The notes beneath the pieces were generated by a model that saw only the letters and a list, made by a program, of their open reading frames with translations, had not been told where the DNA came from and made no database searches. From assembly GCA_029834535.1 (NCBI GenBank), contig JAQMWT010000664.1, forward strand, positions 62,001-126,000: 64,000 bases of DNA, given 5' to 3'. Position numbers and translations under genes: made by a program. This document shows positions 1 through 64,000 of this stretch, in pieces. This DNA comes from Chrysophaeum taylorii (lineage: Eukaryota > Sar > Pelagophyceae > Pelagomonadales > Pelagomonadaceae). Position 1 is the stretch's first letter; every line of letters starts with the position of its first letter.

Positions 1-597
1 ATGAATCTGACATCAATCAAGTTGATGTCCGCGAAGCTTTAGTGAACATGAGTCATGGATCAATGCGATGAATGATGAATATCGCACGCTTGAACGTCTT
101 GGTACTTGGGATGTCGTTTGGCTCTCACCTGATTTTAGTGGCAATATTTTTTTGTGGCACCGACCAAGTGGCTTTTGAAGAAGAAGTACACGGAGTCTGG
201 TGAATTTCACAGATATAAAGCTCGTCTTGTGGTATTAAGTTATGCCCAAGTGTATGGCGTCGATTATTTCGCAACTTATTCCCCAGTTGCTACGGCAACT
301 ACAGTAAGAGTATTCTTGTATCGTGTCGCTCATCTCAATTGGGAACTTGTCAAACTTGATGATATCAAGAATGCGCTAGCTACATTTTCTGAAAACGTTT
401 ACGCTTGGCCCCCCGCAGAGGGGTTTCCTATTCAACAACCACCATCGGGCTATCACGTTTTGAAACTCAAACGATCATGGTATGGTACTCATCGAGCTAG
501 TCGTAGCTGGAATATCTTCCTTCATAAGATACTTACTTACTTACTTCGGTTTTGTGGCAACTGACGCTGATCGCTGCTTACATTTGTTTTACGTTCA
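1..597 (+). pseudogene. Copia element A: reverse transcriptase N-terminal part (broken)
   Basis: Translation in shifting frames gives the start of a Ty1/copia (RVT_2) reverse transcriptase. Visible blocks are a 'GTWDVV' stretch, the KARLV block, 'DYFATYSPVA' and a 'LKRSWYGTHRASRSW' segment, the usual order for this family. The longest open piece is 154-564 (136 aa). The window edge cuts the element on the left. On the right the RT stops just after the 'WNIFL..YFGF..DADRCL' block and a different copia copy begins near 598. The missing second half, with the active-site VDD, resumes near 3,881, so element A was opened by a later insertion. Its sequence is clearly diverged from elements B, C and D. 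Confidence 0.8.
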
Positions 598-604
598 AAT
601 GCAG

Positions 605-1560
605 GTTGTCATCATGCATGCTCGTCTAGGTCATTATAGTCCTCCCTATCTTCGGCGTTTGTATTCTCTTGCTGTTGGCGCACCGTTTTTCCCGAGCTCC
701 GCGTCGCTTTCTTTTTGTCCTGCTTTTGTGCTCTCGGTAAAATACATGCTGCGCATGTTGGCCAACGTAAAGCTCATGCTTCCGCTTCCACTTCGTCTCC
801 TTCCTCCGAGCCTTTGTCTCGTCCACGTGCCGTTGCGCCCTACCTTATTATCCACGCCGGTCTCATGTTTGCCGGCGTCCCATCCTTCATATATCAAGAT
901 CGCGCGATCCTCACGTTTGTCGATGATCATACGCGCCGCCGCACGCGTTACTTTGCTCCACGACACGATGCCCTTACGAACGCTCGTCAACTCGAACTTT
1001 TTCTGTCTACCGTGGTTCGCTATTCGTTCGGATATCGCATTGCCCTCATCTACACCGATCGTGACCGCTCTCTTATGGGCCAATTCGAAACCTTCTGTCT
1101 GAGCAACAATATTGCGCTTCGGCGCGCTCCGGCAGCACAGTCCAAAACTTCACAGGCTCACGCTTTTTCCGGTGTTGTGGAACGCTCTCATCGCGCAACC
1201 GCGGATATTACTCGCACTCTTTTTGGTACATGCGCACCGTCGACCTGATTTTTGGCGTTGGGCCATGGAAACGGCTGACTTCATCTCTGAGCGTATGCCA
1301 AATGCCTCTAATCCTGGATATATGACGCCATATGAAATGCTACATGAAACACTCCCGCGTGTCGATTTTCTTCGTGTTTGGGGCTGTCCTGCTGCAATTC
1401 TTACTGGCGACAAATGGCCTACCAAAGCTATAACCGGTATCTTCATTGGGTATCCCTCTGCAGGCCCTGGATATCGCATATTGCTTCAACGCCCCACAGG
1501 TCCTGTCATCCACACCTCGATTGATGTTGTTTTTGACGAAAATTTCGCTCTGCGTAAGTC
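605..1560 (+). pseudogene. Element B integrase (inactive)
   Basis: The zinc-binding HHCC region is visible as 'HARLGHYS' followed by a C-x2-C ('CPAC' in one frame). The core follows with 'IYTDRDRSLMGQF' and 'VVERSHRAT', which carry the second Asp and the Glu of the DDE triad. The first catalytic Asp is replaced by Gly: this copy has 'LIIHAGLMFAG' where element D has 'LIIHADLMFAG', one A-to-G change. A frameshift near 1,240 moves the reading frame into the long ORF 1,112-3,229. Dead integrase by two independent lesions. Confidence 0.8.
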
Positions 1561-3229
1561 ACTGTCCACTCAACCCCTTCCTCCGTCTCTAGTGGATTCT
1601 CGTTTTCCTGACTTGTTTTATTACGACCCTCGTTTATCTTCGGCCGTATCCCCAATATCTTCTTTTTTTGATGCTCCGGAGCCGGCCTTATCGGGACTGA
1701 TCACCCCAGAAACGTCACTGCCTACACTGTTACCGGCCAATACGAAACGTGCACCATTACGTCGTGCCAAACGGGGCCGACCGCGCAAAGTCGACCAACG
1801 CGCGTTACAACAACCAACAAACTTTTTTACGGGCCATTCTGTTTCATCCTGTCACAATGTCGATTCTGTTTCCTCTGTCGCTTCTGTTTCCTCCTGTAAC
1901 TCTTTGTATGTCTCTTATGTTAGCTTTCGTTTGTTCGTTCATTATGTCTTCCTTCCCCTTTGTTTAGTTAACACCCTTGTTGATCCCCATGCACATGTTT
2001 ATTACTCTGCTTCCGAAGAAACCTCTCAGTATTCATACATTGACGAAACTACCATTACTTCCACCCATTTACGTGAAGCTTTAGCTCAGACCAATCCTGA
2101 GCGTCCTGGCTGGTTGCAAGCCATCGCTAAAGAGTATAGCTCCCTTGGTCAGCTTGGTTGTTGGGATGTGATTCGCCTCCCTGAGACTTTTTCTGGCAAC
2201 ATTTGTACCCTCAAGTGGATCCTCCGCAAGAAGTATGACTCTGGCCGCTTCAAATCGTACAAGGCCCGCCTTGTCGTCCGCGGTTACACCCAGGTTCACG
2301 GCATTGATTATCATGACACCTACTCACCGGTTGCCAACATCGTCACGATCCGTTTCTTTCTAACCTTTGTCGCTGTTCATGACTGGGATTTGCACAAGTT
2401 GGATGTCAGCTCCGCTTTTATTCAAGCTCCCATTGACGAAGACATCTATGTCTGGCCACCCGAAGGCGATGCTCCTCGCCAACCCACCGATGGTTTTTCC
2501 AAAATCGTTTACAAGCTCCGTCGCTCTTGGTATGGTTGCAAACAAGCTTGTCGCAATTGGTGGCTTTATTTCGAACGCTTCCTTCTCAATGATTGTGGCT
2601 TCGTCCGCGGATCTGGTGACACTTGCCACTACAAGCTCGTGCTCAATTCTACCATTGTTCTACGTCTCGTTCTGGTCGTTGATGTTCTTCTTGTGGCGCA
2701 CCCTCGTCATTGCATTGGCCATTACCAAGCCTTTTTCCTCCGTTTCCGCGATTTCACTGATGTCATTGAACTTGATCTCACCTCTTACGTTGGTCTTCGC
2801 ATTACGCGTGATCGCCCTCGGAGAACCCTCACTCTTGACCAATCCCATGCTATCCGTGAAATCCTTACCGAACATCGCTTCATCAACAGTAAACCCGAAC
2901 TCACTCCCGCTCCCAAAGGTGTTCATCTTTCTGCGGCTGATTGTCCTACTCCTGGTTGTCCAGATCACATCTTCATGGCACGCATCCCTTTTCGCCGTAT
3001 TGTTGGCTGTGTCCTCTTCATCTCCATCATGACTCGCCCTGATATCACTTGGTCCGTCAATCAGTGTGCGCGTTTTTCCCACAATCCTGGTAAACCCCAC
3101 TGGCACGCTTTACCCCACACTCTGCGTTATCTCAACGGTTCTCAGGATCTTGCCCTTATTTTTGGTCGCGATTCTACCCTTCGTCTCTGTGGTTGGTTAT
3201 TCCGACTCCAGCTGGGCCGACGACCCTGA
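1112..3229 (+). pseudogene. Element B integrase C-terminus and reverse transcriptase (705-aa ORF)
   Basis: A long open frame covering the integrase C-terminal domain ('WGCPAAIL...GIFIGYPSAGPGYRIL'), a low-complexity linker and the copia RT ('CTLKWILRKKY', 'KLDVSSAFIQAPIDEDIYVWPP', 'RRSWYGCKQACRNW'). The first ~45 residues are out of frame and spurious; homology starts near position 1,245. The RT active-site pair is damaged: this copy reads 'VVDVLLV' where elements C and D read 'VVDDLLV'. The ORF ends by a frameshift inside RNase H. The open length suggests a young copy, but the active site is lost. Confidence 0.8.
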
Positions 3230-3662
3230 TGACCGCCACTCTACAACTGGTTTTTGTTTTCTCCTTGCTGGCTCTATGATAGCCTACTGCTCCCGCTCGC
3301 AGTACTTACTTGCTCGCTCTTCTTTTGAAGCTGAATTGCTCGCTCTTTACGCTGCTACTGCTGAGCTCTCTTGGCTTCTCAAACTTTTTGATGACTTTGA
3401 TCTCCCTCGTCACACAGTCCCAATGTATGTTGATAATAGCACCACCGTCACCCAAGTTCGTCTCCAATGTCTCACACGGCGGGCGCACCCGCCATATAGA
3501 CATTCGCTTTTACAGTACCGCCGAATATCATCGCAACCACATCATTGATCTCAAACCCATACCCCGCCTTCACAATCTTAGCGACATTTTCACCCGCAGT
3601 ACGGAAGCTCCTTCCTTCCTCCGGCTTCGTGCTCTTTACCTCATTTCGTGCTCTTCGCCCTG
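3190..3662 (+). pseudogene. Element B RNase H
   Basis: Carries the copia RNase H blocks: 'GYSDSSWADDP' (first Asp), 'SSFEAELLAL' (Glu) and 'MYVDNSTTVTQV' (next Asp), then a frameshifted 'HIDIRF' and 'SDIFTRSTEAP' tail. The reading frame changes near 3,195 and again near 3,480, where an extra base in 'CGGGCGCACCC' shifts frame. It follows the RT directly and is followed by the pre-LTR repeats and the LTR. Confidence 0.75.
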
Positions 3663-3823
3663 ATCTCTGTTGTTTTCTTTCTTGCCACAATGCCTCTATT
3701 GACGTCTTCTTCAAAGCTTCTCCTCTGTGAGCGTCTCACTTACCCCTTTTTCCTTTTCTTTCTTTTTCCAGCACCTGTGTGAGGACCTCACTTACCCCCT
3801 TTTTCCATCTTTTCCAGCACCTG

Positions 3824-3880
3824 TGTGAGGAAGCTATGACACTTACCCCTGCACCACGTATCCAGTATCCTTACGTGATT
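3824..3880 (+). repeat. Element B 3' LTR (partial)
   Basis: Begins TGTGAGGAAGCTATGACAC, the same start as the LTRs of elements C and D, and is recognisable to about 3,875, where element A sequence resumes. Two earlier partial units (from ~3,727 and ~3,776), each starting TGTGAG and ending in a pyrimidine tract plus CAGCACC, precede it. Confidence 0.7.
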
Positions 3881-4990
3881 GTGATTGTAGATGATATGCT
3901 AGTGTCTTTTGATCGAGCTAACTCTCATCATTACCAGCGTCTTCTTGTGTTCCTTCGGAGACACGTGTTCATTCACCTCCTTCTGATGTTAACGAATTGG
4001 GTTCAGCTTCTGGCTTTATTGGTTTTGAGATATTTCGCAACCGCCAAAAACGCGCACGATTCAATTACGGCAGACCAAAGCTATCAATGATCTGCTTAAG
4101 GTTGCGCGTCTGGGCCCTTCTCAAGTCGCTTCAACAACACCAGGACAGCCAGGTGTTCTCATCTGTCAGCTGATTCTTGTCCGCAAATCAACTCTCCGGA
4201 ATGGCAATTATATGCAGCGTTTACCTTCTTATCGAGGAGGCACTTAAAGACTTTTACTGTTCATTGCTATTATTATGACGAGACCTGATTTTTTTTTGTT
4301 TCAAGTCGTTCAAGCTCGCCGTTTTGGTAATAATCTTCCTGGTCGCAAGCACAGGACATATGTTCGTCATATTCTGAAGTATCTGCACGGCTCGCGCCAC
4401 TTGTGTTTGACTATTGATGGCTCCAAATGGATGGCAACAATTTAATATCTACTGTGACGCCGATTGGGCTTCAAATCCTGATTCACGCCGCCGCTCTGTA
4501 CCTGGATATGTTTACATGCTGTGTGGCTGTGCTATCGCTCTTGGTGTTCTTCTGTGCAACATCTGGTCGCTCGTTCTTCTAGTTTCGAATCAGAGCTTAG
4601 TATTTCCCCTTTTGGCTGCACTGCCTATCTGCTGTGGCTTCGCCGCCGCTTATTGACTGTTGTCGGTTTTTTTGCAAACGGATCCCGTGCCATTGTACAT
4701 GGATAACAATACTGTGATTCATCGCATGAACGAGAGTTTGCTATCACGAAACATACTCGCCATATTATTATCAAAGGATACGCTGCTTTTTCTGCAACTG
4801 ACATGCTTAATAATGCTGGTATCATCGCTCCTGTTAAAGCCAACTCCACCTGGAATGCCTCCGATTGATTTCGCCTTGCCAAGTCGAGCAAGCATGAGAT
4901 ATTTTTGTTCGGCGACGTGCCATTCTCTTGAATCTCTCTGCTGACACATTCAGACACCTACGCGCCTGGTGCCCCTGCTCCTTAAACTTT
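3881..4990 (+). pseudogene. Copia element A: RT active site and RNase H remainder
   Basis: Resumes element A after the nested insertion. 'VIVIVDDMLVSFDRA' is the RT active-site block (VDD). Further on come 'MTRPD', 'RHILKYLHGSRHLCL', then the RNase H blocks 'YCDADWASNPDSRRRS', 'ARSSSFESEL' and 'LYMDNNTVIHRM'. Many frameshifts and stops interrupt it, so it is a relic. I see no clear LTR at its right end. Confidence 0.75.
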
Positions 4991-5006
4991 AGGGGACGGT
5001 AGATTG

Positions 5007-5049
5007 GTTCCGGTACCTCGGACTGTGTGTCCGGTACTATGTACCGGAA
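5007..5049. repeat. 10-bp perfect hairpin
   Basis: GTTCCGGTAC at 5,007 pairs with GTACCGGAAC at 5,040, with a loop of about 23 bases that itself contains 'TCCGGTAC'. It lies between the end of copia element A and the downstream end of the minus-strand Helitron relic. A Helitron 3' hairpin is possible, but no CTRRT end follows at the expected spacing. Confidence 0.5.
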
Positions 5050-5079
5050 CATGACTTCCCCCTAACCTCTGCTCAATCT

Positions 5080-6720
5080 CGATCAACAAGGACGTCGCGC
5101 CAATAGAGAGAGAAAATTTGAATTAGGGCTAGTACCCCTATCCTAGGGTTAGCTCGCGCAGATCTTCTTCGAATATGAGGAGGTATCCGCAAGCAGAGAA
5201 GCACGTGCGGTCCCTTTTGGTCGACACCGTTTAGACGAGGCGTGCGAGCTCGTCGTCGAGGTCCAAGCCGAGGCGCTCGCGGCGGCGGGTGTCGTCCTGC
5301 GGATTCCACGTCGCTGTCGTCCCCGTCTTCTCGAAGTGTGGCAGCAGAAATAGTTCTTCGAATCGCCGCGATCGAGGAATGCGTCAAAAAAGATCCTGGT
5401 CCCCCCCCGAGATTCTTGTAGTGGCGGTTAATGTTGAACCACGCCGTCGACGTCGGCTGCCCGCGGAGCCGCCTGCGAGAGAGAGATAGTCCGTCCGTCC
5501 GTCCGTCAGTCCGTCGGCGCATGCTGAAAATGCCCTCGGTCGCGCAAACGTACCGACCGTTGACGAACTCTGACGAACTCGCGCTTGCGGCATCTCGATG
5601 GACGCGGTCCATGCCTCGTCGTGGCCTTCGTACGCATACTTGTGGATGTACTCGACCGACTCGAGGCTGATGCGATCGTCTCGAGATACGAGACTACCCA
5701 ACTGCTATCCAACAACGCGACATCTTGGCCGCGAATTCAATTCTTTTGGTTTACAGTGCGGCCCGGGGCTGCGGCGTCGATAGAGTGTCCTCTCGAACGG
5801 TGGTGGTCTCGAGCGTAAAAAAAATTCTTGGGAAAGCTCTTCGAGCAGATGCCGTGCACTCGACGACGGTCGTGTCCACTGCACGGGTTGAAGTTGACGT
5901 TTTCGGTGGATGCGTCGCAGGATCTCGGCGCACACGTAACGCTTATCTTGCAGTCGCCAGAATGAATCAGCAAGACGTTGAAGTCCATCTCGGTCTTCTT
6001 GTCGACTGGCCAGTATCTATTAGATTGATCCCTGGGTGGAAGCCTTCCGTCGTCGACCTACAGGAGCACGTTCCTCCGCATGGATCCGCGTCGTCGGCGA
6101 CATTCGTTCGCGTGCGAAAATCCCCGAGCTGGACGAACTCATCGTGCATTGGTGGTTCGTTTGCCCGCGGGCCATAAGGCGGCGCTCGTCCGAGCGAAGT
6201 TCCGCGCGCAGTCGTACGACCGGATGTTGGCGAGGAAGTTGGGGGACTGCGCCGTATTGCCTTTGAAGAGGGCCTGGATCTCATTAGGCGGCGGCGCCGC
6301 GGCGCCCTCGGCGCAGCACGAACGCGCCGGCGCGAGTGGGTTCAAAGTACGGCGCGTTGCAGTGCGAACAGAGCTTGCACGCGTCGTGTTTCGCGCCCTC
6401 GTCATCGATCGCGTGCTGGCCGGCGAGACTGATGACACTGGTTCGGCGTCTACGGTTGATTTGACCTTGTCGGGCACCGATTCGAGCACTTCTTCTTCTT
6501 TGGTCGTCGCCATTTTTCTCGCGCCCGCGATATATCTGGGGCGGCGCGAGGCGTCGGCGCCGAGTCGAGCATCTCGTTGGTCATCATCACTTTGGTGACG
6601 ACGCAGGATATTCCAGTGCTTTCGTACGGGGGGTGGTGCGTGCACAGTCTTTTGCCGCAGCACCAGAGAGCACGGTCCGGAGACAGCACAGCTCCTCCGC
6701 ATTTCAACTCGGATTCTTTC
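5080..6720 (-). pseudogene. Helitron Rep/replication-initiator relic
   Basis: Minus-strand frames, read from high to low coordinates, give the conserved blocks of Helitron proteins in the right order. They are a Cys-rich 'CCGKRLCTHHPPYES' piece near 6,640; 'NFLANIRSYDCARNFA' near 6,230; 'HGICSKSFPKNFF' near 5,840; 'SSWVVSY' near 5,705; 'SVEYIHKYAYEGHD' near 5,640, which is the Rep tyrosine block (Y-x2-K-Y); 'NGRYVCATEGIFSM' near 5,545; and 'AWFNINR' near 5,440. The blocks fall in different frames with stops between them, so the gene is dead. The helicase part is absent here; helicase tails occur separately at 7.8, 13.3, 14.4 and 36.1 kb. The family assignment rests on motif order, not on a search. 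Confidence 0.65.
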
Positions 6721-7839
6721 CCGAGCGCGTCACTCGGGGGCTGGGTGCTTGGATCGGATCCTGATGCCCCGCGAATGCTGACGGGAGATCCGCCGATAAG
6801 CTGGCCGCACCGGCAGGGCTTGGACGTGGTCTACGAGCCTATAGGAGCCTAAATCGACATTCGGTCGTTGAGGGACAACGTCGTGGCGGATGGCGCCGAG
6901 GTCGTCGCACCCGATCCGCGTGCCCAGAGCTCTCTCTCTTTCTCTCTCTCTCGTGGCCGGATACGGTCGGCGCGAGTGCCGACCCCGTCGCCATCACTCT
7001 TCTGCTCTTCCCAGCCGCCAGTGCTGGCCGCGCTCGCAGATCGATACGTCCTCGGGCGGCCCGGGGAACTACGATTTCGGACGGTCGTCCTAAATGATCG
7101 GCGACGCGTTGAGCACGCGAGCGGCGAGCGATCGGTCGAGCTCCTTGCCCCGTCGCAGGCGGCTTGCAGCTGGTCGTTCGATGCCTTCTCGAACCAAACC
7201 GCGCGTCGATGCAGCTGCTCGGCGGCGGCCGGGTCGTCAAGCCTTAAGGCCTGAGATCTCCTGATCGAAATGTCCAAGCTGATTGCTTATGCTCGACCTC
7301 GTTTCCGCGCGGATGGCACCGCCTCCACCTTGGCTTCCCGGATCTTGATCTTCCGTGTGAGTACGTACGGGATCCCACTCGTCCTCCTTCTGCGCCACAG
7401 CGAAGCACGCAGTCGCGTCTGTCGACGTCGCCTCGTCGATGTCGCGACCCCGAAGCCATGGCGATACCGCGCTCGAGGCTCTTGAAGCTCCTCTCTCTTG
7501 GCGGCGGCGGCGACCCGCGCGTACGAATCCCACGCGAACCACATCGGGCAAACTTCCTTCGCGTATCCTTATCCTCCCTTATTACTTTTCCTCGAAGCAT
7601 CCCGCTTAGTCGACCTTTTCAGACAGACAGACAGACAAACAAACATCTCCTTTTTAGAAGTTAGGACAGGATTGCGCGAAGGGGGGGGTGCGGTGCACGA
7701 AGGATGTGGGTGGTTTTGTGGGGTAGGAGGGATGTGCTGTTTGTCTTCTTTCTTTACTACTAATCGGCAGATGTTTGTCTGTCTGTTTGTCCCCCGATTC
7801 AGGGTAGGGGTCAGGTAGGCCCGCGAGCCAGACAGTGAT
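6721..7839. other. Unassigned GC-rich stretch, possibly the Helitron N-terminal region
   Basis: Overlapping open frames on both strands reflect high GC content. None has a domain I recognise. It lies upstream (minus strand) of the Rep relic and could be its N-terminus. It holds a short (TC)n run near 6,930, a (GACA)n run near 7,620 and, from ~7,765, the repeat ACTACTAATCGGCAGATG followed by TGTCTG units that precedes the Helitron helicase tails. Confidence 0.4.
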
Positions 7840-8310
7840 CCTCCTCCAAGCCGTCTACGGCGGCGACGTCGCAGACTATTTCCACGAGCCGCGGCGGCTC
7901 TTTTAGCCAGCGCGCCATTCTCACGCCCCGTCGAAACGAAACGATGTTGTCGATGCTGACAACGCGCGCACGAATGAAAGACCGCGGCTTTTTTTTTTCC
8001 CGGAGACGAGGCGTCGGAATTCTTTTCGGCCGACGAATAGGTTGGGTCGGAAGACGACGCCTCGCTCCTCACAGTCGAGTTTTTTTTCTACTCCACAACG
8101 GCATGCTGACTTTTTTGATCGCGAGCTTAAAAAAGTCTCTTCGCAACCTCGACCCGTCGCACGGCCACTGCAACGGTACCAGATACAAAGATCAATCGTG
8201 TCAGCTCCCTGTCGAGTCGGCATACCCCAAGGATATCCTCTCTCGGGTCGGCGACTCCACACCCTACCCCACACGTGCTGCGCAATACGGATAAGCCCCC
8301 TCCTGACGTG
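7840..8310 (+). pseudogene. Helitron helicase C-terminal fragment, copy 1
   Basis: Homologous at the DNA level to the copies at 13,330, 14,390 and (inverted) 36,125. It contains the 'RAILTPRR' block and the 'LDPSHGHCNGTRY' block of Helitron PIF1-like helicases. It is more decayed than the other copies: the 'INKSQGQT' block is deleted, and the fragment ends near the shared TGCGCAATACGGATAAG sequence. Orientation is opposite to the neighbouring Rep relic, so the two are separate insertions. Confidence 0.65.
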
Positions 8311-8454
8311 TCTACGCGCGCACCGTGTCGTCTGTGCCGAGGTCCTCGGGTAGTCCAGCGATACGCTGGGGCTCGGGTTCAGAGAGTCCGCGTGATAGCC
8401 CCAGGCGCTGTAAACAGCTGCAGAGATAACCCCAGCGTTGTGCATTTTTACTCA

Positions 8455-8575
8455 AACGTTCGTAAAAATATTATTACGAAATTCCTTTACTTTACCTATT
8501 TTACTTTACTTTTATCATTACTTTACAGTCGTTTCAAAATGATGGTAAAGTAATTTTTTTACATTACAGTACCAC
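8455..8575. repeat. AT-rich repeat on the left of the hAT relic
   Basis: AT-rich block with CTTTAC/GTAAAG units. It shares 'TACGAA(A)TTCCTTTAC', 'GGTAAAG' and 'TTACATTAC' in the same order with 9,990-10,065 on the other side of the hAT relic. Possible element terminus or an independent AT-rich repeat pair. Confidence 0.45.
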
Positions 8576-8904
8576 ACGTCACCCATGTCGACGAGTCGAG
8601 TTGAGCGACGTCGCGGGGTCTTGTCGACGCGATGTCTGCGTTACGGACCCCCCCGCATGCTTGACGGCCAGGCCGAGTCCCGAGGAGGAGCAGTCAGTCG
8701 CCCCCGATGGCATGCCACACCAACGTGGAGAATGAGATCGAGGGTGGTACTGATGACGACGGTGAGGAGGAGGACGGCAACGCCTTCATGCGACTGCGCC
8801 GGCGTCCGACTCAGATGAACGATGACGACAAAAAGCCCGACTTCTGGACTGAAGCCATTCCGAAGAGCAGCAGCAACCTGATTATTTATTATTCGTAGGA
8901 GGCG

Positions 8905-9690
8905 ATGTCGGAGGACTTCATGGTGGAGTTCGAACACGTCTTCGTGAAGCGGGTCCACAATACGCTTGCACCATCGAGTGAGTGGCTCAAGGAATTTATT
9001 TCCTGGCGACCTCTCGGATTCCTTCCTCCGACACCTCCAGGATTCCAAGCTCTTGGACATGATGTTGCTCAACGTCGTCGGCAAGCTCTTCACGCGAATA
9101 GAAGGCAAAAAACCAGGAGTACGGCTACCTTCTTCCAGACATCGCACGAGGCTCGAAGGGCAATCAATCAATATCGGCGCGCTGCCTGGCCTGGCCTGGC
9201 CTGGCCTGCTGAGAGGTGGTTCTGCGAGCGCATCAGTACGGCTACCTTCTTCCAGACATCGCACGAGGCTCGAAGGGCAATCAATCAATATCGGCGCGCT
9301 GCCTGGCCTGGCCTGGTCTGGCCTGCTGAGAGGTGGTTCTGCGAGCGCATCAGTACGGCTACCTTCTTCCAGACATCGCACGAGGCTCGAAGGGCAATCA
9401 ATCAATATCGGCGCGCTGCCTGGCCTGGCCTGGTCTGGCCTGCTGAGAGGTGGTTCTGCGAGCGCATCAGTACGGCTACCTTCTTCCAGACATCGCACGA
9501 GGCTCGAAGGGCAATCAATCAATATCGGCGCGCTGCCTGGCCTGGCCTGGTCTGGCCTGCTGAGAGGTGGTTCTGCGAGCGCATCATCTCCGCTCCCAAC
9601 ACTGTCATGACTGAGGGTGCTGCAACACCCTCCTCGGAGCTGGACATGCTCGTGGTGACCCTGCGCATGAACAAGGAGTTTATTTATTAA
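8905..9690 (+). pseudogene. hAT transposase C-terminal relic with internal repeats
   Basis: A 261-aa open frame. Its end reads '(W)FCERIISAPNTVMTEG...ELDMLVVTLRMNKEFIY', which matches the hAT dimerisation region pattern (SERVFSAAGN..T..R..L.....LV.LR.N). The start, 'EDFMVEFEHVF', resembles the hAT copy at 26.6 kb ('DFNVEFEQVF'). The segment containing 'FFQTSHEARRAINQ' is repeated four times in frame and would disrupt the catalytic C-terminal fold. Only the last third of a transposase is present; upstream 8,580-8,900 contains an acidic stretch without recognised motifs. Confidence 0.6.
9118..9585 (+). repeat. Four tandem copies of a 117-bp unit
   Basis: Units start at 9,118, 9,235, 9,352 and 9,469, each AGTACGGCTACC... 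and ending GCGAGCGCATC. They are almost identical; the first unit differs from the others by a single C in the CCTGG run. 117 is a multiple of 3, so several frames on both strands stay open, including a long antisense ORF that is only a by-product. Confidence 0.95.
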
Positions 9691-9944
9691 GTTTTGGCTC
9701 GCGACAAGTGCGGCCACATGGATCCTCAAGAAGTTCGAGTGCAAGAAGTCCGAGATCATTCATTCATTCCCCTCGAAGAAAAAAACAAAGGCGACGAGAC
9801 GATTAACCACACGAAGATTAACCATTTTAAGAGCAAGCGAGTCCGCTCATCACATCGTTGCGTTGTGCTCCGTCGTCGTCCCTGCACGAGGCTGGGGCTG
9901 GATTATTAGAAATACGGCAAAATTAAAAATTTTCAGCCCGAGCA

Positions 9945-10065
9945 GCTAAGCTTTACCTTTACCTTTACTTTACGCGGCACCCGGCTGTAAAAAATGCTCG
10001 ATTTTATCTTTACGAATTCCTTTACTCAAAAGGTGTGGTAAAGATAATGCTCGTTACATTACTAA
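9945..10065. repeat. AT-rich repeat on the right of the hAT relic
   Basis: Contains repeated CTTTAC, then 'TTTACGAATTCCTTTAC', 'GGTAAAGATAA' and 'TTACATTAC'. These match the block at 8,455-8,575 in the same orientation. Confidence 0.45.
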
Positions 10066-10179
10066 ATAATACGCCGGGAGGGCGGATAGCCCTCGCAAGG
10101 CTCAGGATTCGTGAGGCACCGTCCTCCATCGCCCGCACTCTGCGATCAGGGTAAGGTTGTAGTCGTAAAAGTATTTTTT

Positions 10180-11230
10180 TGAAGTAAGGTTGTCGCGTGC
10201 GACGGCGATGGAGCCTTCGCCCGGCAAACGGGACGACGCGCTCGAGCCAGGGACGCTACGCGAGCCTCGACGCCGGCATGGCATGCCGGCGTTTTACGTT
10301 CGGGGTTCTTTCGGGGTTCTGGCGCGCGCAAAAATGCGACGCGATTTCGCCTTTTTTGCGCGCGAACTCTTCGGTACGCGCGCGATGCGTGCCGGCGTCT
10401 TCGTCGCCGCTGCGAGCGGCCACCGAAATCGAGAAGGGCTTGCCGCGCTCGCGTCTGCGGTCAAAGCCCGCTTCCACGGCTACGACTCGATCTTCCGACG
10501 GGCCGTCCTCGAGAACGCGCGCGACCGAACGAGACTCGACCGTCGACTCGGTGGATCGAACATCGTTTCACCTTCGATACGATGCGTGCCGCCGGCTTCG
10601 TCGCCGCTGCGAGCGGCCATCGACGTCGCGACCGCGGTATCGGACTCGCCCGCGGGTTGACGTCCAGTCGACAAACCCGAAAAAAAACTCGGCGGCTCGC
10701 TCGACGGGCGGCGCTCCGCGCCGCCGGGCCCGGCGCTTCGATACGATGCGTGCCGGCGTCTTCGTCGCCGCTGCCAGCGGCCACCGCCGTCGCGACCGCG
10801 GCCTCGGACTCTCCCCCGCTACGGATCGAAGACCACGAAAAACGCGGCGACGACCGCGACGAGCGTGCCGCGCGCCGACGACCCGGCCGCGCGCCCGCGC
10901 GCGCCCACGACGACCGCCCGTGGCCGCGCTCTGACCATCGCCGACGGAGAAGAAGAAGACGAAGGCCGCCTCGACGCCGGCATGGCATGCCGGAATTTTT
11001 CGTTCGATGTTCTTTGCGGTCAAAGCCCGCTTCCACGGCTACGACTCGCTCTTCCGACGGGCCGTCCTCGAGAACGCGCGCGACCGAACGAGACTCGACC
11101 GTCGACTCGGTGGATCGACCACCGTTTAACCTCCGTTACGATGCGTGCCGGCGGCTTCGTCGCCGCGAGCGGCCACCGCCGTCGCGACCGCGGGCGAGTC
11201 CGAGATTACGCTTTGGTCGACGGTGGTCGC
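10180..11230 (+). repeat. GC-rich cassette repeats (copies 1 and 2)
   Basis: A cassette containing 'GCGGTCAAAGCCCGCTTCC', 'CCGACGGGCCGTCCTCGAG' and 'GATGCGTGCCGGCGTCTTC' appears at about 10,330-10,690 and again at 11,020-11,220, and also in both arms of the inverted repeat at 12.2-12.8 kb. A near-palindrome GCCGGCATGGCATGCCGGC occurs at ~10,272, with a related form at ~10,978. Long open frames here on both strands reflect GC content and repetition; none has a recognised domain. Confidence 0.75.
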
Positions 11231-12014
11231 GCCACGACCTGGGACTGGCCGGGCTCTGGCCATCGCAAACCTCGCGACCTACTGCTGGAGCGCCTACGGA
11301 TCGAAGACCACGAAAAACGCGGCGACGACGGCGACGAGCGTGCCGCGCGCCTACGCGCCGACGACCGACCGCGCGCCCGCGCGCGTCCACGACGACCGCC
11401 CGTGGCCGCGGTCTGGCCATCGCCGAGGGAACGGAGCCCGCATCCACCGCCACGCCTCGCTCTTCGCGCGGGTCGTCCTCGACCCAAACCCCGCTCGACC
11501 GTCGACCGCGACGGGACGTCCGCTATCTACGTCTAGACCATCGGCCACCGTCGGCCACACGGATAAATCTCCGTCGTGCTCCTTCGAAACCCACGCCCTG
11601 TCAACTCCAACGGTGCGCGCTCCATTCTCCACCGCCTCATCCCTGTCTACCTCCTCCAACTCGCCCCATGGATATTAATAAAAGACTACGACACCCTTTA
11701 TTCCCAAGGCCGAAAACTCCCCAATGGGGACTCCGCCTCCTCCACCCCGAGCCTGTTGTCTCCTCCCACAGGATCCCACGGCAAAGAAAGAGAATAAAAC
11801 GGGCGTGTGGTCGGCGGCCACGTCCACCGCGTCGCGGCACGCAAAGCCGAAAATAACACACGCATAAGCCTTACCGCAGAAGCCACACGCTCTACCATAA
11901 ACCATCATAACGGATCTCAACATGTTCAAGAACCGAAAATGAGGAAAAAAAAACGTTGCCACGGCGTGCGACGGCGTTTTTGGTCGGCACCCGCGTCCGT
12001 GCGCGCCAGCAGAG

Positions 12015-12125
12015 GCCCGGGGGGCCTTGGGGGGGCCGTGGGGGGTCCGGGGGTGTCCCCCGGCGGGGGGTTTGGGGGGCAGAGCCCCCCAATTTTGGGG
12101 GGGTTCGGGGGGCTTGCCCCCCGAG
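12015..12125 (+). repeat. G-tract island
   Basis: More than ten runs of five to seven G on the plus strand, interleaved with short C runs (for example GTCCCCCGGCGGGGGG). It can fold as G-quadruplex or as G-C hairpins. It lies just left of the inverted repeat at 12,155. Confidence 0.85.
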
Positions 12126-12154
12126 AAAAAGGCCGAAAAAAACCCGACTTGGCG

Positions 12155-12795
12155 AGTCCGAGTCCGCGGGCGAGTCCGAGTCCGCGGTCGCGACGGCGGT
12201 GGCCTTTCGCAGCGGCGACGAAGCCGCCGGCACGCATCGTAACGAAGGTTAAACGGTGGTCGATCCACCGAGTCGAATCTCGAGGCGGCCCGTCGGAAGA
12301 GCGAGTCGTAGCCGTGGAAGCGGGCTTTGACCGCAGACGCGAGCGCGGCAAGCCGTTGTCGATTTCGGTGGCCGGTCGCAGCGGCGACGAAGACGCCGGG
12401 CAGCATCGCGCGTACCGAAGAGTTCGCGCGCAAAAAAGGCGAACATCGCGTGCCGGCGTCTCCGGCGTCTTCGCACGCGATGTTCGCCTTTTTTGCGCGC
12501 GAACTCTTCGGTACGCGCGATGCTGCCCGGCGTCTTCGTCGCCGCTGCGACCGGCCACCGAAATCGACAACGGCTTGCCGCGCTCGCGTCTGCGGTCAAA
12601 GCCCGCTTCCACGGCTACGACTCGCTCTTCCGACGGGCCGTCCTCGAGAACGCGCGCGACCGAACGAGACGCGACGGTCGACTCGGTGGATCGACCACCG
12701 TTTAACCTTCGTTACGATGCGTGCCGGCGGCTTCGTCGCCGCGAGCGGCCACCGCCGTCGCGACCGCGGACTCGGACTCGCCCGCGGGTTGACGT
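12155..12795. repeat. Large inverted repeat, ~300-bp arms, 19-nt loop
   Basis: The centre is at about 12,463: GAACATCGCGTGC (12,441-12,453) pairs with GCACGCGATGTTC (12,473-12,485). Pairing continues outward through the shared cassette sequence to about 12,155 and 12,795. The right arm has roughly 45 extra bases after 'GTCCTCGAG' (12,648 on) that the left arm lacks. Transcribed, it would form a long near-perfect hairpin. No protein function is evident. Confidence 0.85.
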
Positions 12796-13239
12796 CCAGT
12801 CGACCAACCCGAAATAAAAACTCCGCGGCGCGTCGAGCTCGACGCGTCCGCCAGCGCTTCGATACGATGCGTGCCGGCGTCTTCGTCGCCGCTGCGAGCG
12901 GCCACCGCCGTCGCGACCGCGGCCTCGGACTCTCCCCCGCGGGCGACAACGGCTCGCCGTAAATTCGCGGCCGGCGTCGACGAAGGCCGCGACGACGTCG
13001 CCGGCGCGACGAGTCTTCGAGCTCGACGCGTCTGCCGCTCGACGCGTCTGCTACCGCGATTTCGGCTTGGTCGACGGTGGTCGCGCGACGTCCTGGGACT
13101 CGCCGCCTCCGCTTTGCCTTCTACGACAGACGCCCCGTCGTCGCCGCGACCGGTGCGCCTACGCGCCGACGAGCCGCCCGCGCGCGTCCACGACGACCGC
13201 CCGTCGTCTGTCTGTCCTAACTACTAATCGACAGATGTT

Positions 13240-13270
<31 letters not shown>

Positions 13271-13329
13271 TTGTCCCTCGATTTAGGGTAAGGATCAGAT
13301 AGGCGCGAGAGTAAGCATCAGGTAGGCGC
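12796..13329. other. Cassette remnants and (TCTG)n microsatellite
   Basis: 12,796-13,200 carries further pieces of the GC-rich cassette. From ~13,218 comes ACTACTAATCGACAGATG followed by a (TGTC)n run and 'CCCTCGATTTAGGG', the same lead-in seen before the other Helitron helicase tails. Confidence 0.6.
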
Positions 13330-13930
13330 GAGAGCCAGAAAGTGATCCTCCAAGCCGTCTACGGCGACCTCGCAGACTATTTCCACGACCCGCGGCGGCT
13401 CTTTCAGCGCGCCATTCTCACGCCCCGTCGAAACGATGTTGTCGATGCGGACAACGCGCGCATGACCGCGGCCTTTTTTTCCCGGAGACGAGGCGTCGGA
13501 GTCCTTTTCGGCTGACTAGGCTGGGTCGGAAGACGACGCCTCGCTCTTTACAGTAGAGTTTTCAACTCCCTGACAACCAACGGCATGCTGACTTTGATCG
13601 CGAGCTTAATGTCTTCTCAACCTCGACCCGTCGCACGGCCACTGCAACGGTACCAGATACATGATCGATCGTGTCGTTGTCACCGAGGCTCCTCCAACCT
13701 GTATCCCGTAAGGCCCGCCGACGCCAAACGATCACCAAGAGCCAGGGCCAGACGCCCCGCGAGGTCGGCGTCCTCTTTCCCAAGCCCGTCTTCTGCCACG
13801 TCCAGCTCTACGTGGCTCTCTGTCGATCGGCAACCCCGAGGATATACTCATCTGGGTCGACGACCCCAGCCTACCCCACGTGCTGCGCAATACCGATAAG
13901 CCCCCTCCCGGCGTCTACACGCGCACGGTA
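13330..13930 (+). pseudogene. Helitron helicase C-terminal fragment, copy 2
   Basis: Frames spell the C-terminal third of a Helitron helicase: 'RRLFQRAILTPRRNDVVDADN', 'FNSLTTNGMLTL', 'LQRYQIHDR' (out-of-frame version of NGTRY), then 'TKSQGQTPREVGVLFPKPVF' and 'QLYVALCRSATPRI'. The last two blocks correspond to helicase motifs V and VI (INKSQGQT, LYVALSRV). Several frameshifts are present. The fragment ends at GCGTCTACACGCGCAC, where the minisatellite starts. Confidence 0.75.
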
Positions 13931-14275
13931 GGTGAACTTACTGGGACCACGTGAACTTACTGAGGTTTGAGATTGGGACTAGGTGAACTAAGTGACCAGG
14001 TGAACTTACTGGGACCAAGTGAACTTACTGGGGTTTTTAGAGTGAACGCAAGGGCTAGCGGCGTGTACGGATCAAAGCAGCTTAGATTGGCGGAGGTGAG
14101 AGCGACGAGCTCGAAGGAGAGTGGGGTGAGTGGATGTGAGCACGAGTGGGCTTACGCCGAACTTACTGGGGTTAGAGATTGGGACTAGGTGAACTTACTG
14201 GGACCAGGTGAACTTACTGGGGTTAGAGATTGGGACCAGGTGAACTTACTGGCGAACTTACTGGCCTGCACTTGT
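13925..14275 (+). repeat. GTGAACTTACTGG minisatellite, array 1
   Basis: Repeats of GGTGAACTTACTGGGACCA and GGTGAACTTACTGGGGTTAG, interrupted by a ~120-bp unique-looking stretch from ~14,040. It ends 'ACTTACTGGCCTGCACTTGT', the same end as the array at 14,985 and, inverted, at the copia C insertion site. Confidence 0.9.
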
Positions 14276-14389
14276 CTGTCTTTAAATGTCGACTGATAAG
14301 AGGGGGGGGTGTGTGTGGGGAGCATGAAGGATGTGGGTGGGTCTGTCTGTCCCTCGATTTAGGTTAAGGATCAGGTAGGCGCGAGACCC
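14276..14389. other. Spacer with G-rich block
   Basis: Contains TTTAAATGTCGACTG, a G run, 'GCATGAAGGATGTGGGTGG' and the lead-in 'CCCTCGATTTAGG'. The same order is found near 7,650 and 36,995. Confidence 0.6.
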
Positions 14390-14985
14390 AGACAGTGATC
14401 CTCAAAGCCGTCTACGGCGACCTCGCAGACTATTTCCACGAGCCGCGGCGGCTCTTTCAGCGCGCCATTCTCACGCCCCGTCGAAACGATGTTGTCGATG
14501 CTGACAACGCGCGCATGACCACGGCCTTTTTTTCCCGGAGACGAGGCGTCGGAGTTCTTTTCGGCTGACTAGGCTGGGTCGGAAGACGACGCCTCGCTCT
14601 TTACAGTAGAGTTTTCAACTCCCTGACAACCAACGGCATGCTGACTTTGATCGCGAGCTTAAGGTCTTCGAAACCTCGACCCGTCGCACGGCCACTGCAA
14701 CGGTACCAGATACATGATCGATCGTGTCGTTGTCACCGAGGCTCCTCCAACCTGTATACCTTAAGGCCCGCCGACGCCAAACGATCAACAAGAGCCAGGG
14801 CCAGACGCCCCGCGAGGTCGGCGTCCTCTTTCCCAAGCCCGTCTTCTGCCACGTCCAGCTCTACGTGGCTCTCTGTCGATCGGCATCCCCGAGGATATAC
14901 TCATCTGGGTCGACGACTCCACCCTACCCCACACGTGCTGCGCAATACCGATAAGCCCCCTTTCCGGCGTCTACACGCGCACTAT
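14390..14985 (+). pseudogene. Helitron helicase C-terminal fragment, copy 3
   Basis: Nearly identical to the copy at 13,330, with the same blocks ('RAILTPRRNDVVDADN', 'INKSQGQTPREVGVLFPKPV', 'QLYVALCRSASPRI'). It retains 'INKSQGQT' where copy 2 reads 'ITKSQGQT'. Followed by another minisatellite array, so fragment and array were duplicated together. Confidence 0.75.
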
Positions 14986-15300
14986 AGGTGAACTTACTGG
15001 GACCACGTGAACTTACTGGGGTTTGGGATTGGGACTAGGTGAACTGAGTGACCAGGTGAACTTACTGGGACCAAGTGAGCTTACTGGGGTTTTCGGAGTA
15101 AAGGGTTTTTAGAGCAAACTCAAATGTTGGCGGCGCGTGCGGATCAAAGCAGCTTAGATTGGCGGAGGCGAGAGCGACGAGCTCAAACGAGTTGGTATGA
15201 GCTAGGTGAACTTACTGACCAGGTGAACTTATATGAAACTTGCTGGGATTAGGTGAACTTACTGGGGTTAGAGATAGGTGAACTTACTGGCCTGCACTTG
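14985..15300 (+). repeat. GTGAACTTACTGG minisatellite, array 2
   Basis: Same units as array 1, ending ACTTACTGGCCTGCACTTGT at ~15,300. The RAP gene follows about 225 bp downstream. Confidence 0.9.
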
Positions 15301-15524
15301 TCTTCTTCAAGCACCACTCGCACTCGCCATCAACCACATCGTCGGGCCGGCCGTTCGGGCCTAGCGCGCGTGGGAGGCGATGCTCGCGGAATCTAGAGCG
15401 CGGCGGCCACCCGTCATGTCATGGGAGATCGCGCGACGCATCCCGACCTTGGAGCAGGCGTGTCCAACGTTAACTAAAGCCGTCCTCAACGGTCTTTTCG
15501 TAACGGACCTCAGCGAGTTTTTTT

Positions 15525-18164
15525 ATGACGGACGATGATGAAGTGCGTACGCGACAAAAAAGGCGCCACGACGACGATCGGAAGAACTGGCACGTCGACG
15601 AACCACCGCCTCGCGGTCGACGGATGGCCGACCCGTGGCGCAGCGATGATGGCCATCCTCGACGAGGAGGGGACGCGCGGCCGCCGTCACCACTACTCAG
15701 GAGGCGACGCGCCGACTCGCCATCAACCTACTACGAGCGTCATCAAAAAAGGCGCCCAAAGCCGTCGTCGTCGTGGCTTCACGAAGCTGCTGGTGGAGGG
15801 CGAGACGACCGGCGGCGCGGTCCGAATCGAGACCGTTCGCCGATGCGACGACGACGACGACGAATCCCCGACCGCGCAGGAAACAACAACCAGTGGAGCC
15901 GCCGCGAGGACTATGACGGTCGAGACTTGCCGCACCTCTGTTCTCGGTCGCCAAGGCGAAGACGCTCTGGCACGCACGACCACCTGCGGCGCGACGGTGG
16001 TCAGAGAGACTGGCGTCGTCGTTCTCGGTCGCCGGCGCGACGACGAGCGGGCGAGACTCAGCGCTCTGGGCATGGCCTCTACTCCGAAGGTCGCGGCGCC
16101 GACACTCCCTCGAGCCACACGCTAGCCAGCAGTTCCGAGGCACCGAGATGGCAACAAGTTCAATGGGGGAAGCAGATGACGGACCGCGGTGCGACTCCCG
16201 AAACGATTCTCTCGCTCGTCGCGGTCCAAGGGGAAAATTTCGACGCTCGCAACTTGGCGACTGCCGCACACCGTGTCGCCAAAATGTCTCGAGGCCGAAA
16301 CCGCGACGTGCAGCGCGATCGCCGCGTGATGGCACTTGCCGACGCTTGTCGGCGGCGCATTCGGGAGTTTGGCGCGCAAGCGCTCGCTAACACGGCGTGG
16401 GCCTTCGCGACGGCGCGCATCGAGGCACCCGAGCTCTTCGCGGCGATCGCCGGCACGGCTTCATCTCGGCTTGGCGATTTCAATCCGCAGGCACTTGCCA
16501 ACACGGCGTGGGCCTTCGGGAAAGCGCGCATCGAGGCACCTCAACTCTTCGCGGCGATCGCCGGAGCGGCTTTATCTCGGCTTGGCGAGTTCAGTCCGCA
16601 GGAGCTCGCCAACACAGCGTGGGCCTTGGCGACGGCGCGCATCGAGGCACCTCGTCTCTTCGCGGCGATCGCTGGAGCGGCTTCATCTCTGCTTGGTGAG
16701 TTCAATCCGCAGGACCTCGCCAACACGGCGTGGGCCTTCGCGACGGCGGGCATCGAGGTACCCGAGCTCTTCGCGGCGATCGCCGGGACGGCTTCACGTC
16801 GGATTGGCGAGTTTAAACCGCAGGAGCTCGCCAACACAGCCTGGGCCTTCGCGACGGCGCGCATCGAGGCACCCGAGCTCTTCGCGGCGATTATCGGCAC
16901 GGCTTCATCGCGGCTTGGCGAGTTCAATCCGCAGGACCTCGCCAACACGGCGTGGGCCTTCGGGAAAGCGCGCATCGAGGCACCTCAACTCTTCGCGGCG
17001 ATCGCCGGAGCGGCTTCATCTCGGCTTGGCGAGTTCAGTCCGCAGAACCTCGCCAACACGGCATGGGCCTTCGCGACGGCGCGCATCGAGGCACCTCGTC
17101 TCTTCGCGGCGATCGCTGGAGCGGCTTCATCTCTGCTTGGTGAGTTCAATCCGCAGGGCCTCGCCAACACGGTGTGGGCCTTCGCGATGGCGGGCATCGA
17201 GGTACCCGAGCTCTTCGCGGCGATCGCCGGCACGGCTTCGCGCCGGATTGGCGAGTTTAAACCGCAGGAGCTCGCCAACACAGGGTGGGCCTTTGCGACG
17301 GCGCGCATCGAGGCACCTCAACTCTTCGCGGCGATCGCCGGCTCGGCTTCATCTCGGCTGGGCGAGTTCAATCCGCAGGACCTCGCCATCACGGCGTGGG
17401 CTTTTGCGGCGGCGAGCATCGAGGCACGTGAACTCTTCGCGGCGATCGCTGTCGCGGCTTCATCGCGGCTTGGCGAGTTCAGTCCGCAGGACGTCGCCAG
17501 CACGGCGTGGGCTTTTGCGGTGGCGAGCATCGAGGCGCCTGAGCTTTTTGACGCGATTGCCTTGGCAGCCAGGTCACGGCTGGGCGAATTCAATCCTCAG
17601 GAGCTTGCCAACACGGCGTGGGCATTTGCCTGCGTCGACTGGAAAAAGGACCCCGAGGTTTTCACCGAGCTCGCTTACTTGGCTGTCGCTGATCTCGGCG
17701 CCCTCGATGATCGTGGACTGTCGCAGCTCCACCTTGCATCGTTGCACTTTCGCCTCGAGTGGCCCGACCGGAGCTCCCCGCTGTCAAACCACCAGGAGAT
17801 GCTTCAGGTTGCGTATCAACGCCGGGACCCAAGGCCGTCCCAGCTCCAACGCGACGTCGCGACCGCTTTGGACCGAATTGGCTGGGTACACGTCTTCGAG
17901 CACGTGACCGAAGAGGGATTGTCGCTTGACATGGCTCAACCTGACACCAAGCGCGCGGTCGAAGTCGACGGGCCACACCACTACCTCAAGAGATCGAGGG
18001 TTGAGAACGGGTCTACGCGCTTCAAGTCCCGACTGCTACGGCGGCTTGGCTGGGACGTAGCCCACGTTTCGTTCTTTGAGTGGGAGGCCCTCGACACCGA
18101 GCAAGAACAGGACTCTTATCTCCGGGGTTGCAGGCTGCAAATCATACTACACCAGCTGCAGTGA
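15525..18164 (+). CDS. RAP-domain protein with twelve 37-residue repeats (HPR-like)
   Basis: An intact 879-aa ORF. Residues 1-190 are Arg/Ser/Asp-rich and disordered-looking. Residues ~285-705 hold twelve 37-residue helical repeats with the signature 'LANTAWAFATARIEAPELF' and 'GEFNPQ'. Residues ~785-870 form a RAP domain: 'LDMA', 'AVEVDGPHHY', 'TRFKSRLLRRLGWDV', 'VSFFEWEAL'. Proteins of this design (37-residue heptatricopeptide-like or FAST/OPR-like repeats plus RAP) act in organelle RNA processing, stability or translation in algae and alveolates, so an organellar RNA-binding role is likely. The N-terminus is not a clear transit peptide. The first Met is used because the inverted copy at 31.3 kb aligns from the same region. 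Introns are not needed. The long ORFs in other frames over the repeats are shadows. Confidence 0.85.
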   Translation: MTDDDEVRTRQKRRHDDDRKNWHVDEPPPRGRRMADPWRSDDGHPRRGGDARPPSPLLRRRRADSPSTYYERHQKRRPKPSSSWLHEAAGGGRDDRRRGPNRDRSPMRRRRRRIPDRAGNNNQWSRREDYDGRDLPHLCSRSPRRRRSGTHDHLRRDGGQRDWRRRSRSPARRRAGETQRSGHGLYSEGRGADTPSSHTLASSSEAPRWQQVQWGKQMTDRGATPETILSLVAVQGENFDARNLATAAHRVAKMSRGRNRDVQRDRRVMALADACRRRIREFGAQALANTAWAFATARIEAPELFAAIAGTASSRLGDFNPQALANTAWAFGKARIEAPQLFAAIAGAALSRLGEFSPQELANTAWALATARIEAPRLFAAIAGAASSLLGEFNPQDLANTAWAFATAGIEVPELFAAIAGTASRRIGEFKPQELANTAWAFATARIEAPELFAAIIGTASSRLGEFNPQDLANTAWAFGKARIEAPQLFAAIAGAASSRLGEFSPQNLANTAWAFATARIEAPRLFAAIAGAASSLLGEFNPQGLANTVWAFAMAGIEVPELFAAIAGTASRRIGEFKPQELANTGWAFATARIEAPQLFAAIAGSASSRLGEFNPQDLAITAWAFAAASIEARELFAAIAVAASSRLGEFSPQDVASTAWAFAVASIEAPELFDAIALAARSRLGEFNPQELANTAWAFACVDWKKDPEVFTELAYLAVADLGALDDRGLSQLHLASLHFRLEWPDRSSPLSNHQEMLQVAYQRRDPRPSQLQRDVATALDRIGWVHVFEHVTEEGLSLDMAQPDTKRAVEVDGPHHYLKRSRVENGSTRFKSRLLRRLGWDVAHVSFFEWEALDTEQEQDSYLRGCRLQIILHQLQ
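16380..17640 (+). repeat. 111-bp tandem repeats with a 444-bp higher-order unit
   Basis: Twelve 111-bp units inside the RAP gene. Repeats 2-5 and 6-9 match position by position (GKARIEAPQL, ATARIEAPRL, A(T/M)AGIEVPEL, ATARIEAP). For example 'TTCGGGAAAGCGCGCATCG' recurs exactly 444 bp apart (cggg at 16,517 and 16,961). This shows that a four-repeat block was duplicated as a unit. Confidence 0.9.
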
Positions 18165-19346
18165 GCAACTGGATACACGCTGGCTGACGAAGCAAGTCCA
18201 CCAGAAACCGATGATTCCCGCGTCGATCAGCGACTTGTCGACAAGTTCGCCCGCGACACCTCGATGTTCCGCGGAACAAAAGTGAACAGCCGACATGGAT
18301 TTTCCCTTAATTTTCCCATTTCCGTAGAAATATATTTCCTGAAACTAGACTTTCGGCGCCCACCTGGCGGACTGAGCAGCCCAAAGTGAGTGAGCGCGTG
18401 GACGGGTGGGTGTTCACGTTGAGGTGTCTGCGACCGCCACCAGTGCGGGAAGGTGCGGTGGTGTGAGCACGCAAGCCGTTCAGTGGTTTTAGGAAAGTCT
18501 TTTTCAAGGTCATCAACTGTTGTAGGGGAGGTGAGCACGCGGGGGTCTCGGTGGCTAGTTTGAGTGTTTCGTTTGACTTTGATTGCAACGCTCCCAGCGT
18601 TTTTTCAATCGCAACGCTTTTTGAGGGGCTTTGAGAGCTGCGAACCTCGGACGTCGTCGTCGAAAAGGCTGTCTGTCTGTCTGTCTGTCTGTCGTCGATG
18701 CGGCTGTGCTGGCGAGGAGTCTCGTCGACGTCGGCACCTACTCTAGGATAATAAGCGGCCGGCGGGAAGAGGCACCAGAGGCAGAGGGGAGTGTCTTCTT
18801 CTAGCACCAGCAACCTTAGCCTTAATTACAGTCGGAGTTCGACTGTCGTCCACATTGTTTATTTTCGAGTTTGAGCCCCTGTTGACTGACTGACTGACTG
18901 ACTGACTGACTGACTGACGGACTGACTGACAAGGCGCGTTGTTTTTTGCTGTCCCACTGAGCGTCCTAGTTGTAGACCCGGGCCCGCGGCTTTAAACTCT
19001 AGACAGCGCTGATACCGCCGCCTTGAGCGTCAGCTTTGTCTTGACGTTCGCCGCGACCGTCAACTTGGACGGGGTCGTCCGTCCGTCCGTCCGTCCGTCC
19101 GTGTAGGGGCGTCCAGCACCGCCTCTTCTTTCTTCACTAAAGAACGCCAACACTTTCAACCCTTTGTAGTGAACTCACTACTGAAAGTTTGACTGACCCC
19201 TGTAAGGTTCACTCAGCGCCTTGCCGGCGCTCTCACTAAGCGGTCTGTCTCGCAGTGGGCGAGCGTGGAGGCCTTGCGCGCGCACTACATACTGAATATT
19301 CATGATTTGACGCAGCACTTTTTCTTTTTTTTTCCAGCCAGCCTCT

Positions 19347-19403
<57 letters not shown>

Positions 19404-20278
19404 CCTTGGGAACTTGTAGAAGAAAATGGAAATCAAAAGCTCAACTCGAGGAAAGCAAGTCCCTCTCTAGATCCACACTCTCAGGTGCTCGGAAGGAAGG
19501 AAGGTATCCCGAACAGTCTCACACCTGATCGTCCGAAGGGGAAGTCACATACGTCTCGATCCAATCAGTCAGACTTATCCCTTGTAATAATCCTCCACCG
19601 CACGTCAAATTCTCTCATCTGCAGTGCCCCTAACCCGCCTTCGTTTTGGTGGATCGGTTCTAGTTTCGCCTGCAAAGGGGACACTTCCCGCGGAAATCAC
19701 CGTACTGTCATATTACTCCGAGCGAGCTTTCCTTTCTCCGAGCGTTTCCCCTGTTCAAGGACGCGCGTCGAAAGTCGATATCCACGAGTTATGGCAGGAG
19801 CCGTCGCGATCTCGCGGCCGAGGAACCCGACGCACGCAAGGCCTTCAGCGCGCGTACCACCCTTGATGTCAAGCGTCGACAGCAGCCGCGAGGAAAGGTA
19901 TCGAGCTCGAGGCAGCAGCCTTTTGGCTCGACCGCGACGCAGTCCAAAAGTCGCCGACTCTTTGCATCACCCCCCCAGTGCTGGGCGCCTGATTCGATTC
20001 ATCCAACAAAATGTGGGGTGCAACTCGAGCGTCAAGGCCGCGTTAGCGAACGGCAAAGGCGGGGGGGCTCGCAGCACCACCACCGCCGTCCTACAACTAT
20101 CGCTGCCGACATTCACAGTATCTCGGAGAAGTGCATCGCCGCGTCCAAACGGAAGCGTCGTCGGCCAGAACCCGAGTTCCTTCCGACAAGCTTGGTGTCC
20201 GGCCAAACCGGTCGCCGAAAGGCTCGAGAATCTGCCGAAAAATGAGCCCGTCCTGTCGCCGAGCCCCACCTCAAGCCT
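18165..20278. other. Intergenic, microsatellite-rich
   Basis: No convincing gene. Simple repeats: (CTGT)n ~18,668-18,694; (GACT)n ~18,882-18,930; (CCGT)n ~19,078-19,102; (GA)n ~19,347-19,400. A 267-aa open frame at 19,485-20,288 has no recognised domain and atypical composition; I do not call it. Confidence 0.6.
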
Positions 20279-21231
20279 CAGGGTTTAGGTACTTAAGTAC
20301 ATGTTCTAAACCGCCGGATTTAACAAAGATTTTGCCGGCCGGCCGGCCGGCCGGTTTAAACATCTTCTCGCGTCCGGTGGTTGACACCGAAACGATACGT
20401 TGCAGGACGTCAGTTTTTTGTGGTCAGGGAGCATTCTCTCTTCCTTTTCTCTTCGGTGCCACACACGCTCGCTGCCTCCTGTTGAAGTTGCACACGCCGG
20501 TGACCGCAATGGTCACCAAGTCCAGGGGGGGGACGGTCGCCCCCAGGAGTTCGGCGAGCGAATACGTGATCACAACGCCCTTACGAGGGTGACGAATGGA
20601 GATGTGCGGCTGCACGCGGCTGCACGCTCGGGCAAAAAGTTCAAGCCAACTCAATGGGTTGAGCACATCGTCCTGCCAGATTGCAATCACACACCCGATG
20701 GCGTTAAGTGCACGCTCGCAAGTCGTCAGACGCTAAGAACATCTCGGGGTCTGTATGTTGTTGCCGGAGACTGGGACGGCTCCGTCGCAAGTCGTGTCGA
20801 AGCAAGCTAGTGTCACCGAAGTCACTGACAGGCGTGATACGCGCCAAACTTATCAACGAGAAGGAAGATCACCAAATAAATTCATGGTTGGTTGCGATTT
20901 TGATTTTCAGCAGAATCGTCAACACCTTTTACTTCATCGATATGATCAAGGCGCTCGCTCGCTCGCTCAACGCGGCCTACAAAGTCAAGCACTTGCCCAA
21001 GTCCGAGGCCTTTCGGTCGGCGTGCCACGGCTTTTCGAACGAACGAAGAGACCGCACATAATATCAATCAACAAGATGTGTGTTCGCCAGTGGCAACTTC
21101 GCTCGAACCACATTTGGGTTCGACTCGACGACGGCTTCTTCCAAGACCGAGGCCGGCGCTCAACTCGGGGTTTATTAGCACGTGTTTATTAACACGTGGT
21201 GAGCTGACGGTACGAAACCTAAACCCCCCAA
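20279..21231 (+). mobile_element. hAT-type (DUF659-like) transposase N-terminal relic with short inverted ends
   Basis: Reading across frames gives a BED/DUF659-type start ('WVEHIVLPDCNHTPDGVK', ~20,655-20,710). It is followed by 'LVAILIFSRIVNTFYFID' and 'ALNAAYKV.HLPKSEAFR' (~20,890-21,010), which match the hAT pattern of a helix leading to 'F..FL..L.P.Y..P....R'. The ends carry GGGTTTAGGT at ~20,281 and its complement ACCTAAACCC at ~21,218, as CAGGGTTTAGGT on the left, compatible with hAT termini. The C-terminal two thirds are missing, so this is a deleted copy. Confidence 0.5.
20335..20355. repeat. (CCGG)n palindromic run
   Basis: Five tandem GCCG/GCCGG units (GCCGGCCGGCCGGCCGGCCGG), self-complementary, just inside the left end of the hAT relic. 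Confidence 0.8.
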
Positions 21232-23270
21232 GTTTGTGTATCGTCGGTTTTTTCCAGAAAAAAAAATACCTGGTTTAAACTTTTTTCCCCATTAAAAAAA
21301 AAAAAAAACCGAGAGGCACGGTACCAGACAGAGAGGGTGGAAAATTATTACTGGTAACGAGGGAGGATATTATTGAGACGAAGCGTTCGAAACGATATCG
21401 TAAGCGTCCGTGGGTGCGGCGACGAGGCCAAGAGTTGGTGTCGGTATCTACGTCTGGGTGAAGGGTTAGGATTGGCAGCAATGAACCTAGAGAGGTCTCT
21501 CTCATTGTCGCGATGGCGGTCGTTCTCGTCATCACTAGCAGGGCGGCGGCTTCGCTTTGGAAGGAGTGGCGCGACGGTCCTCTTCAGATAGATAAGACCA
21601 GCGCCCGGCCGCGGCTGCCGAGGCGCGGTGTGTCGTTGTCTTATTGAATGTCGTCGTAATTGTAAAAAACTCGCGCTCTTGGGTTGTCGTACTTGTGAAT
21701 TTTGCCGAACGCTGTTCGAACGAGTCCTCGGCCGGCACGGACTTGCTGTGTTCAGAGACGCCCCTGCATTTCACGACGTCCGCAAGCTTGGTTGATCACC
21801 AACGAGGTGGGAACAGTTCTTGCGCGAGTTTCGTCTTGACGATCGATTTGGCCGACAACTCGGACGGCGTCCTAGTAACAGACTTGAGGGACGTCAAGCA
21901 CACAACCTCCTCGCCGAAGAGAGAAATCCATGACTTTCTGCGCTTTCACCCCGAGTCGAATTTCTGGTGGCGCGCGCTTTGAAGACAAGACAAGACGAGA
22001 CAAGACAAGACAAGACAAGGCAAGACAAGGCAAGACAAGACAAGACCGCTGGTGGGGGCACGTTTTTTTTTTCCGGCCGTCCCACTAGTGCTCGAGGGCG
22101 GGCTCGTCGACGGAGAGTCTGCGTCAGAGGCTTCGGTCCACTGGGGGGGGCGGTCCTCGTCGTCGTCGTCGTCGATCGCATCCTCGTTGTTGTCAACATT
22201 GATCCCGGACTAGCTCTCAAGCCCACCGCGCGCACCTTTTGGAGCAGGACCTTGATTTCCAAGTAGATTTTTTCGGGTGATTGAGCACGCGGAGGTAGGT
22301 GGCGCCCGTGCCTTCTTCCGGGACGAAAGTCGAGCCTTCGTCGTCGTCGTCCGGGTTTCTCTTGTGAGGAAGGTTGTACTCGAGCGACTCGGAGGCGGTC
22401 TTCGGCAATGTACTCCCGTTGCTTCACCACCACTGCTGCGAGTTGGTGGCATCGGTTTCGCGCGATTCAAGATCATTCGCCAAAGCCGCCGCGAGACCAC
22501 AAAGGGTCTTGATGACACCACCTCGTTTGTCCAAGTCCTTGTGGAACTTGTTCATCCGGCCGATCGACCATCCTGCCACTCGAAAGCTTAAACGCGTCGT
22601 AGATAGACGTGGTAATGAGTCACGTCGTAAAAGCGCTTCTGTGCCGTCCTTGGAAAAAAGCTCTGTGTGTATAAACGGGCCAGAGATGGGATTACCCTGT
22701 GACTTGATGGTATGCAGCGGCTTGGTCGACACGCCGGTCGGAAGAGCTTTTTCGCCACCCCGTTGACCGACAGCCTCGAATCCAAGAGCTGATTGGGCGC
22801 TTTCAGAAAGGCACCCACTGTCGTTCTGTGGACTGGCCCCGCAGCGGCGTCCGTGGAGGACGTAGATGCCCTTTTGACCTTGACGCCCCATTCATTTCAT
22901 TTCGGAAACACGGCACAACGCGTCGCAGTTCGTGCTCGGTCCGAAAAGCATCAAAAAGCGTGTGTTATATAACCCCAGGAAAAAAATAATAACAGCCCCA
23001 GGGTCGATTCGATTCGATTCGACCGGAGGAGCTCCGCGCATTTGCGATTTCTAGCTGCTGGTTTCGGCACAAAAATAGTCATAACTGGTGAAGAGGAGAG
23101 CGCAAGAAAAATTTTAAACATTACTGTTTTGTTGCAAGGGCCGTACCGTGGACCGAACTCGAGCGATGTGAGACGCTACTCCTGACCACTCTCCTTTCGG
23201 ACCGACCTGGGGCACGCCATACCCCAGTTTATCGTGGCATGCCGCGGGGTAATGTCTACCCGACACCAAA
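21232..23270. other. Unassigned; minus-strand open frames without recognised domains
   Basis: Holds a poly-A block at ~21,295, a (GACAA)n run at ~21,985-22,045 and several 90-180-aa open frames on both strands (for example minus 22,424-22,891). None shows a motif I can name. CCCCAGGA...CCCCAGGG near 22,975-23,000 resembles hAT-type ends but has no clear partner. Confidence 0.4.
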
Positions 23271-23273
23271 AAA

Positions 23274-23894
23274 TTATTCCCTGGCATGGAGAGGATCACA
23301 CGAGGTGTCGAAATCAGAATGACCGTAGCTAGCTCCCGGAGTGTCGATGGCCTGGTCGCTGCTTTGGGGCGGGGCTCGGGCAGCTGGTTGGTTCGTGGCT
23401 GGGGTCGCCGGCGACGATCGTAACCCCGATCTCGCGATCGAATGAATTCGGCGAGTTGCTGTCTGCAAGATCCTCCAGTGCTTCTTTCTGCACGCCTTCT
23501 TACTGCACCGCATGAGGTCCCCGCTGCAGATCTCGCAGTACTTGAGAGTTTGCTGTCGCAGTCGCGGCCGTCCTTGCAGCGCTGCTTCGCGCATTTCCGC
23601 CGAGAAAAAAAAAAAAAAAGCCGCGTATGAGGCAGCAGACATCACCCTTAAAAACAACTTGGTCTTGGCGTTCCCTTTGTTGGTTGTTGTCGGCGGTAGT
23701 CCACGAAAAAAAAGAAAGAACTGGGGCGTCTCGTCGAGGTTCAGGAGACAGACCGATATGGCGCCGTGCTCGTCTGTAATACAATCCCCGCCATCTTGAG
23801 AGTTCGGCGCGAAGCGATTTCCCGTGGATAATTTATTTATTTCCCGCAAAGGACTCCCTCCTCGACCATCGCAGTTCGCGTTGCTTGAGATCAC
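23274..23894 (-). pseudogene. Possible DDE-type transposase remnant
   Basis: A 206-aa minus-strand open frame. 'LLNLDETPQFF' resembles the second catalytic Asp region of Tc1/mariner-pogo (DDE_1) transposases (N-x-D-E-T-P). A poly-F run interrupts it. Near the end a Cys-rich piece, 'YCEICSGDLMRCSKKAC', could be a zinc-binding knuckle. No other transposase motifs were found, so the assignment is weak; an unknown host gene is the alternative. Confidence 0.3.
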
Positions 23895-24499
23895 TTTCGT
23901 GCTGATCCGAGTTGCGTGCGAAGCAAAAACCTATTATGAATGAAGAATTGGGTTCATCCGAAGGCGAAAGACACAAGTTTGTAGTTGTTGAACGGGAGGG
24001 ACTTTCTTGCGGCGGCCGTCGCCGCGCCGGTTCTGGAGTCGACGATTGAGGAGTAAAATATGGCGCACTTTGTTTGTTGACTCCAATCTCTTCGCAGCTC
24101 GGGCCTTGCTGTTGCTCTCAAGGATCCATTTCGCAGCATCCGGTCCGAGGGAGTGTGCGTTTCGTCAAACAAAAGACGCTCCTTGAGTCTATCGTCGTCG
24201 AGCTGTCGTCTCCATGAGCTCAATCCAGTCTTGGTGGTCAGTCATGCACTTCTTGGCCCCTACTCCTTCCTTCCTTCTCGCAATACGCTAAGGCCTCCCT
24301 CCGCGAAGAAAAAAAAACTTTCTGCTGCAGCTGCTGGCGTTTCTTTTCCGCGTGCGTCCAACGCACTCTTTTTCAGCGTTGGGAATTCACTGGGTTCACT
24401 GAATTTGGTTCACTGAAATTGGTTCACTTCACTTCACCGAACATTTTTCGTGTCCAATGTTCACTTCACGTTCATTCACTTCGGACGATGACCCTGACC

Positions 24500-26980
24500 C
24501 CGTCTGATGAGCCAAGTCGAGCTGCGCTACCTGGAGGTGGAGGATAATGTTGATGATGAGGAGGAATACGCCGAACAGAAGGAGGAAGTTCACAAGAACG
24601 AGCCGATTGCGACGTCGATGTTGTGACGTGGAAAAGACGCCCGGCAACAAAAGTGGACGATCAACAACCAGGTTTTTTTTTCCAAGGTGTGGTGGTGGGA
24701 CTGCGTGCGTCGACTGAAGGAACATCATCCTCCTGACCACCGCGTTGACTGACTGACCAGCGGGGAGGCGACGACGCATGTGTGTGTCCGGTGCTGCTGG
24801 GAGCGCCTGAAGGTGGTGACGAGAGACTTCAAGAAAAGGGCAGACGACCAAGCCCTCTTGGGGCCGGCCCACTTCAAGGCTGCGCATCCGGAGGAGGACA
24901 AGCTGGGACGTCGACAGCTCACCAAGAAACAGAAGACAGACCAAGAAAAGGAGGGCGTTTTTTATGACGGCCGTCGGCGTTGTGGCAGCCTCGAAGGGTA
25001 AATCGGATATTACGAGTTACTTCATGGCCATGCCCAGCCAGGCAAGGCACTCTTCCCTGATGGCGTTCTCGGCTCGGCACTACGTGTACACGTCGCAGCG
25101 GATTTTTTCCAAGCGCACCTTTGACTGACGACGAAGATCATCGCAGCCTAATTGAGGCGTAGTATTACCGCGGAGGTGGCAAAGGGAAAGGCAAGCGCCC
25201 ACGTTCATGACTCGAAAGGCGCTGTTTGATGAATGGGTGGACGCTGAATATCGTTGTTTTGTTGTTCGAATCTTGAAGCACGTCGTTACTACGGAGTGTT
25301 ATTTATGAAGCGGCTTTCGGCAATCCATTCGCCCAGGTGCTGCATGACGGCGGGACACACAAGGATAAGTTCAAGCGACAGGCCATTGGCCTAGCCTTCA
25401 TCTTGTCCGATTGGAGTGGCGTTGAGACGGTGTTCCCGCGTGGGCCTCGTTCCAGCTGACGACGGAACCGATTCCGGCACGGCTTCTCTGCTCCGTTCTG
25501 TGGTCGCGGAGCGCGCGGGAATCGATATCGATTTGGCGGCCGCAACCATTGTTCAAGAGACCGGGCTCCAAAATTGGCGTCGCCGAAGAATTTATTGTTG
25601 AAGTCGAAGCGTGTGACATGCATGATGTATCTCAAAAATCTAGGCAGCGGCATGTGGCGACTTGACACGATCCAGAGGCAAGCAGGTGATCAGTCCATTC
25701 CCAGCTGGCCAGGAGCTGCTGAACCGTGGTGGCCACGATGGAGCCAAGTTCTTTTGTGTCTTACGGCACACGTTTGAAGGATCTGCATGCGCTTTTGCCA
25801 TTACAGCAGCCGGGGAAATAAATCGCCGAAGCTCAAGCTCGACCTCAATAAGACGAGGTTCCGGGCGCGATACCAACTTATTTGTTCCTTGCTGCGTATG
25901 CACCACGTGCTCAAACTGTACGCGGCTACCAACATTGGACTCCTCTGGACAATCAGTGGTGGGCAATGGGTGGCGTTGGCTGAATTCGAGGCGATTTTTG
26001 CCATAACGGATGCGGCCGTTGTTTTCGTGACAACATGAACACTTATACCATAAGGGGGCGTGCGCCGCATTGATCAAGCACAACATGATCGAGTCTCTGC
26101 GAGCTGGGACGCTAGAAGTCATTGATCTCCCGAACATAATTAACTGCGAAATCCATGCCACGTAAGACTGTCTCGATGTTGACGACCTCTGCGAGACCGG
26201 TAAAATCTGTCTTGAGCGGGCTATTATTCTCGAATATGTGAGCGTCGTTTTTTTTTTTTTGCGGGAATAATGAAAGCTACGTGCGTCACTTCGACTACGA
26301 ATTCAACGATCGCGAGCTGATTGCCTTCCTTCTTGACTTTCGGACTATCAACTGCCGGCGCCTGTCGTCCAATCATCAGAAAGCTCGGGCCAGGAAGTTG
26401 CTCAAGCAAGAATATGTGATTTACGCACGGACGGCATTCCACCACCACGAAAAGGCACAGACTTCCTCCGAGCCTGCGCCGCCCTCCGAGCCTGCGCCTG
26501 CCCGCAGTCTCTTGGCGGCACTCGACGCACCCGACGATGCTTGGGACGACGACATTTGTGGCGACGTGCCTTCTTTTGCCTGAGATCCATATGCCCGATT
26601 TCAATGTGGAGTTTGAACAGGTCTTCACTCAATGGATCAAGCTGTCGAGATCGCTCGACTGGAAAGAGCATTATCCTGAACTTGAGAAGAAGGATGATGA
26701 AGTCTCAGCTTCACAGACCTGGCTGTGCTCGACGTTGGAAAGCTGTATCGACCGCTCACCAAGGAGCAGTATAGGTTCCTTCCTTCCGGACATGGCGAGA
26801 GCCTCCTCTAAGGGTTTTTTTCAATTGGTATACATGGCGGCGCGCAGAGCTACTACTGTGAGCGCTGCCTGAGCATTGGAAATCTTGTCCTGACCGAGGG
26901 AAAGAAACACGTTGCTCCTCGGCGCGGACGGCCGCGGACGAAGTTGCCAGTATACTGCGCACGAACAAGAATTTTCTTCA
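24500..26980 (+). pseudogene. hAT transposase relic, near full length
   Basis: Successive frames give hAT features in order. At ~24,780 there is a 'HVCVRCCWERL' zinc-finger-like start; at ~25,826 the 'KLKLDLNKTRFRARYQL' block (hAT K.D..TRW.S); then 'LAEFEAIFAITDAAVV' at ~25,977, 'DRELIAFLLDFRTIN' at ~26,310 and 'DFNVEFEQVF' at ~26,592. At ~26,840 'YYCERCLSIGNLVLTEGKK' corresponds to the C-terminal dimerisation block (ASERVFS..GN..T..R). Frameshifts and stops are frequent. The same blocks are seen on the minus strand at 62-63.5 kb and partly at 9 kb, so one hAT family has at least three relics here. Confidence 0.65.
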
Positions 26981-27160
26981 TTGCGGCGGAGGCGGTCCGG
27001 ATTAAGTAGTACAGAAACCTCGGACCGAGTTTTTCAAAAACGCCGAGAGCACCATGATCCTTCCTTCCCCGAAGACTCTTTGGAGATGGAGGTTGATGAG
27101 GAAGAACCAGACGAAGATACCGAGGTCGGTCGTTCGTTCGTCCACATCACCTAAAGTAAG

Positions 27161-27410
27161 AAACTAACTAACTAACTTCAGACCTCTCCCGAGCATGGGA
27201 GCCAGGCCGGACAGGCAGGAGCCGATCCGGAATCACAGAGGAAAATCACGCAGTTGGGGCAGAGGCAAAGGACGAGGACTCGTTGATGACAGACTGCCAC
27301 CGCGGACCGCGGTCTTGTGCGAAGTCGTGCAAGAGCGTCGCAGGCCGCGAGCGTGTTGGTCCACGAACAATCGACCTGTCCGTCGCGTTCTGCCCAACCG
27401 AGCGAACCCC
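27161..27410. repeat. Dispersed ~240-bp repeat, copy 1
   Basis: Starts AAACTAACT...ACTTCAGAC and runs to GCGTTCTGCCCAACCGAGCGA. It matches 46,066-46,312 with few differences in the same orientation. On the minus strand both copies keep one open frame containing 'CSWTNT(L/F)AACDA(L/F)ARLRTRPR' and 'LCPNCVIFLCDSGSAPACP'. I do not recognise it; a LINE or gene fragment is possible. Confidence 0.85.
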
Positions 27411-29650
27411 ATGATTCCCAGCACGGAGGACTTTTTTGCCGGGTGCTAGCTAACCGGCCAGCCCGGGAGGCGAGCAGGCACCGTCTCACTCCGGGACGCG
27501 TCGCGGGGCCGCCGCAGGGACGCAAGCGTGTTATAGGGGCCGTCCTCCATCGCAACCATGCGGTTAGCGATCTCGGGGTTATGTTACACGAACAATCTTC
27601 CCTTTTCTTGGTACAAGATTTCGTTTTTATGGCACTCGCGCGTACTCTGCCACTTTGTGTCGTGTTAGACTGCACGCTTACTTCCTCGCTAAGGGACATG
27701 GCCACATCCTCCTAACAACTTTTCAAAAAAGTGTGTCCTATAAAGACGCCTCTCCAACGAGATAGATGGATGCGCCCTCCAGGAAAGGAAACCCGCGACT
27801 TTCGAATGCAAGTGGACTCTCGAAAGGGGATGTCGCCAACAGTCGTCTATGCCAAAGGTACTAGGACCGCTCGTAAACTCGCGTCGAGCTACCGGACGTG
27901 CTTTTTTATTCAAGCCGCGACGACCCCTAAGACGTGCTGCTGCATCACGCCTGGCTCGCCACTTCCCGTTGTCGGTTAACGCCCCTTTCCGAGCGGGGGC
28001 GCTCCTTACCCTGCTCGTGGCGACAGCTGGGCTCCCAGTACACCACACCATCTACCACCCACGTGCTGTGCAGCCACGGTGACCACCACCCTCGCTGTGC
28101 CTTCGAAGTGCGGCGGGCTTGGACTGCCTTCATACCTTCCGTAGCGTCGTCGCCTTCGCTTCTTCTGGCTTTCTGTTTTCAATTAAAGCTGCCCGGGAAT
28201 CGATTTCTTTTTCTGATCCTTTCGATTTTTTCGTTTCCCAGTCCGGCGACAGCGAGAGGCCACTGCGAGCGAGCGGCTTTAGGGTGTGGTTCCACAACGT
28301 AGACACCCGTCCGACGACCGGAGCGCAAATCGGATCCTAGAGATGCTGCGCGCCCGTTGGAGTCACGTATAAGATTTGGACGAATACCGCACATCAGGCG
28401 CCTCGCCACGGCATCATCTTCCTCGCGGCGCGGGCGCCGCGGACGAGGTTCGCGGTACGGTGCTCTAGCGCGAGGGAGGCTCTTCGCTGGCCATCGTGGA
28501 AGTCTACGCGCCACCCCTGGTTGGGGAACAGTGCCGAACGCCGCTGGCAAGAGACACAAAAACAATGTGCCTTGAGTCCTGAATGTCGCACCTGGACGGC
28601 GTACGATGATGTCCTCCGCGCCTACCTCGAGAAGAAGACGACCGCGAAATGTGAAATTCAGGGTACGCCTGCTCTACTTGCGGGCGACGACTGAAACGTC
28701 ACTCGATGGAGGGTGTCCTCCTTTGGGGTTCGATGAAGCTGCGCTCCGGACTTGGCACTTAATCCTGCCGTCCGACTCGGTGACGACGTTTTTTCTATGG
28801 ATCGATCTCAGCGCTGGCTGGAGGCGAACCTCGCGACGCGCAAATCAAAACGGTTCCGACGACAGACACTGCCGTGCTCGATGTTGTCTTGTACTCGGAT
28901 CTTGCGGGATGTAATATTTTGGCGGCGGCGGCGCGAGCCGAAAGCGTCGCAAGCGTCGCAAGCCTCCCGCGCCATGATTGATTCTCGAGCACGCAGGACG
29001 CACTCTTAAATCCCCTGGCAGCATCTTCTTCAAAGCAGCGGCGAACACCCTCGTGGTCGCAGCGGTCCCGCCATGCTGAGCTCTGACTTTTTTATTCGTT
29101 TTTCTTTTGTCGCGTGCGCCATCGGGCCACGCGTGATCACTCACCATGCCACGCGCGCCTGCCCCAGGTGCGACGACTTGAAGACTTCTTACAGTGCCAT
29201 ACCAAAAACGTATTAATTATCCCTGGGTACGTAAACCATGATCCCCCGAAGGGAATTTTCGCCTCGTAATAATCACGGGACGAACGAAGTTCCTCTCGTA
29301 TACAAAGTCCACTTAGAGCTTTTCCGTCTCTTGTCACACTCAGCCGAAAGCGTACAAAGTTGCGATGCCCGAATTCATTGCGAGAGTTTCCAGCCAGTCC
29401 AGTTTGGCGGCCGTTGCTTGCTCTCGCTGGCACCAGTCAGGTCCAAGCCAATAATAATCGATACCAGGAACGGCGAATACTTCTTCTTCTTAACCATCCT
29501 CGAGGTACAATATGTCGTCGGCAACACGACATGCCACGGGGGCGCCTTCAAATTAGTATAATACCAACCAGGCCCCTCGAGAAGATGGGTAAACGAACAA
29601 ACGCGGAAGGGAAGGAGATGACAACGAACAATAATCTCAATTATGACGCT
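27411..29650. other. Unassigned stretch between hAT relic and RAP pseudogene
   Basis: Moderate GC, open frames of 60-130 aa on both strands, none with a recognised domain. A few pieces (28,650-28,980 plus; 29,137-29,433 minus) have protein-like composition but no motif I can name. No long repeats seen. Confidence 0.4.
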
Positions 29651-29654
29651 GGTG

Positions 29655-31372
29655 CTGGTGTAGTATGATTTGCAGCCTGCAACCCCGGAGATAAGAATCC
29701 TGTTCTCGCTCGGTGGTGTCGAGTCGAGGGTGGCCCACTCAAAGAACGAAACGTGGGCTACGTCCCAGCCAAGCCGCCGTCGCAGTCGGGACTTGAAGCG
29801 CGTAGACCCGTTCTCAACTCTCGATCTCTTGAGGTAGTGGTGTGGCCCGTCGACTTCGACCGCGCGCGCTTGGTGTCAGGTTGTCAGCCATGTCAAGCGA
29901 CAATCCCTCCTCTTCGGTCACTGCTCGAAGACGTGTGTACCCAGCCAATTCGGTCCAAAGCGGTCGCAACGTCAAGTTGGAGCTGGGATGGTGTGGGGTC
30001 CTGACGTTGATACGCCTACTCTGGAGCATCTGCTGGTGCTTTAACAGCGGGGAGCTCCGGTCGGGCCACCACTCGAGGCGAAAGTGCAACGACGCGAGGT
30101 CAAGCTGCGACAGTTCACGATCATCGAGGGCATCGAGATCTGCGACATCAAAGTAAGCGGGCTCGGTGAAAAAAAAAACTCGGGGTCCTTTTTCCAGTCG
30201 ACGCAGGCAAATGCCCACGCCGTGCTGGCAAGTTCCTGAGGATTGAATTCGCCCAGCCGTAAGCTGGCTGCCAAGGCAATCGCGTCAAAAAGCTTAGGTG
30301 CCTCGACGCGCGCCGTCGCGAAGGCCCACGCCGTGTTGGCGAGGTCCTGCGGATTGAACTCGCCAAGCCGAGATGAAGCCGCGCCGGCGATCGTGTCGAA
30401 GAGTTGAGGTGCCTCGACGCGCGCCGTCGCGAAGGCCCACGCCGTGTTGGCGAGCGCTTGCGCGCCGAACTCTTGAATGCGCCGCCGACAAGCGTCTGCG
30501 AGGGCCGTCACGCGACGATCGCGCTGCACATCGCGGTTTCGGCCTCTAGACAGTTTTGCGACACGGTGTGCGGCAGTCGCCAAGTTGCGAGCGCTGAATT
30601 TGTCGCCATGAGCCGCAAAGAGTGAGAGAATCGTTTCGGGAGTCGAACCGCGGTCCGTCATCTGCTTCCCCCATTGAATTTGTTGCCATAGCGGTGCCTC
30701 GGAACAGCTGGCGAGCGTGTGGCTCGAGGGAGTGTCGGCGCCGCGACCTTCGGAGCAGCGGCCATGCCCAGAGCGCTGAGTCTCGCCCGCTTGTCGTCGC
30801 GCCGGCGACCGAGAACGACGCCAATCTCTCTGACCACCGTCGCGCCGCATGTGGTCGTGCGTGCCAGGTCGTCTTCGCCATGGCGACCGAGAACAGAGGT
30901 GCTGGGAGCCTCGACCGTCATAGTCCTCGCGGCGGCTCCACTGGTTGTTGTTTCCTGCGCGGTCGGGGATTCGTCGTCGTCGTCGTCGCATCGGCGAACG
31001 GTCTCGATTCGGACCGCGCCGCCGGTCGTCTCGCCCTCCACCAGCAGCTTCGTGAGGCCACGACGACGACGGCTTTGGCCTTTTTTGGCGGCGCTCGTAG
31101 TAGATTGATGGCGAGTCGGCGCGTCCCCCCTTGAGTGGTGACGGCGGCCGCGCGTCCCCTCCTCGTCGAGGATGGCTATCATCGCTGCGCCACGGGTCGG
31201 CCATCCGTCGACCGCGAGGCGGTGGTTCGTCGACGTGCCAGTTCTTCCGATCGTCGTCGTTGCGCCTTTTTTTTTCGTCAGCGCGCTTCATCGTCCGTAA
31301 AAATCTCGCTGAGGTCCGTTTCAAAGCGAAAGACCGTTGAGGACGGCTTGGCTTTTTTGTAGCTTTGTACAA
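29655..31372 (-). pseudogene. Inverted, shortened copy of the RAP-domain gene
   Basis: The minus strand reproduces the RAP gene of 15.5 kb: the same Arg/Ser-rich N-terminus, only three 'LANTAWAF' repeats instead of twelve, and a C-terminal RAP region. The open frame (443 aa, 30,041-31,372) breaks at a poly-A run at ~30,169-30,179, which shifts the frame inside 'KKDPE'. The remaining RAP sequence continues in another frame (29,814-30,218) with further damage. DNA homology to the 15.5-kb gene ends at about 29,655, next to the position of the stop codon (18,164) in the intact copy. A pseudogene. Confidence 0.85.
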
Positions 31373-31385
31373 GTGCAGGCCAGTA

Positions 31386-31472
31386 TGTGAGGAAGCTATG
31401 ACACTTACCCCTGCACTACGTCCCCAGTATAGTTCTCACATCCCCATTTCAGTTCTCTCACATGGTAGCAGG
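31386..31472 (+). repeat. Element C 5' LTR and primer-binding site
   Basis: The LTR is TGTGAGG...TCTCACA, 31,386-31,462. TGGTAGCAGG follows immediately at 31,463-31,472, as expected for a primer-binding site complementary to an initiator-methionine tRNA 3' end (TGGTA...). Element D has TGGTAGAGGTGCTCG in the same place. Confidence 0.8.
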
Positions 31473-31539
31473 TGTTCGTTCACGATCGAGCCTGTGCTTG
31501 ACTTCAAGGCGACTCCTCCTCGGCTTCAGTTCATTGCTA

Positions 31540-33650
31540 CGTGTTCGGTTCGTTGTCGTCTATCATATCCTTGATCGAAATTCAAGCTAGCAGGCTTTCG
31601 CAAAAACTTGATGCCTTCAGCGGTGAGCGACATTTAGAGTGTGTCCTCGGATTTGACTACGTGCATCGTGCTTCAAGACTTACTGGCTTTGTTTTACCGT
31701 CTCGCGTTTCGTACCAATGAATGTGGTTGTAACCTTGAGAAGTTCAACAACAATCAATTTAGATGGCATGCACAACCACTACCGTCGCGCTATCCGCCGC
31801 GTCGTCAGCCACAACCCCGACTTCAGACTCTTCCAACTGACCTACCCTATACGCTCCCCTTTCCCACCAACCTGGCTCTACTCGATTCCGACGCACTACC
31901 CAATGTCCTTTTGGCGGCTGCAAGGATCACTTTAAGGGGGACTGCCGCAAGTTTCAAAGTTCCTAGCTATTCCACGACAACGCCCTACCCACCATCGCCG
32001 TTCTTCTCAACAGCGCAACACTCCCAATGACTCCAACAACACCCAACAACACCAACCCACCAAAACCAACACCAGTAACACTACCTTTTCTGCTTCTATG
32101 CCTACTCCAACCTTGACTGATTCTAGTTCCACTCCGCCGCTTTTCTTAATACCACCACCTATTACACATCTTTGCACCTTTCGGCCAATCAATAATATTC
32201 CAAGTCAGCAGCGTGTGTACCGCCGATTTTCTGACGCAAGCACATCAACAACCCCATCCCACGGAAGCCCCTCGTTTTTGTGAAGGAAAAGTGTTTTTGT
32301 GGAAGCCCCTCGTTTTTGTTTTTAGCTCCCATTGCACAGGCGCCCTTCGTTCTGTATTTTCCGCTATTCGTTGCTCAACCCCTCGATCTGTATTTTCCCC
32401 TCCTCGTTGCTCCTCTCCTCGTTCTGTCTTTTCACCTCGTCGTTGCTCCCCTCCTCGTTCTGTATTTCGCCTATTCGTTGCTCCACTCCCCGTTGTGTAT
32501 TTTCAGCTATTCGTTGATCCACTCCCCGTCGTGCATTTTCAGCTATTCGTTGATCCACTCCCCGTTGTGCATTTTCACCTATTCGTTGATCCACTCCTCT
32601 CGTTGTTGTGCTTGTCGGTTTCGGTAAAACCAGCGAATCACGTTCCATCGCGCATTTCACCTGCCACAACTAAGCTGTGCCTGTCAATTTTTCGCGTGCG
32701 CACCTTTCGTGCTTCCTATGTGGTTGGATCGCTCATCTTCGGGATCCTTGACAGACGCTTCTTTGCTGTGTGATTTGTGGTTCTCCTTCGCGCACTCTCG
32801 CCTTTTTGCCGCTTTTCTGACCTTTAAAATCCGGTTTTGCTATCGCAGTGAATTCCGTGCTCAGCACCCGCGACGCTATCTGCAATGTTCTTACGTCTGC
32901 GACGCTATCTGCAACGTTCTTACGTCCCACAACTGTTTTGCCACTATCGCTAACTTCTACCGCAGTCTATTCGAGTATGTTGAGCGAAGCTCGCCGCTTG
33001 CTCCTCCAACGTTGGCCCACATGGCAACTTCGTTCTTGCGAATGCGAAAACGGGCCACTTTCTTACCTGCCACAGCAGGCTGGCATACAGCAGCCTGGTC
33101 TACCCGTGTTCGTTCGTTACACCGCTGGCGCGTCCGAAGTCTTCCATTTTCGCGTACAGGACGCGGTCGTGCCCATGGCAACTTGCTCGCGCCACAACAA
33201 CCAAACACCCAACGTTCGCATCAACCCTGTTTACGCCTGTTTTTGCTTCAGTCGCCTCCGACCATCGTCATAACTTGGTCACCATAAAACATATCTGCCC
33301 CAAGGCAACGTTCTCATCAGACGTCTGGTACACTGTCATCATATATACCAGCCTGTGTTCCCGCTCTCTTTACCCCGCTGCGATTCTCAGTGGCAACAAT
33401 CGCCTAACGCAAGTCTTCCCAGGCACTTCGTCGCTATTGTTCTTCAGACCTCGCTTTTGCTGACAGTTTCGCTTATCAGATTTCTTGCAATGTCAACCAC
33501 CGACGGAACTTCAACGTTGTTCCGCCTTTCTCGACTCACGCTTCCAAGCTCTCGTCTACTGTTGCCCCATTGTCACCTGTTCCTGCTGTTGCCCGATTGT
33601 CACCTGTTCTTCCGCTGTTGCCCCCTTGACCCCTGTGTTTGATGAGAATG
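31540..33650 (+). pseudogene. Element C gag/protease region, degenerate
   Basis: The first ~70 bp after 31,560 match the start of element D's gag at DNA level (ATCGAAATTCAAGCTAGCAG, then CAAAAACTTGATGCCTTCAGC). Beyond that the sequence departs from D: no CCHC knuckle, no integrase core. Open frames are proline- and serine-rich. At ~33,650 similarity to the linker downstream of integrase resumes ('SLGLITP'). Confidence 0.55.
32337..32600 (+). repeat. 36-bp tandem repeats (12-residue units)
   Basis: About seven units. In one frame they read 'RSVFSPPRCSSP' in the first part and 'VVHFQLFVDPLP' in the second. Unit example: GCATTTTCAGCTATTCGTTG plus 16 bases. They lie in the gag region of element C and are absent from D. 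Confidence 0.8.
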
Positions 33651-34019
33651 CGCCGGTTTCACTGGGACTGATCACCCCATCACGTGGACCGACCATTCTC
33701 CGAGCCCATGACCTCCGAAGAACCAACAACGCCCTCAGACACGTGCACAACAAAGTCGAGCCAACCAGAGCCGACAAAACAAAAAACATGCAAAACAAAG
33801 TCGAGCCAAACGGAGCCGACCGCGCAAAGTCGACAAAAAGCGCACATTATTCAGAAACAAATGGAGAACCAACTCAAACCCACAATACTGGCGTTTTACC
33901 ACGCACTGTTGATTCTGTGTCATCTCATGTCGATTCTGTGTCATCTTGTCATTCCCTTCGATTCTGTGTCCTCTTGTCATTCCCTGTACGTTAATTATTC
34001 TAGCTTTCGTTTGTTAGTT

Positions 34020-35521
34020 CATTATGTCTTCCTTCCCCTCTCCAAATCCTGCACGTCGGTTACAAGCCATTGCCAAAGAATATCATTCCCTCGGTCATTG
34101 TTCGCGTTCCTTCTACTTTTTCTGGCACCATCTCTGCCCTTTGAAGTGGGTCCACCGCACGAAGTATGAATCTGGCCGCTTCACATCGTACACTGCTCAT
34201 CTCGTTGTCCGCGGTTACACCCAGGTCACGGCATTGCTTACCACGACACGTACCGTCCTGTAGATGTCATCTCTGCTTTCATACAAGCCCCTGTCTTGCG
34301 TTGCTGTTCACGACTGGGATTTGCATAAGTTGGATGTCAGCTCCGCTTTTATCCAAGCTCCCATTGACGAAGACATCTATGTCTGGCCACCCGACGGTTA
34401 TGCTCCTCGCCAACCCACCGATGTTTTCAAAATCCTTTACACGCTCTGTCGCTCTCGGTACGGTTGCCCGCAAGCATGTCCCCACTGGTGGCTTTACTTA
34501 GAACGCTTCCTTGTCAATGATTGTAGCTTTGTCCGCGATTCTGGTGCCACTTGCAGCTACACACTCATGCTTAAGTCTACTGTCGTTCAGCGCCTTGTTC
34601 TCGTCGTTGATGATCTTCTTGTGGCGCACCCCCGTTCTTGCATTGGCCATTACCAAGCTTCCTTTTTGCGTTTTTCAAAGCCTTCCCACTTCCGTTGGTC
34701 TCCACCTTACGCGTGCTCGCGCACGTCGCACGCTCGCTATCTACCAGTCCCATGCTATCCGTGAAATCCTCACCGAACATCGCTTCATCAACAGTAAACC
34801 AGAATTGACTCCCGCTCCCAAAGGTCTTCATCTTTCTGCGGCTGCTTGTCCTGCACCCGCCCCCCCCGCTTGTCCTGCACTTGGCTCCCCCGATCACGTC
34901 TTCATGGCTGCATCCCTTGATATCACTTGGACTGTCACTCAGTGTGCGCGTTTTACAGACAATCCTGGTAAACCCCACTGGCACGCCTTATCTCATACCC
35001 TCCGTTATCTCAATGGTACTCAAGATCTTGCCCTTGTTCTTGGTCGCGATTCTACCCTTCGTCTCTGTGGTTATTCCGACTCCAGCTGGGCCGACGACCC
35101 TGACGCCCGCCACTCCACTCCTGGCTTTCGTTTTCTCCTTGCTGGCTCTATGATATCCTACTGCTCACGCTCGCAGTACCTCCTCGCCCGCTCCTCTTTT
35201 GAAGCTGAATTGCTCGCTCTTTACGCCGCTACTGCTGAGCTCTCTTGGCTTCTCAAACTTTTTCATGCCTTTGATCTCCCTCGTCACACGGTCCCAATGT
35301 ATGTCGATAACAGCACCACCGTCACCCAAGTCCGTCTCCAATGTCTCATGCGGCGCACCCGCCATATTGCCATTCGCTTTTACATCACCGCTGAATATCA
35401 TCGCACCCACATCATTGATCTCCAACACAATCCCGGCCTTGACAACCCTAGCGATATCTTCACCCGTAGTACGGAAGCTCCTCCCTTCCTCCGGCTTCGT
35501 GCTCGTTACCTCACCTCGTGA
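34020..35521 (+). pseudogene. Element C reverse transcriptase and RNase H
   Basis: RT blocks: 'KWVHRTKY', 'KLDVSSAFIQAPIDEDIYVW' (34,330-34,390) and an intact active site 'VVDDLLVAHP' at ~34,600. The 336-aa frame 34,511-35,521 carries RNase H with 'GYSDSSWADDPDARHS', 'SSFEAELLAL', 'YVDNSTTVTQV', 'RHIAIRFYITAEY' and 'SDIFTRSTEAP'. Frameshifts lie near 34,230 and 34,700. Better preserved than in B or D at both active sites. Confidence 0.8.
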
Positions 35522-35579
35522 CTTCACCCTGATATCTCCTTTCTCTTTCTGCCACACTGCCTCTCCTGACGTCTTCCTT

Positions 35580-35784
35580 CAAGCTTCTCCTTTGTGAGCG
35601 TCTCACTACTTACCCCATTTTCCTTCTTCCTTTTCTTTCTTTTCCAGCACCTGTGTGACGACCTCACTTACCCCTTTTTCCTTTTCTTTCTTTTCCAGCG
35701 CCTGTGTGAGGAAGCTATGACACTTACCCCTGCACCACGTCCCCATTATAGTTCTCACATCCCCATTTCAGTTCTCACACAGTA
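35580..35784 (+). repeat. Element C pre-LTR units, 3' LTR and target duplication
   Basis: Two units starting TGTGAG/TGTGAC, each followed by a pyrimidine tract (TTTTCTTTCTTTTCCAG) and CACC or CGCC, stand before the true LTR (35,705-35,779). CAGTA at 35,780-35,784 repeats the left flank. Confidence 0.8.
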
Positions 35785-36120
35785 AGTTCACCTAGTTCCA
35801 ATCTCTAACCCCAGTAAGTTCACCTGGTCAGTTTGTTCACCTAGTCCCAATCTCTAACCCCAGTAAGTTCGACGTAAACCCACTCGTGCTCACATCCACT
35901 CACCCCACTCCCCTTTGAGCTCGTCGCTCTCACCCCCGCCAATCTAAGCTGCTTTGATCCGCACACGCCGCTAACCTTTGAGTTTACTCTAAAAACCCCA
36001 GTAAGCTCACTTGGTCCCAGTAAGTTCACCTGGTCACTAAGTTCACATAGTCCCAATCTCTAACCCCAGTAAGTTCACCTGGTTCCAGTAAGTTCACCTG
36101 GTCCCAGTAAGTTCACCTAC
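35785..36120 (-). repeat. GTGAACTTACTGG minisatellite, array 3 (inverted)
   Basis: Same units as at 13.9 and 15.0 kb, here as CAGTAAGTTCACC on the plus strand, with the same ~120-bp interruption. Belongs to the inverted block with the RAP pseudogene. Confidence 0.9.
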
Positions 36121-36124
36121 AGTG

Positions 36125-36720
36125 CGCGTGTAGACGCCGGGAGGGGGCTTATCGGTATTGCGCAGCACGTGTGGGGTAGGGTGGAGTCGTCGACTCAGAA
36201 GAGCATATCCTCGGAGTTGCCGATCGAGAGAGAGCCAAGTAGAGCTGGACGTGACAGAAGACGGGCTTGGGCAAGAGGACGCCGACCTCGCGGGGCGTCT
36301 GGCCCTGGCTCTTGTTGATCGTTTGGCGTCGGCGGGCCTTAAGGGATACAGGTTGGAGGAGCCTCGGTGACACGCGATCGATCATGTATCTGGTACCGTT
36401 GCAGTGTCCGTGCGACGGGTCGAGGTTGCGAAGACTGTAAGCTCGCGATCAAAGTCAGCATGCCGTTGGTTGTCAGGGAGTTGAAAACTCGACTGTTAAG
36501 AGCGAGGCGTCGTCTTCCGACCCAACCTAGTCGGCCGAAAAGAACTCCGACGCCTCGTCTCCGGGAAAAAAAGGCCGCGGTCATGCGCGCGTTGTCAGCA
36601 TCGACAACATCGTTTCGACGGGGCGTGAGAATGGCGCGCTGAAAGAGCCGCCACGGGTCGTGGAAACAGTCTGCGAGGTCGCCGTAGACGACTTGGAGGA
36701 TCACTGTCTGGCTCGCGCGC
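36125..36720 (-). pseudogene. Helitron helicase C-terminal fragment, copy 4 (inverted)
   Basis: The minus strand reads 'RRLFQRAILTPRRNDVVDADN', then 'INKSQGQTPREVGVLLPKPV' and 'QLYLALSRSATPRI'. This copy keeps Ser in the 'ALSR' block where the plus-strand copies have Cys. Together with the adjacent minisatellite and RAP pseudogene it mirrors the 13.3-18.2 kb order. Confidence 0.75.
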
Positions 36721-36952
36721 CTACCTGATCCTCACCCTGAATCGGGGCCCGTCCTCTCTTCGCCTGCCGGATATTCACACGATCCCTTTGAGATCCCGAA
36801 GCGCCCCCCGTTTATTTGTTTGTCCGAAAGCGTCTACACGCAGCATGCGCACTCGCCGTCAACCAAATCGTCGCGCCGTTCGCGCCTAGCGCGCGTGTGA
36901 TGTTCGCGGAATCAGGTTCCTCTCGTCGAAATCTTTACTACTAATCGGCAGA

Positions 36953-36997
<45 letters not shown>

Positions 36998-37184
36998 TTA
37001 AATGTCGACTGCTAAGAGGGGGGTGTGTGGGGGGGGCATGAAGGATGTGGGTGGGTTTGTGGGGTAGGAGGGATGTGCCTGACGGGCGGAGATAAGTACA
37101 CGGGACCTAGTCGGGGTCATCGCCGAGTCGTGGGGCGGCTGACAGACCCGGCGGGTTAGTGTAATAGTAACTCGTCGGTAGGAC
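36721..37184. other. Spacer with shared repeats and (TGTC)n
   Basis: 36,845-36,915 resembles 15,315-15,395 ('CGCACTCGCC.TCAACCA.ATCGTCG') in direct orientation. From 36,941 comes ACTACTAATCGGCAGATG, then (TCTG)n to ~36,991, then TTTAAATGTCGACTG and a G-rich block as at 14,280. Confidence 0.6.
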
Positions 37185-37766
37185 GTGATGGAAACCAGGC
37201 GCGATGGGAACCACGTCTCATCGTATCGTGAACGGATCGCGCAGCTGACGCACGACGCGCTTGACTGCGACCCGACCGAGGAGGTGGCGAAGCGTTTGAA
37301 GATCGTCGAACTGTGGGAGGCCATCGTTTCCGCGACGAAGGATCCCAAGGACGAGGCGGGCCTGTACCGCGCCCACTGCGCGCGCTTGGAACTGGCGGGG
37401 ATCACGGACTTAGAGCGCGAGGGGTCGCAGCGGTTCGTCAATCGATACGAGGAGCGCGAACGAGCGGCGCGCAAGGCTGCGGCGCGCGAACGGGCGGCGC
37501 GCGAGGTGCCCGAGGCGGCGCAGAGGGAGAAGCGGGCGCGAGCCTTGGCGAGTCGCACGCTTTCTGGCGTACCAGAGGACGAGAAGAAGCAGCTCTCCTC
37601 CGACCAAGTCGACGCGCTAGAAGCCAACCTCCCTACTCGAGAAGATCAGGTTATCCAGTTGACGCGAGAGCCGCAAGCGTCCGGCGTCTCCTCGTCGACT
37701 ACCCCCTCGTGTCATGCGTGCAATGTGTTGTGCTTTCATCGTTGTTGTTGCTCATCATGTTTGTGA
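37185..37766 (+). CDS. Hypothetical protein, Arg/Ala/Glu-rich (193 aa)
   Basis: An open frame with protein-like N-terminal two thirds: helical, acidic then strongly charged ('ERERAARKAAARERAAREVPEAAQ' region around residues 85-110), likely a coiled or single alpha-helix. No family recognised. The last ~20 residues (Cys-rich) look non-coding, so the true 3' end may lie earlier or at a splice site. It is 400 bp upstream of the Crinkler-like gene on the same strand and could be a 5' exon of it, but I see no proof. Confidence 0.4.
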   Translation: MMETRRDGNHVSSYRERIAQLTHDALDCDPTEEVAKRLKIVELWEAIVSATKDPKDEAGLYRAHCARLELAGITDLEREGSQRFVNRYEERERAARKAAARERAAREVPEAAQREKRARALASRTLSGVPEDEKKQLSSDQVDALEANLPTREDQVIQLTREPQASGVSSSTTPSCHACNVLCFHRCCCSSCL

Positions 37767-38171
37767 ATTCTCGTTTTGCCGAGGATCTCGTGCTCGCACA
37801 TCGGTGTGCGCGATTTGCTCGGCTCATCGTGGCCGTGGTGTAACTCTGACTCGTCGAGCCTTTCGCGCCTCAATCTCTGTTTGCACGAGGGTGACTCTCA
37901 GCTGGAGCTTCTGTCGCGCTTCGCCTCTGCAACTTCGACGCGCTGGCGCTGGCTCCGTCGAACAGTCGATGGCTGCGCTCGAGGATCGCGGTGCCGAGCA
38001 GTGCCGCGGCACGGCGTGGTGCCGGCGCCAAGTGGTAGCCGCGTCGCACGTTGCAAGAGCGAAGCGTTTGATCCTGCTGCCTGGCGCCCTCGATCGCAGA
38101 TTCTGGAAAACACATCATCGATGTCTTGTTGCGAACTTAATGAGTCGAGTTTTCGCCCACAGGCATATCGT

Positions 38172-39833
38172 ATGGACAGCGGCGTCACCGCGGAGCACGA
38201 ATCGAAACAGCACCGTGAAGCAGATGGGGTCAGCTTTAAACAGGAGATAATGGACATTATTCGAGGACTTAAAGAAATCCAGCAATCAACTAAAGAAATC
38301 CAGCAATTAATTAAAGAAGGCCAGCAAGAAATTAAAGCACGAATTGACGTTAAGTACAACTCTGGGGATACGACAACCGCGAGCAAAGGTGACGAGGAGC
38401 TGAGGAGGTTCCAGTTAAGTCGCACAATTGAACCGTACGAGCCAGAAGAAGGAGAACCTCTACTTGCTGAACCCATCGCGTCGGGTGCGAGCGAAGCAGA
38501 CGTCATGTCGGTGCTTTTCCCGACACTCCGGAATGCCATGCAACATAAGCAGCTGGTGCTTGGTGACAGTCGGAACGTCCCATGGCTGCGACGAGGCCGG
38601 CCAGGTCTTCATAAGTACTATTTGAAACCCGACGGCTTCGTTATTAACGAGATACTATTTGAGCCGCGCAAACACGCCAAACGCGAGCGCGAAGGTAAGC
38701 CTGCCCTCGATCCACCGTTGTACGGGTGTGTTCGATCTTTGATTAAGGGCAAGAGTGGCTTCAATGCAAACAGCTGTCAAGCCCTTGGTGAGGCAAAGAT
38801 GTATGCCTCGAACATATCGTATCATGCAAAGAAGAATAACCGGCATGCCCAGGACGTGAAACTCATCCACGTTCTAATTCTCGACAGTATGCAGTTTCGT
38901 GCAACGGTTTGGGATGAGGATCGACTTCTGCGCTGTGTCCAGGGGGAACTCACCAGCCATGGTTCAAAGAGTTTCGTGGCCCGATTTCTGATGGGACCTA
39001 GTCCGGTCTCTGGCAAGTTGTACACCATGCCGTCTCCAGATTGTCAGCCTGCCATGGATCCGCTAGAAATACTTGCGACGTCGGCGCTGGAACAAAATCA
39101 ACTTCGGGATTATGTTCTCCACAAGGAGCGTCCAGTTCTCGGCAGCGGCTTGACTGGCATCGTCCTTCAGATGACCCGCCAAGGTAGCGCTGACAAGCCG
39201 ATCGCGGTGAAATTGATTCGAGCTCATTTTTCGGAATATGCCAATAACGAAATGAAAATCCTACGAAATCTCCCAGAAGAAGCGGGCAGCGTCTCCTTCG
39301 TCTCGTGTTTCGAATGGGAACCTCCGGGTGCACATGGACGAGCGTGTGCCATACTCACTTTCCCCGTTGGCAGACCACTTCGCCGAGATCGACTATCACA
39401 TAAACCGATCGTTCCCTCGACTGACGGAAAAGATAGCCCGCTGGGCATTGATCATATCATGTCAATCATAGCATCGATCGACAAGCTCCACGCCGCAGGC
39501 ATCGTCCATTTTGATGCTCGAATAGAAAATATTATCGTTGTTGATCGCGAATTCAAGCTGATCGACTATTCGCATGCCCTGCTAGTTTCCCCTGAGTCAG
39601 TTTCTACCGAAGATTATTGCATGGACTTCGCACTCCTCTTTGCGTCGATCTCGAACAAGCTAAGGGGCAATCTGGAGACTTCGTGGAAGTGCATACTCGA
39701 CAACGCTTCACTTTCTGATCTAGCTGGCCTAATTGAGGCGCATGTCGTTCACCGCCAAACCGAGCCTGCAAACTCAAGACAGGACCGTGTCCGCCGTATC
39801 CTGAATCTCGTATGCAAATTAGGCTTGGGTTAA
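38172..39833 (+). CDS. Crinkler-like protein: PD-(D/E)xK nuclease-type domain plus kinase-like domain
   Basis: 553 aa from the Met at 38,172; the frame is open from 37,776, but the added residues are GC-rich and not protein-like, so I prefer the later start. Residues 20-60 form a repetitive coiled coil ('KEIQQ' repeats). Residues ~110-290 fit a restriction-endonuclease-like fold with 'LKPDGFV' (D154) and 'GEAKM' (E207, K209). Residues ~318-500 are kinase-like: glycine loop 'GSGLTGIV' (G324), 'IAVKLI' (K347), catalytic loop 'HFDARIEN' (H446, D448, N453) and 'LIDYSHA' (D465) in place of DFG. This nuclease-kinase pairing occurs in Crinkler (CRN)-class proteins, effectors or defence or conflict proteins found in oomycetes, fungi and diverse protists. 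The usual CRN N-terminal LFLAK motif is absent. Base composition is lower in GC than the flanks. Function is inferred. Confidence 0.65.
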   Translation: MDSGVTAEHESKQHREADGVSFKQEIMDIIRGLKEIQQSTKEIQQLIKEGQQEIKARIDVKYNSGDTTTASKGDEELRRFQLSRTIEPYEPEEGEPLLAEPIASGASEADVMSVLFPTLRNAMQHKQLVLGDSRNVPWLRRGRPGLHKYYLKPDGFVINEILFEPRKHAKREREGKPALDPPLYGCVRSLIKGKSGFNANSCQALGEAKMYASNISYHAKKNNRHAQDVKLIHVLILDSMQFRATVWDEDRLLRCVQGELTSHGSKSFVARFLMGPSPVSGKLYTMPSPDCQPAMDPLEILATSALEQNQLRDYVLHKERPVLGSGLTGIVLQMTRQGSADKPIAVKLIRAHFSEYANNEMKILRNLPEEAGSVSFVSCFEWEPPGAHGRACAILTFPVGRPLRRDRLSHKPIVPSTDGKDSPLGIDHIMSIIASIDKLHAAGIVHFDARIENIIVVDREFKLIDYSHALLVSPESVSTEDYCMDFALLFASISNKLRGNLETSWKCILDNASLSDLAGLIEAHVVHRQTEPANSRQDRVRRILNLVCKLGLG

Positions 39834-39979
39834 CCCTATCTGGCACATTTTATGAAATGAGCCAAGGCCGAGTAGACCCCTGTCCCTGGATAGCATGTCA
39901 ACCCTGTTTATACTGGCTGATAGCACGCCAACCCTGTTTGGCATGGAATAACAGACCATAATGGGGCTTGGACCGTACA

Positions 39980-40560
39980 AGAGGCCTTTTCTGGGCGCAC
40001 TACTGATGCCCTCAAAATCCTGGATACCCTGGAAACCCTGGATCGGCCGTTTACACCCTGGATCGGCTAGACACCCTGGATGCCCTGGAACCCAAGGACA
40101 CGCTGGATACACTGGATACCCTAAACAGGCTGGGCACCCTGGATAAGCCGGACACCCTGGATAGAGAACAGTAGTCTCTACGGCGTTAGCCTTCGGTAGA
40201 GATGAGAAGTGGTAGGCTGCCCCGTGTCCTGTCCCTAACGACGAAGGGCAGCACGGTGTTGATAACACAGCGATTTCTGGTTTCTTAGTGCGTGGTGGTA
40301 AGGCTAACCCTAGATGGGAATTTTCTATCTCTACTGGACACACTGGATTGGCTGGATAGGCTATCTGGCCGCCGACCCTACCCCATAGCCTGGGTAGGCC
40401 GGATGGACCGGCGGCCTGGGTCACCTGGCCACCCTGGATAGCCTGGATAGCCTGGGTAGGCCGGATGGACCGGCGGCCTGGGTCGCCTGGCCACCCTGGA
40501 TACCCTGGATAGCCTGGGTAGGCCGGATGGACCGGCGGCCTGGGTCACCTGTCCAGAGCG
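39980..40560 (+). repeat. CCCTGGATA minisatellite
   Basis: Imperfect repeats of CTGGATA(C/G)CCTGG in two blocks (39,980-40,160 and 40,320-40,560). The second block has a higher-order unit 'GTAGGCCGGATGGACCGGCGGCCTGGGTC.CCTGG' repeated three times (split description: TAGGCCGGATGGACC then GGCGGCCTGGGTC). The antisense Pro/Gly/Cys-rich ORF at 39,819-40,424 is a by-product. Confidence 0.85.
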
Positions 40561-41315
40561 CTACACTACAATGTGTACGACACTGGCATTCCTTACTCCC
40601 CCTTTTCCACTTCTTCTACTTGAGGGTTTTCTCTCAGCGCAATACGGCTTTCCCACTGCTTCCTTTCCTTACCCTTCCGCAATTATATATCCTGTTGATG
40701 GAATCAACAGCTACGAATCGAATAATAGGTGCGACCGACCGACCGACCGACCGTCCGACCGTCCGTCCGACCGTCCGTCCGTCCGTCCGACCACCCAACA
40801 TATAGAAAAATTAAATATTCATGTTGGGTTGAAGCTTAAAGTATCTTGCCGATCTTAGCATATCTTGCGCGCTTGCCCCGAAGAAATGATGGCGACGCCT
40901 CCTGGGACGAGACACGGCGTCTCGTGCCCAAAGAGTGCCGCGACACCGAGGGGCGCGCGCGGCTTGCGCGGCACCGGCCGAGCGAAGCTCAGAAGCAGCA
41001 GAAGCACCGCGACCTCGACGCGGACCAAGAGCGACATCGCGTGGAAGCGCGCGGCAAGACTAGGAAAAGGAGCGCAACCGAGCGCGAGAGCGTCGTGATA
41101 CCGCGCGGCCGCAACACGAGGAAGACCAACGCGCGACCGAGCGCGAGAGCGTCGTGCTACCGGGCAGCCGCAACGGTAGGAAAAGGACCGCGAGCGCGCG
41201 CGACAGCGTCGTGCTACCGCGCGGCCGCAACACTATTCAAATGGAACGTTCCACCGTCCGTCTACTATTGTCGAGTATGAAATGGAACGTTCCACCATTC
41301 GTCTAGTATTCCTCC
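40561..41315. other. Repeat-bearing spacer before element D
   Basis: 40,575-40,690 resembles 46,830-46,915 (CACTGG..TCCTT.CTCC, then GCAATACGG and pyrimidine-rich runs). 40,800-40,835 (AAAATTAAATATTCATG, then GGTTGAAGCTT) resembles 46,383-46,412, so both loci share a dispersed repeat. (CCGA/CCGT)n at ~40,735-40,790. At 41,080-41,230 a ~60-bp GC-rich unit (GCGCGAGAGCGTCGTG) is repeated three times. ATGGAACGTTCCACC occurs twice, at 41,240 and 41,282, next to the LTR. Confidence 0.6.
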
Positions 41316-41426
41316 TGTGAGGAAGCTATGACACTTACCCCTGCACCACGTATCCAGTATCCCTACGTCATTCTCTTATCGCCAGTCTAACGCCTCATTC
41401 CAGTTGTCACATGGTAGAGGTGCTCG
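41316..41426 (+). repeat. Element D 5' LTR and primer-binding site
   Basis: LTR 41,316-41,411, with inverted termini TGTGA/TCACA. TGGTAGAGGTGCTCG starts at 41,412 and is the primer-binding site by position; element C has TGGTAGCAGG there. Confidence 0.8.
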
Positions 41427-41516
41427 TTCGTTTCGATCGAACGTGTGCTTGACTTCACGGCGACTCCTTATCGGCTTCAGTTCATTGCTACGTGTTCGGT
41501 TCGTTATCGTTTATCA

Positions 41517-42721
41517 TGTCCTCGATCGAAATTGAAGATAGCAAGCTTTCGCAAAAACTCGATGCCTTCAGTGGTGAGCGACATCTTTTTCACCAATGGA
41601 CCCGGCGCCTGGAAAACATGATCATTTCCACCGGTGATCGCATTATCTTGACCAATGACACTTGGACTAGCATTTCCACCTCTGGCTGCTCTGAAGAAGA
41701 ATTTGGTCTTAAGCAGCAACGCTGGTAATCTGCACTCTTTATGGCGCTACCAATGCATGATACTGATCGTGCGGATATCCGTGAAAACCGCGATATGAAC
41801 TTCACACGGCTTTACAAGCGCATTACTGATGTTTACATGGGCCATGGAGGTCGTGTCGCTCAGTCTGCAATTGCCTCACTGCATTCCTTGGTGTGCAACA
41901 ATATCGACGAACTTGAGTCTTTTCTTAACAAGTTCATCACTGGTGTTCAAGTTGCTCGGCATCATCAAGATTTCCCTGACACACTTGCATTGCAATTGCT
42001 TCAGACGAAAATCCCCGACTCGATCTTGTCTAAGGATCTCATTGCACTTGATCCTAAACTGCGCACATATGATGGTTTCGTTGATCGCCTCCACAGTAAA
42101 GTTTTTGATTATCTTCAGACCAAGTCTGCGCTTGTCCATGCTACGTTCCGTGAAAGTCCCCGTCACCGTGAACGTTCCAACTTTTACGGTCGTACCAACC
42201 ATCCTTCTGATAAATACCTTCATCGCCTCAATGCTTTGCGCTCCCAACAACGTTCTAGCCCTCGCCCATCTTTTCGAACATCTTTCCGTAACCGACCTTC
42301 ATCTTCATTTTCCCGTGGTTTCCATCGCAAGCGCTCACGCCATACTGATCTTTGTCACTTTTGTGGTATTCCTGGCCATCACCAGAAAGATTGTCATAAG
42401 CGCCAGCGCTATTTGCTCTCACAAGCCACCGTCCGCCCTCGGCATCAATATCAATACCCACGTCGGTCAACTCCCCAATACCTACCTCGGTCCAATCCCC
42501 AATACCCACCTCGGCCCCATCCACCCTTCTACCAAAATTATCTTTCCGCCCCATTCCACTCTTGCCTCCATCTCAATCCTCTCCGCCGCTTCTTGCGTTG
42601 CCACCCTCCACCACACCCTCTGTCCCGCCTTCCACCGCTGTCTCCCTTCCTGACCCATCTCTTTCTGCACCCACATATCCGTCTTTCAATTTCCATCTTG
42701 GTTCCGGCACTGCTCACTTAA
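41517..42721 (+). pseudogene. Element D Gag
   Basis: Starts 'MSSIEIEDSKLSQKLDAF' at 41,517. It has a copia gag (UBN2-like) body with 'HQWTRRLENMI', a frameshift at ~41,728, then a 326-aa frame from 41,741. A zinc knuckle C-x2-C-x4-H-x4-C, 'CHFCGIPGHHQKDC', lies at about residues 204-217 of that frame and is preceded by an Arg/Ser-rich stretch. It would package element RNA. The C-terminal Pro/His-rich tail is partly out of frame. Confidence 0.8.
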
Positions 42722-44147
42722 CGTTTCCTTCAATTGGTCCTCTTGACAATCGTGGTCTTCCTTCTCCTGCACCCACTCTTTCCGCCCCTCATGGTATCCA
42801 TGTCGCGTTCCCGCATACCCTCATTTCTCCTGGCCTTGGTGACAAACGGATTCTTTCGGATCATGCCCTTGAGCAAGTTGGTTACGATTGCCACACCATT
42901 CAGGCCGTTGGCCCTGCTTATCCGCAACGTATTTTACGTCACCGCCGAACGCATCGCGTTATTCCCCTGCTTCGTCGCTGTGGTCTTCTTTTGATCGTCT
43001 GTTGGATCGGCAATACGACCGCTGCGCCCTACGCGGACTTCGTTTCACCTTTTGTGGCATTTTCTTCTTGCCCCCGTTTCCATGACCCTTGTGCGTTTCC
43101 CGCTGTGTCTCAACGCACTCAACTTACCTTCGACCTTTGGCATGCTCGTCTTGGTCATTACAGTCCCTCTTACATCCGCCGGTTGTCTTATATCGCTGTT
43201 GGCGCACCGCTTTTCCCGAGCTCCGCGTCTCTTTCTTTTTATCCTGCTTGTGCTCTCGGTAAAATGCATGCTGCGCATGTTGGCCAACGTAAAGCCCATG
43301 CTTCCGCTTCCACTTCGCTTCCTGCCTCCGAGCCTTTGTCTCGTCCACGTGCCGTTGCGCCCTACCTTATTATCCACGCCGATCTCATGTTTGCGGGCGT
43401 CCCATCCTTCATATATCAAGATCGCGCGATCCTCACGTTTGTCGATGATCATACGCGCCGCCGCACGCGTTACTTTGCTCCACGACACGATGCACTTACG
43501 AACGCTCGTCAACTCGAACTTTTTCTGTCTACCGTGGTTCGCCCATTCGGATATCGCATTGCCCTCATCTACACCGATAGCGACCGCTCTCTTAAAGGCC
43601 AATTCGGATTCGCATTGCCCTCATCTACACCGATCGTGACCGCTCTCTTATGGGCCAATTCGAAACCTTCTGTCTGGGCAACAACATCGCTCTCAAACGT
43701 GCTCCTGCAGCTCAGTCCAAAACTTCACAGGCGCACGCTTTTTCCGGTGTTGTGGAACGCTCTCATCGCGCAACTGCTGATATTACTCGCACTCTTTTGG
43801 TACATGCGCACCGTCCACCTGATTTTTGGCGTTGGGCCATGGAAACGGCTGACTTCATCTCTGAGCGCATGCCAAATGCCTCTAATCCTGGATATATGAC
43901 GCCATATGAAATGCTACATGAAACTCTCCCCCGTGTTGATTTTCTTCGTGTTTGGGGCTGTCCTGCTGCAATTCTTAATGGCGACAAATGGCCTACCAAA
44001 GCTATAACCGGTATCTTCCTTGGGTATCCCTCTGCAGGCCCTGGATATCGCATATTGCTTCAACGCCCCACTGGTCCTGTCATCCACACCTCGATTGATG
44101 TTGTTTTTGACGAAAATTTCGCTCTGCGTAAGTCACTGTCCACTTAA
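42562..44147 (+). pseudogene. Element D protease remnant and integrase
   Basis: The 445-aa frame 42,562-43,899 includes a GAG-pre-integrase block 'LWHARLGHYSPSYIRRL' and the integrase start with 'LIIHADLMFAG' (first Asp) and 'LIYTDSDRSL' (second Asp). It then loses frame at a ~57-bp imperfect duplication (43,549-43,660). The correct frame resumes at 43,650-44,147 with 'VVERSHRAT' (Glu) and the C-terminal 'WGCPAAIL' and 'GYPSAGPGYR'. Upstream, 42,700-42,860 may hold the protease, but no clear D-S/T-G is readable. Confidence 0.75.
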
Positions 44148-44165
44148 CCCCTTCCTCCGTCTCTA

Positions 44166-45775
44166 GTGGATTCTCGTTTTCCTGACTTATTTTATTACGA
44201 CCCTCGTTTATCTTCCGCTGTTGCGCCCTTGTCTTCTGTTTTTGATGCTCAGGAGCCGGCCTTATCGGGACTGATCACCCCTGAAACAATATCTCAACCG
44301 TCACTGGACAATACACAACCGTTACCGGACAATACGAAACGTGCACCATTACGTCGAGCCAGACGGGGCCGACCGCGCAAAGTCGACCAAAGCGCATTAC
44401 AAAAACCAACAAACTTTCATACTGGCGTTTGTCAACAACGCAATGTCGATTCTGTTTCCTCTGTCGCTTCTGTTTCCTCCTGTCACTCTTTGTATGTCTC
44501 TTATGTTAGCTTTCGTTTGTTCGTTCATTATGTCTTCCTTCCCCTTTGTTTAGCTAACACCCTTGTTGATCCCCATGCACAGTTTTCTGCTTCCGAAGAA
44601 ACCCTCAGTATTCATGGACGAAACTACTATTACACCACCATTTACGTGAAGAGCTCAGACCAATCCTGAGCGTCCTGGCTGGTTGCAAGCCATCGCTAAA
44701 GAGTATACTCCCTTGGTCAGCTTGGTTGCTGGGATGTTGTTCGCCTTCCTTCGACTTTCCAACATTTGCCCTCAAGTGGATCCTCCGCAAGAGCGGACTC
44801 TGGCCGCTTCAAATCGTACAAGGCTCGCCTCGTCGTCCGCGGTTACACCCAGGTTCACGGCATTGATTATCATGACACCTACGCTGCCGGTTGCTAACAT
44901 CGTCACGATCCGTTTCTTTCTAACCTTTGTCGCTGTTCATGACTGGGATTTGCACAAGTTGGATGTCAGCTCCGCTTTTATCAAGCTCCCATTGACGAAG
45001 ACATCTATGTCTGGCCACCCGAAGGCGCTCCTCGCCAACCCACCGATGGTTCCAAATCGTTTACAAGCTCGTCGCTCTTGGTATGGTTGCAAACAAGCTT
45101 GTCGCAAGGTGGCTTTATTTGGAACGGCCTTCTCAATGATTGTGGCTTCGTCCGCGGATCTGGTGACACTTGCAATTACAAGCTCGTGCTCAATTCTACC
45201 GTTGTTCTACGTCTCGTTCTGGTCGTTGATGATCTTCTTGTGGCGCACCCTCGTCATTGCATTGGCCATTACAAGCGACTTTCCTCCGTTTCCGCGATTT
45301 CACTGACGTCAATGAACTTGATCTCACCTCTTACGTTGGTCTTCGCATTACGCGTGATCGCCCTCGGAGAACCTCACTCTTGACCAATCCCATGCTATCC
45401 GTGAAATCCTTACCGAACATCGCTTCATCAACAGTAAACCCGAACTCACTCCCGCTCCCAAAGGTGTTCATCTTTCTGCGGCTGATTGTCCTACTCCTGG
45501 TTGTCCAGATCACTTGGCTTCTCAAACTTTTTGATGACTTTGATCTCCCTCGTCACACGGTCCCAATGTATGTCGATAATAGCACCACCGTCACCCAAGT
45601 CCGTCTCCAATGTCTCACACGGCGCACCCGCCATATTGACATTCGCTTAGTACCGCCGAATATCATCGCAACCACATCATTGATCTCCAACACATTCCCG
45701 CGCAATCTTGCGATATTTTCACCCGCAGTACGGAAGCTCCTTCCTTCCTCCGGCTTGCTCTTTTACCTCACTTCG
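44166..45775 (+). pseudogene. Element D RT with RNase H mostly deleted
   Basis: RT is recognisable piecemeal ('HDWDLHKLDVSSAFI', 'RRSWYGCKQAC', 'VVDDLLVAHP' at ~45,222) through many one-base deletions. At ~45,513 the sequence jumps from 'GCPDH' directly to 'WLLKLFDDFDLPRHTV', removing about 400 bp that in element B (2,969-3,367) contain the first RNase H Asp and the Glu. The tail 'MYVDNSTTVTQV' remains. Confidence 0.75.
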
Positions 45776-45844
45776 TGATCTTCGCCCTGATCTCTTGTTT
45801 CTTTCTTGCCACAATGCCTCTATTGACTTCCCTCAAAGGCCTCT

Positions 45845-46035
45845 GTGAGCGTCTCACTTACCCTTTTCCTTTTCTTCCTTTTTCTTTCCAGCACCTGTGT
45901 GAGGACCCACCACCCGCCTTTTCTTTCTTTTCCAGCACCTGTGTGAGGAAGCATGACACTTACCCCTGCACCACGTATCAGTATCCTACGTCATTCTCTT
46001 ATCGCTAGTCTAACGCCTCATTCCAGTTGCGTCAC
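45845..46035 (+). repeat. Element D pre-LTR unit and 3' LTR
   Basis: TGTGAGCGTCTCACTTACCC and a second TGTGAGGACCC unit, each ending in a pyrimidine tract plus CAGCACC, precede the LTR (45,942-46,035). Confidence 0.75.
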
Positions 46036-46065
46036 GCCGTTCGTCTATGTGGCGTCATGGTTTCT

Positions 46066-46312
46066 ATAAACTAACTGTGACTTCAGACATATCCGAGCAT
46101 GGGAGCCAGGCCGGACAGGCAGGAGCCGATCCGGAATCACAGAGGAAAATCACGCAGTTGGGGCAGAGGCGAGGGACGAGGACTCGTTGATGACGGACCG
46201 CCACTGCGCGCGGTCTTGTGCGAAGTCGTGCAAAAGCGTCGCAGGCCGCAAACGTGTTGGTCCACGAACAATCGACCTGTCCGACGGCGTTCTGCCCAAC
46301 CGAGCGAACACC
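46066..46312. repeat. Dispersed ~240-bp repeat, copy 2
   Basis: Second copy of the repeat at 27,161-27,410, same orientation. It sits between element D and element E. Confidence 0.85.
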
Positions 46313-47730
46313 CATTTCTATAAAAATAATTAAATACTCATATTTGAGGAAAGGTTGAAGAGTTCAATGTGTTTGAGCAAGGGTTGAAAAATTAAATGTT
46401 CAATGAAGCTTGAAACCGTTCAACGGTCCAAAAATTGCAAGAATCGATGGAACGCAAAAACCCTCTTACAGCCCACAGCATTAGCCCTACGTCACGTCAT
46501 TCGCAACGCACGATAACCCCCATCAACAGCCCCAGCGTTAGCCATTTGTGTTCCATGACTTGAAGAGATGGTAGAAAAAAACCAGTGGGCGCCAGGTGCG
46601 TACCGTCAGGTACAGGGCTTTTCTGTTTAATTAACAGAGCGTTCCTCGTTGTCAGTGTAAAAGCTTGGGACTTAAAGTCCTAGATTTAGGGCAGACTAAT
46701 CCTGCAACATAGTAGTAGCGGCTTGGAACAAGCGGAATGGTGCGTACTCGCCTAAGACTTGCAGTATCGACAGTACCTTGGAAGGGTCAAATCTGCTGGG
46801 TTCCAGAACGCACACCTGTTGCGCACCACACTGGAACTCCTTTACTCCTTTCCACCGCTTTTTTCTACTAGGGCTTCTCTCCGCAATACGGCCCCCTTTC
46901 CTTCCTACCGCTTTATAGCGAAACTTTCATGACGTGCACATCAAGCGCGGTCTGGGTTTTAACATGGAGTGGGCATCAGGTGCGTAAATCAGGCGCGTTT
47001 TCTGTTTAATTGTAGGCTTCGTTCCTCATTGTCAGTGTAAACGGCTTGCCGAGGACTTAACGTCCTTAAAGATTTAGGGCTGCAATCTACCTTAACGTAG
47101 TAGCATGAGCAAGCGGAATGGTCTACACGCCTAAGACTGCACCAGTTCTCTGGCGCCCAGAGAGTCAAAGATGCCACAGGTTATAGTCCAGATGGCAGGT
47201 GTGTCAGCCCAACGTTGTGCGTATAATGGGCGATCAGTTTACGCCTGATCACAAGTACAACGCGCTGTAACATTTTGACGGTGGTCTACTGTACATGTTT
47301 GTTGTGTGACAGTGCGAGCCCACAGTAATTGGTTACAGAGCAAACGCTTAACAGCGGTAAGTCACCTGGGAAACAATCCCGTCTCATCGTGAACGTCTGG
47401 AAGGGTAATTCGGGAATGAAAGGTTTGTTCCCTATATCCTCAGAACACGACAGGCGGCATCTAGAACTACACGAGGTTAAGTGTATAGTGCTACATACCT
47501 CGGGCGCGCTAGACCATGATGATGAGCGTAGGCACAAATCAGAGGACTATTATTGTAGAAAGGAAGAAGAGGGTAAGGAAGAGATCACGTTCTCAACGGA
47601 CGGATAAGGGTAAGAGGCAGCAGATTTCTACCCTCAGATGTCTTAGAGATGTCTTAAGCGCAAGGTGCGACTGTAGAGCATCTGAAAGATGATGATGAAA
47701 AGAAAAAGAAAAAAGGAAGGACAGTCTTGA
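46313..47730. other. AT-richer region downstream of element E, with a ~200-bp direct repeat
   Basis: 46,585-46,790 and 46,969-47,160 are imperfect direct repeats: 'GGGC(G)CCAGGTGCGTA', 'TTTTCTGTTTAATT', 'GTTCCTC.TTGTCAGTGTAAA', 'GACTTAA', 'AGATTTAGGGC', 'AACATAGTAGTAG/AACGTAGTAGCA', 'CAAGCGGAATGGT', 'CGCCTAAGACT'. They could be part of element E's 3' terminal region (an LTR derivative), but no partner was found near 56.9 kb. No ORF of note. Confidence 0.55.
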
Positions 47731-47733
47731 TGG

Positions 47734-49479
47734 TCACAGAACATACAGAAGCATCAAGGTGCAGAAGGGTTTTAGGATTTGGACTTGGACTTGGGGGAGC
47801 TGAGAGTCGCTTTGACCCTTTTGAACATAACATTTAAAAACACAGATACAACAGACAGTGATTAGGATTATCATCGTCAGCTTCTGCTGTAAGGTGGTGA
47901 ACACCAATAGCTGAACGTGGGTGCCAAGAGAAGGGTGAGTGCAAGTAGATTTCAGTACGGATGGCGATAGAAGTCTAGTTGAAAGGTGTCCAGTTGGTTT
48001 CCAAAAAAGTTGGACTTGGCGAACGAAGAACGAAGATAGAAAATTGGCAGATTCACATGAGCGGACGGAATGCTCTGAAGCATGAGACGGCATGCGTAGA
48101 TGAAGGAGGTGATCGTCCGGGAGGAGTGATTGGTAGCATGTTGTTATGAGCGGTGAGTCTTAAGCGAGACAACAGCTCTGGATCTTGTACAGTGTATAGT
48201 AACACGTGGGTGTTCCTGTAGGAGGAAGAGCCGGTTCTCCAGGGTGGTGTTTCCTGGGTTGGTCGACTTGTTGCAGGCACAAGAGTCGGAATCAGCAAGC
48301 GAAGCAGAAGGCGTAGGTAAGTGGTGGCGAAGATATCCAGAATAGCGTCTAGCGTGGAGTGTAGTAGTTTTAACGACGTTCGGTCAACGTTAAAAAGTGC
48401 AGGAAGCCTTAATGTTCTGCCTGAACATAAGGTGGCGACCAGACATTACATTCCGGAGTGATGGTTCTGTATCATCAGAGGATGATGCGGTTGTTAAGAT
48501 GTTGTACACGCGATCGGATAACAGTTGAATCACATGGTGGTATTTGATGGGCTTGACATAGCCTGAGTTTTACGAGCTTGTGTTCGCTCGAGCGTTACAA
48601 GAAAGTTAAGATGCTCCAGGTGCATCTGAGTAATAAGCCGAAGATCCAGTGCCAATGGTAGTTGAGTGGTGAGTCTGTGGCTGCATCGGTTACTGAACTA
48701 AATGAGCAAGCGTAGAATGTTGCGTTAGATTGCTGGTCAAGAGATGATGCTCCTTTGGCAAATGATACGTGCGTATGATGGTTGCGCGTATATGACCAGC
48801 TGAGCACCATCACAGGAGGGTTGGAAGGAAGGCATTACGTGCACATACGTTAGGTTGTATGGGCGCCTGATCGGTGTTGTGACAAGCACAACAAATGTTA
48901 GTGGATAGTTGAGATGGGAATATGACCATTCTTCTTGTGGTCATCTGTGTTAAGGTGACTCTTCAGTGGGGAGTTCACTAGTGTGCTGTGACTTCGATTA
49001 TGGCAGGTAGAAGCAAGGGCGTAGGATGACAGGATGAAACGTTCACGTTTGGGGCCTCTGTAGCAGCCTAGAAGTAATAGCAGGAGCAGCTTCCCAAATG
49101 TAGTAATGGGTAGGCGCATGGATATAAGGTCGTAAGTTCCACAAACAGTAAAGAGTCAGCAGATTCATATCGAGTTGAGTGCCGTAAGACGCTCGCATAA
49201 CAGAAGAGAGAAAGGCCGTGGCAGGGGTACGGAAGCTCTCAGAGCAGAGGTCCTCGTTCAATCAGGGCAAAATCCATGTTGAGGCCATCGCTGGTGTCGG
49301 TGAGACAGGCGGCAGCCTGGGAAGTAGCAAGGAGTGACCGTGGTTATGGTTGTCGCTTTTGAAACAACTGAGGGAGATGCCACGGCCACGGGAGTGTCAA
49401 GAAGACATGAACAACACTCGCCCGTGTACAAAAAAGTGGGCAAGAGAAGGTAAGGCCAGGGATAGTTTAACGACGTGCG
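47734..49479 (-). pseudogene. Element E post-RNase H region with hydrophobic ORFs
   Basis: About 1.7 kb beyond RNase H, more than ordinary copia elements have. After the fourth SLNY motif (49,462-49,473) come short ORFs at 49,258-49,479, 49,043-49,261, 48,898-49,119 (with a poly-Leu segment), 48,595-48,813, 48,053-48,400 (carrying the fifth motif at 48,365-48,376) and 47,734-48,093. The last has a strong membrane-like segment, 'MIILITVCCICVFKCYV'. Whether this is a decayed extra gene, for example envelope-like, or 3' untranslated sequence cannot be told. Confidence 0.45.
48365..48386 (-). other. SLNY-like motif, site 5
   Basis: Encodes V-D-R-T-S-L-K-L. DNA core GACCGAACGTCGTTAAAACT on the minus strand; one extra A relative to site 4. 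The frame stays open into the 48,053-48,298 ORF. Confidence 0.65.
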
Positions 49480-49484
49480 GTCAC
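49462..49484 (-). other. SLNY motif, site 4 (after RNase H)
   Basis: Encodes S-D-R-T-S-L-N-Y. DNA core GACCGCACGTCGTTAAACT on the minus strand, one base shorter than sites 1-3 between GACCG and GTCG. In frame with the RNase H tail. Confidence 0.8.
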
Positions 49485-50390
49485 TAGAGTTAGGTATCTT
49501 CAATCCTGTAAGGTTGTCGTCAGAGGCATGATGCATACCGAGTAGAGAACGAAAAGTGGAGAACTCAGCCGCAAGTTGTTTTGTATAGCCATCCGCCACG
49601 TTCAGCTTGCCGGGAACATAATGGATTCGTATTTTCTGAAGCGATATGTACTCACGAATCTTAAACATCAGTCGACAGTGCCTTGGATCGAGAGGACCCA
49701 TCTGGGTTATTAGAGGTGTGAAACAGCATTGTCAGACAAAGAGGTAGCTTCTGATGAAGCGCATATCAGCAATTGGGTTGTCATTGTCATCGAAGTCAAC
49801 AGGGTCAGCTGTGTTCTCACCATTAGCATTGTTGACGTAGAAGGTGGGGTTGACGACAAAGGAGTTCCAACAGCAGCTTGCGTAGCCAAACAGCTTCATC
49901 AGCACAAATACTGAGGGCAATCAACTCAGCTTCGTGAGTTGAGCAGGAGACAATCGGTTGGTTTGCTTTTCCAACCAATAAGGCAGTTGAAAAGATAGAA
50001 GACAAACCCGGTGGTAGATTTCCATCTTCCTGTGCTAAGGAAGGGGCATTGTCAGCGTCAACCATGGCAACTAAGGGGTCAAACTGTCCAGTAGATACAT
50101 CCTGCGGTTGGTAGTCGACCACAGTGGATAGATCAATTCGATTAGCGGAGACAGTGCGAAGGTGAGCTTCAATGGCATTACCTTTAGGTGAAACCAGAGG
50201 CGAAGTGAGCGGTTTTCCGGCTTCTTGAGGTAGCGAAGCAAATGCTCTGCATTTGGACGTGAACATATGTGGGTGCATGCATACCACGCGAACATCTGCC
50301 CAAGGCTTGCGAAGTCAGGTCTGCAGGCAACTTGCATGAACACCAGCTTGCCAAGGAGGGTGGCAAAGTGCGAATTGATGTACAACTCTG
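49480..50390 (-). pseudogene. Element E RNase H
   Basis: Spread over three frames. 50,071-50,385 has 'CRPDFASLGQMFAWY' and 'HLLRYLKKPENRSLRLWF'. 49,823-50,287 has 'MVDADNAPSL' (Asp) and 'CSTHEAELIALSICADEAVWL' in two parts (the STxEAEL Glu block). 49,732-49,920 and 49,500-49,701 have 'TFYVNNANGENTADPVD', 'FKIREYISLQKIRIHYVPG' and 'NVADGYTKQL', the copia RNase H tail. The 'DN' of the third catalytic position reads 'NN'. Confidence 0.7.
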
Positions 50391-51278
50391 TTTCAGGTGA
50401 GTGCCATCTTTATACTTGAAGGACGATGACATAGGATATTTAAGCGGGGTCAGTTGCTGCAAGACTGGGTGATCAGCGAAGAGTTCATCCAGCTTGGCTT
50501 GCACATCCAGAGAAATGGAGCCGTCAGATGTGCGACACACACGCATGCCTAGGAGGGCATGGACAGGTTCAAACTGCTCTACAGCATACCGTTTGTGGAG
50601 GGCATCCTGTAATTCAGTACGAAGAGGGTCGTCATTGGACACAATAACAATGTCGTCTACAGACAGACTGCATACGACGAACTTAGCATGTGCGGATACT
50701 CGAGCATATAGGCAAGAGTCCGAATACAGGCGTTTGTAACCAAGGCTACGGAAGAAGCCGTCTATCTCTTTGTTCCAAAGGGTGTCGATAAGCTTGATGC
50801 CGTCTGGTAATTGAACATAGACATTGGCATCGATGTCAGACTGAACGAAGGCGTTCGGGACGTCTGCATGGTAGACAGGCAATTGCTTGTATGCTGCAAT
50901 AGCTAGTAGTACCCGGATTGCGGTCATAGTGGCCATGGGGCTGAAGGTACCAAAGAAATCGGCGCCAAGAGATGCTAGGAAGCCACGTAGTACGAGGCGA
51001 GCCTTGTGCTTAACGTATTTGCCTGCAGAGTCTGTTTTAATCTTCAGCACCATCTTGCTGTCAATAGGACGAGAAACACCGTCGGGTAAGGAAAGTTTGA
51101 AGCAGCCAAAGCGGATAATGTCGTGGAGTTCCTTGGCGATGGCCTTGAGGTAGGCGTGCCTGTTTTCAGGCGACAAACCGTGGAGGCACTTAAGTTTATA
51201 TTCGTCAATGGGAACGTCCGCTTCTTGGACCTTATATTCGTCAGGACCAACAGTGGCTGGTGAATTATAGTTTAGCGA
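50184..51278 (-). CDS. Element E reverse transcriptase
   Basis: The frame is open from the SLNY motif (51,278); the first Met-based ORF starts at 51,176 and gives 330 aa. RVT_2 blocks: 'AIAKELHDII', 'DSKMVLKIK', 'KHKARLVLRGF', 'FSPMATMTAIRVLLAIA', 'YHADVPNAFVQSDIDANVYV' and the active site 'CSLSVDDIVIVSND'. Between 'VQLPDGIK' and 'LWNKEIDGFFRSLGY' a short piece is missing relative to the family, where the 'YGLKQAPR' block should be, so this copy may be internally deleted. Frame is lost near 50,390 inside the linker to RNase H. Confidence 0.8.
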   Translation of the reverse strand, partial: SLNYNSPATVGPDEYKVQEADVPIDEYKLKCLHGLSPENRHAYLKAIAKELHDIIRFGCFKLSLPDGVSRPIDSKMVLKIKTDSAGKYVKHKARLVLRGFLASLGADFFGTFSPMATMTAIRVLLAIAAYKQLPVYHADVPNAFVQSDIDANVYVQLPDGIKLIDTLWNKEIDGFFRSLGYKRLYSDSCLYARVSAHAKFVVCSLSVDDIVIVSNDDPLRTELQDALHKRYAVEQFEPVHALLGMRVCRTSDGSISLDVQAKLDELFADHPVLQQLTPLKYPMSSSFKYKDGTHLKQSCTSIRTLPPSLASWCSCKLPADLTSQALGRCSRGMHAPTYVHVQMQSICFATSRSRKTAHFASGFT

Positions 51279-51290
51279 CGTTGCGGTCGA
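51267..51290 (-). other. SLNY motif, site 3 (integrase region/RT border)
   Basis: Encodes S-T-A-T-S-L-N-Y. DNA core GACCGCAACGTCGCTAAACT on the minus strand. In the frame of the RT ORF, about 34 codons before its first Met. Confidence 0.8.
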
Positions 51291-51865
51291 GGCAGTGTGC
51301 GCAACTTCGGGATAAGCGGAAACAGCGTCGGTAGGAGTAGTAGGGGCAGATTCCAGTTGGATATGGTAGTAGGGTCGGTACGTAAGACCTGGGTGATAAA
51401 CTCTGTAGAGACCAGAAGGTATTCCTCCAAGTCAGCCAGAGATGCAGAAGTAGCGCCAAACTCGGGTGAGTTGTGATCAATAAAGCTGGTCGGCGCCAGG
51501 TACGTAAGTGCATATTGTAAGGAAGAAGTGCCGAAGGCAGCAGCGTGTTCAGTGAACGCAGATAAAAGGGGCTGAGGGATAGGGCACGTAGGTGAACCAT
51601 CAGCAGTTAAAAAGGTTACAGCTGGGATGCTGGATGCGCACTTGGCGTGGGCGAAGTAACCATCGACGTGCGGGTAGCGGGCAAGTAAGTCAGTACGCAA
51701 CGGGAGAAGGAGACGAGCTAACAACGAATGTTCCCCCTCTGAGCAGATAGCAGACCAGAGGATACCACCACGGAGATGAAGGGCGGAGAGGGAACGTAAG
51801 AAAGTGGTGGCGAAGATCCCAGCGGAAATCGGCGAGCTTGCCACCAGCGGCTTCGTAAGCACCAA
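51272..51865 (-). pseudogene. Element E unidentified domain between integrase and RT (197 aa)
   Basis: Open frame of protein-like composition ('LLARYPHVDGYFAHAK', 'SLADLEEYLLVSTEFITQVL'), not found in B, C or D. I do not recognise it. It ends where the third SLNY motif (51,267-51,278) begins in the RT frame. Confidence 0.45.
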
Positions 51866-52571
51866 TAGTAGACGCTTGTAACCGGGCTCGGATAGTTTTC
51901 ATGGAAGTGGCCTTGCGAGTGTTAGGCTGTTTGGAACCTGGGACAAGAATGAGGTCATCTTGTGCAAAAAGATCTGTGTAAGAAGGAAGCAAGGGCGGCG
52001 GTGACATAGAGCCAGAATCGTCGGCGGTAGCGTCAGAAGAGGGAGAAGAGGCCGAAGTAGGGGACGAAGAAGGAGGAGCTGAAGGAGGTGGGGAGTGCCC
52101 CCTCTGAGCATGAGAAGTCCGCCCCCTCTGAATGACATGGTCTTGGATAGTGGTGTGGGGTGTGAGCGAGAAAGGCGCGGAAGGAGCGTGTGGCGGAGGA
52201 GCTAGTTCAGGATCAGGAGTAGGATGCTGCAACATGTAGAGGAATTGCAGCTTGGACGAAACACGGATTTGTCCGTTTTCAGGGTTGAGGACGACGTCAG
52301 CGAGATGGTCGACGCGTGGGGAGACGAGCGGGTTTTGTGCGTTGGCGCAACAGAGATACAGATATTTGCGGCGGCACGGTTCCCACTTGTGGTGTTCATG
52401 GGGCTCCAATAGGAGGTAACATTCAGCGCCAAAATCTTGAGCATATCGTGTTGGGGAGTGCTGAGTTGGTTGTAGAGTAGCTGTTGCGGACTCAGAATAG
52501 CATGATGAATGCGCTCGAGCGTGGCGTTCGGGAGAAGGTTGTAGCTTTGAACGGTGTGTATCACCGCCCAT
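51690..52571 (-). pseudogene. Element E integrase C-terminal domain and Pro/Ser linker
   Basis: 'FGAECYLLLEPHEHHKWEPCRRKYLYL' and 'VVLNPENGQIRVSSKLQFL' fit the copia integrase C-terminal pattern (G..C...., K..P....G..LG, P.TG.I..S..V.F). Homology leaves the 926-aa frame near 52,430 and enters this one, so a frameshift lies there. A Pro/Ser-rich linker and 'SYTDLFAQDD' follow. Confidence 0.65.
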
Positions 52572-54982
52572 GGGAACATGATAGCAGGTTCGACGATCTT
52601 GGCGCCACGATAGTGAGCATTAAGGAGAGAACGAAGGCGAGTTGAGGAGGCGGAGGCGATGAAACCGATGGCAGACTCAACTTCAAAGTTAAAGTGGTGC
52701 ATGTATGGCGGGAAGGCAATGAGTTGAATGCCCTTATCGACGCGGTACGGGGAGGTAATGTGCTGGCTAAAGTAAGGCTTGAATGCATCGGAGTAGAGGG
52801 TGCGCATGTGCACATTGAGTTGTGTACGACAGAAGTCATACACAAAATCCAGAGCTTGAGTGAACTCCGTGGCGTTGGTGGTGCGTGTAAAGTACACCAA
52901 GAGAAATTTCGAAATGAGTTCCTTGAAGACGATGATATGTGTGAAGCCTCCCCATTCGGATGGGATGGTCACATAGCCGCCGTCGCACGCCCAGACTTCA
53001 CCGGCTTTGTGGGTTTGCTCAAAAGAAGGTTTGGTCGCATTGAAATGCTTGTGCGGGTGGCGCTTGTTGTGTGCGATGCAGTCGGTGCATAAGTCGCGAT
53101 ATGGTATGTCAGAAGCAGAGAATCCAGGGCGAGCAAGTACGTTGGGGGCCTTGGCAGCGACGTTGTCGGGGCAGTGATGCACCCGGTGAAAGCGATTAGC
53201 ACGTTCTTTGGCATTGAGATATTCGGTGGATCCGTGTGCGAGGGACTTACGAGGAATTGGATGAGCGGGAATGTGCCGTTTGCGCCGAACATCGAACTTG
53301 AGTTCGGTGTCTAAGGCAGTGGAAGGCGGTGCGTCGTCATCCTGGTGCACAGCAGGGTCACTTGGAGGTGCATCCTCATTATCACGAGTAGCGAGAGTAT
53401 CTTCGTAGGACGACGATATATAGTTTAACGACATTTCGGTCAAGCAGTTGCTGGAAATAGACATCATAAAAGATTGTGCCAAAGACAAGGTATCTGTGCT
53501 GCACGTGGTGGAGGCTTGGTCAACGGTCATGAAATTGGATACATAGGATTTCTTCGTCACGGCAGCAGTATGTTGGAAGGTAGGGTCCAACATAAGGGAT
53601 TTAATATCGGCGACGATGAGCGAAAGGTGCTTGTACAGGGTGCTATACGTACCGGCAGGCAGAGCATTGCTGAGCATGTCACAGCAAAGGTCATGGCGTA
53701 GAGACAAGAGGAAAGATTCCTGTTGTTTGGTGTGGTTGTTAGCACGAATCAACTCCGGTCGAGTGGGGTAGCGTAATTTCCCGTTGCGAGGGTCGAGTAA
53801 AATAATATTGGCATACCCTCGGACGGTTGGCAATGGAGCAAGCATTGAGTGGATTTTAGAGCCGAGCTTGCGGTCACTTCCACGAAGGTACCCTATATAG
53901 CGACTATGAGATAGGTGATGATCTTCCAGAGCAAAAAGAGAATCCTTGTAATCGAAAGAGTTGTCGGTGGCCTTGTAGGTAAGGCAGCCAGGCATCACGA
54001 GAGCGCATCTGGACACGAGGTTTTGTATGGCGGTGCCATAGGTGGTAGCGGAGCCAACTTGGGGAAGGGCTTGGACTATCCACAAGTAACCCATAAACGG
54101 CTCCAGATATATGGACCTGTCCCGGTCGCGGGGGATGTCGGAAGCAGTGAACGTATACGTGCCCCCAAAGGCGTTGATGGGGGTCTTTTGGTTGGTGGTG
54201 GCGTTCTCTATGGTGAGGTTGCCGTCGGAATGGTGGCCACCAGTTAAGAAGTAGGAGTTGTGTGATGTTGATGAGGTTGTAAGTAATAACCTGTGTGACG
54301 GTTGGTTAGTTTCGAAAACGGTTATGTAATAGGACACAGGAGTGGGCGAGTTAGTATGTAAGCTTGCAAACACGTTATAGAGGATTGTAAAAATCTCGAC
54401 GTGTATAGGATGTGTTGCATAGGGCAATGGCTCCATAGAGGAGCGTTTAAAGCACAACTGATGGTAAGTACACTCGGGTTGAACAGAGTGAGTACGTTGC
54501 TCGTGAGCCTGTTGTGAGTGAAGGCGAAGTAGTAACATATTGAGGGATTCAAGGTCAGCCATAGTAAGCTGAGCAGAACCTGTGCGAGAGTAAGGTGCAA
54601 ACGTTTTAGGAACGGGGATATATGGAGGATCGGGGAACACCCGGATCCAGTCTTTGGATACGTGTTTAGGTAGCCAAAGGCGCTTGGGAATAGCTTGTAG
54701 ATCATCCACGATCTTTAGGAAGGGGCGTGGATGGAGGATAGGCCACGACAATATTTTAATTGGTCCAGTAGAATATCTGCGGGCGAAGCATATCCACCTT
54801 TCTCTAGATTGGTAGTCGCCACATAGGTAGGTCGGGAACCTATCAACAACATCGACACAGTTATCAAGTGTAGTATGGATAGGGTTGGCCACTGTGATGT
54901 GGTCTTGGTGACAGTACTTATGCGGAGGCGTCATCTCAGCCAGTAGTACCAAGGGCTGGAGTAGTTTGATGACAGACAGCAT
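52202..54982 (-). CDS. Element E methyltransferase C-terminal half plus integrase (926-aa ORF)
   Basis: The open frame extends upstream of the first Met with 'SEDLHSLLDDSLFDSM', joining the methyltransferase. Motif VI is 'VLLAEMTPP' (E16), motif VIII 'YQSRERW' (Q58-R62), a motif IX-like 'RYPTRPELI' lies near residue 402 and motif X 'DMLSNALPAG' near 435-442. 'LTEMSLNY' (residues 514-521) then marks the border to integrase. Integrase shows H-x3-H and C-x2-C ('HRVHH', 'CTDC', ~590-630), then the DDE triad 'WACDGGY' (~667), 'LYSDAF' (~731) and 'FEVESAIG' (~767). The integrase C-terminus continues in another frame. Motif X and the QxRxR block make a chance match to C5 methyltransferases unlikely. 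Confidence 0.8.
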   Translation of the reverse strand: MLSVIKLLQPLVLLAEMTPPHKYCHQDHITVANPIHTTLDNCVDVVDRFPTYLCGDYQSRERWICFARRYSTGPIKILSWPILHPRPFLKIVDDLQAIPKRLWLPKHVSKDWIRVFPDPPYIPVPKTFAPYSRTGSAQLTMADLESLNMLLLRLHSQQAHEQRTHSVQPECTYHQLCFKRSSMEPLPYATHPIHVEIFTILYNVFASLHTNSPTPVSYYITVFETNQPSHRLLLTTSSTSHNSYFLTGGHHSDGNLTIENATTNQKTPINAFGGTYTFTASDIPRDRDRSIYLEPFMGYLWIVQALPQVGSATTYGTAIQNLVSRCALVMPGCLTYKATDNSFDYKDSLFALEDHHLSHSRYIGYLRGSDRKLGSKIHSMLAPLPTVRGYANIILLDPRNGKLRYPTRPELIRANNHTKQQESFLLSLRHDLCCDMLSNALPAGTYSTLYKHLSLIVADIKSLMLDPTFQHTAAVTKKSYVSNFMTVDQASTTCSTDTLSLAQSFMMSISSNCLTEMSLNYISSSYEDTLATRDNEDAPPSDPAVHQDDDAPPSTALDTELKFDVRRKRHIPAHPIPRKSLAHGSTEYLNAKERANRFHRVHHCPDNVAAKAPNVLARPGFSASDIPYRDLCTDCIAHNKRHPHKHFNATKPSFEQTHKAGEVWACDGGYVTIPSEWGGFTHIIVFKELISKFLLVYFTRTTNATEFTQALDFVYDFCRTQLNVHMRTLYSDAFKPYFSQHITSPYRVDKGIQLIAFPPYMHHFNFEVESAIGFIASASSTRLRSLLNAHYRGAKIVEPAIMFPWAVIHTVQSYNLLPNATLERIHHAILSPQQLLYNQLSTPQHDMLKILALNVTSYWSPMNTTSGNRAAANICISVAPTHKTRSSPHASTISLTSSSTLKTDKSVFRPSCNSSTCCSILLLILN
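53420..53443 (-). other. SLNY motif, site 2 (methyltransferase/integrase border)
   Basis: Encodes L-T-E-M-S-L-N-Y. DNA core GACCGAAATGTCGTTAAACT on the minus strand. In frame with the 926-aa ORF, after motif X and before the integrase zinc region. Confidence 0.8.
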
Positions 54983-55359
54983 GCTGTCGAAAAGAGAATC
55001 GTCCAGCAGGCTGTGTAAGTCTTCTGACTTTGTTGTTTTAGTAAATTCCTGTTTGTGCAGGGAGGAGTGATCTCAATTATATCACTATAGAATGTGCGCC
55101 TTTCCTCGGGTGAGATTAGGTGAAGATGGTTAATAAAGGCGGGGAGAGATTCAAATAATAGTACAGTAGGAAAACGGTGGCGTAACATACGAACAAGCGC
55201 ATCATCAGACTCAACAACAACTTTTGCATTGATATTTAAGCCTAAGTCATTAGTGGCTTGAGACAGGAACGCCGGAGTTGACAAACCAGAACAAAGTAAC
55301 ATGACAGAGGGTTTGCGGAGATTGGACTCTTGTGAGAGAAAAACTGGCCGTGCGAGTAG
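54931..55359 (-). pseudogene. Element E C5-cytosine methyltransferase, N-terminal half (motifs I-IV)
   Basis: Same frame as the protease, after the TGA. 'VMLLCSGLSTPAFL' is motif I (SAM binding, F-x-G-x-G variant), 'KVVVESDD' is motif II, and 'LRHRFPTV' precedes 'SDIIEITPPCTNR', motif IV with the catalytic Cys (PPC at 55,058-55,066). Just after PPC the homology moves into the frame of the 926-aa ORF, so one base has been gained or lost around 55,040-55,055, unless a ribosomal shift occurs. The domain would methylate cytosine C5 in DNA. Confidence 0.75.
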
Positions 55360-56547
55360 TCAACTTAATGGCTGCGTATTTTGCTGAACAAATTTGTTCT
55401 GTTTCCGAAGATTGAGAACCAAAGGGCGAATCCACGGCCGATCTGGTAAAACTCGTTGGAGTAGGTAATTGTAGTATGCCAGTAGCTCCCTGTTTTCATG
55501 GTATCGCTTGAGGGGAAATGCAAGGGAGCGAAGTTCCAGCCGCTTGTCGCGCGCGATGTTGTAAGTGATACAAGGGAGAGCGGGTAAATTAGCAGCGACA
55601 TAGTGTATGGGTATACGTACATCTTTGTCTATGCGGCTCGTGACAGCGCTGAGCTTTGGCTCAGCTCGATCGTTGAACACGGTGGTAAGATTGGTCTGGT
55701 TCCATTCGAGCATGCTCAGGATAGCGAGATGTCGGTCATGCACTGGTTGAAGACATAAAGCGAAGTCGATCTTAACGTAGCCAACTTGTGGATGATCTGG
55801 TAGGGGAATAACGATGTTGCGTGTTAACATCATGTGTGATGCCCGTTGTTGTCCTGTTGCCGTCTGAATAACAATCGGAGCGTATGTAGAGTCCAACGGA
55901 ATTATATGATTGGGTATTGCGAAATCGTAGGTGGACATCAATGAGATGGTAGCACAAGAGTCAAAATATAGAAAAGAGCAATGTGGAGGGACACTGTTTA
56001 CCTTCATGTAGTTGGTGAGGAAGGCGTTTTCCGAATGTGGGCAAGTAGTGGAGAGACTGGCGGTAAAGAAGCTCTTCAGCAATAACAGATTCGTTGGAAT
56101 AATGATCGGTTGAACAGGTGGTGATGGCTCGTCAGCCTCATCAGCCATGCCGTGTTTTTCGTCAAATGACGATAGAGAGGTGTGATCGGCACCCCTTTTG
56201 GTTTCGGCTTGTGATGGTAGATTGAGGGCAGATTGGACCTGTGAAGATAGCGAGGACAATAATGCTGGTGGTAAAGCCGAGATGGCGGAAGCGGTAGAGT
56301 GGTTAGACACAGTATTGGAAGGATTACCCTGCGTGTTTGTAGTAGGAGGAGTTGTTGTTGGGGTGGGAGCAGTAACGACAGTCTGATGTTGTGGCTCCAC
56401 GTAGTTTAACGACTTTTCGGTCGAGGATAGATGAACGTCTACATCATAAATGATGTCTTCTGCAAACATGAGCTGTTCGTTTAGACGAAGTAAACTACTG
56501 TTGTCCTCAGTAGATGTTGTTGACAGGATATCGGCTGATTGTAGCAA
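55360..56547 (-). CDS. Element E aspartic protease ORF (395 aa)
   Basis: After a linker with 'STEKSLNY' (residues ~42-49), a retropepsin-like domain shows 'LYFDSCATISLM' (D at ~197), followed by the hydrophobic strands 'NIVIPLPD' and 'HLAILSMLEWNQTNL', the counterpart of the 'ILG.D.L' block of copia proteases. The active-site triplet is D-S-C instead of the usual D-S/T-G, an odd change. The ORF ends in TGA at 55,360-55,362, directly followed by CTA; the same frame continues open into the methyltransferase. It would cut the element's own polyprotein. Confidence 0.65.
   Translation of the reverse strand: MLQSADILSTTSTEDNSSLLRLNEQLMFAEDIIYDVDVHLSSTEKSLNYVEPQHQTVVTAPTPTTTPPTTNTQGNPSNTVSNHSTASAISALPPALLSSLSSQVQSALNLPSQAETKRGADHTSLSSFDEKHGMADEADEPSPPVQPIIIPTNLLLLKSFFTASLSTTCPHSENAFLTNYMKVNSVPPHCSFLYFDSCATISLMSTYDFAIPNHIIPLDSTYAPIVIQTATGQQRASHMMLTRNIVIPLPDHPQVGYVKIDFALCLQPVHDRHLAILSMLEWNQTNLTTVFNDRAEPKLSAVTSRIDKDVRIPIHYVAANLPALPCITYNIARDKRLELRSLAFPLKRYHENRELLAYYNYLLQRVLPDRPWIRPLVLNLRKQNKFVQQNTQPLS
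56401..56424 (-). other. SLNY motif, site 1 (Gag-linker/protease border)
   Basis: Encodes S-S-T-E-K-S-L-N-Y. DNA core GACCGAAAAGTCGTTAAACT on the minus strand. In frame with the protease ORF. Confidence 0.8.
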
Positions 56548-56930
56548 GTCTCAAATAACTTGTTGATATTATGTTGTAGCTGAGCCGTGGTATCATTATC
56601 TGTCACATGCTTCGTGAGTTCGCTACACTGTTCTCGCAGGGTGTTTAAGGTGTGGTTTGTTCGATCTAATAATTTCATGTTAGACCGAGAGGACCTGTCA
56701 AAAGTGCGGGGGTAAATTGGACGGTCATGGGACTGTCCGGCAGTTTTCTTGGTGACGTAAGAATCACCAGGACGATAATACGATAAATCGCTGCGAGAGA
56801 AAGGCTGGCGAGCATCATTAGAGTTACGCAAGCGTCTAGCGTTAAACGTGGAAGATGTACCAGGTTGGGACGAAGTGATGAAGGCGAGTGTGTTAGCAGT
56901 TTGAGTCAGACTTTTGTCCGATGAGTCCAA
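56481..56930 (-). CDS. Element E Gag-like ORF (149 aa)
   Basis: First open frame of element E. The N-terminal two thirds are polar and Ser/Arg-rich. Residues ~90-135 are predicted helical ('LDRTNHTLNTLREQCSELTK'), a probable coiled coil for multimerisation. No CCHC knuckle is visible. It overlaps the next ORF by ~67 bp in another frame, which suits a programmed or accidental frameshift. Much shorter than copia Gag, so probably truncated at its start. Confidence 0.5.
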   Translation of the reverse strand: MDSSDKSLTQTANTLAFITSSQPGTSSTFNARRLRNSNDARQPFSRSDLSYYRPGDSYVTKKTAGQSHDRPIYPRTFDRSSRSNMKLLDRTNHTLNTLREQCSELTKHVTDNDTTAQLQHNINKLFETCYNQPISCQQHLLRTTVVYFV

Positions 56931-56945
56931 AGTAGAAAAATAGGG

Positions 56946-59900
56946 AAGTTATGTTTGATGATTACGAAGGCCTTGACCAGCCTGAGGCGAGAGCGAAGCG
57001 GCATTTTGGTCAGCTTCGTGAACCCGAAGACCCGCTCCTCGTGAGCTTGAGCGAACTGTGCGCAGCCCTTACTACTCTCAAACAGCAAGGTCGCCGTCGG
57101 GTATTATTCGTCGCGGATCATCGAGTTCGCATACATATTTGCCATATCGAGACGTTTGCCGCGAACTCCATCTTCGGCAACGAATTGCTGGTATGAGTCA
57201 TCGCCGGGAACATAGCCAGCTCGATGTGAGCGTCGTGTTTCTGCGGCGTAGCGACTGGCTCATCCGCTGATTCATCGTCATCGCCGAGGTCGAGAAGATC
57301 GTCGTCGGAGTCGGAGTCGGCAGTACGACGTTTCTTCTTATAGGGCAAAGGCTGCGTCGGTTCTGGCTGAAGCGAAGCGAGTCTCTCTGCTGCTTCCTTC
57401 CTCCAAAGCTGCCTCGAACGTGACATCAGTCGCGAGCCTGGCTTGTGCCTGCGGCAGAATCTTCTGGTTGAGCTTGAGCGTTGGATAGCAACAGCATCAA
57501 ATCATCACCGCTTTCGCCGGCGCGCGGCGCAGGTGGCGCCGCTTCTGTTTTTCGACAAGCACCTAACGGAAAGTTTGAATGGACTGGTCAACATCATCCC
57601 GCGGAACGTTGTCTAATTAATTTGCGATTCGGGCCAGTGCTGGTATGCCGTCTTGGGACACGCAGCTCCCGTTTCTCAAGCGACTTGATGCAACGATAAA
57701 CGTAGACTCGCTCCATGTCGGCGGCCACTGGTACGTCGCCTTGGGTCTGGAGAGTGAGTTTCACGGGTGGCTGCACGGCCGCCTCGAGCTGCGAGGTGAC
57801 GCTCCATTCGAAGTCAGTAAATGGCCGAGGAACCTTGCCGAAAGACGCGGAGTAAGAAGCGGACTCGACGGCTCTAGACGGGGTGTCTGTAGTCGCATCT
57901 GTATCAGAACCTAGGCTCTCGTACTGGTCGCGCAACACGTCCTCGCGCAACACGTCCTCTATCTCTAGCGCTGGATATCATCCTTGTTGGCTTTTCTTTG
58001 ACGGACCTCGCCGGTGACAATCTGCGAGGTGGAGAACGGCGACTTGCCTTGGATAATAAATTCGTCGTAGATGGCCGGATACACTGTCCCTTAATTAAAC
58101 GCAGACACCCGCCCCGGGTGTTCGATGGCTCCTTGATTGAATCATCCTTTCATTTGCAAGCCTGCCGAGGACCAGTGTGGCAGCTTGTTGTTGCCGCCCG
58201 GTAGGATGCATCTCATTTGAAACGCGACGCTCTTCTCCGAAACGCCGCCGTCGGTGGACATGCAGGCCAGTGGGCCGTTCGCCACTCCGAAGAACGACTT
58301 GAGAATTGACTCGTACAAGCGAGACTGGCTAGCCACCTCATCGTCGTCGGCATCAGAGACACCCCCTTCGTCCGTCCGTCCTCGGTAGTAGTTCCATCAG
58401 TGGCATGCGGCATTCTCGATAGGCGTTGACGAGGCTCTGAGCAGCCTTCACGCGCTCATCGTTCTCTTTCTTCGTCTTCTCGTACCGCGCCTTCAGACGC
58501 GTAAACGAATGAAATGGCCTCGAACTCCGGCATTCAACCCAGAAAAAACTCGCGCTCGTTGTTGTCGTGGACTTCGTACTCCGGACACGAGATCTTCACC
58601 GCCTCTTTCTGCACTCCGCAGCTCGGAAATTTGTGCTTTGGTTGTTGGTGCTCAACGACAAATGCCTGCCATTCTCAACGACGAATGCCTGCCATGCTCT
58701 TCGACGTTCAGCAGCAGGAGTTCCACCCTTCCACCAGGTGCCAGGCGTGGAAAATTGGTATTCCTTCGAAAAGTCTTCGAACACCACGAGCTTCCTCTGC
58801 GCAGCACTTTCTGAACCCCCGCGCTCCGATGCTGATGTGATGACCGCTTCTTGCTCGCTCTCGAGACAAGGTTAAAGGATTGAGGTCCTTACTATGCATG
58901 GACAGGATCAGGATGAGCGCAACACGGAGAGACGCGACGTTCCCACACCGCAGGCGTCCGCATTTGCTGGGTGTCTGCATCCGCTGGTTCCGCAGGGTGT
59001 CCGCATCCGCAGGTCCCCTGGTCGCGGACACTTGCGGTCACGGTCCAAATCCGCGGATGCGGACACGATCCGCGTCCGTGAGCTTGTTTAAACGCAGCCC
59101 GCCACGCCTGGCTTAAGCACTCGAGCGTCTCTAGGAGATTCAAGGCGACGTAGATTGGATCCGAGTTTCCCTCCAAGACTGACCGTCAGCCAAGACACCC
59201 GCCCAGTCCTCGCTCGAGTTATTTTTCGATCCAGATGTCGTCGGCGACGGGGGCGGCGGCACGTTTTCTTTGATGATCGCCGCGAGCCCGGCTTTATCGT
59301 CGCAACGCGATCCGCGCTTCTTTGCCAACGTCGACGCCTGCTGCTGCTGCGATGAAGGGCCGCAGGAGGCGGGAACGAGGCCGTCGACGAGATCGCGTGC
59401 CCTTCGAGGCGTCGCTCTCGACGATCGAGAGTTTCGGCGGGCGCTTTCGAGAGGGTCTCCAGCCTGGCGGGTCGCTGTCACGCTTCTTCGGGCGGCGACC
59501 CCGCCGGCGCTGCCAACAAGCTGTTTTTCTTGTTCCCGTTGGAGCCCTTGGACATAACGGCGAGAGAAGTGGCGCGTTGGACGGCACGGCCATTTGTCTG
59601 CGAAATTCCTCGAGAGGTGGTCCAGGCATCGGAGTTGAAGAAGCGTGGCCTCCGCGCGTGGCCCTTTCACGTCGTCGTCGTCGTCGTCGTCGTCGTGTCC
59701 AATTGAGTGCTAGCAGTCCACCAAGCGGAAAGCTGGCGAGTGATCGTCCTCTCCGAGACCTGCTGCATATTTTCTCCACGGCGCCGAGATTCGACAGAGC
59801 TCTGTTTTGGCAACCTCCAGGTGCGCGGCCCGCGCCGCAGAGCGTCCCCCATCACCCCTTCATACCCTCGCCAATCGTGTGTCCAAAACGCGAGTCTCCG

Positions 59901-61925
59901 GGTCCATTCTTTCTCTTCGCTTCGCAGCCTCGTCGCGCTTGGACGTTCTTGCGATCGTTCACCTCGGTCTTCAGCTCATATTCTGATAGCGCTAGATACG
60001 TCGCCGTTATCCGGTCCGGTCCGCGAGAGTATGAATATAACTTTTACTGTCCCACGAAACGCAACACCGAGTAACCAGGGCCTAAGAGAAAGAAGTAAGA
60101 TGTCCAGAGCGTCGTATAGGATACGTGCCAACTCTCTGGACAGACAGACAGACAATCATTTCCCAATTATAAGTGAGTATTTCTCGCTGAATTTCGCTTC
60201 GAAGTACAAGACCATGTCCGCGTGCCGGGAGCTAGTACCCCTGCTTGGACCTCGTTGCTGCGCTCGACGCCAGCCCAGCATCCAACGATGGAAGGAAGGA
60301 CCATCCGTAGTCTTCAGGCAGGCGGAGGATGTCGGGTCTCGGTACCTTGCTGATGGCCTCCCGTTTTGGACTCTGACTCATCCAGTTTGGGGAAGGACTC
60401 GTTCTCGAGCGCCGCCCGAACCGGAGAATGATCAGATGATGTCGACGACTGTTGAGCTTTTTTTTCTTCGAGAGAGTGGAACCCGGTAGCTCGAGAGGGG
60501 CTTCCGATTGGAAGAAGCAGGCGCCTTTTGAATTTCAAGAGCGAAGCCCCACGATCGATCAGTTCACAGGTCGAATCTCGGAAAGATGGTGTGATATTAA
60601 GCATGCTGGCCGACAATTCAGCCCGCCGGTGTTCCTGCGAGCTTCGCGATGTCCTCGCAGAGGAGACGGACAAAGCAAGGTAGTACTCATGACCGAGCGC
60701 GAAGCGCCACACCGCCATCGCGAAGAATTCCTTGCCCGCGATGAGCTCTCGTTTGAAGTAAGTCCAGGATTGCATCTTTTGCATTCGCTCCAGATGCGCG
60801 CAGCGTCAGCTGCTTGAACGAAGATAAGGCGAGTGCGCTCAGCGACGGAAAGTACGACGGATTTGCGCGCCGAGGGTTCATCCGTTTAGGATCCTCGTCT
60901 CTTACGCAACGGCCTACTTGCTGTGTTCGGAGACGACATCTGTCTGCTGAGGCCTTCGATTCGCACAAGACTTTCACCCGGAACACCATTCTTCGAAAAA
61001 ACCACCGGAAATTAAAAAAAAAAACGAGATATCGCGTGCTTCGGACCGTTTTCTCTTCTCAAACCGCGTCGTCGCGAGCGAGGCGGACGCGGGATGACGA
61101 GAGAAAAAAAAAAATGTCCGGCGGTTTGGGAGACCAACCCGCAGTCCATCGCTGACTTCCGAACCCGAAGAAGACGGGGTGAAATACGGGACCTGCCGCG
61201 GATGATCGGGCGACCAGTTCGACATGGAGTTGCCGATCGTCGCGAAGGAAAAAGGAGCAGAAGAAGCACCTGATTTCGGAGGTGCAGCAACATGCCCCGA
61301 TGCAAAAAAAAATTACGATTATTTGGTCAGCCAAAAAAATTCGTTTGGTCCAAAAAAAAAAGTCATCTAGTGTCATTTTGACGTTGTGACCAAAATTTGA
61401 CTTTTTTTTTTGTGACCAACATGACATGTTGAAATCCGGTTATCCCAACGAATGTCATCTTGTCATAGTTCACCCTAGAGTCTTCCAGTGACAAATAAAT
61501 GTCATTTAGTCACGAAATTACTGCCATTTAGTCACAAAAAGAATGTCACCCAGTCACAAAAAAAGTGTCCAGAAAAAAAGCAGGGCTGCACCGTAATTTT
61601 TGTCACATCTAAAATCTTGACTTTGGCGTCACGATGACAGTGGTCAGATCTGGTAAACGTCAAAATCAAAAACTTTCTGTATGACTGACTGACTGACTGC
61701 CTTCGTGATGGTCGAGTCAAAGTCAACATCACGAAAACGAAAAAAAAAGCGGCCGCGCAAGCGGCCGGCTGAGGCAGGAAAAAACGTCCCAAACAACCAG
61801 TTAGCGTCTTCCTCGCCTCCCCTCGTCTCTCGTACCTCCCTCCCCCTGCTGAAGCACGAGAAAACACACTTTAAAATAATGGCACTATTGGATAATAAAT
61901 AAATGCGGGATATGGTGGGCTCGGG
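56946..61925. other. Unassigned region upstream of element E
   Basis: GC-rich with short open frames on both strands. Minus-strand pieces with protein-like composition lie at 57,118-57,426 (Asp-rich 'DSDSDDDLLDLGDDD'), 57,594-57,953, 58,142-58,500 ('LKARYEKTKKENDERVKAA', a coiled coil), 58,892-59,670 and 60,314-60,784; they may be exons of an unrecognised gene or decayed elements. 58,925-59,085 has repeated GTCCGCATCCGC-type units. (GTC)n near 59,675, (GACA)n near 60,140. No domain recognised. Confidence 0.4.
61440..61565. repeat. GTCA/GTCAC short repeats
   Basis: Units such as TGTCATTTAGTCACGAAAT, GCCATTTAGTCACAAAAA and TGTCACCCAGTCACAAAAAA follow one another, with looser copies from ~61,360. 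The window's last bases (AAAAAAAGTGTCATT) resemble AAAAAAAGTGTCC at ~61,560. Confidence 0.6.
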
Positions 61926-61929
61926 TGGA

Positions 61930-63680
61930 AAAGGATATAAGAGGCCAGGTCGATAGCGTCGTTATTCTCCTCCGAAATCTCGTGGTGCTTGGAGATGAGC
62001 TTGGTGTTGGCGTACTTCTCTCGTGCCCATTCCATGAACTCCCGATAGATTAATTTATTAATTAATGCGGAGGAGGACTGTCCGCATCTCAGATATATAT
62101 CTCAGAGCCTAGGCAAGTGCTCTTTTCGTCCATGACAACAGTATTTTCAGCGGAAAAAAATGACGCGCTCGCAAACGCTTTCGGCCGGTATATGCTATAT
62201 CCCGATAGCACCGCGCGAGGCACGGGCGAGTTTGGGAAACAAGCCCATGTCGGGGTTCTGCTCCGCACGTTGGTAGAGCTTGCCGACGTGTAGTGGAAGG
62301 AGATCATCAACAACGTCAAGAGGCTGGGTACAGTCTTTGAGCTCCGCCGGAAACTCCTGCTTCCATTTGATCTGGCTCGCGAACCTGATCCATCGGCGGG
62401 GGTAACGCCTCGCCAAAGTCCACAGCCGGCTCTTCCTTCCTCCGCTGGTGTCGGCGTCGGCTCCGGATCCGCCATCTCCAACGTATCGCCCCACAACCCC
62501 AAATTTCACATGCCGCCATATTATCCACGGCCGCACCCGCGCAAGTGTCCATGCCGCCGCCATCGGCAGCAACAAGAGTCTCGTCAGCAGCACCAGCAGC
62601 AGCAACACCAGCATCCTTTTTTTTTGCGGAGACGTCGCCGCAGCTGCAGCTTTCTGCTCGAGCCGCTGGGCAGCATGGATATATTGTTGCCATACTCGAC
62701 ATACAGCTTCTTTTTCAGGAGGGGAATGGCTTTGGGCTTATCCTCCTCAGAGATATGATGCTGATGGTGCGGAAGTCGAGCAGAGCAGCAATGAGGTCGC
62801 GATCGGATCTCTGATTGTACTTCAAGAAAGGAATGATCGACTCGCCCTTGTTCCCGCAGTAGCGTCGCTGAGCTTCGAGGATGGCGCGCCTGTATGGCAC
62901 TCCTTGCCGGTTTGGGTGAAAAAATCATCGATGGCCTTGATGCGACGAGGGAGCGTGCGGCCCGCGGTGTCGCCCTCGTAATCGATGAGCGAGAAACTAT
63001 CCGCTCCCAGCTTGGTGATCATCTGGGGCTCGCGCTCGAGACCGCGCCCATAAAGAGGCCCTCATAGTTGGACGAGCTTTTCGGCGGCGTCGGTGATATG
63101 CGTGATGGCCTCGAACTCCGCCATCGTCTCGAAGTCCTCTTCGTTGACCGCCCAATCGATTTTTTTTCTTGTGTTGGACCGCGTAGATGTGGAGGGCTTT
63201 CGTCAATTGGAGCATAGAGCGCAGGAGAGCGTGGCGCGCAGAGACGCGGGTGCCGTTCAGGTCGAGCTTGGGCTCGATGCGAGGGCAGCGGGTGAGCTTG
63301 CGCAGTTTGTTAAAAGAGAGCGTCCGTGCGATCGGTCTCGCAGGAGAAGTGCTTACTTCGCGATGTCGTGAGCCAACTGCATGATAGCCTGGCCCTCGGG
63401 GAAAAAAAAGGGTTGATGATCTTCTTGTTTTTTGACCGCGTCAGATCTCCGATCCTCAGGATCGCGAGATCTTGCTCGCCTCGTGCATGTCGCAGACGTC
63501 GCCCACCAAGTTTTTTACTTCTTCGGCGACGCCCAACGCAGCCTGGTCGGAGGTTCGACGTTCGCGACGGCGGTTCTGTACGAAACGGAACCCGTGATGT
63601 TGATGTGAATCTCCTCGAGAGCGCGCGCGCGCCGTTGTCTGCTTCGTCACCGTTCGGAACCCCAAACAGACGACGAGGTT
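61930..63680 (-). pseudogene. hAT transposase relic (third copy)
   Basis: The minus strand, read from high to low coordinates, gives 'EEVKNLVGDVCDMHEASKI' (~63,510), 'PKLDLNGTRVSARHALLRSM' (~63,270), 'TMAEFEAITHITDAAEKL' (~63,110), 'DRDLIAALLDFRTI' (~62,800), 'VGKLYQRAEQNPDMG' (~62,275) and 'FFSAENTVVMDEKST' (~62,140), the last being the C-terminal dimerisation block. It continues towards 61,930 with 'KLIYREFMEWAREKY'. Blocks correspond one to one with the plus-strand relic at 24.5-27 kb. Multiple frameshifts; dead copy. 63,681-64,000 shows nothing I recognise. Confidence 0.65.
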
Positions 63681-64000
63681 GCGATCCCACTCCTTTGGAA
63701 TAAACTAGATACCGACAGCGACACGGTTCTTGTGGTGGTCCTTGAGTGTGCCGCCGCCGTCATATGTGTCGACTGCACGAAGGGGTTTCCCTCGGCGGCT
63801 CCGACTTGGACCCCTGTCCGCGAGGAGGCGCTTAACGTGGCTCCCGAAGGCGCCGCTCTCCTCCCCGGGCGGGCGCGTTATCCCGATACTCGTGCTCCGG
63901 TGTGTAATGTACGGCGTCGCGTCCTATTCCTCCTCATCCTCCTCCGATTCCGTTATCGCCGACGACGACGTCACGTAAAATCCTGAAAAAAAGTGTCATT

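Follow-up and report, generated by a model that had tools for sequence, protein, structure and literature searches.

A captured C5-methyltransferase-like module between protease and integrase in copia-type retrotransposons of the pelagophyte alga Chrysophaeum taylorii

Transposons are the usual targets of cytosine methylation, and hosts silence them with DNA methyltransferases. Several retroelements carry such an enzyme themselves: methyltransferase-bearing LINE, DIRS and Gypsy elements are known (PMC5890265), and excerpts of the same 2018 paper describe de novo CG methylation by DNMTs of retrotransposons. The precedent in dinoflagellates and charophytes that an earlier note on this DNA named is correct (PMC5890265). 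Symbiodinium LTR Copia elements are reported there without any DNMT domain (PMC5890265). One sentence in the available part of a 2025 paper, citing the 2018 paper, mentions 'LTR Copia' elements with DNMT3 in streptophytes and dinoflagellates (PMC12344493), while the text of the cited paper names Gypsy, DIRS and LINE elements, the streptophyte element being a Gypsy (PMC5890265). Two copia-type families of Chrysophaeum taylorii, designated A and B, carry a C5-methyltransferase-like module between protease and integrase, which is likely a new arrangement for copia.

The window, a stretch of 64,000 nucleotides of the C. taylorii genome (contig JAQMWT010000664.1, positions 62,001 to 126,000), holds one decayed minus-strand copy of family A, a multicopy Ty1/copia-type family of this pelagophyte. 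Comparison with other copies delimits it to 47352..56934, where 56934 marks the stop of the gag-side sequence in this 5'-truncated copy and 47352 the 3'-side point at which many other family A copies cease matching; at three loci there are hints of a 3' extension to about 46961. Reading along the minus strand, an ORF comprising the gag end and the aspartic protease (55363..56547, with the motif FDSCATIS read by eye at 55942-55965) is followed by a TGA stop (55360..55362), the methyltransferase-like module with motifs I-X (53445..55359), and the integrase (52430..53185), which consists of an HHCC part at 53069-53185 and a D-D-E region at 52667-52996 of the translation and matches rve at only E 0.0013. 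Further downstream lie the reverse transcriptase (RT) ORF (50184..51176; RVT_2, E 1.6e-32) and an ORF with an RNase H-like end (49823..50287; STHEAELIAL by eye at 49913-49942). The order is that of gag-PR-IN-RT-RH, with the integrase preceding a copia-type RT both in the window copy and in L024, a family B locus whose RVT_2 match reaches E 1.6e-38. The protease of both copies and the RNase H of the window copy are recognised by motif only, and the window copy has no Pfam protease match. No LTR pair at element distance was found for family A among 40 scored of 805 candidates, the window copy being 5'-truncated.

Within the module, the window copy translation contains motif I (55279-55302), motif II (55201-55221), motif IV (55051-55074), motif VI (54923-54946), motif VIII (54794-54820), a IX-like motif (53747-53776) and motif X (53651-53680), all on the minus strand, with motifs VIII and IX about 340 residues apart and EMT in motif VI where ENV is canonical. 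The earlier note had assigned all of these motifs to a single 926-aa frame; the named motifs do occur at the places and in the order it gave, while only VI, VIII, IX and X share that frame with the integrase. Motifs I, II and IV lie in another frame (a 123-aa ORF, 54931-55302), and the RT lies in a third. The window copy is broken. In the family, the methyltransferase motifs and the integrase occupy one frame in four of the eight copies read. The frame recurs more often than chance would allow: a genome search with the 926-aa frame gave at least 56 matches, counting that in the window (49 scored out of 2173 candidates), of which the long ones are 79-98% identical and at least 15 span 830 residues or more uninterrupted by a stop.

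Profile searches of family A by itself give a faint signal. The lack of a significant PF00145 match had been named as grounds for rejecting the module, and the window copy by itself indeed has none at E<=1; among six family A copies (including L033, which lacks motif I, and L030, which lacks motifs I-IV), PF00145 is the sole matching Pfam family, found in two at E 0.0093 and 0.029 (15.9 and 14.2 bits). None of the six exceeds the curated cut-off of 22 bits, the best reaching 15.9 and four being unmatched. NCBIfam matched neither of two family A copies, and a family A-only profile drew one chance match from the PDB sequences. As to the fold of the module in general, two AlphaFold models built on shallow alignments of 13 and 11 sequences reached pLDDT values of 29.7 and 30.2. 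The Pfam blanks in the window copy and in four of six relatives, together with pLDDT near 30, could be taken to mean that the family A motifs are a chance resemblance in a fast-evolving spacer and that there is no methyltransferase. This is hardly credible, since the module is homologous to that of family B, which itself matches PF00145 and TIGR00675, and since family A by itself, compared profile to profile with a DNMT2 alignment, scores 29.8, a level that 60 column shuffles (at most 19.2) do not approach. The kinship of family A with C5-methyltransferases rests on these two lines, the homology to family B and the profile comparison.

Family B, in the same genome, bears its module at the same place and matches PF00145 clearly, at 32.1-38.6 bits in six loci against the cut-off of 22; a seventh ORF, in L016, which reaches only into the start of the module, has no such match. 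In L024, a single 1952-aa frame contains protease (motif by eye at residue 82), methyltransferase (PF00145, E 1.1e-7), integrase (rve, 0.0061, under its cut-off) and RT. From the protease motif, read by eye, to the HHCC part there are 875 residues in L024 versus 146 in C2, a plus-strand copia copy without methyltransferase at 41741..46500 of the window (ends approximate). A further copia type lacking the module lies at 1-3.3 kb of the window. TIGR00675 also matches family B, yet under its cut-off. Like family A, family B alone beats 60 shuffles against the DNMT2 alignment, and a family B-only profile reaches only E 0.35 against the PDB sequences. Its motif I is atypical, with Gly in 18 of 19 copies and the stretch missing from one, and its motif VIII lacks the Q. 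Family B has direct LTRs of about 200-210 bp (TAGAGA...TCTCTA, one end seen per insertion), with a putative PBS, TGGGCACCAGTCCC, after the LTR and, in L014, an LTR copy behind the RT on the same strand. A 715-bp repeated leader was considered as the LTR and ruled out, as its copies in L014 (behind the RT) and L028 end after about 200 bp.

The two modules are only about 20% identical, and hhalign finds no significant similarity between their catalytic halves (E 0.31), observations that would fit independent capture of methyltransferases by A and B. Such a double origin is nonetheless very unlikely, given that the module occupies the same position in both families, that a single BLASTP alignment between them extends from motif IX/X across the spacer and on into the integrase (E 5e-18), and that hhalign over 266 columns places motifs II, IV, VI and VIII in register (E 0.096). 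Because the homology between A and B spans the junction of methyltransferase and integrase, though their integrases are only about 26% identical, the capture appears to be old. A profile that joins both families matches 48 PDB sequences at E<=10. C5-methyltransferases account for 43 of these, many being variants of a few proteins, with 8yf3 (4.5e-6), M.HhaI (1.6e-3) and DNMT1 (0.02) among them. No DNMT3 chain is among these 48, and a possible DNMT3 origin of the module gains no support from this search. In a protein collection, no relatives were found at E<=0.001 with the family A frame (7986 candidates scored) or the family B frame (7992 scored), and in viral contigs none of the 33 stretches that fitted a pattern was a relative.

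The Cys of motif IV, the Glu of motif VI and the Arg of motif VIII are kept in 8/8 family A and 19/19 family B copies, a count that sets aside the rows lacking a letter there (7 of the 15 from the search with A and 8 of the 27 from that with B), which stem from loci that entered through the other family. Additionally, the Asn of motif X is present in 21 of the 23 rows with a letter in the family B search, which draws rows from both families. In family B, the median dN/dS is 0.15 for the methyltransferase core (n=17), 0.17 for the motif VIII-X part (n=14), 0.10 for the integrase (n=13) and 0.17 for the RT (n=11, one row being the family A copy L030); the integrase-RT spacer gives 0.18 and the protease part 0.16. 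The family A medians are 0.22 for the core (n=7), 0.43 for the VIII-X part (n=6) and 0.35 for the integrase (n=7). Copies with dS<=0.03, or with less than half of the domain covered, do not enter these values, and L018, a locus that also holds an A-like piece, was removed from family B by hand. Substitution patterns thus show the module to be under purifying selection, with dN/dS like that of the neighbouring domains. They give no special signal for catalysis, as spacer and protease are similarly low.

This bears on the somewhat unlikely alternative that catalysis has been lost or changed and that the module serves the particle in another way, by binding DNA or RNA, by bridging protease and integrase, or by guiding the integrase to methylated chromatin. 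Motif VI of family A and motifs I and VIII of family B deviate from the canonical letters, the VIII-X part is very long and in family A has the median of 0.43, and even the spacers are constrained (0.18). A purely structural module could, however, dispense with its catalytic residues, and Cys, Glu and Arg persist in all 27 copies with a letter, as does Asn in 21 of 23 rows. With the PF00145 and TIGR00675 matches of family B, the homology across the A/B junction, the kept catalytic residues and the purifying selection, the original proposal, that a copia-type element captured a C5-methyltransferase and carries it between its protease and integrase, is supported.

The reading that we consider somewhat more probable than its converse, built on these sequence comparisons, is that the module was captured once, in the common ancestor of A and B, and functions as an active DNA methyltransferase that is produced within Pol and methylates the element's own cDNA or insertions. 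Packaged alongside RT and integrase, the enzyme would mark either the cDNA once it is double-stranded or the new insertion. Copies would thereby arrive with the mark in place, and the host DNMT5 could then maintain it. In family A, the TGA between protease and methyltransferase is present in 24/24 copies compared (28 sequences were given; L042, L043 and L053 did not align, and L054 was left out for its unrelated left flank). The codon after it is CTA in 13, as it is in the window copy, ATG in six and another in five; from the TGA to the next Met, 13 synonymous stand against 12 other single-step variants (one-sided p 0.008, uncorrected for shared ancestry). Since methyltransferase, integrase and RT lie behind this conserved TGA, they would be made in small amounts, through readthrough in the TGA CTA context or, as ATG directly follows the TGA in 6/24, possibly through re-initiation. 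The protease of the element may subsequently cut methyltransferase from integrase at SLNY. The SLNY borders described earlier were confirmed in coding frames at three places: between gag and protease (56401..56412), between methyltransferase and integrase (53420..53431, the proposed protease site) and between integrase and RT (51267..51278, in the frame of the RT), all on the minus strand. A possible fourth is encoded by a minus-strand repeat 3' of the RNase H (49462..49473). As the 24-nt repeat encodes SLNY in frame at three borders, a protein border is likelier, and a DNA signal is disfavoured.

The enzyme might instead act in trans on host DNA, rival elements or viral DNA, silencing competitors or protecting the cell. 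An antiviral role of retrotransposon accessory methylases has been proposed in the available part of one paper (PMC6338049), and both families are present at tens of copies or more in the genome; the place inside Pol beside the integrase, on the other hand, suggests delivery with the cDNA, and action in trans is judged unlikely. Self-methylation of cDNA or new copies remains the best guess. What counts against it is that CpG depletion in module-bearing copies is weak: the observed/expected ratio in family A is 0.95 overall, 0.85 over the module and 1.13 over the integrase, compared with 1.00-1.09 in eight chosen family B loci (bases 2101-9600, including flanks where the element is shorter), 1.11-1.12 in two copia copies without the module and 1.13-1.29 in three other window stretches.

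The PF00145 search of the genome gave at least 57 matches (123 of 474 candidates scored), comprising 40 from family B, two host genes and 15 unplaced. Among the 42 placed, the only host genes are DNMT2 (L001) and DNMT5 (L009), the latter bearing an SNF2 domain. DNMT2 is the tRNA type. DNMT5 is reported as a maintenance type in Cryptococcus in the part of PMC9998398 consulted. Because only these two host genes were placed, it is conceivable, albeit decidedly doubtful, that de novo cytosine methylation in C. taylorii comes mainly or even solely from the copia elements: transposon enzymes would write the marks, on their own cDNA first, and the host would copy them on. Against this stand the 15 unplaced PF00145 matches and the DNMT6 reported in Pelagophyceae (PMC9998398). 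If true, an element would have appropriated the writing part of its own silencing system. The apparently short list of other methyltransferases in this host makes the question of who writes the mark directly testable. For C. taylorii NIES-1699, Nanopore ligation libraries were reportedly sequenced in a 2023 study, together with one whole-genome amplified library (PMC10366177). Host DNMT5 and DNMT2 belong, like the A and B modules, to the C5-methyltransferase superfamily, and the DNMT2 alignment matches both families over the motifs; unlike the modules, they are genes outside elements.

Among described elements, KnitGypsy-Dnmt3 of Klebsormidium nitens resembles the C. taylorii families in being LTR-type and in having a Pol polyprotein that includes a C5-methyltransferase under purifying selection (PMC5890265). 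It is a Gypsy element with a Dnmt3-class enzyme, a charophyte host and a DIRS-like repeat arrangement (PMC5890265), whereas the C. taylorii families have a copia RT (RVT_2), direct LTRs (family B), a pelagophyte host and no DNMT3 among the 48 PDB matches. SymbioDIRS-Dnmt3 and SymbioLINE-Dnmt of Symbiodinium likewise form many intronless retroelement copies with a methyltransferase, which in the SymbioDIRS type shares an ORF with the RT, according to excerpts of PMC5890265; their carriers differ, being DIRS (with tyrosine recombinase) and LINE elements. The 'LTR Copia' elements of PMC12344493 would, going by the one sentence seen there, share the carrier superfamily. That two families which split long ago have each retained the enzyme and its catalytic residues suggests a stable association of benefit to the element, one that has emerged in an additional superfamily and host group; to the LINE, DIRS and Gypsy carriers previously described from dinoflagellates and a charophyte, C. 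taylorii adds a copia carrier in a stramenopile.

The copia-type copy on the minus strand of the window (47352-56934), the local member of family A, is a relic whose reverse transcriptase still gives a Pfam RVT_2 match of E 1.6e-32. Its gag-region end is cut off at 56934, where a different repeat of ~2.15 kb (56935-59090) abuts the truncated 5' end; copies or parts of this repeat lie on contigs C454, C44, C386, C63 and C74 and at other sites of C664, the contig from which the window (62001-126000) is taken. Between the protease motif (55942-55965, minus strand) and the HHCC motif (53069-53185, minus strand, located by eye), the C5-cytosine methyltransferase motifs listed in the earlier note are present and in order. 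Their placement in one 926-aa frame holds for motifs VI to X and the integrase, whereas I, II and IV share another frame and the reverse transcriptase occupies a third. The integrase itself matches rve weakly (E 0.0013), with HHCC and a D-D-E region recognisable by eye, and Pfam detects no methyltransferase in this copy. Host genes in the window include one for a RAP-domain/FAST-like protein (15525-18164) and one for a protein kinase whose N-terminal part is long (37776-39833).

The genome contains at least 56 matches to the 926-aa frame, counting the one in the window (49 of 2173 candidates scored), and at least 15 of them extend over at least 830 residues without a stop. Motif I to integrase was found in a single frame in four of the eight copies read, the window being among the eight (L031, L034, L035 and L036), so the methyltransferase motifs also adjoin the integrase in copies beyond the window, which runs against the refuting outcome named in the earlier note (that the two segments are never adjacent in other copies). 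In a relative of family A (L018:8709-9900), the integrase is 75-82% identical and the methyltransferase end only 48-57%, so the methyltransferase side seems to be evolving faster. Elsewhere, a family A 3' end sits within a family B reverse transcriptase as a nested insertion (L019:9345-9901).

PF00145 matches at least 57 places in the genome (123 of 474 candidates scored). Two of these are host genes: DNMT2 (L001), whose protein matches CTAYLR_008533 from Chrysophaeum taylorii without a difference, and DNMT5 with an SNF2 domain (L002/L009; gene at L009:4968-9899, a stretch with a high CpG observed/expected ratio of 1.55). Family B, a second copia family, accounts for 40 places, assigned either from the retrieved locus or from a family B match no more than 1.5 kb away, and 15 fall outside these assignments. 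In L024 of this family, a single 1952-aa frame encodes a protease motif, PF00145 (residues 349-475), rve (1016-1110) and RVT_2 (1686-1933); in L019 and L021, the methyltransferase and part of the integrase share one frame. Family B LTRs measure ~200-210 bp and are accompanied by a putative primer-binding site. Two identical 217-base tandem units lie directly upstream of gag in L024 (1657-2090); self-comparison of the window stretch and 19 loci showed this unit in tandem nowhere else. Copia elements that lack the module are also present, such as the one at window 41741-46500 (plus strand), where 146 residues separate the protease motif from HHCC, versus 875 in L024.

Pfam support for the module differs between the families: family B exceeds the PF00145 cut-off of 22 in six loci (32.1-38.6 bits), whereas in family A PF00145 is the sole matching family, under cut-off and in two of six copies given. 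TIGR00675 matches family B at E 1e-8 to 1.5e-7, under that model's cut-off. Against PDB sequences, a joint A+B profile returned 48 at E<=10, of which 43 are C5-methyltransferases (top 8yf3, 4.5e-6), none of them DNMT3, and five are other proteins; the family A profile alone gave one chance match, and family B alone only 8yf3, at E 0.35. When each family was compared separately with 28 aligned DNMT2 relatives, A scored 29.8, where the best of 60 column shuffles reached 19.2, and B scored 34.8, with 25.5 for its best shuffle. The motif IV Cys, motif VI Glu and motif VIII Arg are conserved in 8/8 A copies and 19/19 B copies.

The integrases of A and B share 24-30% identity. BLASTP of a family A frame against L024 produced a single alignment (E 5e-18) that begins at motif IX/X and crosses the spacer to reach into the integrase, and hhalign placed II, IV, VI and VIII in register over 266 columns (21% identity, E 0.096); the catalytic half alone was not significant (E 0.31). 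Taken together, the two modules are read as one old capture whose junction was inherited.

Median dN/dS, calculated for copies against one reference copy, is 0.15 for the family B core and 0.17 for its motif VIII-X part, compared with 0.10 for integrase, 0.17 for reverse transcriptase, 0.16 for the protease part and 0.18 for the integrase-RT spacer; in family A, the values are 0.22, 0.43 and 0.35 for core, VIII-X part and integrase. The module is conserved about as well as its neighbours, and since the spacer is likewise constrained, dN/dS by itself is no proof of an enzyme. Because these values include post-insertion decay, they may understate selection on active copies.

Family A gag-protease terminates in TGA, after which the methyltransferase-integrase-RT frame of unbroken copies continues in the same phase. 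This TGA is invariant in 24/24 copies, while the adjacent codons on both sides vary; the codon after it is CTA in 13, ATG in six and another in five. UGA followed by CUA is known to favour readthrough. Variants from the TGA up to the next Met lean synonymous (13 vs 12 others, 27% expected; p 0.008, not corrected for kinship). Production of the downstream frame by readthrough would fit; re-initiation behind the TGA may be the alternative. Pol may be cut by the element's own protease at the SLNY borders described earlier, three of which are read in the coding frame and have similar flanking residues, namely those at gag/protease, methyltransferase/integrase and integrase/RT. The second is conserved in the diverged L018 despite a different linker, and no SLNY was found in the 1952-aa frame of L024. 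Two more partial SLNY-coding repeats lie downstream of RNase H (window 48369-48386 and 49466-49483), the latter reading SLNY in one frame.

A methylase within Pol, next to integrase, could reach cDNA before or at integration. De novo CG methylation by retrotransposon DNMTs has been demonstrated, and self-methylation of elements suggested, by De Mendoza et al. (PMC5890265). The CpG observed/expected ratio is 0.95 in family A (module 0.85, integrase 1.13), 1.00-1.09 in eight B loci, 1.11-1.12 in two module-free copia copies and 1.13-1.29 in three other window stretches. In these raw ratios the difference is small and in the expected direction; strong methylation-driven decay is not indicated.

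The genome analysed comprises 70.8 Mb in 697 contigs, including a 58038-base mitochondrial contig (C696); for the published C. taylorii assembly, PMC10366177 gives 71 Mbp and 702 contigs, with the mitochondrion at 58 kbp, and the terms 'transpos' and 'repeat' are absent from the main text of that paper. On C696, a permuted 5S rRNA gene (L037:1685-1785; Rfam mtPerm-5S, 44.5 bits, cut-off 39) lies behind the SSU rRNA and ahead of ORFs resembling, by eye, rps11 and rpl2. The host here is a pelagophyte; the permuted form is spoken of in brown algae (PMC11528492).

Judged by title and the opening of the abstract, none of the literature matches listed is about copia elements that carry a methyltransferase in a stramenopile. 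'LTR Copia' is named once as a carrier in PMC12344493, with PMC5890265 as the source. The latter describes LINE, DIRS and Gypsy elements as methyltransferase-bearing carriers and Symbiodinium Copia elements as being without DNMT; families A and B of C. taylorii, in contrast to those carriers, are copia elements in a stramenopile host.
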